Position numbers and translations under genes: made by a program
Shown here: piece after piece, positions 1 through 39,103 of the stretch
Numbering within the stretch: position 1 is the stretch's first letter
How the letters are laid out: every line of letters begins with the position of its first letter
IMG/VR virus record: IMGVR_UViG_3300035698_030246
Span: 1-39,103 of that record
Strand: one strand, 5' to 3'
DNA: 39,103 nucleotides
Source: a virus
The notes under the pieces: model-generated
Told to the model about the DNA's origin: nothing
The model's input: the letters and a program-made list of their open reading frames with translations, nothing else
The model's database searches: none

Positions 1-91
1 TGATGATTCTGATGATTCTGATGATTCTGATAAGTCTGATAAGTCTGATAAGTCTGATAAGTCTGATAAGTCTGATAAGTCTGATAAGTCT
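1..91 (+). repeat. 9-bp tandem repeat coding for Asp/Ser/Lys triplets
   Basis: Ten 9-bp units run from base 2 to base 91: three of GATGATTCT followed by seven of GATAAGTCT. They are in frame with the VWA gene and encode D-D-S and D-K-S triplets, a hydrophilic low-complexity segment. The array starts at or before the window edge, so its true length is unknown. The unit length is a multiple of three, so slippage would change linker length without shifting the frame. Confidence 0.95.
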
Positions 92-1480
92 AATCCATTT
101 CAAGCTTCTTCTATTGATGATTTTGATAGAGCAATAAATAATATTGTAGAGGAAAATAAATATGATAAAATTGAATATATTAATATTCAGGAACTTGATC
201 CAAAAAATGTGGTGATAGATTATAAAAAGTATTTGAAAATGATTGAAAAAATGTTAAACATTTCATCAAATATAGATGATGATTCTGAATTCATATTATT
301 TAGAAATAATTTTTTGCGGGGGAAGAAAAAGGATGTAAATCATTTATGGAAAGAATTTGAATTAAAAAGACAAGGAATGATTAATGAGAATATAAAAATT
401 GAAAAAACTGGTAAATTAAATCCAGATAAAATTTACCAATATATGTATAATGAAAATATCTTCATTAAAGGTGAACTAGTTCCTAAAGGTGTGAATCATG
501 GATTAGTAATCTATATTGATTTTTCTGGATCAATGAGAATGAATAGACGGATTGAAAATGCTATACTTCAAATAATTATTCTATCTGATTTTTGTCGAAG
601 GGCTGGAATTAAATTTGAAATTTATAGCTTTTCAAATAGTTCTTTTTTTAAAGACACAGAATTTTTATGGGAAGAATCAACAATACTTAAAGTATCTAAT
701 AATTTTCATATAGGAGAGCTACTTAGTTATAGAATGAGTGGTAATGAATATAAGAATGCTGTTAATCTTTTGATTAAGGGTGCATATATACGATCATTTC
801 AAATTTTAGTTTATGCTTCAACTACTCCAATTTTCCAAACTCTTTTAACTACTCCTAAGATTGTTAAAAGACTTCAAAATACTGGATGTGAAAAAATAAA
901 TGTAATTTTTCTCACTGATGGAGAAGGTGATTTAGTAATTGATGAGCATTGTCCAATAATTTATGTTGATAAAAAAACTAATAAACAATATTCTAATGAG
1001 ATTTTTTCTTTTAATAGAAAACAGTCTGAAAAGTCACTTTTTTCTTGGGTGAAAGATAAAACTAGAGCAAAAATGATTTGTTTTTTTCTTCAAGATTCTA
1101 TATCTTCTAAAAAGTATCAGATTAATGAAATGCGACAGATTATTATATCTCATTGTAGTGAGAATAGTATTAAAAAATTTATTGGAATAGATGTTCCATA
1201 TTCAGTTACTAGAGCTTACAGTTACAATTATCTTAATGATATTAAGGATTTTTGTAAAAAATCAATCAATTCTTCTGGATTGATTGAAGGAGTTGATTAT
1301 GATTCTATCTTTTTTATTTTAATGAATGATTATGAAAAAAATGATTTTGATGTTTTTACAATCAATGATTCTCATAAAAAGCAGACTAAATCATTGTTAT
1401 TTAAACAATTTAATAATTTTAATAAATCTAAATTTCAGAATCGCATTGTTTTGCAGAAATTTATTGATCTCATTAAATAG
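2..1480 (+). CDS. VWA-domain protein, CobT-like partner of the downstream AAA+ ATPase (5' partial)
   Basis: The reading frame is open from base 2, so the start codon lies outside the window; the GTG at 209 is internal. The visible 492 residues begin with D-D-S/D-K-S repeats. A von Willebrand A domain follows, with the MIDAS motif DFSGSM (bases 518-535, visible residues 173-178), a Thr-containing ASTTPI segment near residue 274 and TDGEGD near residues 305-310. These are the three metal-binding loops expected of a VWA domain. VWA proteins beside MoxR/CobS-type AAA+ ATPases usually act as adaptors or substrate-binding partners. CobT of aerobic cobaltochelatase is one example, but that specific function is not shown here. 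There is no signal peptide evidence because the N-terminus is missing. Confidence 0.8.
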   Translation, partial: DDSDDSDDSDKSDKSDKSDKSDKSDKSDKSNPFQASSIDDFDRAINNIVEENKYDKIEYINIQELDPKNVVIDYKKYLKMIEKMLNISSNIDDDSEFILFRNNFLRGKKKDVNHLWKEFELKRQGMINENIKIEKTGKLNPDKIYQYMYNENIFIKGELVPKGVNHGLVIYIDFSGSMRMNRRIENAILQIIILSDFCRRAGIKFEIYSFSNSSFFKDTEFLWEESTILKVSNNFHIGELLSYRMSGNEYKNAVNLLIKGAYIRSFQILVYASTTPIFQTLLTTPKIVKRLQNTGCEKINVIFLTDGEGDLVIDEHCPIIYVDKKTNKQYSNEIFSFNRKQSEKSLFSWVKDKTRAKMICFFLQDSISSKKYQINEMRQIIISHCSENSIKKFIGIDVPYSVTRAYSYNYLNDIKDFCKKSINSSGLIEGVDYDSIFFILMNDYEKNDFDVFTINDSHKKQTKSLLFKQFNNFNKSKFQNRIVLQKFIDLIK

Positions 1481-1529
1481 ATGGTCAGTGATGTCCTTTA
1501 TAGTCCAAGTAAAAAATTTGAAAAAGTTC

Positions 1530-1558
1530 TTGACTTTTGTTGCCAATATTGGTAGAAT
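1530..1558 (+). promoter_or_regulatory. sigma70-type promoter upstream of the CobS-like gene
   Basis: TTGACT (1530-1535), a 17-bp spacer and TAGAAT (1553-1558) lie in the 129-bp gap before the AAA+ gene. This is one mismatch from consensus in each box. It differs from the conserved promoter cassette of the 30-38 kb region, so it may belong to another temporal class. Confidence 0.6.
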
Positions 1559-1609
1559 ATATAAGTGAGAGTGAAGAGAGACATTAACAGGATTGGATAA
1601 TTTTATATT

Positions 1610-2821
1610 ATGGCAAAAAAGAATCCAACGAATAGAAATCTTTTCATTGAAGCTTTGAAAAAGAGTAGTTGTGCAAATGATAAAACAATTTCTAAGGATT
1701 TTATTCGTAGTCTTGTTAAGGAACAAGGCCTTAATGATCCTTATTGGCTTTTAGTTAAAACTTTTGGTCCTCAATATAGAACTGAGGAAAAGAATTCTTT
1801 TTTCAATCCAATTTTTATTGAAGATAAAAAATGTTATCAGAATAATTCTTCAAAGAAAATTAAGGTGAAAAAAGTACAGAATGTCAATTCTATTAGTAAT
1901 GAAAATGTTACGGTAAATATGGATTCTTTTATAGAAGAGCAATTATATATTCCAGAGAAAGATAAAATGTATGTTAAGTGGGGTAGTTATAAAACTATTG
2001 AAGGTATTATTGATTCGAAAATGTTTTATCCCACTTTCATTTATGGGCTTTCTGGTAATGGAAAAACTCTAATGATTGAACAGGCTTGTGCTTCTCTTAA
2101 TCGTGAAATGATTAGAATTAATCTAACATCAGAAACTGATGAAGATGATTTGATTGGTGGATTTCGTCTTAAAAATGGCAATACAGAATGGGTAGATGGT
2201 CCAGTAATTGAAGCGATGCGACGTGGCGCAATTCTTCTTCTTGACGAAATTGATTTAGCTAGTAATAAGATTATGGCACTTCAGCCAGTATTAGAAGGTA
2301 AAGGAATTTACGTTAAAAAGATGAAAACTCAACATCTTCCACAGAATGGTTTTCAAATTTTTGCAACGGCTAATACTAAAGGAAGGGGTTCTGAAGATGG
2401 CCGATTTGCTGGTTCTCAAATATTGAATGAATCATTTTTGGAAAGGTTTTCTATTACAATTGAACAAGAATATCCCCCAGAAGTAGTTGAAAAAAAGATT
2501 TTGAATCAAATTATTAAAAAGTTTGAAAATGTTTCTGATATTGTTTTTCCAGTAGATCATTTAACAAAGTGGGCTTTTGTAATTCGAAAAGCTTTTTCAG
2601 CTGGTTCTATTGATGAAATTATTTCAACTCGGCGTTTAGTACATATCATTAATGGGATAGCAGCATTTGGAGATTCTAAAACAGTAATTCAACTTTGTAT
2701 TAATCGATTTGATGATGAGATTAAAGAAACATTTATGTCTCTTTATAGTAAAATTGATGATCAAATTAATAACTCTGAAGAGAATGTTGAAGAGAATGTT
2801 GAAGAGAATGTTAAATGGTGA
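1610..2821 (+). CDS. cobS-like: CobS/MoxR-like AAA+ ATPase
   Basis: This 403-residue protein has Walker A GLSGNGKT at about residues 146-153, Walker B ILLLDE at about 208-213 and a sensor region with FATANTKGRG. These place it in the MoxR/CobS branch of AAA+ ATPases. The approximately 130-residue N-terminal extension holds no motif I recognise. The C-terminus ends in three copies of E-E-N-V encoded by a 12-bp tandem repeat. Related genes are common in T4-like marine phages, where they are annotated cobS after the cobaltochelatase subunit. The VWA gene directly upstream fits a two-protein ATPase/VWA chaperone-like machine. A role in cobalamin synthesis to feed the B12-dependent reductase at 24.8-27.6 kb is attractive but only inferred; no CobN is seen in this window. 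Confidence 0.85.
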   Translation: MAKKNPTNRNLFIEALKKSSCANDKTISKDFIRSLVKEQGLNDPYWLLVKTFGPQYRTEEKNSFFNPIFIEDKKCYQNNSSKKIKVKKVQNVNSISNENVTVNMDSFIEEQLYIPEKDKMYVKWGSYKTIEGIIDSKMFYPTFIYGLSGNGKTLMIEQACASLNREMIRINLTSETDEDDLIGGFRLKNGNTEWVDGPVIEAMRRGAILLLDEIDLASNKIMALQPVLEGKGIYVKKMKTQHLPQNGFQIFATANTKGRGSEDGRFAGSQILNESFLERFSITIEQEYPPEVVEKKILNQIIKKFENVSDIVFPVDHLTKWAFVIRKAFSAGSIDEIISTRRLVHIINGIAAFGDSKTVIQLCINRFDDEIKETFMSLYSKIDDQINNSEENVEENVEENVKW

Positions 2822-2830
2822 AGGATTTTA

Positions 2831-2905
2831 GACTCTAAGGAGACTCTAAGGAGACTCTAAGGAGACTCTAAGGAGACTCTAAGGAGACTCTAAGGAGACT
2901 CTAAA
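2831..2905 (+). repeat. 11-bp tandem repeat array, about seven copies
   Basis: The unit GACTCTAAGGA is repeated six times exactly, followed by a partial seventh, in the gap between the CobS-like gene and the glycosyltransferase. Each unit contains an in-frame TAA and the Shine-Dalgarno-like AAGGA, and 11 bp is not a multiple of three, so the array is non-coding. Similar short blocks (GGAGTCTCTAAGGAGT) occur near 32250 and, diverged, near 34352, both just upstream of strong promoters. Confidence 0.95.
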
Positions 2906-2947
2906 TAATCATTAGGAATGTAAATATTATAGAAAGAGGAATAATAT

Positions 2948-3931
2948 ATGGAAATTAAAATCGATAGAACTGAAATTATGAAGCGTTCTCTTATGATAGC
3001 TACACCAGCATATGGAGGAATGGTTTCAGCACCATATTATATTAGCACTATAGATACCACAATTAAATTAATGCAGCTTGGAATACCATTGAAACATTGT
3101 TTTATTGAAAATGAATCTTTGATAACAAGAGCTCGTAATAATATCGCAGCGATGTTTTTGAATTCACAAGATCAATTTACTAGACTTTTATTTATTGATG
3201 CTGATATTAAGTTTAAGCCAGATGATGTAATTTCATTGCTTGCTATATGTGATGAAAAGAATCCCATTGTAGCTGGTAATTATCCTAAGAAATCGATTGA
3301 TTGGGGTATGATAGAAAAAGCAGTTAATCTTAAAATGCCTACTAATAAATTAGTTGAATGTGCTGATAATCCAGTTTTGAATTTTGTTCCTACGGATAGT
3401 GGTCGTCAAACAATTGATACTTCTAGGCCTGTTGAAGTACTTGACACTGGTACTGGATTTATGATGATTCATAGATCTGTATTTGAAAAGATGCAAGAAA
3501 AGTATCCAGAGATAAGGTATACTCCAGATTATTCTTTAGGTAATCCTGATTTTGATCAACATAAAGAAAAGGGAGTATATGCATTTTTTGATACTAGTAT
3601 TGTTCCAGATGAAACTACTATTGAAAAACATCAAGCTGGTATTAAAAGATATCTTTCTGAAGATTATTCTTTTTGTCGATTGTGGAGAAAAATGGGTGGA
3701 AAGATTCTTGTACTACCTTGGATAAATTTAGGACATCATGGAACTTTTCAATATTGTGGAAATCTTAATACAACTTTAAAAATTAGAGAAACAGAAATTA
3801 TTCAAAAAAATGAAAGTTATGTATATCAAAATGAAAATAAACCACCAGAAGAAAATAATAGTATGTTTTTACCCATGAAAGATGATAAGATTGTCTTACC
3901 AACACTTAATATGGAAGGGAAAGTAATTTAG
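2948..3931 (+). CDS. glycosyltransferase, GT-A fold
   Basis: This 327-residue protein has a nucleotide-sugar/metal-binding D-A-D motif in LLFIDADIKF (residues 84-86). Upstream is a conserved-looking RARNNIAAMFL segment (about 61-71), and GTGFMMIHRSVF occurs in the middle of the chain. This arrangement is familiar from T4-like phage glycosyltransferases that decorate virion proteins or modified bases. The acceptor and sugar cannot be read from the sequence. AAGAGGA lies 8 nt before the ATG. The next gene starts immediately after the stop codon, so the two are probably co-translated. Confidence 0.75.
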   Translation: MEIKIDRTEIMKRSLMIATPAYGGMVSAPYYISTIDTTIKLMQLGIPLKHCFIENESLITRARNNIAAMFLNSQDQFTRLLFIDADIKFKPDDVISLLAICDEKNPIVAGNYPKKSIDWGMIEKAVNLKMPTNKLVECADNPVLNFVPTDSGRQTIDTSRPVEVLDTGTGFMMIHRSVFEKMQEKYPEIRYTPDYSLGNPDFDQHKEKGVYAFFDTSIVPDETTIEKHQAGIKRYLSEDYSFCRLWRKMGGKILVLPWINLGHHGTFQYCGNLNTTLKIRETEIIQKNESYVYQNENKPPEENNSMFLPMKDDKIVLPTLNMEGKVI

Positions 3932-4294
3932 ATGGATGAAAAAAGAGATGAATTTGATAGTGGAGCTGTGAGAGATTCTAAAAAGGGAAAGGGGAGATTT
4001 GATTTAGTGTCTCCAATAGCTATTAAGGAAATAGCTTTGGTTGCTGAAGAAGGAATAAATAATTCTAAATATCCATTAAGAAATTGGGAAAAAGGTATTC
4101 CTCTTTCTAGTTTCTTAGACTCGTTTCAAAGACATTTAAATAATCATTTAATGGGAATGACTGATGAAAAACATTTATCAAGAGCTTTATGGAATATGCA
4201 AGCTTTAGTACATACCTATGAGATGATTCAATTAGGAAAATTATCAAATATTTTAAATGATTTACCAAATTATTCTGATGAACGGAAAGTTTAA
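3932..4294 (+). CDS. dATP/dGTP diphosphohydrolase N-domain-like protein
   Basis: This small 120-residue protein has FDSGAVRDSKKGKGRFDL near the N-terminus, then RNWEKGIPLSSFLDS and RHLNNHLMG...HLSRALWNMQALVHT. I recognise this as the domain often named dATP/dGTP diphosphohydrolase N-terminal (the DUF5664 group), an all-helical MazG-like fold found in many phages. Known relatives remove dNTPs or deliver precursors for modified genomes. Here only the short domain is present. The ATG directly follows the TAG of the glycosyltransferase gene. It lies just upstream of the replication cluster, consistent with dNTP-pool control. Confidence 0.6.
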   Translation: MDEKRDEFDSGAVRDSKKGKGRFDLVSPIAIKEIALVAEEGINNSKYPLRNWEKGIPLSSFLDSFQRHLNNHLMGMTDEKHLSRALWNMQALVHTYEMIQLGKLSNILNDLPNYSDERKV

Positions 4295-4316
4295 TATTTA
4301 AGAAAGGGATGTGAAT

Positions 4317-5003
4317 ATGTCAATGAATCTAAGTGAAAAAACAATTGGAATTTTGAAAAATTTTGGAGAAATTAATCCAAAGATTGCTATTGATGCTGGT
4401 AGTAAAATTCAGACAATATCTCTTGGAAAAAATATTGTGAGTCATGTTACAATTGAAGAAAAGTTTCCAAAAGATTTTGCAATTTATGATTTACCAGAAT
4501 TTTTAAATGCTATTAGTCTTTTTGATAATCCTTCATTTAAATTTGCTGATGAATTTGTTACAGTAGTTGGATCAAATGGAGCATCAATTAGATATTTTTA
4601 TGGAGATCGTTCTAATATTTTTATTCCTCAGAAACAGATAGAAATGCCTGAAGCAAAAATATCATTTAATCTTAGTGGTAGTCAATGGATTGAATTGCGA
4701 AAAGCTTCAAATCTTCTTCGAGTTTCCGATCTTTCGTTTATTTCTGAAGATGGTAAAACACTGTTAGCAATTGCACATAATAAATCTCATATTGATAGTA
4801 CTCATAATTATACTATTAAATTGGGAAAGTCTTCTAAAAAGTGTGCATTGCATGTTAAGTTTGATTCTATGAAAATTCTTCCGCATGATTTTAAGGTTTC
4901 AATTGCTCCAAATGAAAAAGTTATGTGTCTTAAATCATCTTTGAAAGAAAGTGATTTAACTTATTATGTGGCAATGGAACCAGATTCTATTTGGGTAAAT
5001 TGA
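4317..5003 (+). CDS. 45: sliding clamp, DNA polymerase processivity factor (gp45-like)
   Basis: The chain resembles T4 gp45 throughout. It starts with a LSEKTIGILKNFGEINP segment, has FAIYDLPEFLNAISLF near residue 60 and ends YYVAMEPDSIWVN. With the ATG at 4317 the length is 228 residues, the same as T4 gp45; an in-frame GTG at 4311 would add two residues. AAGGGA precedes this ATG at suitable spacing. The trimeric ring tethers gp43 polymerase to DNA and in T4 also activates late transcription. It is followed 15 nt later by the gp44 loader gene, the usual T4-type partner. Confidence 0.92.
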   Translation: MSMNLSEKTIGILKNFGEINPKIAIDAGSKIQTISLGKNIVSHVTIEEKFPKDFAIYDLPEFLNAISLFDNPSFKFADEFVTVVGSNGASIRYFYGDRSNIFIPQKQIEMPEAKISFNLSGSQWIELRKASNLLRVSDLSFISEDGKTLLAIAHNKSHIDSTHNYTIKLGKSSKKCALHVKFDSMKILPHDFKVSIAPNEKVMCLKSSLKESDLTYYVAMEPDSIWVN

Positions 5004-5018
5004 AAGAAAGGATTAATA

Positions 5019-5960
5019 ATGATGAATACAGAATTATGGTGTGAGAAGTATAGACCAAAAACAGTAAATGATTCTATTTTACCAAAAAGCATTAAAAAGA
5101 ATTTGCTTGAAATAGTTCAGAATTCTAATCTTACTAATTTGCTGTTTACTGGATCGGCTGGTACGGGAAAAACAACGGCAGCTAAAGCAATTTGTGAAGA
5201 GACTGATTCAGATTATCTTTTCATTAATGGAAGTATGGATGGTGGTATTGATACCTTAAGAACTACGATTAAAACTTTCGCTTCAACTGTTTCTCTTACT
5301 GGTAAAAAAAAGGTTGTAATACTTGACGAGTGTGATTATATAGGTATTAGTATGCAAGCTGGTTTAAGGGGTTTTATTGAAGAGTTTGCATCAAGTTGTC
5401 GATTTATTTTTACATGTAATTATTTGAACAAAATAATTGAACCTATACATTCTAGATGTTCTATAGTTGAATTTGTTATTCCAGAAAAAGAATTGCAAGA
5501 CATTAAAGCTCAAATGATTCAAAGAACTGTAAAAATTCTTAAAAATGAATCTGTTGAATATGAAGATAAAATTGTTGCTCAGATAGTTATGAAATATTTT
5601 CCAGATTATAGACGAGTGTTGAATGAAATTCAACGAATTTCTTATGGTGGTGAAATATCTCTAGCAAATGTTTCAAATTGTGCAGAAGAATCTATTAAAG
5701 CATTAACTAAGTTAATGCGAGAAAAAGCTTTTGGTGATATGCTTAAATGGGTTTTTGAAAATACTCATAATGATTCTGATAAAGTCTTTAAATCTATTTA
5801 TGAAAGAATGTTTAAGGATTTGGATAATGTATGTAAACCAGAAATTCTCATTCTTCTTAATGATTATCAACATAAAGCTGCTCTTGTTGCAGATCAACAA
5901 TTAAATCTTGCAGCCGCTTTAACTGAAATTATGTCTGTTATTAAGTTTAAGGGAGGATAA
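5019..5960 (+). CDS. 44: sliding clamp loader large subunit (gp44-like)
   Basis: This 313-residue AAA+ ATPase has WCEKYRPKT at the start, Walker A GSAGTGKT (residues 45-52), Walker B VVILDECD (99-106) and the arginine-finger SRC motif (145-147). Its length and order of motifs match T4 gp44 (319 residues). Four gp44 subunits with one gp62 open the gp45 ring and load it at primer ends. The gene sits between gp45 and gp62, as in T4. Two adjacent ATGs (5019 and 5022) are possible starts after the AAAGGA ribosome site. Confidence 0.92.
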   Translation: MMNTELWCEKYRPKTVNDSILPKSIKKNLLEIVQNSNLTNLLFTGSAGTGKTTAAKAICEETDSDYLFINGSMDGGIDTLRTTIKTFASTVSLTGKKKVVILDECDYIGISMQAGLRGFIEEFASSCRFIFTCNYLNKIIEPIHSRCSIVEFVIPEKELQDIKAQMIQRTVKILKNESVEYEDKIVAQIVMKYFPDYRRVLNEIQRISYGGEISLANVSNCAEESIKALTKLMREKAFGDMLKWVFENTHNDSDKVFKSIYERMFKDLDNVCKPEILILLNDYQHKAALVADQQLNLAAALTEIMSVIKFKGG

Positions 5961-6358
5961 TGAGGATGATAGAACTTAATACTTGGAGTTATGTGAAAGC
6001 GATTAATGATCATCAGAAGATTGAAGATAGTAGTAAATATGTTCCATTTATTGTTAATAGAGCATTTGGGTATTATCCAGATACAATTCTTTATGCAAAT
6101 GAATTGAATCAACGTCCTGATATGAGTATTGATATGCAATATGATTATCTTTTTAGTACTATTAGATCTAGAAAAAGATGGTCTAAATGGATTAAAAATA
6201 ATAGTGATGATTCTATTAAGATGGTTGCAGATTATTTTCAAGTAAATTTTAATAGAGCTATGGAAATGTTATCATTACTTTCTAAAGAAGAGATTAATTT
6301 AATAAAGAAAAATCAAAAATTTGGTATTATTGAGAAAACTAAAAAAGGAGATAATTAA
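5960..6358 (+). CDS. 62: sliding clamp loader small subunit (gp62-like)
   Basis: This 132-residue protein matches the T4 gp62 pattern: SKYVPFIVNRAF, an AN-LN segment (YANELNQRP) and the basic SRKRWSKWIK segment. It is shorter than T4 gp62 (187 residues), missing the N-terminal part. It is assigned from this residual similarity plus its position between gp44 and regA. The ATG at 5960 overlaps the gp44 stop by one base. A second ATG at 5966 sits at better spacing (9 nt) from GGAGG and may be the true start. Confidence 0.8.
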   Translation: MRMIELNTWSYVKAINDHQKIEDSSKYVPFIVNRAFGYYPDTILYANELNQRPDMSIDMQYDYLFSTIRSRKRWSKWIKNNSDDSIKMVADYFQVNFNRAMEMLSLLSKEEINLIKKNQKFGIIEKTKKGDN

Positions 6359-6359
6359 T

Positions 6360-6776
6360 ATGATGTGGACAATTGATGATATGATTGAAGTAACATTTGA
6401 AGAGGATGATGATTTTTTGAAAGTTAAAGAAACTCTTACAAGAATTGGTATTGCTTCAAGAAAGGAAAAAAAGCTAATTCAATCTTGTCATATTCTTCAT
6501 AAACGTGGAAAATATTATATTGTACATTTCAAAGAGCTTTTTGCTCTTGATGGTAAACCTTCAAGTATTGATACTAATGATATTGCTAGAAGAAATACAA
6601 TTGCAAATCTTTTATCTGAATGGAATTTAATAAGATTAGTTAATCCTGAAAAATCATCAGATCCAATTGCTATGCTTTCTCAAATTAAAGTTATTTCTTA
6701 TGATGAAAAAGAAGATTGGATTTTGACATCAAAATATACTATAGGTGGAAAACATGGGAGAGAAAGAAATGAATAA
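6360..6776 (+). CDS. regA: RegA translational repressor of early genes
   Basis: The core is strikingly T4 RegA-like: FLKVKETLTRIGIASRKEK, then QSCHILHKRGKYYIVHFKEL, and the C-terminal DWILTSKYTIGGK. RegA binds AU-rich ribosome-binding sites of phage early mRNAs and blocks translation, including the clamp and loader messages in T4. The ATG at 6360, 9 nt after AAGGAG, gives 138 residues; it adds seven residues before the position of the T4 start. The gene overlaps the 3' neighbour by 8 bases. Synteny 45-44-62-regA is the classical T4 order. Confidence 0.93.
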   Translation: MMWTIDDMIEVTFEEDDDFLKVKETLTRIGIASRKEKKLIQSCHILHKRGKYYIVHFKELFALDGKPSSIDTNDIARRNTIANLLSEWNLIRLVNPEKSSDPIAMLSQIKVISYDEKEDWILTSKYTIGGKHGRERNE

Positions 6777-7770
6777 TTTAACATCAGAGAGAAACGAAAT
6801 TAAAATGCTTTTTCCATTTATTGTAAATTATAAAATGAAGAGTATGAGTGAATCAATGAATATGGGTCATAGATTACATAATATTCCTAGAGAATGGAAA
6901 AAGAGTGAAGGAGAAGGTGTAAAAATTGCTATTCTTGATAGTGGATATCCAATTCATAATGATATACAAAATCAAATTATAGCTTCAATAAATTTTACTA
7001 GTTCATTAATTGAAGATTTAGTTTCTGGTCATAGTACTCATTGTGCTGGTATTGTTGCAGCTGAAAGAAATTCTATTGGAGTTGTTGGTATTGCACCAAA
7101 AGCTAAACTTCTTATATCTAAGGTTTTATCTGATAATGGTTGTGGGGATGATATATCAATTTCAAATGGTATAGATTGGGCTGTTTCATCTGGTGCTGAT
7201 ATAATTAGTATGTCTCTTGGTGCTGATCAATCAACTAAACATTATTTTAAGCGAACAGAAAATGCAATTCAAAATGCTCACGAAAAGGGTGTAATTTGTA
7301 TTGCTGCTAGTGGTAATGAAAATTCTGATAAAGTTTGTGTTCCAGCTTGTTTTAAGAATTGTATTTCAGTGGGAGCAATAGATCAAAAGACATTAAAAGC
7401 AACATTTTCAAATATTGGAAAAAATCTTGATTTTGTTGCTGCTGGTGTAGATATTCTTTCAACATATAAAAATAATACATATGCTTCTTTATCTGGGACA
7501 TCAATGGCGACACCAATGATTGCTGGTATTCTTGCACTTATTATTTCTGAACATAAAAATCGAAAGACAGAAGTTTTAACTCCAATAACATGTACTGAAG
7601 AAGCAATTGAACATTTGAAAAGGATTTCAATTGATATAGGAACTCCTGGATTTGACGTTGTTTATGGATATGGATATCCTCTTTTTCGTGCTGAAAGTAT
7701 AAAAGATTTAAAAAGAATTAAACCAATTGGTTTTTGGGGTCGAATATTAAATAAATTGAAGTGGTTTTAA
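6769..7770 (+). CDS. subtilisin-like serine protease (S8 family), probably intracellular
   Basis: This 333-residue protein carries the complete subtilase triad: Asp57 in AILDSG, His88 in GHSTHCAG and Ser245 in SGTSMATP, with oxyanion Asn183 in ASGNENS. No signal peptide is visible. The N-terminal segment (IKMLFPFIVNYK, about residues 11-22) recalls the short pro-segment of bacterial intracellular subtilisins. The ATG at 6769 overlaps the regA stop and has GGGAG 8 nt upstream. Its place between regA and a lysozyme is unusual for T4-like phages, whose prohead protease is unrelated. Possible roles are processing of phage proteins, degradation of a host factor, or a late lysis function; none is proven. 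Confidence 0.92.
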   Translation: MNNLTSERNEIKMLFPFIVNYKMKSMSESMNMGHRLHNIPREWKKSEGEGVKIAILDSGYPIHNDIQNQIIASINFTSSLIEDLVSGHSTHCAGIVAAERNSIGVVGIAPKAKLLISKVLSDNGCGDDISISNGIDWAVSSGADIISMSLGADQSTKHYFKRTENAIQNAHEKGVICIAASGNENSDKVCVPACFKNCISVGAIDQKTLKATFSNIGKNLDFVAAGVDILSTYKNNTYASLSGTSMATPMIAGILALIISEHKNRKTEVLTPITCTEEAIEHLKRISIDIGTPGFDVVYGYGYPLFRAESIKDLKRIKPIGFWGRILNKLKWF

Positions 7771-8306
7771 TGATTTTTCCAATTAAAAGTATTTCTAGTA
7801 TTGCTACATTTCTTTATGGATATAAAAGTAATGTTAAAAATTGTTGTAAAAAATCAACAAGTCTAAGAGGTATTGAATTTATTAAAAGACTTGAAGGTTT
7901 TTCTTCTTTATCTTATAAATGTTCTGCTAATGTATGGACTATTGGATATGGTCATACATTAAATGTAAAAGAAGGTGATAAAATATCTATGTCAGAAGGA
8001 TATGTATATTTAGTAAGTGATCTTAAGAGATTTGAAAATGTTGTAAATAGTGGTATTAAAGTATTTATAAATCAGTTTGAAATGGATGCTTTGGTATCAA
8101 TAGCTTATAATATTGGCGGATTAGCATTTCTATCATCTACATTTTTACGAAGAATTAATAAGAAAGAATCAATTGAAAAAATAATTGAATCTATAAAAAT
8201 GTGGTGTAAAATATCTAATAAAAATGGAAAGAAAGTTTTTAGTCCTGGGTTAAAAAGGCGAAGAGATTTAGAATGTGTTCTTTATGAGAAAGGTAAGTAT
8301 GAATGA
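7770..8306 (+). CDS. GH24 lysozyme/endolysin of the Glu-Cys-Thr type
   Basis: Starting at the ATG that overlaps the protease stop by one base, the protein has 178 residues. FIKRLEGF...WTIGYGHT is typical of T4-lysozyme family endolysins that cut peptidoglycan glycan strands. The catalytic spacing Glu-8-Asp/Cys-5-Thr is met exactly by Glu42, Cys51 and Thr57, so Cys replaces the T4 Asp20. Residues 2-18 (IFPIKSISSIATFLYGY) form a short, weakly hydrophobic N-terminal stretch followed by Cys25-Cys26. This could be a signal-anchor-release segment with a thiol cage, as known for phage P1 Lyz. The lysine at residue 6 makes this uncertain. It could alternatively be cytoplasmic and need a holin. Confidence 0.88.
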   Translation: MIFPIKSISSIATFLYGYKSNVKNCCKKSTSLRGIEFIKRLEGFSSLSYKCSANVWTIGYGHTLNVKEGDKISMSEGYVYLVSDLKRFENVVNSGIKVFINQFEMDALVSIAYNIGGLAFLSSTFLRRINKKESIEKIIESIKMWCKISNKNGKKVFSPGLKRRRDLECVLYEKGKYE

Positions 8307-9028
8307 AAAAAGTAACTATAGTTACTCCCACAACTGGAGATATAAAAGCTATCAAGTGTTTTGAGTCTGTGCAAAATCAAACTTGTGCAGATGAAATTAT
8401 TCACTTGATTGTTATTGATGGTGTGGATCGGATTAATGATCATCAATGGAATGGAGAGCATTGTATTTCTGAAATTGGTGATGATAATGTTGAAATTCAT
8501 CAACTTTATCTTCCTTGGGCTACTGGTAAAAATAACTTTAATGGTCATAGAATTTATGGAGCAACATCATTCTTAATTGAAACGCCTTATGTTGCTTGGC
8601 TTGATGAAGATAATTGGTATGATGAAGATCATATTGAAAGTCTTTTAAGACCAATTGAAAAAGATAATTTTGATTGGGGGTTTAGTTTAAGAAAAATTGT
8701 TTCTGAAGATGGTGAATATATATGTGATGATAAATGTGAAAGTTTAGGACCAAAACAAAATTGTCTTGGTGGTAATGATAGACTTATAGATGCTAGTTCT
8801 TTTCTTTTAAAATCTTCTATTGCATGGATGATTTCTCCATTATGGTATAGACAAGCAAGAGCTTTTAACACTATTCCAGCTGATAGATCAATTACTAAAC
8901 ATCTTTTAGAAAACTTTACTAAATTTTATGGAAGTGGAAAACATTCTCTTAATTATAGAGTTGGAAATAGAATTGATTCGGTTCAAGCACAATTTTTTAT
9001 AGATGGGAATAAGAAATATGGTTATTGA
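8303..9028 (+). CDS. glycosyltransferase, family 2-like
   Basis: This 241-residue protein begins VTIVTPTTGD and has FESVQNQTCADEI, the usual GT2 N-terminal pattern. A metal-binding D-E-D lies at residues 101-103 in VAWLDEDNWYDEDH. GT2 enzymes transfer sugars from nucleotide sugars; the acceptor here is unknown. The ATG overlaps the lysozyme stop (ATGA) and the 3' end overlaps the next gene by 11 bases, so these three are translated as one operon. It may act with the following GT-B-like protein and the GDP-fucose synthase at 28.2 kb on a phage glycan. Confidence 0.8.
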   Translation: MKKVTIVTPTTGDIKAIKCFESVQNQTCADEIIHLIVIDGVDRINDHQWNGEHCISEIGDDNVEIHQLYLPWATGKNNFNGHRIYGATSFLIETPYVAWLDEDNWYDEDHIESLLRPIEKDNFDWGFSLRKIVSEDGEYICDDKCESLGPKQNCLGGNDRLIDASSFLLKSSIAWMISPLWYRQARAFNTIPADRSITKHLLENFTKFYGSGKHSLNYRVGNRIDSVQAQFFIDGNKKYGY

Positions 9029-9779
9029 AAAACCACTTTATATATATCATCATCTTGGTTTAGGAGATCATATTGTTTGTAATGGTATTGTTCGAGAATA
9101 TTGCAAACATAAAAGATATACTAAAATATATGTTTTTTGTAAAAAAGAAAATTTATTGAATGTGAAGTTTATGTATCGTGATGATCCAAAAATTGAGGTG
9201 ATATATATTGGTGATGATCAAGCTATAGACAAATCAATTAAATATCTTTATAGTAAAAATATTGATATATTACGACTTGGAGCTTTTCGAGATGATTGGT
9301 TTATATATGATGATAATCAAAGTTGGGATCAAGCTTTTTATAGACAAGCAAAAGTTTCATTTGATTGTAGATGGAAGAATTTTAAGTATGAATCATCTAT
9401 AGAAGAGGAAAATAATTTTTTTAATCAATATCTTAAAGGAAAGGGAGAGTACATTTTCTTACATGATGATCCAAAAAATGGATATGTTATCAATAATCTT
9501 AATTCAGATTTATTTATATTTAGACCAGATAAAAAAATAATAAACAACATTTTTAATTATGCAAAAATTATTAAAAAAGCTAAAGAGATTCATTGTATTG
9601 ATAGCTCATTTATGCATTTGATTGAATCAATATGTATTCCAGATTTTCAACAAACTTTATATTATCATCATTATGCTAGAGAATCAAATGAAAAAGAAAA
9701 TGGTAATGGATATCATAAATTGAAATTACCGTGGAATATTATTAAAAAAAAGATTGACATTTCTGTTGAATCAAGGTAA
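9018..9779 (+). CDS. probable GT-B-type glycosyltransferase (heptosyltransferase-like)
   Basis: This 253-residue protein has YHHLGLGDHIVCNGIVREYC near the start and HCIDSSFMHLIES near residue 200. Both motifs resemble the N-terminal GLGD and the C-terminal nucleotide-sugar-binding segment of GT9-like enzymes. The DxD motif of GT-A enzymes is absent, as expected for GT-B. The ATG at 9018 is preferred over upstream in-frame codons because it starts right at the conserved region. It overlaps the upstream glycosyltransferase, which suggests the two act together. Substrate and acceptor are unknown. Confidence 0.6.
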   Translation: MVIEKPLYIYHHLGLGDHIVCNGIVREYCKHKRYTKIYVFCKKENLLNVKFMYRDDPKIEVIYIGDDQAIDKSIKYLYSKNIDILRLGAFRDDWFIYDDNQSWDQAFYRQAKVSFDCRWKNFKYESSIEEENNFFNQYLKGKGEYIFLHDDPKNGYVINNLNSDLFIFRPDKKIINNIFNYAKIIKKAKEIHCIDSSFMHLIESICIPDFQQTLYYHHYARESNEKENGNGYHKLKLPWNIIKKKIDISVESR

Positions 9780-9782
9780 AAT
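9754..9782 (+). promoter_or_regulatory. sigma70-type promoter before the small unknown and DNA polymerase
   Basis: TTGACA (9754-9759), a 17-bp spacer and TAAAAT (9777-9782) lie in the last codons and just past the stop of the preceding glycosyltransferase gene. Transcription would start just before the AAGGAG ribosome site of the next gene, so this promoter likely serves the 9.8-16 kb replication block. Confidence 0.6.
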
Positions 9783-9817
9783 ATAATCTAATTTAAATGG
9801 AAAAGGAGTAAATGAAT

Positions 9818-10186
9818 ATGCTAGAAGAAAAAGAATTGGTAATTGTAAAAATGACAAGTGGGGAATCAATTTGTGGAGAACGATCAAGGGATGCTAATGA
9901 TAAAGATTCGTTTTGGATGAAAAATCCAATTATAGTTGATATGGCCCCAACTGGAAATCAAAATAATCCGTTTCAAGTAGTTGTAGCTCCTTATGCTATG
10001 TTTATTGAAGATTTAATAATTAAGGTAAAATATTCTTCTGTTGTTTGGCAAGGTGTTCCAGATAAACAAGTTGTTGAAATTCATTCCAAGATGTTCTCGA
10101 AAATTATTCAACCATCACCACTTATTACTTCAAAGGAAGCAGCCATGCATGACTGCAATATAGTTAAAATTAATCCTAAGGGGTAG
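9818..10186 (+). CDS. conserved small protein, possibly LSm/SH3-like barrel
   Basis: This protein of 122 residues begins with VIVKMTSGESICGE and continues with FWMKNPIIVDMAP and QVVVAPYAMFIED. The sequence looks like short beta strands with a conserved SGE turn, reminiscent of small phage proteins predicted to have an LSm-like fold. I cannot assign a function. The ATG at 9818 lies 9 nt after AAGGAG; another at 9812 is closer (3 nt). It ends 3 nt before the DNA polymerase gene and shares its promoter, so a replication-linked role is possible. Confidence 0.55.
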   Translation: MLEEKELVIVKMTSGESICGERSRDANDKDSFWMKNPIIVDMAPTGNQNNPFQVVVAPYAMFIEDLIIKVKYSSVVWQGVPDKQVVEIHSKMFSKIIQPSPLITSKEAAMHDCNIVKINPKG

Positions 10187-10189
10187 ATA

Positions 10190-12715
10190 ATGAATTTCTA
10201 TAAAATTATTGAACAATGTGGAGATCATCTTCTTTGTAAGACTGTCCAAGGTGGTCTCCATAAATCTTATCGTCAAACATATTATCCCACAATGTATATT
10301 CATTCAAAGAAGAATAAACCGAGTGAATATAAAAATATTGATGGGAAAGTTGTTCATAGTATTAATCCTGGAACCATAAGAGAAACATGGGAATTTATTA
10401 AAGAATATCAATATGTTGCTAAGATGTATGGTTATTCTAAATTTATTTATCCTTTTATCAATGAAGAATGGGATGAAGAAAATCTTCAATATGATTTATC
10501 AATGATTAAAATTGGTGCTATTGATATTGAATGTGAATCAAGTGAAGGATTTCCCCATCCAGATACAGCATTAGAAAAGATTAATGCTATTACAATTAAA
10601 GATCTTAATACAAAAGAATTTCTTGTTTTCGGATTAAAAGGAATTAATAGTGAAATAACCGATAGACCTAATTTAACATATTTTGAATGTTCAAGTGAAT
10701 TAGATCTTTTAGAAACTTTTATTATTGAATGGAGTAAAAAAGATTTTGACATTATTAGTGGATGGAATATTCAAACATTTGATATACCATATATTGTTAA
10801 TCGGATTGAAAAAGTATTAGGTAATAATGAATCAAAGCGATTGTCATGTTGGAATATTGTTAAAAAGGGTACTCGAATCATGTTTGGTAAAGAACATGTT
10901 ACTTATAAGATATTTGGAATGGCTATTCTTGATTATCTTAATCTTTATAGAAAATATACTTACAAAAATTATGAATCATATCGTCTTGATTATATTGCCT
11001 CTATTGAACTTGGTGAGAAGAAGTTAGATTATACAGAATATAAGAATTTTCAAGAATTATATACAAAAAATTATAGTAAATTTATTGAATATAATATTAA
11101 AGATGTTGATTTAATTGATAAAATTAATGAAAAGATGAAGTTAATTGATCTTGTTATAGGAATGGCATATTTAACTAAATCTAATTATGAAGATGTAATG
11201 AGTACAACAAGAATTTGGGATAATTATATTTTTAAGAAATTGCATGAACGAAAAATAGTGATTCCTCATATCTCATACTCATCATCAAAATCTGAAATGT
11301 TTAAGGGTGCTTATGTTAAAGAAGTTATTCCTGGAAAACATAAATGGGTTGTAACATTTGATCTTAATTCTCTTTATCCTTCTATTTTTAGAACATTGAA
11401 CATGAGTATGGAAACAATTGAAAAAAACATAGATCAAATTCATTATTCAATGGAAGATATGTTAAATGGAAAAATAGATACTGAGTTTTTTAAGAGCAGG
11501 GGTTTATCGTTTGCTGCTAATGGATATTGTTTTAGAAATGATATTGATGGATTTATTCCATCAATAATGAGAGAAAATTATGATAAACGAATTGAATTTA
11601 AAAATAGAAAAATTGAGATAGAGAAAATTCTTTCAAAAGAACCAGATAATGAATCATTGCAAAGGGAAATGGTGCAATGTGAAATTAATCAAATGGCATT
11701 TAAAATTCTTCTTAATAGTTATTATGGTGCTATGGGGAATCAATATTTTAGATACTATGATTTAAGAATTGCAGAAGGAATTACTGTAACTGGTCAACTT
11801 ATTATTAGGTGGATAGATAATGATGTTAATCAATATCTTAATCAAATATGTAAGACAAGTAATATTGATTATGTTATTGCTGGTGATACAGATTCAATTT
11901 TTGTTTCTCTTGATAAGCTTGTTGAACTTAGTTTTGATGGAAAATCTCCTTCTAATTCAAATATAGCTGATTTTTTAGATAAAATATCATCTGGTCCTTT
12001 AGAGAAAATTATATATGATTCTATAGAAAAACTTCTTAATATATTAAATGCAAAAAATCATATTCTTGAAATGAAGCGGGAAAAAATATGTGATGTAATG
12101 ATATCAACAGCAAAAAAACGATACATAATGAATGTAATAGATAATGAAGGAGTTAGATATAAAGAACCTAAAATAAAAATTACTGGTCTTGAAGCTGTTA
12201 AATCATCTACACCAGATATTTGTAGAAGTAAAATTAAAAGTGCAATTTCAATTATGTTAAATGGTACAGAAGATGAACTTATAGATTATGTATCAAATTT
12301 CAAAGAGGAATTTAAAACATTATCACCAGATAAAATAGCTTCTCCAAGAGGAATTAATGGAGTTAAAAAATATGCTGATAAAATTAAAATTTTTTCAAAA
12401 GGAACTCCTATTCATGTAAGAGGATCGTTACTTTATAATAATTTATTAAAGAAACTTAAACTTACTAAAAAGTATGATTTAATTTATGAAGGTGATAAAA
12501 TACGATTTATTTTGTTAAATACACCAAATCCAATTGATCAAAATGTAATATCATTTCCAAATGATATTTTACCAGAAGAAATGGGGCTTCATAAGTATAT
12601 AGATTATGATGAACAATTTCAAAAGACTTTTATCTCTCCAATTGAAATAATAACTTCAACATTTGGATGGAACACTAAAGAAGTTGCATCACTAGCTTCT
12701 TTTTTAGAAGAATGA
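10190..12715 (+). CDS. 43: family B DNA polymerase with 3'-5' exonuclease (gp43-like)
   Basis: This 841-residue replicative polymerase is slightly shorter than T4 gp43 (898). Exo I is IDIECE (Asp112, Glu114), Exo II is GWNIQTFD (Asp198) and Exo III is in YNIKDVDLID. Polymerase motif A is TFDLNSLYPS (Asp391), motif B is KILLNSYYGAMGN and motif C is GDTDSIF (Asp566, Asp568). All catalytic residues are present and there is no intein. The C-terminus ends with a short hydrophobic and acidic tail, ASLASFLEE, consistent with a sliding-clamp-binding peptide. The gene lies upstream of uvsX as part of the replication block. Confidence 0.96.
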   Translation: MNFYKIIEQCGDHLLCKTVQGGLHKSYRQTYYPTMYIHSKKNKPSEYKNIDGKVVHSINPGTIRETWEFIKEYQYVAKMYGYSKFIYPFINEEWDEENLQYDLSMIKIGAIDIECESSEGFPHPDTALEKINAITIKDLNTKEFLVFGLKGINSEITDRPNLTYFECSSELDLLETFIIEWSKKDFDIISGWNIQTFDIPYIVNRIEKVLGNNESKRLSCWNIVKKGTRIMFGKEHVTYKIFGMAILDYLNLYRKYTYKNYESYRLDYIASIELGEKKLDYTEYKNFQELYTKNYSKFIEYNIKDVDLIDKINEKMKLIDLVIGMAYLTKSNYEDVMSTTRIWDNYIFKKLHERKIVIPHISYSSSKSEMFKGAYVKEVIPGKHKWVVTFDLNSLYPSIFRTLNMSMETIEKNIDQIHYSMEDMLNGKIDTEFFKSRGLSFAANGYCFRNDIDGFIPSIMRENYDKRIEFKNRKIEIEKILSKEPDNESLQREMVQCEINQMAFKILLNSYYGAMGNQYFRYYDLRIAEGITVTGQLIIRWIDNDVNQYLNQICKTSNIDYVIAGDTDSIFVSLDKLVELSFDGKSPSNSNIADFLDKISSGPLEKIIYDSIEKLLNILNAKNHILEMKREKICDVMISTAKKRYIMNVIDNEGVRYKEPKIKITGLEAVKSSTPDICRSKIKSAISIMLNGTEDELIDYVSNFKEEFKTLSPDKIASPRGINGVKKYADKIKIFSKGTPIHVRGSLLYNNLLKKLKLTKKYDLIYEGDKIRFILLNTPNPIDQNVISFPNDILPEEMGLHKYIDYDEQFQKTFISPIEIITSTFGWNTKEVASLASFLEE

Positions 12716-12752
12716 AAATGATTGAAAAATTAATATAGAGAAAGGATAATAT

Positions 12753-13808
12753 ATGAGTAAAAGTAAATATCTAGGTGAAATGGTTGATTTACTTAATAAT
12801 GAATATGCAACTATAGCTGTAGAGGGAAAAGGTCCTGGAGATGTTAATGGATTTATTTCAACTGGTTCTTATACATTAAATGCTTTAATTTCGAGTGATA
12901 TATATAAAGGAGTATCTGAAGGTAAGATTATAGGATTAGGTGGTGAAGAATCTGTTGGTAAAACATTTATAGTAATTGAAATGATGAAACAATTTTTATT
13001 ACTCAATAAAGATTCAGTTATTTTCTTTTTTGAATCTGAGTCAGCTATTTCTAAAAATATGCTTGAAGATCGAGGAATTGATACGGAACGAGTTGCTATT
13101 ATTCCAGTTATTACTGTAGAAAAGTTTAGAACACAAGTAATTAATGTGATTGATAATTATATTAATCAATCTGAAAAAGAACGAAAAAAGGTAATGATAG
13201 TTCTTGATTCACTTGGCATGTTATCAACAGAAAAAGAAATTGCTGATACAGCAGCTGGATTAAATACAAAAGATATGACAAGAACTCAATTAATTAAAGG
13301 TGTTTTTAGAATTATTACACTTAAGCTTGGAAAAACAAATATTCCGATGTTAATTACTAATCATACATATCAAAGTATGGGATTATTTTCTATAAAAATT
13401 CTTTCAGGTGGTTCAGGACTTAAATATTCAGCTTCAACTATTATTCTTCTTAGTAAAAAGAAAGATAAAAGTGGGAAAGATGTAGTTGGTAATTATATTA
13501 AATGCAATTTACAAAAGTCTAGATTATCTAAACAAGATACATCAGTTGATATTTATTTGTCTTATAAGAATGGATTAAATCCTTATTATGGTTTAATAGA
13601 TATAGCACTTGAAGGTGGATTAATTTCTAAAAATTCAACAAAAATAAAGTGGTTTGATGGAAATTCATATTTTACAAAACATATTTATAAAAATGCTAAA
13701 AAGTTTTTTACTGATGAAGTTCTTAAAAAGATTAATGAATCTGTTAAGATTCAGTTTTCTTATGGTAGTGCATTAAATTTAGAAGATGATATTGAGGAAA
13801 AGGTATGA
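12753..13808 (+). CDS. uvsX: UvsX RecA-like recombinase
   Basis: This 351-residue RecA-fold ATPase has Walker A GGEESVGKT (residues 63-71) and a Walker B-type segment VMIVLDSLG about 80 residues later, followed by a THxxQ-like segment LITNHTYQSM. The overall length and its position between gp43 and gp41 fit T4 UvsX, which drives strand invasion for recombination-dependent replication. AAAGGA precedes the ATG. The stop codon overlaps the ATG of a disrupted methyltransferase gene by four bases (ATGA). Confidence 0.9.
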   Translation: MSKSKYLGEMVDLLNNEYATIAVEGKGPGDVNGFISTGSYTLNALISSDIYKGVSEGKIIGLGGEESVGKTFIVIEMMKQFLLLNKDSVIFFFESESAISKNMLEDRGIDTERVAIIPVITVEKFRTQVINVIDNYINQSEKERKKVMIVLDSLGMLSTEKEIADTAAGLNTKDMTRTQLIKGVFRIITLKLGKTNIPMLITNHTYQSMGLFSIKILSGGSGLKYSASTIILLSKKKDKSGKDVVGNYIKCNLQKSRLSKQDTSVDIYLSYKNGLNPYYGLIDIALEGGLISKNSTKIKWFDGNSYFTKHIYKNAKKFFTDEVLKKINESVKIQFSYGSALNLEDDIEEKV

Positions 13809-14347
13809 TTAATTTTTATCAAAGTAAAAAGATTGGGCAATTAAATCCAGATGAAAGAGAATTTCTTTATACTGTAGTTATCCAAACAAAACCTAAAGTA
13901 TCATTTGAAGTTGGTACATGAAAAGGTGGTGGATCAACATATTATATTTCTAGTGCATTAAAAGAAAATAGTAAATTATATACATGTGAGATTAATAAAT
14001 CATTTTTTGATCAAGCTATTAAATTTTATGATGAGAAATATCCAATTCTTAAGAAAAAGATTAATTTTAATTTTGGATCTTCTCTTGACGTTTTTCCAAA
14101 ACATTTAGAAAATGTAGGTGTAGTTAACCTTGTTCTATTAGATGGTGCTGAAAATTCAGATAATACTTATAAAGAATTTTTAATGTTTCATCCTTATTTA
14201 CGAAAAGAATCAATTGTATTATGTCATGATTGGTGTAAAGGTTCTGTAAAAGCTGAAAGAATGAAAGAATTTCTTGAAGATAATATTAAATATAGATTGA
14301 AGTTGATTAAGATAGTGAATACGCTAGCAATGTTACAAATTTATTAG
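13805..14347 (+). pseudogene. class I SAM methyltransferase-like gene interrupted by an in-frame TGA
   Basis: From the ATG overlapping the uvsX stop, one frame runs to TAG at 14347 with a single interruption, TGA at 13918-13920. Across the stop the translation reads FEVGT-stop-KGGGST, which fits the SAM-binding motif I (E-x-G-T-x-x-G-G-S) of Methyltransf_24-type enzymes, where Trp is common at the stop position. Downstream, LYTCEIN, NFGSSLDVFP, LVLLDGAENS and IVLCHDWCKG are all well preserved. TGG to TGA is one transition, so the lesion is recent, a sequencing error, or a read-through site. The neighbouring stub is also a methyltransferase remnant. The genome otherwise uses TGA as a normal stop. 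Confidence 0.7.
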
Positions 14348-14359
14348 AGGAAGAATAAA

Positions 14360-14461
14360 TTGATACCATTTCCAAATAAAAAATATCATCTTATTTATGT
14401 GGATCCACATTGGACTTATAAAGATAAAGTAAAAGTGGGAAAATCGGTAAATTACCAATAG
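14360..14461 (+). pseudogene. truncated MT-A70-like adenine methyltransferase stub
   Basis: A 33-codon reading frame (TTG start after GAGGAAG) reads KYHLIYVDPHWTYKDK...GKSVNYQ and then TAG. This closely resembles the N-terminal motif IV region of MT-A70 family N6-adenine methyltransferases, where the motif is DPPW; here it is DPHW. Full-length relatives are 180 residues or more, so almost the whole enzyme is missing and the catalytic motif is altered. It is most simply a deletion remnant lying between uvsX and gp41. Confidence 0.6.
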
Positions 14462-14482
14462 AATAATGAATGGAGAATTGAT

Positions 14483-16291
14483 TTGGATTATTCAGATATT
14501 GAATTTATAATCATTAAAAATTTAATGATTAATGAAACATATACAAGAAAAGTTTTACCATATTTAAAATCAGAATATTTTTCTGAACAATCAGTTAAGA
14601 CTTTATTTAATGAATCTAGGTTATTTATTGAGAAATATAATGATCTTCCTACAGAACAAACTTTGAAAATTGCTATTTCTCAAATTAATGATATTAATGA
14701 TTCTGAATTTAATAATTTAAGTCAAATGGTTAATAATATTTCTGAGAATGTTGAAATAACTCAAACACAAGAATGGTTATTAGATGAAACTGAAAAGTTT
14801 TGTAAAGAAAAAGCTATCTATAATGCTATAATGAGCTCAGTTAATATTATTAGCGATGAAAAAAAATCAGATCAAACTAAAGAAGAAATTCCTGGACTTC
14901 TTTCTGATGCTCTTTCAGTGTCATTTGACAGTCATGTTGGTCACGATTTTATTGAAGATGCTCAGGATAGATTTGATTTTTATCATAAAAAAGAATCAAA
15001 AGTTCAATTTGATCTTGATCTTCTGAATAAGATAACTAATGGTGGACTTCCAAAAAAAAGTTTGAGTGTAATAATGGGTGGAACTGGTACTGGTAAAACA
15101 ATTTTTCTATGTCATTTTGCAGCTGCAGCTATGATGATGGGAAAGAATGTTCTTTATATTACTCTTGAAATGAGTGAAGAAAAAATTGCTGAAAGAATAG
15201 ATGCTAATCTTTTGGGAGTAAAGATAACAGATATTACGGATCTTACTAAACCATATTTTGAAAATCGGATTAACAAATTGAAAGAAAAAACAACTGGTAA
15301 ATTGATAATTAAAGAATATCCTACAGCTGCAGCTCATGTAGGACATTTTAGACATCTTGCAAGAGAGCTTAAAATTAAGAAGGATTTTATTCCAGACATT
15401 ATTTACATTGATTATATTAATCTTTGTCGATCATCAAGATTCAAAGGAGATTCTTCAGCGAATTCATATATGTTAATTAAGTCAATAGCTGAAGAATTAA
15501 GAGGATTTAGTATAGAAGAAGCTGTTCCAATTGTTACTGCAACTCAAGTTAATCGTTGTTTGACATTGGATACTGCAGTCATTAAATGTGGAAAGAAGAA
15601 TGAATCTGTTCTAATCACAGAATTATCTATTGGGGATGAAGTATTAGGTAATGATGGTGGGAATACAGTTAAGAAGATATGGTATAATAAGTCTGATGTT
15701 TATGAGATTGAAACCAAAAGTGGACGAAAAATTCGATGTAGTGGTAATCACATGTTCCCAATCGGAGATCATTTAAAAACAATAGATGATGGAATGAAAT
15801 CTGGAGATTTTCTTTCTGTTTTTGATGACCTGATTGAAGATGAAATAGTATCAATCAAAGGAATTGGTGTCATGGACACAATAGATATTGAGTTGGATGG
15901 GAATAACTTATTTTACGCAAATGGAATACTTACACACAATTCTGGATTTGGTGATTCTGATGTTGATTTAACACACACTTCTGAATCATTTTCATTACCA
16001 GCAACATCTGATTTATTTTTAGCTATTATTACTAATGAAATTTTAGAGCAACATAATCAAATAAAAGTTAAACAGCTTAAAAATCGATATAATGATTTGA
16101 ATTTTCATAGAGAAATTTTATTAGGGATTGATAGGAGTACAATGAAAATATATGATGTTCCTCAATCATCCCTTGGATCATCTGGAAATGCAACAAATCA
16201 ATCTATAATTAAAGATAATAGAAAGATAAATAGTAAGTCACATGAAAAACATGAAGAAAAAATTAATAGATTAAGAACTCTTATACAATAA
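14483..16291 (+). CDS. 41: replicative DNA helicase (gp41/DnaB-like) carrying a mini-intein
   Basis: The precursor has 602 residues. The N-terminal domain resembles T4 gp41 (for example VSFDSHVGHDF near residue 150). The ATPase core has Walker A GGTGTGKT (199-206), Walker B in IIYIDYINL (about 305-313) and the ATQVNR motif that ends at the intein. Removing residues 359-486 leaves a 474-residue helicase, close to T4 gp41 (475). The hexamer unwinds the lagging-strand template and works with the primase encoded at 23.4 kb. Translation starts at TTG 14483, with TGGAGA 6 nt upstream; no suitable ATG exists. Helicase activity would require protein splicing. Confidence 0.93.
   Translation: MDYSDIEFIIIKNLMINETYTRKVLPYLKSEYFSEQSVKTLFNESRLFIEKYNDLPTEQTLKIAISQINDINDSEFNNLSQMVNNISENVEITQTQEWLLDETEKFCKEKAIYNAIMSSVNIISDEKKSDQTKEEIPGLLSDALSVSFDSHVGHDFIEDAQDRFDFYHKKESKVQFDLDLLNKITNGGLPKKSLSVIMGGTGTGKTIFLCHFAAAAMMMGKNVLYITLEMSEEKIAERIDANLLGVKITDITDLTKPYFENRINKLKEKTTGKLIIKEYPTAAAHVGHFRHLARELKIKKDFIPDIIYIDYINLCRSSRFKGDSSANSYMLIKSIAEELRGFSIEEAVPIVTATQVNRCLTLDTAVIKCGKKNESVLITELSIGDEVLGNDGGNTVKKIWYNKSDVYEIETKSGRKIRCSGNHMFPIGDHLKTIDDGMKSGDFLSVFDDLIEDEIVSIKGIGVMDTIDIELDGNNLFYANGILTHNSGFGDSDVDLTHTSESFSLPATSDLFLAIITNEILEQHNQIKVKQLKNRYNDLNFHREILLGIDRSTMKIYDVPQSSLGSSGNATNQSIIKDNRKINSKSHEKHEEKINRLRTLIQ
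15557..15940 (+). other. mini-intein in gp41 helicase (128 aa)
   Basis: The insertion follows TQVNR. It begins with Cys1 (CLTLDTAVIK), has a block B-like GNHMFPIG around residues 63-70 and an F block in VMDTIDIELDGNNLFYANG. It ends with the HN dipeptide before Ser+1 of the C-extein. Its length leaves no room for a homing endonuclease; no LAGLIDADG or HNH motif is seen. On removal the flanks join as TQVNR-SGFGD, aligning with the corresponding gp41 region. Block B lacks the usual TxxH threonine (S-G-N-H), a mild departure. Confidence 0.9.
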
Positions 16292-16301
16292 GGTTTAAAA
16301 T

Positions 16302-17567
16302 ATGTCTCGTGGGATTAGAATAGATAAAGAAGGTAAATTATTCACATTTATTGGTACTAAAAATATTTGTGGTGATGATAATAAATATATTCTTAAAGAA
16401 ATTATTAATGAAAAAATTGCAGTTTATGAAAAAAAAATAAAGATAATTTCTAAAAAAATGAGAGTATTTGAAATTAATAAACCATCTAGTAAAGATAATA
16501 TTATATCATTTTTTATTTTTGATGATGTTAAAGGAAATGCCAAATCATTAGCTATAGTTAAATTTTTTCGAAAAATTGGTTCTGTACAGGGAAAAGATAT
16601 TGGTATGAAATTTATGGGATCTGAATCTTTAGGTCTTAAACCACAAGATTTTCATATTTCTAATTCTTCTAACTATCAATCATATATTGCTAATTTATTT
16701 AATCAGATTAATTTAATTTTTTCAGAAAATATTCAAATGAAAGAATATTTGAATTATTTAGTAAATTGTGCAATGGGAAAAAAAGTTAATCCTCCATCAA
16801 TTGATGGACTTCCATTAAATCAGATTGGAAAAAATTTTGGAGAAATAGTTGGTCCAATTGCTCTATTTAATGATAAAAAATTATTTATAGAAAAATCATT
16901 TAATAAAAAAACTGATTTAATTATAATACCACAAGCTGGTAATGAAAAATTACTTGATTATATTATTTCTACTGTTTTTAAATCTAAGAGAAGAGATTAT
17001 AAATTTTCAGCTAAATTTAAGAATGGTGCAGCTGCTTCATTATCATCTATTTATGATATTGTTAAAAAATCATCTGAAAAGTTTGGTGAATTTTCAAAAG
17101 AGATTGAAATATTACGAATGATTGTTGAAAATAGAGCAGATGATGGAGTAATTCGAGTTGCAGCATATTTGAGATTAATTACTAAAGCTGCTGAAAAAAC
17201 CTGGTTTGAAAAAGATTATGATCATCAGATATGGAATAAGTTTAAGGATAATGCAAGATATAGTCCTAAACCAAAAAATTTAAATAAACTTCAAAATCAT
17301 AAATGGTGGATTTTAGCAATGGTTGCTTATATGGTTGCCGATAAAATGAATAATAAGAAATTTTTTGATTTTAAGGGTTTTATTTCTAAAGCAATGTCTA
17401 TAATTCAAGTATATCAAATTAATATGTTTTTAAATAATAAAGGAGTGCCTTCTTATAAAGTGCTTATGCCAGCTGGAAATATTGATGGTAAAGTTTTGGT
17501 TGATGCAAAAAAAGGTTATTATTCAACATCTCCACCAAAACAAAAATTAAGTTTTAAAATGAAATAA
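16302..17567 (+). CDS. unrecognised 421-residue protein
   Basis: I do not recognise this protein. It starts 11 nt after the helicase stop. It is basic and soluble-looking, with no signal peptide or clear membrane segment. Notable stretches are DGLPLNQIGKNFGEIVGPIAL (about 167-187), FSAKFKNGAAASLSSI (about 240-255) and a Trp-rich HKWWILAMVAYMVADK. The F-S-A-K-F-K segment resembles the metal-binding lysine strand of PD-(D/E)xK nucleases, but an acidic partner is not obvious, so this is a weak idea. It lies at the head of a run leading to the ligase-like and structural genes. Confidence 0.6.
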   Translation: MSRGIRIDKEGKLFTFIGTKNICGDDNKYILKEIINEKIAVYEKKIKIISKKMRVFEINKPSSKDNIISFFIFDDVKGNAKSLAIVKFFRKIGSVQGKDIGMKFMGSESLGLKPQDFHISNSSNYQSYIANLFNQINLIFSENIQMKEYLNYLVNCAMGKKVNPPSIDGLPLNQIGKNFGEIVGPIALFNDKKLFIEKSFNKKTDLIIIPQAGNEKLLDYIISTVFKSKRRDYKFSAKFKNGAAASLSSIYDIVKKSSEKFGEFSKEIEILRMIVENRADDGVIRVAAYLRLITKAAEKTWFEKDYDHQIWNKFKDNARYSPKPKNLNKLQNHKWWILAMVAYMVADKMNNKKFFDFKGFISKAMSIIQVYQINMFLNNKGVPSYKVLMPAGNIDGKVLVDAKKGYYSTSPPKQKLSFKMK

Positions 17568-17588
17568 TGTAATTTTGGAGTTTTAAAT

Positions 17589-18767
17589 ATGTTTTCATTC
17601 GCAAGGTTCTTACTCTTTGAAGAACAGAAAAAGAAGAATACACATATTCAACATCTTGAAGATTTGATTTTAGATGCTGGTATAGATGCTGTAGATATTG
17701 TTGTTAAACATTTAGAACAATCAATGAAATTTCTTTCTGGTAGATCAAAAAAGGAATTTAATATAAGTACAAAAGTTGATGGAGCTCCAGCAATAGTATT
17801 TGGTATGAATCCAGACAATGGAAAATTTTTTGTTGGAACGAAAAGTGTTTTCAATAAAAAGATACCTAAAATCAATTATACAAATAAAGATATTGATATT
17901 AATCATGCTGGAGAGTTGGGAAAAATTCTTAAGATTGCATTAAAATATTTAAAAGAAACACTTACTAAAGGAATTTATCAATGTGATATGATGTTTATTA
18001 ATGATTTTAAGAAATCAAATACAATTGATGGAGTTGATTATATTACATTTCAACCAAATACTATTGCTTATGCTGTTCCAAAAAAATCAGACGGTGGAAA
18101 AAAAGTTGCTCAAGCTAAGATAGGAATTATTCCTCATACTTTTTATAGTGGTCCTAATATGCAAATGTTAAAACCATCATTTAATGTTACATCAGATCAA
18201 TTTATTGAAACAAAAAATGTATGGATGGTTGATACAAAAATTAGAAATCTTTCTGGATTAATTTCATTTACTAAAGAAGAAACATTAAATATAAATAATA
18301 CTATTAAAGAAATTAAATTAATGAAGAAAAAAATTGATAGAAAAAAATTAAAAGAGTTAATTGAGAAAAAGACTTTAATTAATAATATTAAAGCCTATCA
18401 AAATGATCAAATTAAAAGAGGAACATTTATTAAAAATACAAAAACTTATCGTGAAGGGATTCTTAAATTTTTTAGAAAAAAAGAAATATCAAAAATACAA
18501 ATGAAGACAATTAAAAATAATCAAGAAATTATTGGATCAATTTTTACTCTTCAAGAGAGAATTAATGAAGTAAAAATGAGAATTATAAATAAGATAAATG
18601 AGATTGAATATCTTAATACATTCATATATGATGGAGAAGGATATCGATATACTGGTCAAGAAGGATTTGTTTTATCAGATATGATTGATAATTCATTTGT
18701 AAAATTAGTTGATAGACTTGAATTTTCTAGACAAAATTTTACAGCGGTTAAAAGGTGGGATAGTTAA
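17589..18767 (+). CDS. KxDG nucleotidyltransferase/ligase-like protein (DUF6267-like)
   Basis: This 392-residue protein has STKVDGAPAIVFG near residues 60-72, a good match to motif I (KxDG) of ATP-dependent DNA/RNA ligases and capping enzymes. Near the C-terminus GQEGFVL and FVKLVDR resemble motifs IV and V. Between them is a lysine-rich, probably helical insert (about residues 215-345). I recognise the general type as a marine T4-like phage protein family (DUF6267 by memory), for which no activity is established to my knowledge. A nucleic-acid or small-molecule ligation role is inferred. It is followed 2 nt later by an HxGH nucleotidyltransferase, suggesting a shared pathway. Confidence 0.6.
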   Translation: MFSFARFLLFEEQKKKNTHIQHLEDLILDAGIDAVDIVVKHLEQSMKFLSGRSKKEFNISTKVDGAPAIVFGMNPDNGKFFVGTKSVFNKKIPKINYTNKDIDINHAGELGKILKIALKYLKETLTKGIYQCDMMFINDFKKSNTIDGVDYITFQPNTIAYAVPKKSDGGKKVAQAKIGIIPHTFYSGPNMQMLKPSFNVTSDQFIETKNVWMVDTKIRNLSGLISFTKEETLNINNTIKEIKLMKKKIDRKKLKELIEKKTLINNIKAYQNDQIKRGTFIKNTKTYREGILKFFRKKEISKIQMKTIKNNQEIIGSIFTLQERINEVKMRIINKINEIEYLNTFIYDGEGYRYTGQEGFVLSDMIDNSFVKLVDRLEFSRQNFTAVKRWDS

Positions 18768-18769
18768 TA

Positions 18770-19399
18770 ATGTCAAAATCAGCTGTTGTTACATATGGAA
18801 GATTTCAAGGAATTACTATTGGGCATGAAGCATTAGTAAAGAAAATGATAAAATTTAATAAAGATGCTGATGTAATTTTATTTACATCGACTACAGTAGA
18901 TAATAAAAAGAACATTTTATCATTTAATGAAAAAGTATGGTTTCTTAAGAAAATTTTTCCAAATATTATTATTGTTAATGATCGTAATGTAAATGCTACT
19001 ATAATAACATCTCTTCATTATCTTTATAAAGAAGGTTATAATGATGTAACAGTTTTTGTTGGTGAAGATCGATTTACAAAATTTAAAGCCCTTGAAAAGT
19101 ATAATATACCAGAAAGTGATTCAAAATTTGATTCAGAGAAAAATTTTTCTTTTGATTCGTTGAAATTTAAATTAGCTGGAAAAAGATTATTAGATAGTGG
19201 ATCTAATGTGGAAAAAGCATCTTCAACAGAATTGAAAAAATTGGCTCAATTAGATGATTTTAATAGTTTCAAAAAAATGATGCCTTTATCTACATCTAAA
19301 CAAGTTGCGACAAAACTTTTTAATATATTAAGAAAAAGATTACCAATGAAAGAAAATAAAAACATGATAATGTCATTTTTGGAATTTATTAAAGGATAA
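18770..19399 (+). CDS. HxGH-type nucleotidyltransferase (NMN adenylyltransferase/cytidylyltransferase-like)
   Basis: This 209-residue protein begins VVTYGRFQGITIGHEALV, the dinucleotide-binding start and HxGH-like T-I-G-H signature of cytidylyltransferase-fold enzymes. FVGEDR lies near residue 100, and KASSTELKK is the S/T-rich motif seen as ISSTxxR in this family. Such enzymes transfer AMP or CMP from NTP to small phosphorylated substrates such as NMN. The substrate is not readable here; NAD repair is a reasonable guess because phages often carry NAD-salvage genes. It forms a tight pair with the KxDG ligase-like gene. Confidence 0.7.
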   Translation: MSKSAVVTYGRFQGITIGHEALVKKMIKFNKDADVILFTSTTVDNKKNILSFNEKVWFLKKIFPNIIIVNDRNVNATIITSLHYLYKEGYNDVTVFVGEDRFTKFKALEKYNIPESDSKFDSEKNFSFDSLKFKLAGKRLLDSGSNVEKASSTELKKLAQLDDFNSFKKMMPLSTSKQVATKLFNILRKRLPMKENKNMIMSFLEFIKG

Positions 19400-19437
19400 A
19401 TAGTGTTAGATATTAGATTAACAAGGAGATTACCCAC

Positions 19438-20862
19438 ATGAAGATGATGAGTGAATTATTCGAAAAAAAAGATCAATTATTAAAAAATCAATATCAAACA
19501 CTCTTTAATGAAGCATTAGAAAAATTTGGTATAACAAGTGCTAAAGAATTAAAGACAGATCATGATTTGAAAGAATTTTTTACATTCATCAATGAAAAAG
19601 AAGATTTAGTATCTAAAACATTAAAAGAATCTGATGCAACAGATGGACTTGGAGTATCAATTCCTAGGAATAAATTATCAATTGAATCTGATAATTTTCA
19701 TAAAGATCGTTTAAATAATCTTTCTCAGATTTATCAATCAATGTCTGCTGCGTCTGCTGCATATAATAATCAAAAAGAAATTTCAGAAACGCGTATAGAA
19801 ATTTTAAAGATTTGTGCTGTTATTGGTGCTAATCCTGGAGATTATTTGGGAAATAACTTAGCGTTGAAAGAAAGTCTTAAAGAATCAGAAAATGATATTT
19901 TTGATTATGTAGATAATGTTTCACCATTATCATCTGAAGTTATTCACTTTCTTCTTAATAATGTTGATAAAACTTATTATAATAGAATATGGTTAACTTT
20001 TGTTAAAAATCTTGTAATAAAAAAATCACAAGGAAAATATGATTCTAAAAAAGCTATTAAATTAATGGAATATGCTGCTAAGCAAGCATTAGAAGCTTAT
20101 GCAAAACCACAATCTAGTAAAGATCTTAATGCAAGTAAAAGTGATATTAAAGAAATAGCAATAACATTTAGAGATTTCTTTGAAGATCAAGTTAAAACTG
20201 GTGTATATGATCGTTATATACCAAAAAAGTATATTGGAAAGGTAAATCTTAAAGAATCTCTTTCAAAAAATGTAGAAGAATTAGTGATGTATACTATGTC
20301 TGATTATACATTATATAAGAGTGGATATATGGATATTGTTAAATCGCTAGTAAATCAAATAGCGGCAGATAATAGAAAATTTCCTCAAAAAATGGCAGAA
20401 AAATTTTTTGGAAAATTATTGGATATTGCATTAAAGTCATATAAAAAAGATTTAGGTGAAATTGAATTCAAACCTAAAGATAAGAAAGATGCTGTTGCAA
20501 AATTCATTGCAGATTTTAAGGATGCTGCGTATAATGGAGAGTATGATGATTTTCTAAAAGGTGATTATAGTGGTGAAAGTCTTGTTGAATCATATACAAA
20601 TAAACGTAGTAATTGTGAGATTCAAGGAAGAAGAGAATCAGCAATTAAAAGAGAAGCAATTAAAAAATATAAAAAAATGGAACAAAAAAATCTTGATGAA
20701 AAAGAAGATTCTGCTGTAGATGCTTCAGAGTATAGAAAGTTTTTTACTAAAGCAATGAAGAAGTTTGGAATTAAATCTCCAGCAGAATTTACAGATGAAA
20801 AGAAAAAGAAAGAATTTTTTGATTATATAGAAAAAACATGGACTAAGGATGAAAGTCTTTAA
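19438..20862 (+). CDS. unrecognised 474-residue protein with repeated terminal motif
   Basis: No function is recognised. Two copies of an approximately 35-residue helical motif occur at opposite ends: FNEALEKFGITSAKEL...LKEFFTFI (about residues 23-51) and FTKAMKKFGIKSPAEF...KKEFFDYI (about 434-465). The region between is strongly helical, rich in Lys, Asp and Ala, with several ESLVE/KESL segments. A strong AAGGAG ribosome site precedes the ATG. The protein sits before a putative structural gene, and the F-G-I-x-S-P-x-E-F motif recalls sequences I have seen in phage structural proteins, so a virion or scaffold-type role is possible. Confidence 0.6.
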   Translation: MKMMSELFEKKDQLLKNQYQTLFNEALEKFGITSAKELKTDHDLKEFFTFINEKEDLVSKTLKESDATDGLGVSIPRNKLSIESDNFHKDRLNNLSQIYQSMSAASAAYNNQKEISETRIEILKICAVIGANPGDYLGNNLALKESLKESENDIFDYVDNVSPLSSEVIHFLLNNVDKTYYNRIWLTFVKNLVIKKSQGKYDSKKAIKLMEYAAKQALEAYAKPQSSKDLNASKSDIKEIAITFRDFFEDQVKTGVYDRYIPKKYIGKVNLKESLSKNVEELVMYTMSDYTLYKSGYMDIVKSLVNQIAADNRKFPQKMAEKFFGKLLDIALKSYKKDLGEIEFKPKDKKDAVAKFIADFKDAAYNGEYDDFLKGDYSGESLVESYTNKRSNCEIQGRRESAIKREAIKKYKKMEQKNLDEKEDSAVDASEYRKFFTKAMKKFGIKSPAEFTDEKKKKEFFDYIEKTWTKDESL

Positions 20863-20935
20863 AATATTTGAGAAAAATTTCTATAGAAAACTGGTTGAGG
20901 TTAAAGGCCATCATTAGCAGAAAAGGAGAATTATT

Positions 20936-21523
20936 ATGCCATTATGGGGTGCAACAGTAGGTAAAGAAACAATGCCACAATATTTAACAGATGCTGAGAA
21001 AAGTAATTGTTACGCATCAACAAAAGGATGGATTTTAAAACAACCAAATGGTAGTGAAGAAATTCTTGTTGCTGCTAGGGGACTTTCAAACACATTTGCA
21101 AATGCAAACCTTACCAGTGTTACCATTCATTCAAGAGCGAGTGATTCTTCTGATGTTAATATTACTTATTCTTGGAATGAAGTTGTTATCGTAACTGGTA
21201 CTCCAACTGTTCAATTATTTGGAACATATGCTGGTGGTGATGGTATTGCAGATTATATAAGTGGAAGTGGAACAAATAGATTATTATTCACTTATGAAGT
21301 AGTAGCTGGAGATGATGAAGATAGTGCAAGAATTCCAGATGAAATTACAATGATTTCTTCAGATGGAGAAACAGAACATATGATTAGAGGTCTTGATGGT
21401 AATAATGCAGCATCTAACCTTGTACATGGAACTTATGTATATTCTAGTACTCTTTGGGGAGATGAAGTGACAGCTAATCTTGCTGATAGAACAGTCTTTA
21501 GTGTAATTTTAGCTGGTGAATAA
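20936..21523 (+). CDS. putative virion structural protein
   Basis: This 195-residue protein is rich in Thr, Ser, Gly, Asn and Ala with predicted beta strands (TSVTIHSRASDSSDVNITYS, TPTVQLFGTY). It has far fewer lysines than its neighbours. The start MPLWGATVG and GWILKQPNG...ILVAARGLS recall small structural proteins of marine T4-like phages. The composition and an excellent ribosome site (AAAAGGAG) suggest high expression, typical of head or tail decoration proteins. The exact location in the virion is unknown. Confidence 0.6.
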   Translation: MPLWGATVGKETMPQYLTDAEKSNCYASTKGWILKQPNGSEEILVAARGLSNTFANANLTSVTIHSRASDSSDVNITYSWNEVVIVTGTPTVQLFGTYAGGDGIADYISGSGTNRLLFTYEVVAGDDEDSARIPDEITMISSDGETEHMIRGLDGNNAASNLVHGTYVYSSTLWGDEVTANLADRTVFSVILAGE

Positions 21524-21534
21524 ATTGAACAATA

Positions 21535-21966
21535 ATGAGGATTGTTAGGAAGAATAATTTGTTGCAATTCAATTTAACAAAAGAGAATTTTTTATTATTT
21601 GCAATGAATTCTTATAACAATCCTCATTGTTATAGTATATCTGATTTTACAAATGATATGTATAGATTTAGATATCTGAAGCGACTTTTTAGGAAATATT
21701 TAAATGGTGGAAAATTTAATGATAAGTTAATTTTAAATCATGTTATTTCTATTCAAAATGTTTTTGGTAATGAAGTATCTGTTAGAATGTTATTTTTTGA
21801 GATGGAAGAAGAAATTTGGAGTTCATTAAAAACTGTTTTAATTTTTTTGAATATACTTCCAAAATATGTTTTAAAAATAAATAACATAAATATTAAAACA
21901 GATGATATTGAAATAGATTCTAATGTTGTTTCTATTCTTAGGAAGATTGGAAATAAAAATGAATGA
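21535..21966 (+). CDS. conserved hypothetical protein of T4-like phages
   Basis: This 143-residue protein has FLLFAMNSYNNPHCYSISDF and RFRYLKRLFRKYLNGG followed by KLILNHVISIQNVFGNEVSVRMLFFEME. This pattern I recall from conserved unknown proteins in marine T4-like phages; no activity is known to me. It has no clear ribosome site after the preceding stop, so it may be translationally coupled. It overlaps the next gene by 8 bases. Confidence 0.6.
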   Translation: MRIVRKNNLLQFNLTKENFLLFAMNSYNNPHCYSISDFTNDMYRFRYLKRLFRKYLNGGKFNDKLILNHVISIQNVFGNEVSVRMLFFEMEEEIWSSLKTVLIFLNILPKYVLKINNINIKTDDIEIDSNVVSILRKIGNKNE

Positions 21967-22783
21967 TAATTCTATGTTAATTTCTGAAGGTGTTATCAGT
22001 AAATCTTTAGAAATTATTTTTATTCATAAATTTTTACGAATTTTAGTAAAACCTTTTAATAAAACAAAAGCTTTTGATCTTGGTATAATTGATGCTAATG
22101 GATATATTCTTAAAAAACATAAAACTCTTAAAACAAAAGAAGAAAAAGATGCTTATACTCTTTTTCATAGGATTGTTTGGAAGTTTAAAAGACTTCTTGA
22201 AAGAGTTCCTTTGGGTAAACGTCTTATAACATCATATATAGCTGCTTTATGGTTATTGAAAGAAGAGTTTCCAGAACAATCAAATATAATTGATAAGAAA
22301 ATTTTTAATTTTCTTACAGAAGAATATCAATATACTATAAGAAATAAAGATATTGTCGAAATCAGCAATATTCCAGATTTTTCTTTTGCATCAGATGACA
22401 TATTTAATATTGAAAATATGAAAATTATAGCCAAAAGGGGAGATAGAATAAAACTTTTTGAAGAATCTCTTGCATATATATATGGATATCCAGTAATTCA
22501 TGGAAAAGTGGAAAAAAATAATGAAGAAGTTATTGTTTCTCCAGTAGATTTAATGATTAATGAAGAATTACCTGCAAATAATGTAGGTAATGGTTTTGTT
22601 CATGGAATAGGTATAGGTGATAATGGAGAATCGGGATATTCAAGAAAAAGAACTATAGTGCTTAAACGAAAAAAAGATAAATTAAAAGATGAAGATTTGA
22701 AAGAATTTGAGAACTATCTCGGAACAAATCTTATAGTTCAAGATACACGAGATGGTAAAATTATTTTCCATAATAAAAGGTAG
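21959..22783 (+). CDS. conserved hypothetical protein
   Basis: This 274-residue protein starts at the ATG at 21959, overlapping the previous gene. It contains KAFDLGIIDANGYILKKHKT followed by an EEKDAYTLFHRIVWKFKRLL helix and LITSYIAALWLLKEEF. Downstream is an acidic region, then a Gly-rich GNGFVHGIGIGDNGESGYSR segment and a basic tail. I recall similar proteins as neighbours of the previous one in marine T4-like phages. The function is not known; a virion role is possible but unproven. Confidence 0.6.
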   Translation: MNDNSMLISEGVISKSLEIIFIHKFLRILVKPFNKTKAFDLGIIDANGYILKKHKTLKTKEEKDAYTLFHRIVWKFKRLLERVPLGKRLITSYIAALWLLKEEFPEQSNIIDKKIFNFLTEEYQYTIRNKDIVEISNIPDFSFASDDIFNIENMKIIAKRGDRIKLFEESLAYIYGYPVIHGKVEKNNEEVIVSPVDLMINEELPANNVGNGFVHGIGIGDNGESGYSRKRTIVLKRKKDKLKDEDLKEFENYLGTNLIVQDTRDGKIIFHNKR

Positions 22784-22790
22784 TAAATAA

Positions 22791-23321
22791 ATGACTGATT
22801 TCAATGATTTATATAGAGAAGAGAAAAAAAGTAATAATTGTAAAACTGATTTAGAATTTCAACGAAATATAGAACATAGATTAACTCAACTTGAGACAAA
22901 AAATGTAAATAGTGAAAAAAATATTGAATCAATTTATGAAAGAATTGATAGTGCAATAGATAGTATTCATGGATTGAGTGAATCTATGAATAAGATTGTT
23001 ACAATACATGAACAAAGGTTAAATAATTTAAATAAATGTGCAGAGGAAAATGAAACATCTATTAAATTGGTAGAAAATCATATACCTCCTTGTCAAAAAG
23101 AGGTGCAAGATCTTATTCAAATTAAAATTAATGAATCAAGATTATATTCTGATGGAATTATGGAAAAATTTTTTAATGCTATTGATTATAGGTTAAAGAA
23201 ACTTGAAAAATTTCATCGAAAAACAATAACTATAGTTTCTGCTCTAGCTCTTGTTGGTATTATATTATCTGGTGAATTACCAAAATTTCTTACTGGAATC
23301 ATTAAATCGTTTTTCATCTAA
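22791..23321 (+). CDS. coiled-coil protein with C-terminal membrane anchor
   Basis: This 176-residue protein has long heptad-like helical segments (residues about 25-85 and 110-145). A C-terminal hydrophobic stretch, ITIVSALALVGIILSG, lies near residues 147-162 and is followed by a short tail ending KSFFI. Orientation would be N-in with the coiled coil in the cytoplasm. This is the architecture of XhlA-like or holin-accessory proteins, but also of many other membrane tethers, so I do not assign lysis. It ends the left transcription block; a promoter follows. Confidence 0.6.
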   Translation: MTDFNDLYREEKKSNNCKTDLEFQRNIEHRLTQLETKNVNSEKNIESIYERIDSAIDSIHGLSESMNKIVTIHEQRLNNLNKCAEENETSIKLVENHIPPCQKEVQDLIQIKINESRLYSDGIMEKFFNAIDYRLKKLEKFHRKTITIVSALALVGIILSGELPKFLTGIIKSFFI

Positions 23322-23329
23322 AATTCTCC

Positions 23330-23358
23330 TTGACAATCGATTAATTCTATGATATTGT
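23330..23358 (+). promoter_or_regulatory. sigma70-type promoter upstream of primase
   Basis: TTGACA (23330-23335), a 17-bp spacer and TATTGT (23353-23358) lie in the 76-bp gap before the primase gene. The -35 box is perfect and the -10 box deviates at two positions. It probably drives primase through the ribonucleotide reductase. Confidence 0.55.
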
Positions 23359-23397
23359 AATATACATTTTGATGAATGATTGGAGTATATGACTTAA

Positions 23398-24432
23398 ATG
23401 TCTAGTTATATCGATGTTAAGTATATTAATTTGATTTCTTCTAGGTTAGAAATTTTTAAGCAAAAGAATAAAAATACATTCAATTTTAGATGCCCCTTTT
23501 GTGGTGATTCACAAAAAAGTAAAATTAAATGTCGTGGTTATTTAATTGAGAGTAAAGGGCATTATAGATATTATTGTCATAATTGTAATTTTGGGTGTGA
23601 TTTAAAATCATTTATTTATCGAATAGATGAATCACTCTATTCAGAATATCTTACAGAGATATTCAAAGAAAATAATGGAAATAGTAACACTAAGTTAAAA
23701 ATATGGAATTCTCATTCAATTCAAAATCAAAATATAAAAAATCCAATTAATCTTCCTAAATTTCTTATTAAGTGTATTGATCTTGAAGTAGATAGTCCAG
23801 CTATGAAATTTCTTCTTGGGCGTGGTATTCCATTAAAACAACTTAATAAAATTTATTATACAAACAATTTTAAAAAATTTGAAGAAGTTTTTCCTAAGTA
23901 CAAAGATAATGCTACTCTTAGAGAAGAGCCAAGAATTGTAATTCCTATTTTTTCTAAAAATGGAAAGAATTTAATAGGTGTTTCTGGAAGAGCCCTTGAT
24001 GCTTCTAACAAAAAGAGATATATAACTTTGAAACCAGATGAATATAAAGATTTTCCAAATATATTTGGATTAAATTATATTGATACTACAAAAGATATTT
24101 TTGTGGTTGAAGGTGTTTTTGATTCTCTTTTTCTTGAAAATTCTATTGCTGTTTTTGGATCTGATTTTCAAAAAGCATTAAATGTTTTACCAAAAGATAA
24201 AATAATTGTGGTTCGTGATAATGAACCAAGAAATAAAACTACAAGAAAATTTCTTCTTAAAGATGCTAGAAATGGATTTAGAGTTTGTCTTTGGGGACAA
24301 AAAACAGAAAGTAAAGATATTAATGAAATGGTTTTACGGGGCGAGCTTAATAAAGATAAAATTGAGAATGAAATTCTTACAATGACATATCAAGGATTAT
24401 CAGCAGTTGCAAATATTTCTTTAATGAGGTAA
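23398..24432 (+). CDS. 61: DNA primase (gp61/DnaG-like)
   Basis: This 344-residue protein is close to T4 gp61 (342). The N-terminal zinc ribbon uses Cys32, Cys35 (CPFCGDSQ) and Cys60, Cys63 (CHNC). The toprim core shows VVEGVFDSLFL with its metal-binding Glu, AVFGSD and IVVRDNEPR. It synthesises primers with the gp41 helicase encoded 7 kb upstream. The gene has its own promoter but a poor Shine-Dalgarno sequence. No intein or truncation is seen. Confidence 0.9.
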   Translation: MSSYIDVKYINLISSRLEIFKQKNKNTFNFRCPFCGDSQKSKIKCRGYLIESKGHYRYYCHNCNFGCDLKSFIYRIDESLYSEYLTEIFKENNGNSNTKLKIWNSHSIQNQNIKNPINLPKFLIKCIDLEVDSPAMKFLLGRGIPLKQLNKIYYTNNFKKFEEVFPKYKDNATLREEPRIVIPIFSKNGKNLIGVSGRALDASNKKRYITLKPDEYKDFPNIFGLNYIDTTKDIFVVEGVFDSLFLENSIAVFGSDFQKALNVLPKDKIIVVRDNEPRNKTTRKFLLKDARNGFRVCLWGQKTESKDINEMVLRGELNKDKIENEILTMTYQGLSAVANISLMR

Positions 24433-24441
24433 TAAAAATAT

Positions 24442-24840
24442 ATGGTAAATAATATTGATCATTTTAAGCTTTATAAAGAGTATGTTGAAAAGTGGATTGG
24501 TCTTCTAGGATTAAGAGACTGGGAATATAATATTAGATATTCAACTAATGAAGATGAATTTGCTAGTTGTGAATATAATCTAGATGGTAGAATTGCAATT
24601 TTTAATATTCGTAAAGATATTTCAAAACCAGATGATATGTATACTGGTGAAGATGGAATTACAGAAGATTATATAGAACGAGCAGCAATTGAAGAAGTAT
24701 GTCATTTACTTTTAATTGATGTAACAACATTAGTAACACAAAAAAAGAAAATTAAAGAACTTGATAAAGTTGAACATATTGTTATTAAACGATTAGAAAA
24801 TTTACTTATTAAATATTTGAAAGGGAAAGAAGTAATATGA
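24442..24840 (+). CDS. zincin-like protein with altered HExxH motif
   Basis: This 132-residue protein resembles small phage proteins of a SprT/zincin-like type: a WIGLLGLRDWEYNI start, a beta segment (ASCEYNLDGRIAIFNI) and a helix AAIEEVCHLLLID. In the relatives I recall that helix carries HExxH; here it reads E-E-V-C-H, so the first zinc-binding His is Glu. It may therefore be inactive or bind metal differently. The ATG of the ribonucleotide reductase gene overlaps its stop (ATGA). Confidence 0.5.
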   Translation: MVNNIDHFKLYKEYVEKWIGLLGLRDWEYNIRYSTNEDEFASCEYNLDGRIAIFNIRKDISKPDDMYTGEDGITEDYIERAAIEEVCHLLLIDVTTLVTQKKKIKELDKVEHIVIKRLENLLIKYLKGKEVI

Positions 24841-27611
24841 TAATTTCGAATGAATTTGTAAAAAAGTATAAAGATAAACAAGTTTCTTGGGGCTTTAATA
24901 ATTTAGGTTATATTATTTTCAAGAAAACTTATGCAAGACCATTAGAAAGTGGTGGTACAGAAGAATTTCATCAAACACTTCAAAGAGTGATAAATGGAGC
25001 TCAAGATGTTGGTGCTGATTATACAAAGAAAGAAGCTGAACGTCTTTTTGATTTAATGTTTAATCTTAAATGTAGTTTTGCTGGTAGAATGCTATGGCAA
25101 TTGGGGACAAAAACAGTTAAAAAGTTTGGTGGAAATTCTCTTCTCAATTGTTTTTTTATTGCGATTAAAGATATTGATAGTTTTTGTTTTCATATGGAAA
25201 ATTTAATGTTAGGTGGTGGTGTTGGATTTTCTGTTAGACGTGAAGATATAATGGAACTTCCAAAGATTAAAATAAATGTTTCAGTGATTTGTGATGATGT
25301 TGCTGATGCTGATTTTATTGTTCCTGATAGTAGAGAAGGTTGGGTAATGCTTTTAAGAAAAACTCTTGAAGCATTTTTTATAAACGGGAAACGTTTCACA
25401 TATTCAACAATGTTAGTTAGATCTGCTGGAACTCCAATTAAATCATTTGGGGGTATAGCTTCTGGTCCTCAAATTTTGAAAAATGGCATTGAAAATATGG
25501 TAAAGATTTTTCAATTGAGAGAAGGAAAAAAATTAAGATCTGTAGATGTTCTTGATATTTGTAATATTATTTCAAGTATTATAATTTCGGGTGGAATTAG
25601 ACGCAGTGCTTCAATTGCTTTAGGTGATCCAGATGATTTTCTTTTTTTGAGAGCTAAGAGATGGGAATTAGGAAAGATTCCTAATTGGAGATCTAATAGT
25701 AATAATTCAATATATACTGATGATTTTTCACACCTTTCAGAAGAATTTTGGAAAGGATTTAAGAATTCTGGGGAAGTTTATGGACTTTTTAATTTACCAT
25801 TATCTAAGAAATTTGGAAGATTAGGAGAACTTAGAAAAGATCCTGAAGTTGATGGAATAAATCCATGTTTAGTTGGAAAAACAAAAATTACAACACTTAA
25901 AGGTGAGGAAAGAATTGATAAGATTGTTACTGGTGATATTTTATTAACATATAATAATGAAACTGGTGAATTAGAATATGATGTTGTTCTTAAAGCTGGA
26001 CTTTCTAAGAAAAAAGCTAATGTTATTAAACTTGAGATAGATGATGGTTCTATTATAGAGATGACACCAGATCATAAAGTTTTTACAGAGAATAGAGGAT
26101 ATATTGAATCGGCTTCATTGACTAAAAATGATATATTAATGAAAATTGAAGATGATGAAACTAGTAAAAGAAAAATTGTGAAAATTACTTCTATAGAAAA
26201 TCAAGATGTATATGATATAATGATGAATAAAAATCATAATTTCTTTGCAGAAAAGATTTTGGTACATAATTGTGGAGAAGTAAATATTCCTTCTTATGGT
26301 GCATGTTGCTTAGGGGAACTTTTCCTTAATCGAATTGAATCTCAAAATGAATTAAATGAATGTAGTATGTTAATTTATAAAACATTAAAAGCAATTACAT
26401 TAATGAAATTTATTCATCCCGAAACAACTAGAGTAATGAATGAATCATCTCGTATAGGTATAGGTGTTACTGGTATTTGTCAATCTAAAGAAAAATTTGA
26501 TTGGCTTGATCCATGCTATAATAAATTGAGAAAATTTGATATTGATTATAGCAAAAAGAAGGGCTGGAATGAATCTATTAAAATTTCTACAATGAAGCCA
26601 TCGGGTTGTCAAATTCCTCAAACTATTATTAGGACATCAAAGGGAGAATTTTCTTTAACTGATATATTCAAGATGAATGACGTTGATCTGCGAGAAAAGT
26701 TAAATGATTATCGTGAATGGTATCCAGTAACAGAAGAAATATTGGTTGAAGATAAAAATAATAATTATCAAAAAATTACTAGATTGTTTATCAATGGTGT
26801 TGAAGAAACAATTAGGTTTACGATGAATGATGGAAGTGTTATTGAATCCACGTCAACCCACAAATTTCTAATGACTGATGGAGAGTGGAAAGAGGCTCGA
26901 TTTATTACAGAAAATGATGATTGGGAGACATCGGATGAGGTTAAAGTAGAAATCAAAATGTGTTATGTTAAAAAGGAGAAATTAAATAATTTCACTGTTG
27001 ATATTGAAGTTGAGAATACACATTCATATAGATTGAAAAATGGTGTAATTAGTCATAATAGTCTTTCTCTTCTTTCTGGATCAACTCCAGGAATTCATCC
27101 AGCGTTTTCACAGTATTATATTAGGCGTGTAAGAATGTCAAGTAATGATCCAATGCTTAATGTATGTAAAGATCTTGGATATCATATAGAACCAGAAGTA
27201 TTATTTGATGGTTCAGATAATTATATAACTAGTGTTGTTTCATTTCCTTGTGAATCTGGAGATAATGCAATTCTTTCAAAAGATATGACTGCAATTCAAC
27301 AAATTGAATTAATGATAGAAATGCAAACAAAATGGGTTGATCAAAGTGTGTCAATGACTGTATATTATAATGATGATGAAATTGATGGTATACGAAATTG
27401 GCTTAAGAAAAATTATAACAAATCTGTAAAAACTATTTCATTTTTGAAACATTCAGATCATGGTTTTGCTCAAGCTCCTTATGAAGAAATTGATAAAGCA
27501 ACTTATTTTAAAATGAAAAATAAGATTAAAGATGTTTCAGTTATTGATATTGATAGTTCTAGAGAATTGTTAAATATTGAATGTAGTGGTGGTCAATGCC
27601 CCGTTAGATAA
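24837..27611 (+). CDS. nrdJ: class II (adenosylcobalamin-dependent) ribonucleotide reductase with two mini-inteins
   Basis: The 924-residue precursor becomes about 638 residues after removal of inteins at residues 344-478 and 591-741. The extein contains SLLNCFF (Cys105), FSVRRED, SGGIRRSASIALGD, the active-site NP-CGEV junction (radical Cys479) and the KPSG-SLSLLSGSTPG substrate-binding loop. It ends with the C-terminal redox pair Cys916/Cys921 (CSGGQCPVR). This matches the monomeric B12-dependent ribonucleoside triphosphate reductase type (Lactobacillus RTPR-like) rather than class I or III; no NrdB or activase is nearby. It makes deoxynucleotides for phage replication and needs host adenosylcobalamin. 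No cobalamin riboswitch is visible. Confidence 0.9.
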   Translation: MIISNEFVKKYKDKQVSWGFNNLGYIIFKKTYARPLESGGTEEFHQTLQRVINGAQDVGADYTKKEAERLFDLMFNLKCSFAGRMLWQLGTKTVKKFGGNSLLNCFFIAIKDIDSFCFHMENLMLGGGVGFSVRREDIMELPKIKINVSVICDDVADADFIVPDSREGWVMLLRKTLEAFFINGKRFTYSTMLVRSAGTPIKSFGGIASGPQILKNGIENMVKIFQLREGKKLRSVDVLDICNIISSIIISGGIRRSASIALGDPDDFLFLRAKRWELGKIPNWRSNSNNSIYTDDFSHLSEEFWKGFKNSGEVYGLFNLPLSKKFGRLGELRKDPEVDGINPCLVGKTKITTLKGEERIDKIVTGDILLTYNNETGELEYDVVLKAGLSKKKANVIKLEIDDGSIIEMTPDHKVFTENRGYIESASLTKNDILMKIEDDETSKRKIVKITSIENQDVYDIMMNKNHNFFAEKILVHNCGEVNIPSYGACCLGELFLNRIESQNELNECSMLIYKTLKAITLMKFIHPETTRVMNESSRIGIGVTGICQSKEKFDWLDPCYNKLRKFDIDYSKKKGWNESIKISTMKPSGCQIPQTIIRTSKGEFSLTDIFKMNDVDLREKLNDYREWYPVTEEILVEDKNNNYQKITRLFINGVEETIRFTMNDGSVIESTSTHKFLMTDGEWKEARFITENDDWETSDEVKVEIKMCYVKKEKLNNFTVDIEVENTHSYRLKNGVISHNSLSLLSGSTPGIHPAFSQYYIRRVRMSSNDPMLNVCKDLGYHIEPEVLFDGSDNYITSVVSFPCESGDNAILSKDMTAIQQIELMIEMQTKWVDQSVSMTVYYNDDEIDGIRNWLKKNYNKSVKTISFLKHSDHGFAQAPYEEIDKATYFKMKNKIKDVSVIDIDSSRELLNIECSGGQCPVR
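25866..26270 (+). other. mini-intein 1 in nrdJ, at the radical cysteine (135 aa)
   Basis: The insertion lies between NP and CGEV. It begins CLVGKTKITTL, has block B-like MTPDHKVF (T-P-D-H) near residue 76 and an F block DVYDIMMNKNHNFFAEKILV. It ends with His-Asn before Cys+1. The +1 residue is the catalytic thiyl-radical Cys of the reductase. No homing endonuclease domain fits in 135 residues. The intact A, B, F and G blocks suggest it can splice. Confidence 0.93.
26607..27059 (+). other. mini-intein 2 in nrdJ, in the PSG/S loop (151 aa)
   Basis: The insertion lies between KPSG and SLSLLSG. It begins CQIPQTIIRT, has block B-like STSTHKFL (T-S-T-H) and an F block FTVDIEVENTHSYRLKNGV. It ends with S-H-N before Ser+1. 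No endonuclease motif is present. Its N-terminal sequence differs clearly from intein 1 (Q-I-P-Q versus L-V-G-K), so the two probably arrived independently rather than by duplication. Confidence 0.93.
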
Positions 27612-27619
27612 ATATCAGT

Positions 27620-28153
27620 ATGAATATAGCTGGTATAGATTATAGCCTTAACTCACCAGGAATTACGACTATTTGTAATGATAGAATTGATTTTTATTTT
27701 CTCACACACATCAAGAGAATAGGAAATGAGTTTTATCATTACAATATTCATTCAACATATACAGACAAGTCTTTTAAGAATAATGAAGATAGATATGATA
27801 AGTTATCTGAGTGGGCTATTGGAATAGTGTCAAAGAATGACTATGATGTCATTGTTCTTGAAGGATATGCTTTTGGAGCTAGAGGACAGGCACTATTTAA
27901 CATTGCCGAAAATGCTGGTCTTCTTAAATGGAAGATTCGAAATCGTCTTTCAAAGAGTAGACTTGAAATAATAGCTCCTAGTGTAATTAAGAAATTTGCT
28001 ACTGGTAAGGGTAATGCTTCTAAGAAGATGATGATTAATCAATTTATGAAGGAAACTAATATTAATTTAATGGAAATATTTGGAAGTAATCTTTCACCAT
28101 CTTCTGATATAGCTGATTCATATTTTATGGCGAGATATGGAGAACAAATTTAA
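27620..28153 (+). CDS. RuvC-like Holliday junction resolvase
   Basis: This 177-residue protein has the RNase H-fold layout of RuvC: GIDYSLNSPG near the N-terminus (Asp7), VIVLEGYAFGARG with the second acidic residue (Glu), ATGKGNASKKMM and the C-terminal DIADSYFMARYG with the last acidic pair. Such proteins are common in marine T4-like phages and are thought to resolve branched DNA before packaging, replacing T4 gp49. It starts 8 nt after the reductase stop. Confidence 0.8.
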   Translation: MNIAGIDYSLNSPGITTICNDRIDFYFLTHIKRIGNEFYHYNIHSTYTDKSFKNNEDRYDKLSEWAIGIVSKNDYDVIVLEGYAFGARGQALFNIAENAGLLKWKIRNRLSKSRLEIIAPSVIKKFATGKGNASKKMMINQFMKETNINLMEIFGSNLSPSSDIADSYFMARYGEQI

Positions 28154-28194
28154 AAGATGTTGTTAATTCTCTTAATTCTAAAGAGTAATATAGA

Positions 28195-29118
28195 ATGAAA
28201 AAAAATTCATTTATAATGGTACTTGGATCCAATGGAATGGTTGGATCCGCTATTATTAGAAATTTATATAATAATGAATATAATGAAATAAATAAACAAT
28301 TATTTCGTGTTGATTTAACTAATCAATATGAAACAAAACAATTAATACAAGAATATTCTCCAGAATATATTTTTCTTGCAGCTGCTAAAGTTGGTGGAAT
28401 CTATGCAAATTCTACTTATCCAGCAGATTTCATTTATAACAATTTAGCTATACAATGTAATGTGATTCAATCAGCCAAAGAATGTAATGTAAAGAAATTA
28501 TTATTCTTGGGAAGTAGTTGTATTTATCCTAAATTAGCTCCACAGCCATTAAAAGAAGAATATCTTCTTTCTGGTCCTTTAGAGCCAACTAATGAATATT
28601 ATGCAATAGCAAAAATTGCTGGTATTAAAATGTGTGAGGCATATAGAAAACAATATGGATGTAATTTCATTTCATGCCAGCCAACTAATCTTTATGGATG
28701 TGGTGATAATTATGATTCAATGAATAGTCATGTAATACCAGCATTAATTAGTAAATTTCATAATGCTAAAATTAATCAAAAATCTTATGTAACATTATGG
28801 GGTACTGGTTTTTCTTATCGGGAATTTTTACATGTTGATGATTTAGCAAATGCTTGTGTTTTTCTTATGAAAAATTATAATGAAATGGATTTGATTAATA
28901 TTGGAAGTGGAAAAGAAATTTCAATTAGTGAATTAGCAATTTTAGTGAAAGATATAGTAGGTTTTAATGGTGATATTATTTTCGATGAAGATAAGCCAGA
29001 TGGTACTCCAAGAAAACTTTTAGATTCTTCTCGTATTTTAAATATGGGATGGAAATCTGAGATAAATTTAGAAGATGGTCTAAAAAGTACATATTTAGAA
29101 TATTGTAGAACTTTATAA
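28195..29118 (+). CDS. fcl: GDP-L-fucose synthase (NAD-dependent epimerase/reductase)
   Basis: This 307-residue SDR protein has the nucleotide-binding GSNGMVGSA (residues 11-19), LAAAKVGGIYANS, LGSSCIYP with the catalytic Ser and YYAIAKIAG with the Tyr-x-x-x-Lys pair. SCQPTNLYG and REFLHVDDLA are also typical of GDP-4-keto-6-deoxymannose epimerase/reductases. It makes GDP-fucose from the product of GDP-mannose dehydratase; that partner is not in this window and may be elsewhere or from the host. With three glycosyltransferases nearby, it supports fucose-containing glycosylation. Confidence 0.88.
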   Translation: MKKNSFIMVLGSNGMVGSAIIRNLYNNEYNEINKQLFRVDLTNQYETKQLIQEYSPEYIFLAAAKVGGIYANSTYPADFIYNNLAIQCNVIQSAKECNVKKLLFLGSSCIYPKLAPQPLKEEYLLSGPLEPTNEYYAIAKIAGIKMCEAYRKQYGCNFISCQPTNLYGCGDNYDSMNSHVIPALISKFHNAKINQKSYVTLWGTGFSYREFLHVDDLANACVFLMKNYNEMDLINIGSGKEISISELAILVKDIVGFNGDIIFDEDKPDGTPRKLLDSSRILNMGWKSEINLEDGLKSTYLEYCRTL

Positions 29119-29132
29119 TAGAAAGGAATAAT

Positions 29133-30080
29133 GTGATTAATAATCAATTGAAAGCACCATTTCCATATTTTGGTGGAAAAGGAAAAGTATCAAATTTTGT
29201 ATGGAAAGCATTTGGAGATGTTGCAACATATATTGAACCATTTTTTGGAAGTGGTGCTATTTTACTTCAACGTCCTTATTTCAATTCACAAAAACATAAT
29301 GAAATTATTTGTGATAAAGATGGTTTTGTAACTAATGCTTGGAGATCGATTAAAAATGATCCAGAAACAGTGGCAAAATATTGTGACTGGCCTATTAATC
29401 ATTATGATCTTGTTGCTAGAAGAAAACATCTTAATAATTTAATTCAAAAACTTTCTAAAAATCTTGAAAAAGATTTGAATTATTATGATGCTGAAATAGC
29501 TGGTTATTGGATTTGGTGTATTTCATCTTCAATTGTTCCACTAATTACAATGAAAGATTCTCGTCCTCAATTAATAGGTATTAAAGGAGTAGTAAAAAAA
29601 TCATTGATAAATTCAAATAATTCTCTTCAACCAATTTTGAAATGGATTAATGAAATTTCAAAAAGAATGAGATATGTGAAAATTGCTCATGGAGATTGGA
29701 AAAGAGTTATTGGTGGAAATTGGCAAATTGTTGAAGGTATATGTGGAATGTTTTTTGATCCACCTTATGCTGTTAAACATAGATCTAAATGTTATCGTAA
29801 AGATGATTTTAGTGTATCTAAAGAAGTTAAAAAATGGATTAAAGAAAAAGGTAAAAATGAAAATTATCGGATAGTTTATGCTGGATATGAAGAAGAAATG
29901 AGTGGTCTAGAAAAAGATGGATGGACTCTTCAAAATTGGAATACTGGTGGTGGAATATCAAATAAGAAATTAGCAAAATTATCTCAAGGATCTGAAAATT
30001 CTTTTAAGGAATGTCTTGCTTTTTCTCCCCATTGTTTGAGAGTTGAAGAGTATGTTGAAAATCCTTTAAGTATTTTATAA
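29133..30080 (+). CDS. D12-class N6-adenine DNA methyltransferase (Dam-like)
   Basis: This 315-residue protein has PFPYFGGKGK (the SAM-binding motif I region of D12 MTases), YIEPFFGSGAIL and the catalytic FFDPPYAV (DPPY motif IV) near residue 210. The chain between carries NAWRSIKND, also usual for this group. It would methylate adenines to protect phage DNA or mark strands; the target site cannot be read. It starts with GTG (29133); the ATG two bases upstream hits a stop at once. Unlike the two methyltransferase remnants near 14 kb, this one is intact. Confidence 0.82.
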   Translation: MINNQLKAPFPYFGGKGKVSNFVWKAFGDVATYIEPFFGSGAILLQRPYFNSQKHNEIICDKDGFVTNAWRSIKNDPETVAKYCDWPINHYDLVARRKHLNNLIQKLSKNLEKDLNYYDAEIAGYWIWCISSSIVPLITMKDSRPQLIGIKGVVKKSLINSNNSLQPILKWINEISKRMRYVKIAHGDWKRVIGGNWQIVEGICGMFFDPPYAVKHRSKCYRKDDFSVSKEVKKWIKEKGKNENYRIVYAGYEEEMSGLEKDGWTLQNWNTGGGISNKKLAKLSQGSENSFKECLAFSPHCLRVEEYVENPLSIL

Positions 30081-30204
30081 ATCTATTGTGCTGGGAACGA
30101 TTTGATAAATTTTGTTATAGACGATTTCTGAAAGATTTCATTGGAAATGAATCTCTCTTAGCATACTTAATTGATTTTATTAGACTTAGAAGTCAAAAAA
30201 AATC
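30081..30204 (+). other. non-coding gap before the accessory region
   Basis: No gene is seen here. One imperfect hairpin, with arms AGATTTCATT and AATGAATCT around a GGA loop, lies near 30137-30160 and is followed by a short T-containing run. It could be a weak terminator, but the stem has a bulge and low GC. Confidence 0.3.
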
Positions 30205-30233
30205 TTGACAAAGAGATAAGAATCCTCTATAAT
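30205..30233 (+). promoter_or_regulatory. near-consensus promoter 1 of the accessory region
   Basis: TTGACA (30205-30210), a 17-bp spacer and TATAAT (30228-30233) are both perfect. The flanks CTCTATAATAT and CAGAAAG are shared with the other cassettes, but the spacer is less conserved. It serves the small zinc-ribbon protein 34 nt downstream. Confidence 0.8.
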
Positions 30234-30266
30234 ATGTTCAGAAAGTCATGGAAAGGAAGATCATCA

Positions 30267-30434
30267 ATGAAAAATTCTAAGAAATACTGGTACTTTTTTA
30301 CATATTCTGAATGTCCCCTTTGTGGATCCAGTACAATGTACAAAGAGAGAATGTATAGTAAGAAACCATCCGAGCATTCTGAAAGGTATGAGTACATTGA
30401 AGCTTATGACCAATGCTTGACATTTCTCTTTTGA
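30267..30434 (+). CDS. small zinc-ribbon protein
   Basis: This 55-residue protein starts with an ATG after GGAAAGGAAG and carries CPLCGSS (residues 16-22) followed by YKERMYSKKPSEH and YEYIEAYDQC. This looks like a known style of tiny phage protein with a Cys pair at each end, but the function is unknown. Its last codons and stop lie in a 52-bp tandem duplication; the ancestral end was probably CLTFL-stop, and after duplication it reads CLTFLF-stop. Confidence 0.6.
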   Translation: MKNSKKYWYFFTYSECPLCGSSTMYKERMYSKKPSEHSERYEYIEAYDQCLTFLF

Positions 30435-30482
30435 AAGGTATGAGTACATTGAATCTTATGACCAATGCTTGACATTTCTCTA
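30380..30482 (+). repeat. 52-bp tandem duplication over a gene 3' end
   Basis: A unit starting TGAAAGGTATGAGTACATTG is repeated with an offset of 52 bp (second copy from 30432). About 50 bp match with one mismatch (AAGCTT versus AATCTT). The first copy encodes the end of the zinc-ribbon protein; the second lies after its new stop. Each copy includes a TTGACA hexamer, but neither is followed by a good -10 box at 16-18 bp. Confidence 0.93.
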
Positions 30483-30516
30483 AAAGTCACGAGATGGTAT
30501 ATATGAAAGGTTTATT

Positions 30517-30975
30517 ATGTTTCAGCGATATTCAATATCTCTTTTATTTTTTCTATTATCAACATTTTCATTTGCAGATTTAAAATCAGCTGTTCCAATT
30601 CCTTTGAAATATGATAAAATTATATATAAGACAATTTATTTAGAGTCTCGTGGAGAAAATCTTAAAGGGCAAGTGGCAATCTTATATGTAATTAAAAATC
30701 GATCTAAAGAACGAAAAAAGACAATGATTGATATTTGCCTTCAGAAAAATCAATTTTCTTGCTGGAATAAATGTAAACCAACATCATTGCAATGGAATGA
30801 TGATTTAGAAAATTTTGCTACAACTTTAGATACTTCTATTGATGATTATTATGTCGATATTTTTTCCTTTTTTAATCATTATCATAATCCCAAAAAAGTT
30901 TCTCCAAAATATTATCGAAATGATAATATTTTTTCTACAAAAATTGGTAATCATATATTTTATAGATTGATATAG
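30517..30975 (+). CDS. SleB-like cell wall hydrolase with signal peptide
   Basis: This 152-residue protein starts with a signal peptide-like segment (MFQRYSISLLFFLLSTFSFA, residues 1-20) with likely cleavage after FSFA. The mature part has TIYLESRGENLKGQVAILYV...NRS and NQFSCWN, the conserved signature of the SleB/Hydrolase_2 cell wall hydrolase family, including the catalytic Glu in the ESRGE motif. Export suggests peptidoglycan cutting from outside the membrane, for lysis or superinfection effects. It is separate from the GH24 lysozyme at 7.8 kb, so the phage has two wall hydrolases. Confidence 0.85.
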   Translation: MFQRYSISLLFFLLSTFSFADLKSAVPIPLKYDKIIYKTIYLESRGENLKGQVAILYVIKNRSKERKKTMIDICLQKNQFSCWNKCKPTSLQWNDDLENFATTLDTSIDDYYVDIFSFFNHYHNPKKVSPKYYRNDNIFSTKIGNHIFYRLI

Positions 30976-30986
30976 AAAGTATAATT

Positions 30987-31313
30987 ATGAAAAAATCATT
31001 TAGGACTTTAATCAGGGGAATTAAAAAAGCTCAGGATTCAAAATGTCGTGAGAAAGTTTGTGCTATTGGTATTAGTCATAAGGGTGGAATAATGGGATAT
31101 TCTTATAATTATCCAAGGTTTAAGCGAAAGGGTGGTTCTATTCATGCTGAAATTGTATTGATGAGACAATACGGAAAAGAATTAAAGACTATTGTAATTC
31201 TTCGCACTAATAAATATGGGAATTTTCTACCTATTGATCCATGTAAAAATTGTCAAAAAGTAGCTAAAAAATTAGGAGTGAGTATAACAAGTATAGATGA
31301 AAAATCTGATTAA
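30987..31313 (+). CDS. small cytidine deaminase-fold protein
   Basis: This 108-residue protein contains the deaminase zinc site: IHAEIVLM with His and the proton-shuttling Glu (about residues 52-54) and DPCKNCQKVAKKLGV with the two Cys ligands (about 91-94). The N-terminal half carries IGISHKGGIMGYSYN. It is shorter than most free dCMP deaminases and lacks their usual flanks, so its substrate (free nucleotide, RNA or DNA base) is open. It is followed 21 nt later by the amidoligase gene. Confidence 0.75.
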   Translation: MKKSFRTLIRGIKKAQDSKCREKVCAIGISHKGGIMGYSYNYPRFKRKGGSIHAEIVLMRQYGKELKTIVILRTNKYGNFLPIDPCKNCQKVAKKLGVSITSIDEKSD

Positions 31314-31334
31314 AATTTATTATGGAGGAAGAAA

Positions 31335-32138
31335 ATGAAAATGGTAAAAAATCATAAAGAATTTCAAGTAGGATTTGAATTAGAGTTTATATGTAATATT
31401 GATTTTAAAACTCTAAGGAAAATTATTACTACAATACTAAATGTATCAAAAGCAAAATATGGTATTGATTTTGATATTATATCAAGATATCGATCCGATC
31501 CAAAATCAACTAAATTAGAATTACGAAAAAATGCTTTGATTATTAAAGATGATAAAAGTCTTAGACCAAATAAAAAAAATCAATATACTTATGAGATTTC
31601 AACTCCAGCTTGGCCGTTAAAAAAATCTCTTTTACTTCTTGAAGATCTTTTTAGAATTCTTCAAGTGATTGATGCTGATACAAATTCAAGTTGTGGTTTT
31701 CATGTTAATATTGGATTTTTCAATTATAAGAAATCTCAAAAGATTAATCCATTTTATCTTTCAATGCTAGTAAAAGATATTGAAGTTTTAAAAGAATTTA
31801 AGAGGCTTTCAAATAAATTTTGTCGATCTATCCATTATGATATAAATAATCAAATTTATTTCAATGATGATGAAAATGATTTGATTGATTCTGTTCTAAA
31901 TCATGATGTATATTCAACATATCATTCTATTAATTTTGCAAATTTGGAAGAATTTGGTTTTATTGAATTTAGGTCAATTGGTGGTAAAAAATATCATTTA
32001 AGATTTAAAAGAATATCTCATTGGATTTTTCATTTTATAGATTGTATAAATGATTCGATTGGAGAGAAAAAGAAAAGAACTGTATATAGAAGATTGAATC
32101 AGATGAAAAATAATCATATAAAATTTCCTCAACGTTAA
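31335..32138 (+). CDS. putative amidoligase (glutamine synthetase-like fold)
   Basis: This 267-residue protein has VGFELEFIC (residues about 12-20), the signature start of the amidoligase_2 family. It continues with SSCGFHVNIGFFN near the middle, YHSINFAN and FIEFRSIGGKKY near the C-terminus; these hold the metal- and ATP-binding acidic and His residues. Family members are predicted to join carboxylates and amines with ATP, making peptide-like bonds on proteins or cell-wall peptides. Phage copies are known but their targets are mostly undefined. It ends just before a promoter. Confidence 0.78.
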   Translation: MKMVKNHKEFQVGFELEFICNIDFKTLRKIITTILNVSKAKYGIDFDIISRYRSDPKSTKLELRKNALIIKDDKSLRPNKKNQYTYEISTPAWPLKKSLLLLEDLFRILQVIDADTNSSCGFHVNIGFFNYKKSQKINPFYLSMLVKDIEVLKEFKRLSNKFCRSIHYDINNQIYFNDDENDLIDSVLNHDVYSTYHSINFANLEEFGFIEFRSIGGKKYHLRFKRISHWIFHFIDCINDSIGEKKKRTVYRRLNQMKNNHIKFPQR

Positions 32139-32150
32139 TGAAATCAATGA

Positions 32151-32220
32151 TTTATAAAATACGATTTCTCTTGACATAGCATAGAAAATGCTCTATAATA
32201 TACACAGAAAGATTGAGAAG
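32151..32220 (+). promoter_or_regulatory. promoter cassette 2, class A upstream element
   Basis: TTTATAAAATACGATTTCTC (32151-32170) precedes TTGACA (32171-32176), a 17-bp spacer and TATAAT (32194-32199), followed by the shared CACAGAAAGATTGAGAAGGG leader. The 20-bp upstream element is identical at 36806-36825. Only a 5-codon reading frame (ATG at 32226) follows before a second promoter. Confidence 0.85.
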
Positions 32221-32286
32221 GGAAAATGATAAAGATCAAATAAGAGAGCGTAAGGAGTCTCTAAGGAGTTTAATGAAAAATAGTTC

Positions 32287-32340
32287 TTGACATAGTATAG
32301 AAAATGCTCTATAATATACACAGAAAGATTGAGAAAGGGA
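32287..32340 (+). promoter_or_regulatory. promoter cassette 3, class B upstream element
   Basis: AATGAAAAATAGTTC precedes TTGACA (32287-32292), a 17-bp spacer and TATAAT (32310-32315), then the shared ACACAGAAAGATTGAGAAAG leader with the ribosome site for the gene starting at 32352. It lies 116 bp downstream of cassette 2, so the two promoters act in tandem. Confidence 0.85.
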
Positions 32341-32351
32341 GATTTAATATT

Positions 32352-33467
32352 ATGGGTAAACGAAAACTTTCAAAAGCTGTATATGAGTCAATGGTCAGAT
32401 CCAAGGAAAATGAGCCTAGTGTAAATGGTATTGATATTGATGAATCCATGCTAGGTGATTTAATTGGATGGTATCGACACAATTGTAGTTTTGAAGATAT
32501 TCAAAAATATGTTCTTGGATATCTTAAATCTAATGAATATGTAAAAGAAGATATTGTTGCGATTGAACGGTGTAAAAGTGAATTATATTTATCTTCTACT
32601 TGGGGTATTCTTGCTAGAATTATTGACAATGGTGGTATTTTGTCAAAAAAGCGTGTTGAAAATCTTAAAATTGAGCTTTCAAAGTCAATTCGTGTTGGAA
32701 TGTCAATAAAGGAAAATGATAAAAGATCAAATGGGGGTGGAATTCAAGAATATATTGCAAAGCAAGTAAGTTCGTATCTCTCTGAGCTAGAAGGAGAGCG
32801 TGATATTTTTATTGACAATGGTTATAGATCAGATTTTGACATTCTTCAATGGTTAATTAATTTCGAGGTTGGTGGAGTTCAGGCTAAGAAAATAGGGAAA
32901 TTTTTCGAGAATGTTTATAATGAGCTTCTTTCAGCAAAAAATAAAGAATGTGAACAGCTAGTTGAAGCATATTCATTTCTTAAAAAAAGTGAAATGAAAC
33001 GATATATTCAATTTATGGAATCATTTATCGATGGAATTTCTGAATATATTGGTAAAAAGAAAAGAATAAAAAAATCACAATCAAAAAAATCAGTTAGAAA
33101 AAGTCCAGATAAAATTGTCTTTAAGGTGAATTATGAAAAAGAGAATAAAGATATTTCAGTGAAATCAATTAAACCAGCAAAAATTTTGGGTGCTAAAGTG
33201 CTATGGCTTTTTAATACCAGATATCGAATTCTTAGTAAGCTAGTTGCTAAAGATATCGATGGATTTGGAATTAAAGGAACTACAGTACAGAATATTGATG
33301 ATTCATGTTCCTATGGTAAGACTTTGAGAAAACCTAAAGAACATCTTAAATTGATATCTGGATCATTGCGAAAAGCTGAGAAATTCTTTGAAGAGATTAA
33401 ATCTAAGGAGAAGAATGTTACTGGAAGAATTGGAAAAAATACTTTAATTATTAAAGCTGTAAAATAG
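32352..33467 (+). CDS. conserved hypothetical protein of T4-like phages
   Basis: This 371-residue protein starts at the ATG at 32352 (upstream in-frame codons lie in the promoter leader). It is soluble, mostly helical, with a basic linker (KKKRIKKSQSKKSVRKS, about residues 238-254) separating two parts. The C-terminal part contains KPAKILGAKVLWLFNTRYR and GTTVQNIDDSCSYGKTLRKP, which I recall from conserved unknown proteins in marine T4-like phages. Strong promoter control suggests early expression. No enzyme motif is recognised. Confidence 0.65.
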   Translation: MGKRKLSKAVYESMVRSKENEPSVNGIDIDESMLGDLIGWYRHNCSFEDIQKYVLGYLKSNEYVKEDIVAIERCKSELYLSSTWGILARIIDNGGILSKKRVENLKIELSKSIRVGMSIKENDKRSNGGGIQEYIAKQVSSYLSELEGERDIFIDNGYRSDFDILQWLINFEVGGVQAKKIGKFFENVYNELLSAKNKECEQLVEAYSFLKKSEMKRYIQFMESFIDGISEYIGKKKRIKKSQSKKSVRKSPDKIVFKVNYEKENKDISVKSIKPAKILGAKVLWLFNTRYRILSKLVAKDIDGFGIKGTTVQNIDDSCSYGKTLRKPKEHLKLISGSLRKAEKFFEEIKSKEKNVTGRIGKNTLIIKAVK

Positions 33468-33480
33468 AGGATTTTAAATA

Positions 33481-34098
33481 ATGTCAAAAATAACATTCAT
33501 AGGAGATCCTCATGGACAAACTAAAGCATTAGAAAAATGTAATAAGAATGCTAATGTTCTTATTTTGGGTGATGTTGATCTTTATGGATATTATAAATGG
33601 GGAAATATAGCTAGACAATTTAAACATGCAGTAAGATTTATTGATGGTAACCATGATGCTTTTCCAAATCTTTTTTTGGATGCTAAAAATCCAACAGAGA
33701 TTGAAGAAAACTTTTATCATATTCCTAGAGGTTATATTGAAGGAAATACAATGTATATTGGTGGCGGTGATTCTATCGATAAAGCTTCTAGAATTAAGGG
33801 AATCTCTTACTTTCAAGAAGAGAAAATTAGTGAAAAGCAAGCTGAAAGAATTTTATCTATTAATGCTGAAAAGATTGATACTATAATTTCACATGATTTA
33901 CCTTTCAGTGCTGTAAAGTATGTTGTAAATAATAATATTATGATGTTGTCAGTTTCTTTATTTCTTGAAAATGTTTTAAATCATTTCAATCCATATAGAT
34001 GGATTTTTGGGCACTATCATAAATCAATTGATTTCTCACATTTAAAATGTGATTTCATTGGACTCAATCAAGAAGAAAATAGAGAAATAAAAATTTGA
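33481..34098 (+). CDS. metallophosphoesterase
   Basis: This 205-residue calcineurin-like phosphoesterase shows the metal-site motifs in order: GDPHG (D-x-H, residues 8-12), ILGDVD (GDxx), DGNHD (GNHD), SHDLP and GHYHKS (GHxH). All expected metal ligands are present. Substrates of such phage enzymes range from cyclic nucleotides to RNA 2',3'-cyclic phosphates. Its location between a promoter and the RtcB RNA ligase allows a role in RNA-end repair, but that is inference. Confidence 0.87.
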   Translation: MSKITFIGDPHGQTKALEKCNKNANVLILGDVDLYGYYKWGNIARQFKHAVRFIDGNHDAFPNLFLDAKNPTEIEENFYHIPRGYIEGNTMYIGGGDSIDKASRIKGISYFQEEKISEKQAERILSINAEKIDTIISHDLPFSAVKYVVNNNIMMLSVSLFLENVLNHFNPYRWIFGHYHKSIDFSHLKCDFIGLNQEENREIKI

Positions 34099-34113
34099 AA
34101 GGGAAGATTAATT

Positions 34114-34350
34114 ATGAATAAAGAAATGTTGATAGGATATTTTGAAAATCAGATTCGATCTGAAATTATTGAAATTCTTAAAAAGCATAAAGTTGATGAT
34201 AAGATTCTCATTCGAAATCGATTAGGATATGCTGGAAAAGGTAAGAATGGAGAAATTGAGGTAGTTGCTATTAATAGAGAAATGAGAATTTCAGAAACTC
34301 TAGCAATTGATCTTTTGAATTTGAAATTGAAGAATGTAAGACTTATTTAG
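34114..34350 (+). CDS. unrecognised 78-residue protein
   Basis: This small protein follows the phosphoesterase by 15 nt with GGGAAG as ribosome site. It has an N-terminal helix (IGYFENQIRSEIIEILKKHK) and the segment RNRLGYAGKGKNGEIEVV. No family is recognised. A GTCTCTCAGGAGTC block and a promoter follow. Confidence 0.55.
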   Translation: MNKEMLIGYFENQIRSEIIEILKKHKVDDKILIRNRLGYAGKGKNGEIEVVAINREMRISETLAIDLLNLKLKNVRLI

Positions 34351-34372
34351 AAGTCTCTCAGGAGTCTTTAAA

Positions 34373-34452
34373 TTTAATGAAAAATAGTTCTTGACATAGC
34401 ACAGAAAATGCTCTATAATATATACAGAAAGATTGAGAAGGGGAGATTTAAT
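34373..34452 (+). promoter_or_regulatory. promoter cassette 4 upstream of rtcB, class B
   Basis: AATGAAAAATAGTTC precedes TTGACA (34391-34396), a 17-bp spacer and TATAAT (34414-34419), then ACAGAAAGATTGAGAAGGGG, which supplies the ribosome site for the ATG at 34453. It is nearly identical to cassette 3, including the TTAATG upstream of the element. Confidence 0.85.
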
Positions 34453-35610
34453 ATGTATCATATGATAGATAAAATTCCAATATGGTCATCTTCAGAAGAT
34501 ATATCTATTGAAGCTATAGATCAAACTAAAAGATGTCTTAAAGATGGTATGAGAGCTGCCATAATGGGAGATTATCATAAGGGATATTCTCAAGCTATTG
34601 GTACTGTTATAGCATATAAAAATATGATTTCTGTATCTGGCGTTGGATATGATATTTCTTGTGGAAATAAATGTATTCGATTAGCTAATGTATCTGAAAA
34701 TGATGTTCGTGAAAATATTGAAGATATTATGAATGAAATTTATTTCAAGATTTCTTTTGGAGCTGGTATTCCTAATAAAGAAAAAGTTGATCATGCAATT
34801 TTTTATGATCCAATGTGGCAATCTGAAGATGCTCTTAAGAATCTTTTAGATGTATCTAGAAATCAAATTGGTACTATTGGTTCTGGAAATCACTTTATTG
34901 ATATTTTCATTGATGAATCTGGTTCTGTGTGGTGTGGAATTCATTGTGGATCTAGGAAATTAGGACATTCAATAGCTTCTTATTTTTTGAAAGCTGCTGG
35001 TGCTAAGAATGGAATGGATGTTGGTCCCTGTCTTTTAGAAGAAAATTCTAATCTTGGTTCAAGGTATATAAATTGTATGAATCTAGCTGGAAAATATGCT
35101 TATGCTTCTAGAGATTGGATTTGTGATAAGGTATCACAAATTATGGGAGCTCAAGAAATTGAATCAGTTCATAATCATCATAATTTTGCTTGGAAAGAAA
35201 ATCATTATGATGAAGATTTTTGGATAATTCGTAAGGGTGCTACTCCTTTGAATCCTAATCAAGATTCATTTGTTGGTGGATCTATGGGAGATAATTCAGT
35301 TATTATAACTGGTATTGATAATGCTGAAGCTAGAATGTCGATGTTTAGTGCTCCTCATGGTGCTGGGAGAAAAATGGGACGTATGGCAGCTAAGGGGAAG
35401 ATTGCTAAAGATGGTACTGTCAAGAGAGTTGGAAAAATTTCTAGAGAAATGATGTATTCTTGGTTGTTCGAAAAGGGAGTTTATTTGGTTGGAGGTGATG
35501 TTGATGAAAGCCCACAAGCTTATAAAAGGCTTGATGAAGTTATGAATAATCATAGTGGATATATTAAGATCAAGCATACTCTTTCTCCTATAGGAGTAGC
35601 TATGGCTTAA
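34453..35610 (+). CDS. rtcB: RtcB RNA ligase
   Basis: The start at the ATG at 34453 gives a 385-residue protein. It has GDYHKGYSQAIGTVIAY, GVGYDISCGNKCIR (metal-binding Asp/Cys), GTIGSGNHFI, CGIHCGSRKLGH, VHNHHNFAW and SAPHGAGRKMGR with the GMP-accepting His. All these are diagnostic of RtcB, which joins 2',3'-cyclic-phosphate RNA ends to 5'-OH ends using GTP and Mn2+. In phages it can repair tRNAs cut by host anticodon nucleases. The tRNA genes 0.9-3 kb downstream fit that role. Confidence 0.94.
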   Translation: MYHMIDKIPIWSSSEDISIEAIDQTKRCLKDGMRAAIMGDYHKGYSQAIGTVIAYKNMISVSGVGYDISCGNKCIRLANVSENDVRENIEDIMNEIYFKISFGAGIPNKEKVDHAIFYDPMWQSEDALKNLLDVSRNQIGTIGSGNHFIDIFIDESGSVWCGIHCGSRKLGHSIASYFLKAAGAKNGMDVGPCLLEENSNLGSRYINCMNLAGKYAYASRDWICDKVSQIMGAQEIESVHNHHNFAWKENHYDEDFWIIRKGATPLNPNQDSFVGGSMGDNSVIITGIDNAEARMSMFSAPHGAGRKMGRMAAKGKIAKDGTVKRVGKISREMMYSWLFEKGVYLVGGDVDESPQAYKRLDEVMNNHSGYIKIKHTLSPIGVAMA

Positions 35611-35616
35611 TTTTTT

Positions 35617-35643
35617 GAAAATAGTTCTTGTTATATATAAATA
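35617..35643 (+). promoter_or_regulatory. degenerate promoter cassette with TATAAATA
   Basis: GAAAATAGTTCTTG (35617-35630) matches the class B upstream element and the start of the -35 box, but ACA is then lost and the sequence continues TTATATATAAATA. TATAAATA (35636-35643) equals the T4 late promoter core. It may be a decayed copy or a converted late promoter; AT-richness makes the TATAAATA match weak evidence. Confidence 0.3.
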
Positions 35644-35667
35644 AAAAAGGAATTGAAAGGAATTGAA

Positions 35668-35811
35668 ATGAATTTTAATGAAATTGAAATTCTGAGTTAT
35701 AAAAAAATTCTTGAAGATTGGAATAATGATTATGTCAATGATATTTCATTAGATGAAGTACCAAAAGAAGGTATTTTTGATAGATTGGAGAATGATGATG
35801 AATATAAATAA
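35668..35811 (+). CDS. small acidic protein, 47 residues
   Basis: The ATG at 35668 follows two tandem AAAGGAATTG blocks. The product has a helix (IEILSYKKILEDWNNDY) and an acidic tail ending ENDDEYK. No family is recognised. Its last 14 bases overlap the likely start of the next gene at 35798. Confidence 0.5.
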   Translation: MNFNEIEILSYKKILEDWNNDYVNDISLDEVPKEGIFDRLENDDEYK

Positions 35812-36100
35812 TTTCTCAGTTAAATTTTTGCGAATGACAAATCTTGAAAAAACTCCATGCGAACAATGGACTACTTCTGTTAATGGAGTTAGAAAAACTG
35901 CTAATACTATGGAAGAAGCAATTAGTATCATTTTTGAAGATTTAAATTCTCTATCTAATAATGTGATTAATAATTTTGATGATTCTATTGATGAAATTAA
36001 TGATTCTTTCAGTAGCATTGAAGATGTAATAGATGATCTTACAAGTAGTATTAAAATTTATAAATCTGATATTCATAAACTTAGAAAGAGGATATTGTGA
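35798..36100 (+). CDS. small coiled-coil protein, about 100 residues
   Basis: Three consecutive ATGs (35792, 35795, 35798) follow GGAG; the third sits at 7 nt spacing and is preferred. The N-terminal part has TNLEKTPCEQWTTSVNGVRK and the rest is a long acidic helix (MEEAISIIFEDLNSL..., then DSIDEINDSFSSIEDVI) probably forming a coiled coil, ending in a basic KLRKRIL tail. The function is unknown. Its stop overlaps the GTG start of the next gene. Confidence 0.5.
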   Translation: MNINNFSVKFLRMTNLEKTPCEQWTTSVNGVRKTANTMEEAISIIFEDLNSLSNNVINNFDDSIDEINDSFSSIEDVIDDLTSSIKIYKSDIHKLRKRIL

Positions 36101-36288
36101 AATTTACTATTGATGATATTCATGAAGGAGATGTTGTCAGACTCCATAGAGGAAATTCATTATGGTATATCGGTGATATAAAAAATCATCATGGCAAATA
36201 TATACCATTGATTAATACTGAAAATTTAAGTATATTTGATTCTGTAAGATTAAATAAAATTGCGAATGTTTTTGGCACCAGAGAATAA
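36097..36288 (+). CDS. small SH3/KOW-like protein (GTG start)
   Basis: This 63-residue protein begins at GTG 36097, overlapping the previous stop (GTGA). EGDVVRLHRGNSLWYIGDI reads like a small beta-barrel. The following protein has a comparable NGDLIRIHGSSKIKKIVLNG segment, so the two may be diverged copies. No function is recognised. Confidence 0.45.
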   Translation: MKFTIDDIHEGDVVRLHRGNSLWYIGDIKNHHGKYIPLINTENLSIFDSVRLNKIANVFGTRE

Positions 36289-36469
36289 AGAGGAACTATC
36301 GATTAAAATAGAAAATGGCGATCTTATAAGGATTCATGGATCTTCAAAAATTAAGAAAATTGTTTTAAATGGTTGTTATATTAACTATGATATTGCAGTA
36401 CTTTATCGGATTTTTGTAGTATTTGATATACCAGAAAAAAAGTTTTTAAGAAATGGTAATAATTTTTAA
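36266..36469 (+). CDS. small beta-rich protein, possible paralogue of its neighbour
   Basis: The ATG at 36266 gives 67 residues; it overlaps the previous gene by 23 bases. The segment NGDLIRIHGSSKIKKIVLNG lines up with EGDVVRLHRGNSLWYIGDIK of the preceding gene. The rest (YDIAVLYRIFVVFDIPEKK) is hydrophobic and beta-like. No family is recognised. It ends 3 nt before the inverted repeat that encloses the tRNA-Asn gene. Confidence 0.4.
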   Translation: MFLAPENKEELSIKIENGDLIRIHGSSKIKKIVLNGCYINYDIAVLYRIFVVFDIPEKKFLRNGNNF

Positions 36470-36472
36470 AAG

Positions 36473-36570
36473 TTTAGTGAATAGCTGCGAAGTAGCTCAA
36501 TTGGTAGAGCACTTAACTGTTAATTAAGGGGTTTCTGGATCGTAACCAGACTTCGCAGCTATTCACTAAA
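36473..36570 (+). repeat. 20-bp perfect inverted repeat enclosing tRNA-Asn
   Basis: The left arm, TTTAGTGAATAGCTGCGAAG (36473-36492), and the right arm, CTTCGCAGCTATTCACTAAA (36551-36570), are exact reverse complements. The inner 7 bp are the tRNA acceptor stem; the outer 13 bp extend it. The whole would fold as a tRNA on a 20-bp helical stalk. Confidence 0.97.
36486..36558 (+). tRNA. tRNA-Asn(GUU)
   Basis: The cloverleaf is readable: acceptor TGCGAAG/CTTCGCA, D-arm GCTC...GAGC, anticodon arm CTTAA-CTGTTAA-TTAAG (anticodon GTT), variable GGGTT and T-stem TCTGG/CCAGA. The T-loop is ATCGTAA, so the normal T54 and A58 appear exchanged (A54, T58). CCA is not encoded. The acceptor stem continues outward for 13 more base pairs. 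Confidence 0.85.
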
Positions 36571-36577
36571 ATAATGT

Positions 36578-36653
36578 GGGTGTGTAGCTCAGTTGGTAGA
36601 GCAGGAGTCTTTTAAGCTCTTGGTCGTGAGTTCAATTCTCACCGCACTCACCA
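36578..36653 (+). tRNA. tRNA-Lys(UUU)
   Basis: Acceptor GGGTGTG/CGCACTC (two wobble pairs), D-arm GCTC-AGTTGGTA-GAGC, anticodon loop CTTTTAA (anticodon TTT), T-loop TTCAATT, discriminator A and encoded CCA. It is 76 nt long and standard in all respects. Confidence 0.93.
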
Positions 36654-36654
36654 T

Positions 36655-36756
36655 CAACAACTTTCAATAACTTTAGAGATAGTTTTAAGATGTTTCAGGC
36701 ATTATGGAAAAAAGAATCTTGGAGGTGATTTACCTAAATGGGTATCTGAAGAATAA
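36655..36756 (+). pseudogene. possible C-terminal gene remnant after tRNA-Lys
   Basis: One frame from just after the tRNA to TAA at 36754-36756 reads LSITLEIVLRCFRHYGKKN and then GGDLPKWVSEE. This looks like real protein sequence but has no start codon or ribosome site. It may be the tail of a gene whose front was lost. The bases from here to the next promoter (36826) hold nothing else I can identify. Confidence 0.3.
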
Positions 36757-36805
36757 AAATTCAATTCAATTCAAATAATAATTATAAGTCTAATGATTAC
36801 AATAA

Positions 36806-36880
36806 TTTATAAAATACGATTTCTCTTGACATATAGTTAAAAATGCTCTATAATATACACAGAAAGATTGAGAGAGGAGG
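36806..36880 (+). promoter_or_regulatory. promoter cassette 5, class A
   Basis: TTTATAAAATACGATTTCTC (36806-36825), TTGACA (36826-36831), a 17-bp spacer and TATAAT (36849-36854), then ACACAGAAAGATTGAGAGAG leading to GGAGG. The upstream element is identical to cassette 2 over 20 bp. Confidence 0.85.
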
Positions 36881-36894
36881 ACTTGAAAGTATTT

Positions 36895-37338
36895 ATGAAA
36901 TCTAATAAATCATCTCGAAAAAAGCTTATGGAATCAATTAAAATCGCTATTTTTGCTCACGAAGGTCAATTTGATTTGAATGGTGATTTATATATTCTTC
37001 ATCCATTATCTGTTATGAATTCTGTTCAGGGAGATTTACAAAAATCTGTTGCAGTGTTACATGATGTTATTGAAGATACTAATATTTCAGAAGATTTTTT
37101 AAGATCACGAGTTGGTGAAGAAATTGCTAGTTTAGTATCTGTATTAAGTCATAATAAGAATGAATCTTATGATGAATACATTAAAAGAGTATCTATATAT
37201 CCAATTGCTGTAGATGTTAAGATATCTGATTTGATAGATAATTTAAAGGAATCAAGAAAACTTTTGAAAACTGAATCTTCTGAAAATCGAAGAATTAAAT
37301 ATAAAAAGGCTTTAATTATCTTAAGAAGTTCTTCTTAA
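36895..37338 (+). CDS. HD-domain (p)ppGpp hydrolase-like protein (MESH1/RelA-SpoT hydrolase type)
   Basis: With the ATG at 36895 the protein has 147 residues. It shows the RSH-hydrolase metal site: His22 in FAHEGQ, His36 in ILHPLSV, His56-Asp57 in VLHDVIED with Glu60-Asp61, and the later VKISDLIDNL Asp. These match small alarmone hydrolases that remove the 3' pyrophosphate from (p)ppGpp. It would shut down the stringent response or reverse alarmone-type toxins during infection. TTG codons at 36868 and 36883 lie too close to GGAGG, so ATG is preferred despite a long spacer. A strong early promoter drives it. Confidence 0.82.
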   Translation: MKSNKSSRKKLMESIKIAIFAHEGQFDLNGDLYILHPLSVMNSVQGDLQKSVAVLHDVIEDTNISEDFLRSRVGEEIASLVSVLSHNKNESYDEYIKRVSIYPIAVDVKISDLIDNLKESRKLLKTESSENRRIKYKKALIILRSSS

Positions 37339-37384
37339 GGCTTCAATGTAAAATCATTTTAATTATAGAAAAGGAGAATGAATA

Positions 37385-37525
37385 ATGTCTTATCTTGAAA
37401 GTTGTTCGGATTTTTCAAATGAAGTCTCTGATGAAAATGAAAATGATTGGTATGAAGATGAAGATGAAGATGAATATCCTAATTGTGCTGATTGTCAAAA
37501 TGTTTATTGTTGTTGTGAATGGTAG
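37385..37525 (+). CDS. tiny acidic Cys-rich protein, 46 residues
   Basis: The ATG at 37385 follows a strong AAAAGGAG. The product has an acidic middle (YEDEDEDEYPN) and a Cys-dense end (CADCQNVYCCCEW) that could bind one zinc ion. No family is recognised. Composition and the good ribosome site argue for a real gene. Confidence 0.5.
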   Translation: MSYLESCSDFSNEVSDENENDWYEDEDEDEYPNCADCQNVYCCCEW

Positions 37526-37536
37526 ATTTTAAAAGT

Positions 37537-37638
37537 GGAAGGGTGCCCGAGTGGTTAAAGGGGATGGGTTTAAAACCCAAGGTTTTAAACCCATTGGGCG
37601 TTATGTCTTCATTGGTTCAAATCCAATCCCTTCCACCA
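37537..37638 (+). tRNA. tRNA-Leu(UAA)-like gene with a 14-nt expanded anticodon arm
   Basis: Acceptor GGAAGGG/CCCTTCC, discriminator A, encoded CCA, T-arm ATTGG-TTCAAAT-CCAAT and a long variable arm fit tRNA-Leu. A canonical arm would be ATGGG-TTTAAAA-CCCAT (anticodon TAA). Instead bases 37564-37594 form a perfect 14-bp hairpin (ATGGGTTTAAAACC, loop CAA, GGTTTTAAACCCAT). Removing 14 nt restores a normal 88-nt tRNA-Leu. The gene is 102 nt and may be non-functional or processed. Confidence 0.75.
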
Positions 37639-37673
37639 TCACAATTATGAATAATTTTAAAGGAGATGTTATT

Positions 37674-37841
37674 ATGAATGAATATAGAATTATTGATGAT
37701 ATTAAATCATATATTAAAGAACTTTTGAGTGAATATGAAGATGATTTCTCCAATGAATCAGATTATCGAAAAGGTTATAATGAATGCCTTAATATTGTAA
37801 TTGAAGATCTTCAAGATATAGTTGAAAAATATGAAGATTAA
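37674..37841 (+). CDS. small acidic protein, 55 residues
   Basis: The ATG at 37674, 7 nt after AAAGGAG, is chosen; the longer frame upstream runs into the tRNA gene. The product is acidic and helical (IDDIKSYIKELLSEYEDDF, YRKGYNECLNIVIEDLQDI). No family is recognised. Confidence 0.55.
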   Translation: MNEYRIIDDIKSYIKELLSEYEDDFSNESDYRKGYNECLNIVIEDLQDIVEKYED

Positions 37842-37861
37842 ATTTGATACATAGGAAAGAT

Positions 37862-37935
37862 GTACGATTTCTCTTGACATATAGGTAAGAATACTCTATA
37901 ATATACATAGAAAGATTGAGAGAGAAAGGGAGACT
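37862..37935 (+). promoter_or_regulatory. promoter cassette 6
   Basis: TACGATTTCTC precedes TTGACA (37874-37879), a 17-bp spacer and TATAAT (37897-37902), then ACATAGAAAGATTGAGAGAG leading to AAAGGGAG. The proximal half of the class A upstream element is kept. Confidence 0.85.
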
Positions 37936-37936
37936 T

Positions 37937-38536
37937 ATGAAAAATAATGGATTTTATCTGAACGCAATTGAAATTCGAAAAGATGGATTTTATCTACTTT
38001 TTCGAAAAGATGAAGATTATGAAAATGTTATTTATGAAAAGATGGAAATATTTTCTTTTAAATATCTTCAATACATTTGTAAAATTAATGAGGGTGTAAC
38101 TCTTAGGGATATTTTGAGAACAGTAAGTGGGATGGAAATACTTGCTGATTTCATTACAGAATATTCTTTGTGCCCAAAAGAATTTCTTCAATATCATCTT
38201 CATTCACCTAAAACATTGGATACAAAAATCTCTCATATAGAAATTTTGAAATATATTGAAATCTGTGAAGATGATATTGAAATCTGTGATGATATATCGG
38301 CTATTATGATAAATGAATATTGTGATCATTTAGCAATAGGGCCAAATCTTTTCTATCTATTGGATTGTGTAGTTGAGATTAATTCAAATTGTTCAATTGA
38401 AAAATTTGAATCCGATATTTCCGATATTTATGTTGGCTTAGTTGAAGATAAGAATATTGATTTTTCATTTCTTGATATTTTACATATAATTTATTTTGAA
38501 ATGAGCTTTTATGGTAAACCTGCAGAAGATTGGTAA
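37937..38536 (+). CDS. unrecognised 199-residue protein
   Basis: The ATG at 37937 follows AAAGGGAGA and cassette 6. The protein is acidic, Ile/Glu/Asp-rich, with FYLNAIEIRKDGFYLLFRKDED at the start and an acidic ICEDDIEICDDISAIMI in the middle. No motif or family is recognised. Strong promoter control suggests an early host-takeover protein. Confidence 0.6.
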   Translation: MKNNGFYLNAIEIRKDGFYLLFRKDEDYENVIYEKMEIFSFKYLQYICKINEGVTLRDILRTVSGMEILADFITEYSLCPKEFLQYHLHSPKTLDTKISHIEILKYIEICEDDIEICDDISAIMINEYCDHLAIGPNLFYLLDCVVEINSNCSIEKFESDISDIYVGLVEDKNIDFSFLDILHIIYFEMSFYGKPAEDW

Positions 38537-38549
38537 AATTAAAATATTT

Positions 38550-38637
38550 GCCGATGTGGCGGAACTGGTAGACGCACAAGATTTAAAATCTTGTGGGGAT
38601 TTTCCCCGTGGAGATTCAAATTCTCCCATCGGCACCA
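38550..38637 (+). tRNA. tRNA-Leu(UAA)
   Basis: Acceptor GCCGATG/CATCGGC, anticodon arm CAAGA-TTTAAAA-TCTTG (anticodon TAA), variable arm with TGGGGATTTTCCCCG, T-loop TTCAAAT, discriminator A and encoded CCA. It is 88 nt long and a normal class II tRNA. It decodes UUA, the leucine codon expected to dominate in such AT-rich genes. Confidence 0.95.
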
Positions 38638-38654
38638 TTAATTGGAAAAAACTT

Positions 38655-38795
38655 ATGAAAAATATTTCAGTAATATCTAAAGGAACTAGATGTTATGAAA
38701 TAGTACATGTTGATAAAACTATTGGAAAAATGAAAATTATTACATGTCCATATTATGAAAGTCATCTCAAGATAGAAAAGAAATTGTTGAAATAA
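38655..38795 (+). CDS. possible tiny protein, 46 residues
   Basis: The ATG at 38655 opens a 46-residue frame ISVISKGTRCYEIVHVDKT...ITCPYYESHLKIEKKLLK. Upstream in-frame sequence is the tRNA gene. The ribosome site is poor. The residue mix looks protein-like but nothing is recognised. Confidence 0.4.
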   Translation: MKNISVISKGTRCYEIVHVDKTIGKMKIITCPYYESHLKIEKKLLK

Positions 38796-38853
38796 ATCAA
38801 GCTTCTGAAAAATATGAATGTTGAAAATTTTTCTAAGAAGAAAGAAGATTTAA

Positions 38854-39103
38854 ATGATGAATCAAGAACTTAAGGAAGCTTCTAAGATTGGCTCTGTGGA
38901 GGTTGTCAAGGCATTGCTTAAATGTGGTGCTGATGTTCATGCTGATAATGATGAAGCTCTTAGGTGGGCTTCTTATAATGGTCATTATGAGACTGTCAAG
39001 GTTCTACTAGAGAATGGAGCTGATGTTCATGTTAATAATGATTATGCTTTTAGGTGGGCTTCTTATAATGATCATTTAGAAACTGTTAAGGTTCTTCTAG
39101 AAA
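38854..39103 (+). CDS. ankyrin-repeat protein (3' partial)
   Basis: From the ATG at 38854 the frame is open to the window end (83 full codons). It encodes ankyrin repeats of 33 residues with typical VEVVKALLKCGADVH, ALRWASYNGHYETVKVLLE and NGADVHV motifs; the second and third units are close copies, also at DNA level. Ankyrin repeats bind other proteins. They are rare in phages and more typical of intracellular bacteria, giant viruses and poxviruses. GC is visibly higher than in the surrounding genes, consistent with recent acquisition or expansion. Confidence 0.82.
   Translation, partial: MMNQELKEASKIGSVEVVKALLKCGADVHADNDEALRWASYNGHYETVKVLLENGADVHVNNDYAFRWASYNDHLETVKVLLE

What the first reader, a model, noticed from the sequence alone, without database searches (positions are those of the whole stretch)
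25866..27059. B12-dependent ribonucleotide reductase interrupted twice by mini-inteins, one exactly at the radical cysteine
Seen: intein 1 sits between NP and CGEV so that its +1 residue is the thiyl-radical Cys; intein 2 sits in the KPSG-SLSLL loop. Both lack endonucleases and differ in sequence. Known: reductase genes are intein hot spots at conserved active-site motifs. Unspliced enzyme must be dead, so dNTP supply depends on two splicing events. With the gp41 intein, this gives three mini-inteins gating two key replication functions, a possible shared post-translational switch (redox is plausible with Cys1/Cys+1).
Basis: partly seen in the sequence, partly recalled or inferred. Interest (0 to 1): 0.6.

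Follow-up and report, generated by a model that had tools for sequence, protein, structure and literature searches.

The report
Twin mini-inteins in phage ribonucleotide reductase
A phage gene for a DNA-building-block enzyme is interrupted by two small self-splicing protein inserts, one right before its catalytic cysteine; both sit at insertion sites used again and again in other phages, mostly by split versions of the same inserts that carry a homing endonuclease gene, so they look like ordinary mobile elements and not a shared on/off switch.

Summary
A 924-aa class II (B12-dependent) reductase, 24837-27611, contains intein 1 (25866-26270, 135 aa, NP|CGE) and intein 2 (26607-27059, 151 aa, KPSG|SLSLL). 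The +1 residue of intein 1 aligns with radical Cys408 of L. leichmannii reductase. The gp41 helicase has a third intein (15557-15940, 128 aa). All three keep class-1 splicing residues and lack endonucleases.

The 'shared switch' is not supported: three well-separated, site-specific lineages; +1 residues Cys/Ser/Ser; intein 1 has no cysteine besides Cys1. Both reductase sites are established homing sites, and their alleles are mostly SPLIT inteins, usually with an ORF (some endonuclease-like) between the halves.

Two less expected points. (a) Intein 1 and 44 others of 77 alleles analysed have Pro at -1, reported as incompatible with splicing; NrdJ-1 relatives sit one residue later, a register shift that happened at least three times. 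(b) Models allowing only contiguous-to-split change are rejected, and one relative (L343) carries the relic of a lost endonuclease: split inteins can re-fuse. Whether the window's inteins are re-fused is about even odds. The window element is a new member of a known kind in an interesting family.

The parts
24837..27611 (+). NrdJ precursor, class II (adenosylcobalamin-dependent) RTPR-type reductase with two inteins, 924 aa (638 aa after splicing)
25863..25865 (+). codon of the -1 residue of intein 1, proline (NP|C)
   Evidence: literature on -1 Pro
25866..26270 (+). intein 1, contiguous class-1 mini-intein, 135 aa; Cys1, TPDH block B, YDI block F, HN end; no endonuclease
26271..26273 (+). radical cysteine codon of the reductase = +1 nucleophile of intein 1 (aligns with Cys408 of 1L1L)
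26607..27059 (+). intein 2, contiguous class-1 mini-intein, 151 aa; Cys1, STSTH block B, VDI block F, HN end, Ser+1; no endonuclease
27582..27599 (+). C-terminal redox cysteine pair CSGGQC of the reductase
14483..16291 (+). gp41-type DnaB-like replicative helicase precursor, 602 aa (474 aa after splicing)
15557..15940 (+). intein 3, contiguous mini-intein of the gp41-8/gp41-1 lineage, 128 aa, TQVNR|SGF, Ser+1

Best explanation
The reductase gene carries two ordinary cis-splicing class-1 mini-inteins at two established homing sites, and the helicase a third. Each removes itself by the standard route: acyl shift at Cys1, attack by Cys/Ser+1, Asn cyclisation, extein ligation. For intein 1 the attacking +1 thiol is the enzyme's own radical cysteine, so splicing restores the active site. 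They are remnants of mobile elements: their nearest relatives at the same sites are mostly split inteins, usually with a separate ORF (some endonuclease-like) between the halves. They persist because only exact deletion at these invariant codons would be tolerated. Shown: anatomy, sites, lineages, split relatives. Inferred: that they splice, that the precursor is dead, why they persist.
For: Intact splicing motifs and HINT fold. Joined exteins restore a complete RTPR with the radical Cys408 equivalent and the precursor model's exteins match 1L1L. Same-site alleles: Thermus phages G20c, stolb1, TSP4 at NP|CAE and many viral contigs; Fletchervirus NrdA and LR756500 at the intein-2 site. Empty sites in close relatives. 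Tree: site-2 inteins one side of a branch 99/95*, gp41 lineage 100/99*, intein 1 inside a site-1 set 97/91*. In the first pairing, 26 of 38 distinct site-1 and 8 of 12 site-2 alleles are split, most with an ORF between the halves, some with endonuclease-like Pfam matches.
Against: No splicing was measured. Pro at -1 of intein 1 is reported to block the first splicing step (PMC13123727), so efficient splicing cannot be taken for granted. No relative above about 60% NrdJ identity was found, so selection on the inteins could not be tested. The endonuclease-loss history of the window's own inteins is not visible in their sequence.
Confidence: 0.9

Rival explanations
1. Shared conditional switch: the three inteins together gate helicase and dNTP supply in response to one signal such as redox state.
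For: All three are contiguous and endonuclease-free in one genome. Conditional splicing is known for other inteins, e.g. two inteins of mycobacterial DnaB, one oxidation-sensitive (PMC6195587).
Against: Three separate lineages; different +1 residues; cysteines only at position 1 in intein 1, 1 and 119 in intein 2, 1, 11 and 61 in intein 3; absent from the nearest relatives.
Confidence: 0.04
2. Intein 1 is a kinetic bottleneck: its native Pro(-1) slows the first splicing step, so active reductase appears with a delay. A timing effect need not be regulated and would concern intein 1 alone.
For: -1 Pro in intein 1 and in all NP|C alleles (40 distinct junctions). NrdJ-1, its closest solved relative, tolerates most -1 residues tested but not Asp and Pro. 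From memory: the 134-aa Mth RIR1 mini-intein, natural -1 Pro, spliced poorly in E. coli until Pro was replaced (Evans et al. 1999).
Against: The NP|C site is used repeatedly, so these inteins may be adapted to Pro. No kinetic data. The Mth RIR1 case is recalled, not read here.
Confidence: 0.3
3. Re-fusion: the window's mini-inteins (at least intein 1) are former split inteins whose halves were rejoined when the gene between them was deleted in frame. Compatible with the best explanation; it concerns origin, not present mechanism.
For: Contiguous forms are scattered among 61 split alleles (13 changes, at least 7 forced). Contiguous-to-split-only model rejected (lnL -50.9 vs -38.2 reversible; by 6.8 or more on 15 bootstrap topologies). 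P(split) of the parent node of window intein 1 is 0.88. L343 shows re-fusion directly.
Against: No relic start signal in the window's inteins. With equal branch lengths the split-to-contiguous-only model is rejected too, so change runs both ways. Forks around window intein 1 are weak (85/49).
Confidence: 0.45
4. Decaying gene: the interrupted reductase is a pseudogene, as suggested for some Campylobacter phage nrdA genes.
For: Some phage reductases with several insertions were read as degenerating (PMC3653736).
Against: 924 open codons, catalytic cysteines and splicing residues intact.
Confidence: 0.04

Closest known systems
NrdJ-1 split intein (PDB 8UBS, from a marine metagenomic reductase)
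   Same: Same family and fold as intein 1 (TM 0.83, 35% identity); groups with site-1 alleles.
   Different: NrdJ-1 is naturally split and sits one residue later (NPC|S, -1 Cys, +1 Ser; its flanks recalled from memory, matched by L280); intein 1 is contiguous at NP|C with -1 Pro, +1 Cys.
Thermus phage G20c/stolb1/TSP4 NrdJ intein
   Same: Exactly the same insertion point NP|CAE in a class II reductase.
   Different: G20c intein is 332 aa with LAGLIDADG_3; distant splicing domain in the tree.
Mth RIR1 mini-intein (recalled, not tested)
   Same: 134-aa mini-intein in an archaeal reductase with natural -1 Pro.
   Different: Archaeal, thermophilic; sequence and exact site not compared here.
Campylobacter Fletchervirus NrdA intein and uncultured phage LR756500 (site 2)
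   Same: Same PT(A/G)|T insertion point as intein 2; tree groups them.
   Different: Hosts are other reductase classes; the LR756500 allele is split with an ORF between the halves.
gp41-8 and gp41-1 split inteins
   Different: Both are split; intein 3 is contiguous.
Fractured genes (Dassa et al. 2009, not held here)
   Same: The arrangement of most relatives: N-half, endonuclease-like gene, C-half.
   Different: The window's inteins are single contiguous ORFs with nothing between the halves.

Membership tests
Class-1 intein | Cys/Ser at position 1, block B His, block F, C-terminal His-Asn, Cys/Ser/Thr at +1 | tested here: met
   All three inteins
Class-1 intein | HINT fold | tested here: met
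   Intein 1 model pLDDT 92, matches 8UBS, 1MI8, 4O1R; intein 2 by sequence only
Class-1 intein | Actual splicing | not testable with these tools
   Needs expression
Mini-intein | No endonuclease domain, contiguous | tested here: met
   135, 151 and 128 aa, open frame
Split intein (NrdJ-1, gp41-8 type) | Two separately translated halves | tested here: not met
   Single ORFs; most family relatives are split
Split intein (NrdJ-1 type) | Insertion register NPC|S | tested here: not met
   Window register is NP|C
Class II RTPR (NrdJ, monomeric type) | RTPR sequence family, radical Cys, C-terminal Cys pair, insertion domain | tested here: met
   TIGR02505 E 2.4e-88 (297 bits, under its 340-bit cut-off; the precursor's match is broken into pieces by the inteins); PF21995; 1L1L 8e-84
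Redox-switched intein | A second cysteine able to trap Cys1 in a disulfide | tested here: inconclusive
   Intein 1 has none inside, only Cys+1; inteins 2 and 3 have non-catalytic Cys; no biochemistry

The most novel reading that the evidence does not exclude
The window's contiguous mini-inteins, at least intein 1, are re-fused split inteins: a phage reductase once made from separate polypeptides around an endonuclease gene was stitched back by losing that gene, leaving a mini-intein at a proline-flanked site that current intein chemistry regards as incompatible with splicing.
Probability: 0.45. Interest if true: 0.62.

Novelty: new member of a known kind. Interest (0 to 1): 0.42.

Why it matters
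A review describes split inteins as arising by breaking mini-inteins, and mini-inteins as arising by losing an embedded endonuclease (PMC7765530); the relatives found here show the reverse step too, so a mini-intein can descend from a split one. The NP|C family is a natural collection of inteins that must work, or are slow, with Pro at -1, a known barrier in protein engineering. It makes two questions directly testable: how an intein copes with -1 Pro, and whether slow splicing delays phage dNTP supply.

Tried and rejected
The genome scan gave one cellular locus only. A relic start-signal test on the window's own inteins was negative; a suggestive DET/MET resemblance in intein 1 and an internal ATG in intein 2 were dropped for that reason. 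Likelihoods on bootstrap trees are invalid because those trees carry no branch lengths; one search replaces them. Residue 113 of intein 1 separates NPC|x alleles (Q/E in 20 of 22) from NP|C alleles (1 of 45), but only 3 supported independent pairs exist, so no causal claim is made. The whole-precursor model does not resolve the inteins. Dassa et al. 2009 is not held; no paper on Mth RIR1 with proline was found.

Full report
What is there. The window is a 39,103-base linear IMG/VR virus fragment with T4-like replication genes: clamp, clamp loader, polymerase B, UvsX, gp41 helicase, primase. ORF 24837-27611 encodes 924 aa. Intein 1 (135 aa) lies at 25866-26270 between NP and CGEV, and intein 2 (151 aa) at 26607-27059 between KPSG and SLSLL. 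Removing both leaves 638 aa that match the B12-dependent reductase of L. leichmannii (1L1L, 8e-84). The first extein residue after intein 1 aligns with position 408, the radical cysteine. Intein 3 (128 aa, 15557-15940) interrupts gp41 at TQVNR|SGF.

Integrity. All three keep a position-1 Cys, a block B His, the C-terminal His-Asn and Cys/Ser+1. Intein 1 gives a confident HINT fold (pLDDT 92) whose best PDB match is the NrdJ-1 split intein, TM 0.83. In a model of the whole precursor the exteins match 1L1L while the inteins are poorly resolved.

The sites are not unusual. Thermus phages G20c, stolb1 and TSP4 have an intein at exactly the same point before the radical Cys; a paper on Thermus virus reductases notes the likely G20c intein (PMC6459318). 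Scans of viral contigs gave many more: 40 distinct NP|C junctions were read. The intein-2 site is shared by Campylobacter Fletchervirus NrdA and others. Inteins in phage reductases are documented (PMC3653736), though only 8 of 18,717 marine viral reductases carried one in a recent survey (PMC12918982). The 80 closest NrdJ loci lack inteins at both sites, and 78 of 80 gp41 loci lack intein 3, two being partial.

No shared module. In an IQ-TREE of 53 inteins, site-2 alleles form one side of a branch (99/95*) with intein 2 inside; gp41 inteins another (100/99*) with intein 3 inside; intein 1 falls in a supported set of site-1 alleles (97/91*). The +1 residues are Cys, Ser, Ser, and intein 1 has no cysteine besides Cys1. 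The shared redox switch therefore lacks support, though only biochemistry can exclude regulation.

Most relatives are split. In the first pairing, 26 of 38 distinct site-1 and 8 of 12 site-2 alleles have the gene broken into an N-half, typically ending about 95-117 aa into the intein, and a C-half with its own start codon, most with an ORF between. Some of these ORFs resemble phage endonuclease I or restriction-type nucleases. This is the fractured-gene arrangement. Several reductases are broken at two or more sites, e.g. L308, L196, L184, L269.

Split inteins can re-fuse. In 77 site-1 alleles (61 split, 16 contiguous) the contiguous state is scattered: 13 changes, at least 7 forced by supported branches. 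Allowing only contiguous-to-split change gives lnL -50.9 at the best root against -38.2 for the reversible model. On 15 bootstrap topologies with equal branch lengths the gap is at least 6.8 (there split-to-contiguous-only is rejected as well, so change goes both ways). L343 (contiguous, 158 aa) nests within split L366/L372 (100/96*). Its N-half homology stops just before the other phages' stop codon, and homology resumes upstream of their C-half start codon, in frame. In L366 the ORF between the halves ends inside the C-half. Over this 48-base overlap L343 and L366 differ at 6 bases, all at third positions of that ORF's frame (4 synonymous), and 5 of 5 differing codons are nonsynonymous in the intein frame. 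Beyond the ORF's stop, differences return mainly to third positions of the intein frame. L343 thus still bears the mark of a gene it no longer has. L353 has a strong ribosome-site-plus-ATG relic in its linker (0 of 675 control stretches as good). Cautions: the pairing of halves rests on profile searches, sampling followed sequence patterns, and the tree has few columns.

And the window? Its intein-1 parent node is split with probability 0.88 under the fitted model, but support there is weak (85/49) and no relic is left. Re-fusion is about even odds for the window.

The proline puzzle. Intein 1 has Pro at -1. [quoted passage not shown] In the 77-row tree 45 alleles, the window's included, have Pro at -1, 22 incl. 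NrdJ-1 sit one residue later (NPC|C, NPC|S, NLC|C) and 10 have NL|C-type junctions; supported branches force at least three changes to or from the later register. So either NP|C inteins are adapted to Pro or they splice slowly. From memory, the Mth RIR1 mini-intein with natural -1 Pro spliced poorly in E. coli. This is the best remaining footing for the idea that splicing limits reductase supply, and it concerns intein 1 alone.

Verdict. Observation confirmed; shared switch not supported; the elements are new members of known intein families, in a family with two open, testable questions.

Noticed in passing
window 2-2821: CobT-like and CobS-like (PHROG cobalamin / porphyrin biosynthesis) genes in the same phage fragment as the B12-dependent reductase.
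   Followed up: no
window 34408-35610: RtcB-like RNA ligase gene; 36486-38637 holds tRNA-Asn, tRNA-Lys and tRNA-Leu.
   Followed up: no
window 37537-37635: A tRNA seen by Rfam but not ARAGORN, 99 bases with a long insert in the variable region and an anticodon loop UUUAAAA.
   Followed up: partly
L343:3840-3930 against L366:4685-4750: Contiguous intein with the out-of-frame C-terminus of a lost ORF (endonuclease-like position); all 6 differences at third positions of that frame.
   Followed up: yes
L184, L269, L196: A third reductase intein site (LLLGG|TGVGYSV or nearby) also occupied by split inteins, so one reductase may be made from several polypeptides.
   Followed up: no
window 26202-26204 (intein 1 residue 113): The position after YDI in block F is Q/E in 20 of 22 NPC|x alleles but in 1 of 45 NP|C alleles.
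   Followed up: partly
L092 (Roseobacter phage CRP-7): NrdJ broken after NPCAEIALRSNQFC with an ORF between the parts, possibly an intron with an endonuclease, close to intein site 1.
   Followed up: no
L338 (Candidatus Cloacimonadota): The only cellular locus found: a reductase with a contiguous intein at NL|C and a split one at the second site.
   Followed up: partly

Follow-up and report, generated by a model that had tools for sequence, protein, structure and literature searches.

The stretch of DNA analysed in this study, hereafter the window, is the viral record IMGVR_UViG_3300035698_030246 (positions 1-39,103; 39,103 bases), an incomplete record carrying a T4-like phage gene set: clamp, clamp-loader subunits, translational regulator, PolB, a RecA-like protein, a DnaB-like helicase and a ribonucleotide reductase. 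Two of these genes contain candidate inteins, the helicase gene at 14483-16291, where a Pfam intein match falls below the cut-off, and the ribonucleotide reductase gene at 24837-27611, where inner stretches match other families. Between the RecA-like and helicase genes, the 674 bases at 13809-14482 hold no ORF of at least 60 aa, and ankyrin-like repeats, recognized by eye, run off the record end at 38856-39103. ARAGORN and Rfam together identify a tRNA island with tRNA-Asn(GUU), tRNA-Lys(UUU), a gene with an overgrown anticodon arm, which we call the Tyr-type gene, and tRNA-Leu(UAA). The features of this region are as follows.

34453-35610, plus strand: RtcB-family RNA ligase gene (Pfam PF01139, 223.6 bits, E 7e-66)
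36473-36570, plus strand: 21-nt perfect inverted repeat with arms at 36473-36493 and 36550-36570, adding 13 bp to the outer end of the tRNA-Asn acceptor stem
36486-36559, plus strand: tRNA-Asn(GUU) without encoded CCA (ARAGORN, Rfam, direct reading)
36578-36653, plus strand: normal tRNA-Lys(UUU) with CCA (ARAGORN, Rfam)
36826-36854, plus strand: sigma-70-like site with 12/12 consensus matches, within a 62-nt repeated module upstream of the Tyr-type gene
37537-37638, plus strand: Tyr-type gene, a class II tRNA gene of 102 nt with a tRNA-Tyr body, overgrown anticodon arm and encoded CCA (Rfam RF00005, 54 bits; D-arm comparison)
37564-37594, plus strand: perfect 14-bp inverted repeat with a CAA loop, replacing the anticodon stem-loop (sequence and fold)
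37569-37575, plus strand: first loop copy, TTTAAAA, which as a 7-nt loop would show the anticodon UAA (direct reading)
37583-37589, plus strand: second loop copy, TTTTAAA, which as a 7-nt loop would show UUA (direct reading)
38550-38637, plus strand: normal tRNA-Leu(UAA) with CCA (ARAGORN, Rfam)

The tRNA-Asn gene lies 1 kb upstream of the Tyr-type gene. The 62-nt module with the TTGACA-17-TATAAT site occurs at 36815-36876 and again at 37863-37924, the two copies being 94% identical, and leaders that resemble it by eye precede the ORFs at 32304 and 34408. Promoter-like sites number 22 in total, no excess over the mean of 20.8 in shuffled sequence, and no terminator was found in 36000-39103.

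Both the sequence and the predicted fold confirm the claim of an earlier note on this DNA that the anticodon arm has become a perfect hairpin, since 37564-37577 and 37581-37594 are perfect reverse complements flanking CAA. The statement that the other arms are intact also holds: acceptor, D, variable and T arms are all present in the fold beside an anticodon arm of 15 pairs, one of them G-U, CCA is encoded, and none of 200 shuffles folds as well. Rfam places 37537-37635 in the tRNA family (54 bits against a gathering score of 29, model positions 1-71); tRNA is the only family over threshold, and three weak matches lie below their gathering scores. A decoding tRNA has a 7-nt loop on a 5-bp stem, whereas the minimum-energy and centroid folds of this RNA both have a 3-nt loop on a stem of 14-15 bp. 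The long-hairpin fold has an energy of -41.1 kcal/mol. Forcing the first loop copy into a 7-nt loop gives -34.9 kcal/mol, 6.2 worse, and forcing the second gives -28.6 kcal/mol, 12.5 worse, with the D arm broken in both cases, while keeping the outer stem with an open loop gives -26.8 kcal/mol, a cost of 14.3. This folding model predicts that the Tyr-type RNA displays no anticodon at equilibrium. TTTAAAA is the exact reverse complement of TTTTAAA, and because the two copies differ, the original anticodon is not fixed by the sequence alone. ARAGORN in its default settings misses the gene altogether, which reveals a blind spot, and with introns allowed reports it with a 12-nt insert and a Lys(ttt) anticodon.

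Another finding from this study concerns the identity of the tRNA body. The 20-nt D arm of the Tyr-type gene was found in 19 viral stretches, and in every one of them the anticodon loop, read directly, contains GTA; ARAGORN calls tRNA-Tyr in 17 and does not list the genes in L050 and L054, the latter being cut by the end of its stretch. In body alignments the best scores were 51.5 among 17 tRNA-Tyr, 33.5 among 6 tRNA-Ser and 25.0 among 10 tRNA-Leu, a comparison that favours Tyr in that its Tyr pool was mostly gathered by the D arm; the lead narrows when only the 3' part is aligned, the best Tyr scoring 26.5 and the single Ser among the 15 rows listed 21.5. The gene has the class II body, the CCCGAG...AAAGGG D arm and the A73 of a tRNA-Tyr. 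It lacks the GUA anticodon, and relative to the Tyr loop CTGTAAA the copy TTTTAAA differs at positions 32 and 34 and TTTAAAA also at 35. Archaeal tRNAs that resemble tRNA-Leu by eye carry a similar D arm, and the D arm of the window's own tRNA-Leu is quite different. On these comparisons we read the gene at 37537-37638 as derived from tRNA-Tyr. The earlier note had taken it for a tRNA-Leu(UAA), an assignment that does not agree with its body, which resembles tRNA-Tyr and is not that of a bacterial tRNA-Leu; a Leu(UAA) gene with a spare copy nearby was rejected on the same scores. It had also argued that the spare tRNA-Leu relaxes selection. An intact tRNA-Leu(UAA) does lie 0.9 kb away; however, because the body is Tyr-like, it is probably not a redundant copy, which weakens the argument. 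One exact pattern for an ochre-type tRNA-Tyr gave no stretches in viral_contigs.

The hairpin by itself is modestly unusual, and its exact seat on the anticodon arm is the notable part. A 14-nt arm with a loop of up to 10 arose in 1 of 60 first-order simulations of the window, and an arm of at least 14 with spacing up to 200 in 30 of 100 second-order simulations. Random 14-nt inserts in the arm gave perfect pairing over 14 bp in 398 and 342 of 1,000,000 trials for two parents.

A second overgrown stem, new in this analysis, is found at the tRNA-Asn gene, where the 21-nt arm exceeds the longest arm of 17 reached in 100 second-order window simulations (0/100). We counted outward pairs of the acceptor stem in 171 distinct tRNAs, three of them from the window, after dropping identical repeats and tRNAs within 30 bases of an end; the Tyr-type gene is absent from this set, as ARAGORN does not list it. 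There were none in 110, one in 58, two in 2 and thirteen in one, the tRNA-Asn, and among the 168 distinct tRNAs of other viral loci the extension never exceeded two. The inverted repeat sits where an encoded CCA would, as the Lys, Leu and Tyr-type genes have it. The discriminator is followed by CCA in 96 of the 171 tRNAs, so its absence alone is ordinary; together with the 13-bp extension it may hinder the usual end processing of this tRNA. Perfect inverted repeats of at least 14 nt with spacing up to 200 are in fact locally in excess: the window has four, against a mean of 0.35 in 100 simulations, and three of the four fall within the 1.8 kb of 36473-38281. In 618,161 bases of 45 viral loci there were 13 such repeats, or 0.82 per 39.1 kb, and 0.56 per 39.1 kb in the 8 loci below 34% GC; arms in the comparison loci reach 20 nt, so long ones are not unique to this phage. 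The repeats at 38187-38281 and 21534-21628, with arms of 16 and 14 nt, lie in or at the start of ORFs.

We think it reasonably probable that a tRNA-Tyr-type gene with a near-palindromic anticodon arm underwent template switching at that arm during DNA replication, that the resulting inverted duplication left a decoding-dead and probably recent gene, and that a similar event in the island lengthened the tRNA-Asn acceptor stem. The transcript would fold as a tRNA whose anticodon arm has 14-15 bp closed by a loop of three bases, would offer no usable anticodon and most likely would not decode; a decoding-dead gene would be the simplest functional reading of this predicted fold. When 13-16 nt of the arm are simply duplicated in tandem, no more than 12 perfect pairs result over three parents, and the 3' trailer of the tRNA-Asn is an inverted copy of its 5' leader, which tandem duplication could not produce; these two observations together favour template switching. 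In an event script, one event plus one base change fits TTA and TAA parents with T at position 32, while 3 or 4 changes are required from a GTA parent. The quasi-palindrome template switch suggested in the earlier note is the best-supported origin and is strengthened by the tRNA-Asn extension; the script, with no ancestor sequence to use, does not separate inverted copying from duplication, its best solution being a repeated stretch plus a 4-nt filler. No near relative was found, so a recent date for the event is inferred.

Searches for relatives were extensive. Neither the exact arm nor its core with 1-8 nt between was found in viral_contigs, and megablast of 30000-39103 against phages gave no match. 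Used as a query, the Tyr-type tRNA matched 70 phage records, none over more than 80% of its length; the match with the lowest E-value, 0.08, covers its first 27 bases in BcepSauron, where ARAGORN finds a tRNA-Tyr, and the 3'-part matches among those listed lie in genes annotated tRNA-Ser or tRNA-Met, or in no gene. PolB relatives are at most 46-47% identical. A relative of the HD protein occurs in 26 records; in 14 of these every match of the tRNA was short, with E up to 1 in 5 of the 14 and 0.008 at best. We found tRNAs in 10 of 18 records searched, which comprise those of 15 of the 80 PolB relatives and of L029, L065 and L066, and no perfect long anticodon stem in the nine long or class II matches folded. 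Enlarged Tyr-like genes were collected in 5 viral and 60 genome stretches, none alike by eye, with ARAGORN run on 17 of these 65 loci. With introns allowed, ARAGORN reports anticodon-loop inserts in three genes of two records among 141 viral loci (964,718 bases; 189 calls, counting repeats), and as both records were chosen through the enlarged-gene pattern this count carries no information on frequency. In the paper listings examined, judged by titles and abstract openings, no phage tRNA is described whose anticodon arm has grown to form a perfect hairpin.

Two of the records met in these searches deserve separate mention. IMGVR_UViG_3300049573_000219 (L243 80-198 and 300-385; L248) carries two tRNA-like genes with extra anticodon-arm hairpins, 1.5 to 4.4 kb from RNA-ligase and TROVE (Ro60-like) genes in a record of 67% GC over the 17 kb read, and it is possible that they form a phage set of tRNA mimics; the first L243 gene scores as tRNA with 41.3 bits in one Rfam search, is unlisted in another and matches no Y-RNA family. 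The other holds a gene resembling tRNA-Leu(UAA) whose anticodon loop carries an intron-like insert of 36 nt (L066 4602-4719, the same as L246 2192-2309), scored as tRNA with 40.8 bits in one search and unlisted as tRNA in another. Folds of the genes in both records show no perfect stem extension like that of the Tyr-type gene.

Two features speak against pure accident: the rest of the Tyr-type RNA is intact, which would equally be expected of an RNA maintained for a non-decoding function, and a neutral accident may not suffice for two stem extensions in the same island. A maintained non-decoding tRNA-like RNA, whose duplex arm resists anticodon-loop nucleases and which titrates a tRNA-targeting defence or another tRNA-binding enzyme beside the RtcB ligase, is an unlikely explanation that nevertheless accounts for the intact arms and CCA and for the RtcB gene 1.9 kb upstream. 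Excerpts of published work report that phage tRNA-Tyr counters retron-Eco7 and Septu (PMC11555353, PMC13096335), that jumbo phages encode RtcB and in some cases TROVE proteins, which the authors relate to RNA repair (PMC7824862), and that YrlA, a tRNA-like RNA encoded alongside RtcB, has been suggested to act by competitive inhibition (PMC7790460). However, rescue from retron-Eco7 was lost when the anticodon of the phage tRNA-Tyr was changed or its stem-loops were mutated, and the authors of that report, in the part excerpted, presume that the protein-synthesis function of the tRNA is needed (PMC11555353), which for this one tRNA-Tyr-targeting defence counts against the nuclease decoy raised in the earlier note; moreover, the arm was found in no relative, hence there is no covariation to show maintenance. 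We are a little more doubtful still that the phage keeps both the Tyr-type anticodon arm and the Asn acceptor arm as long perfect duplexes, that is, as stem-armoured tRNAs.

A sequencing or assembly artefact at the palindrome is decidedly unlikely. The hairpin is known from a single virus record and from no other in viral_contigs, where near copies of the record may be omitted, yet at both inverted repeats the flanking sequence continues correctly on either side, which distinguishes them from a simple fold-back chimera, and the effect is seen at two separate sites. Decoding through a minor or co-transcriptional fold, by the first copy (UAA, reading the Leu codon UUA) or the second (UUA, reading the stop codon UAA), seems to us very unlikely. 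Infernal does align the first copy as the anticodon arm, and UUA makes up 378 of the 11,631 codons counted; against this, both forced folds lose energy and the D arm as given above, the body is Tyr-like, and a UAA-reading tRNA should be costly where TAA ends 24 of the 41 window genes counted, out of 42 listed (TGA 10, TAG 7; late genes lie outside the window). Stop-codon recoding in this phage was rejected on the same stop usage. Highly improbable is an intron-like insert of 14 nt that is excised and sealed, for example with RtcB as the ligase. The RtcB gene is nearby, the insert can by direct reading be placed at the canonical 37/38 position, and archaeal introns are mostly 12-25 nt according to an excerpt of PMC4090602, but the arm is an unbroken helix and not the bulge-helix-bulge that archaeal endonucleases recognise, and a splicing endonuclease was not found among 34 proteins of this incomplete record compared with Pfam and a further 6 compared with PHROGs alone. 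An intron of archaeal or eukaryal type was rejected on this unbroken helix, and a group I intron because 14 extra nt are too few for a ribozyme core and Rfam gives no such match. The unusual processing offered as an alternative in the earlier note, taken as an intron, therefore finds no support in the fold.

What looks like stem growth in tRNA genes occurs twice within 1.2 kb, and if the favoured origin by template switching is correct, this process would be seen to shape the evolution of phage tRNAs. Should the RNA be retained and stable, it would represent a tRNA-Tyr-like RNA lacking an anticodon, with which one could ask directly whether a phage tRNA counters tRNA-targeting defences when it does not decode.

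Comparison with known systems places the Tyr-type gene close in form to bacterial and phage tRNA-Tyr(GUA) of class II, with which it shares the D arm, the variable-arm layout, the T arm, A73 and the encoded CCA, and the tRNA-Tyr of L057 has GATGGG and CCCATTGG with GCGTTA around the loop in common with it. It differs in having no GUA anticodon and in the replacement of the loop by a 14-bp hairpin. Archaeal tRNA genes with anticodon-arm introns likewise combine a class II body and a similar D arm with a short insert in the arm. Of the 60 enlarged genome stretches, 53 are archaeal by title or, for four genera that we take to be archaeal, by name; many look like tRNA-Leu by eye, which ARAGORN confirms for one among those run (L073). 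By eye none of the archaeal genes is a perfect extension of the anticodon stem, whereas the gene described here belongs to a T4-like phage and lacks a bulge-helix-bulge. The bacterial Y RNA YrlA of rsr-yrl-rtcBA operons, as described in an excerpt of PMC7790460, is a tRNA mimic without a decoding role that is encoded with RtcB, and by analogy a tRNA-mimic role for the Tyr-type RNA is possible; the difference is that 37400-37800 has no Y-RNA family match (E up to 1; four Rfam matches) and that none of the 34 window proteins compared with Pfam matches TROVE. An excerpt of PMC8794818 reports that perfect RNA stems arise and lengthen through inverted copying by template switching, as is proposed here; the hairpins in that excerpt lie in microRNA and rRNA genes, while here they would lie in two phage tRNAs without an ancestor for comparison. 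Finally, phage tRNAs with anticodon-loop changes directed against host tRNases (PMC10264068, in excerpt) resemble the Tyr-type gene in having an altered loop. Those mutations are predicted to give insensitivity, whereas in the Tyr-type gene the loop is gone altogether.
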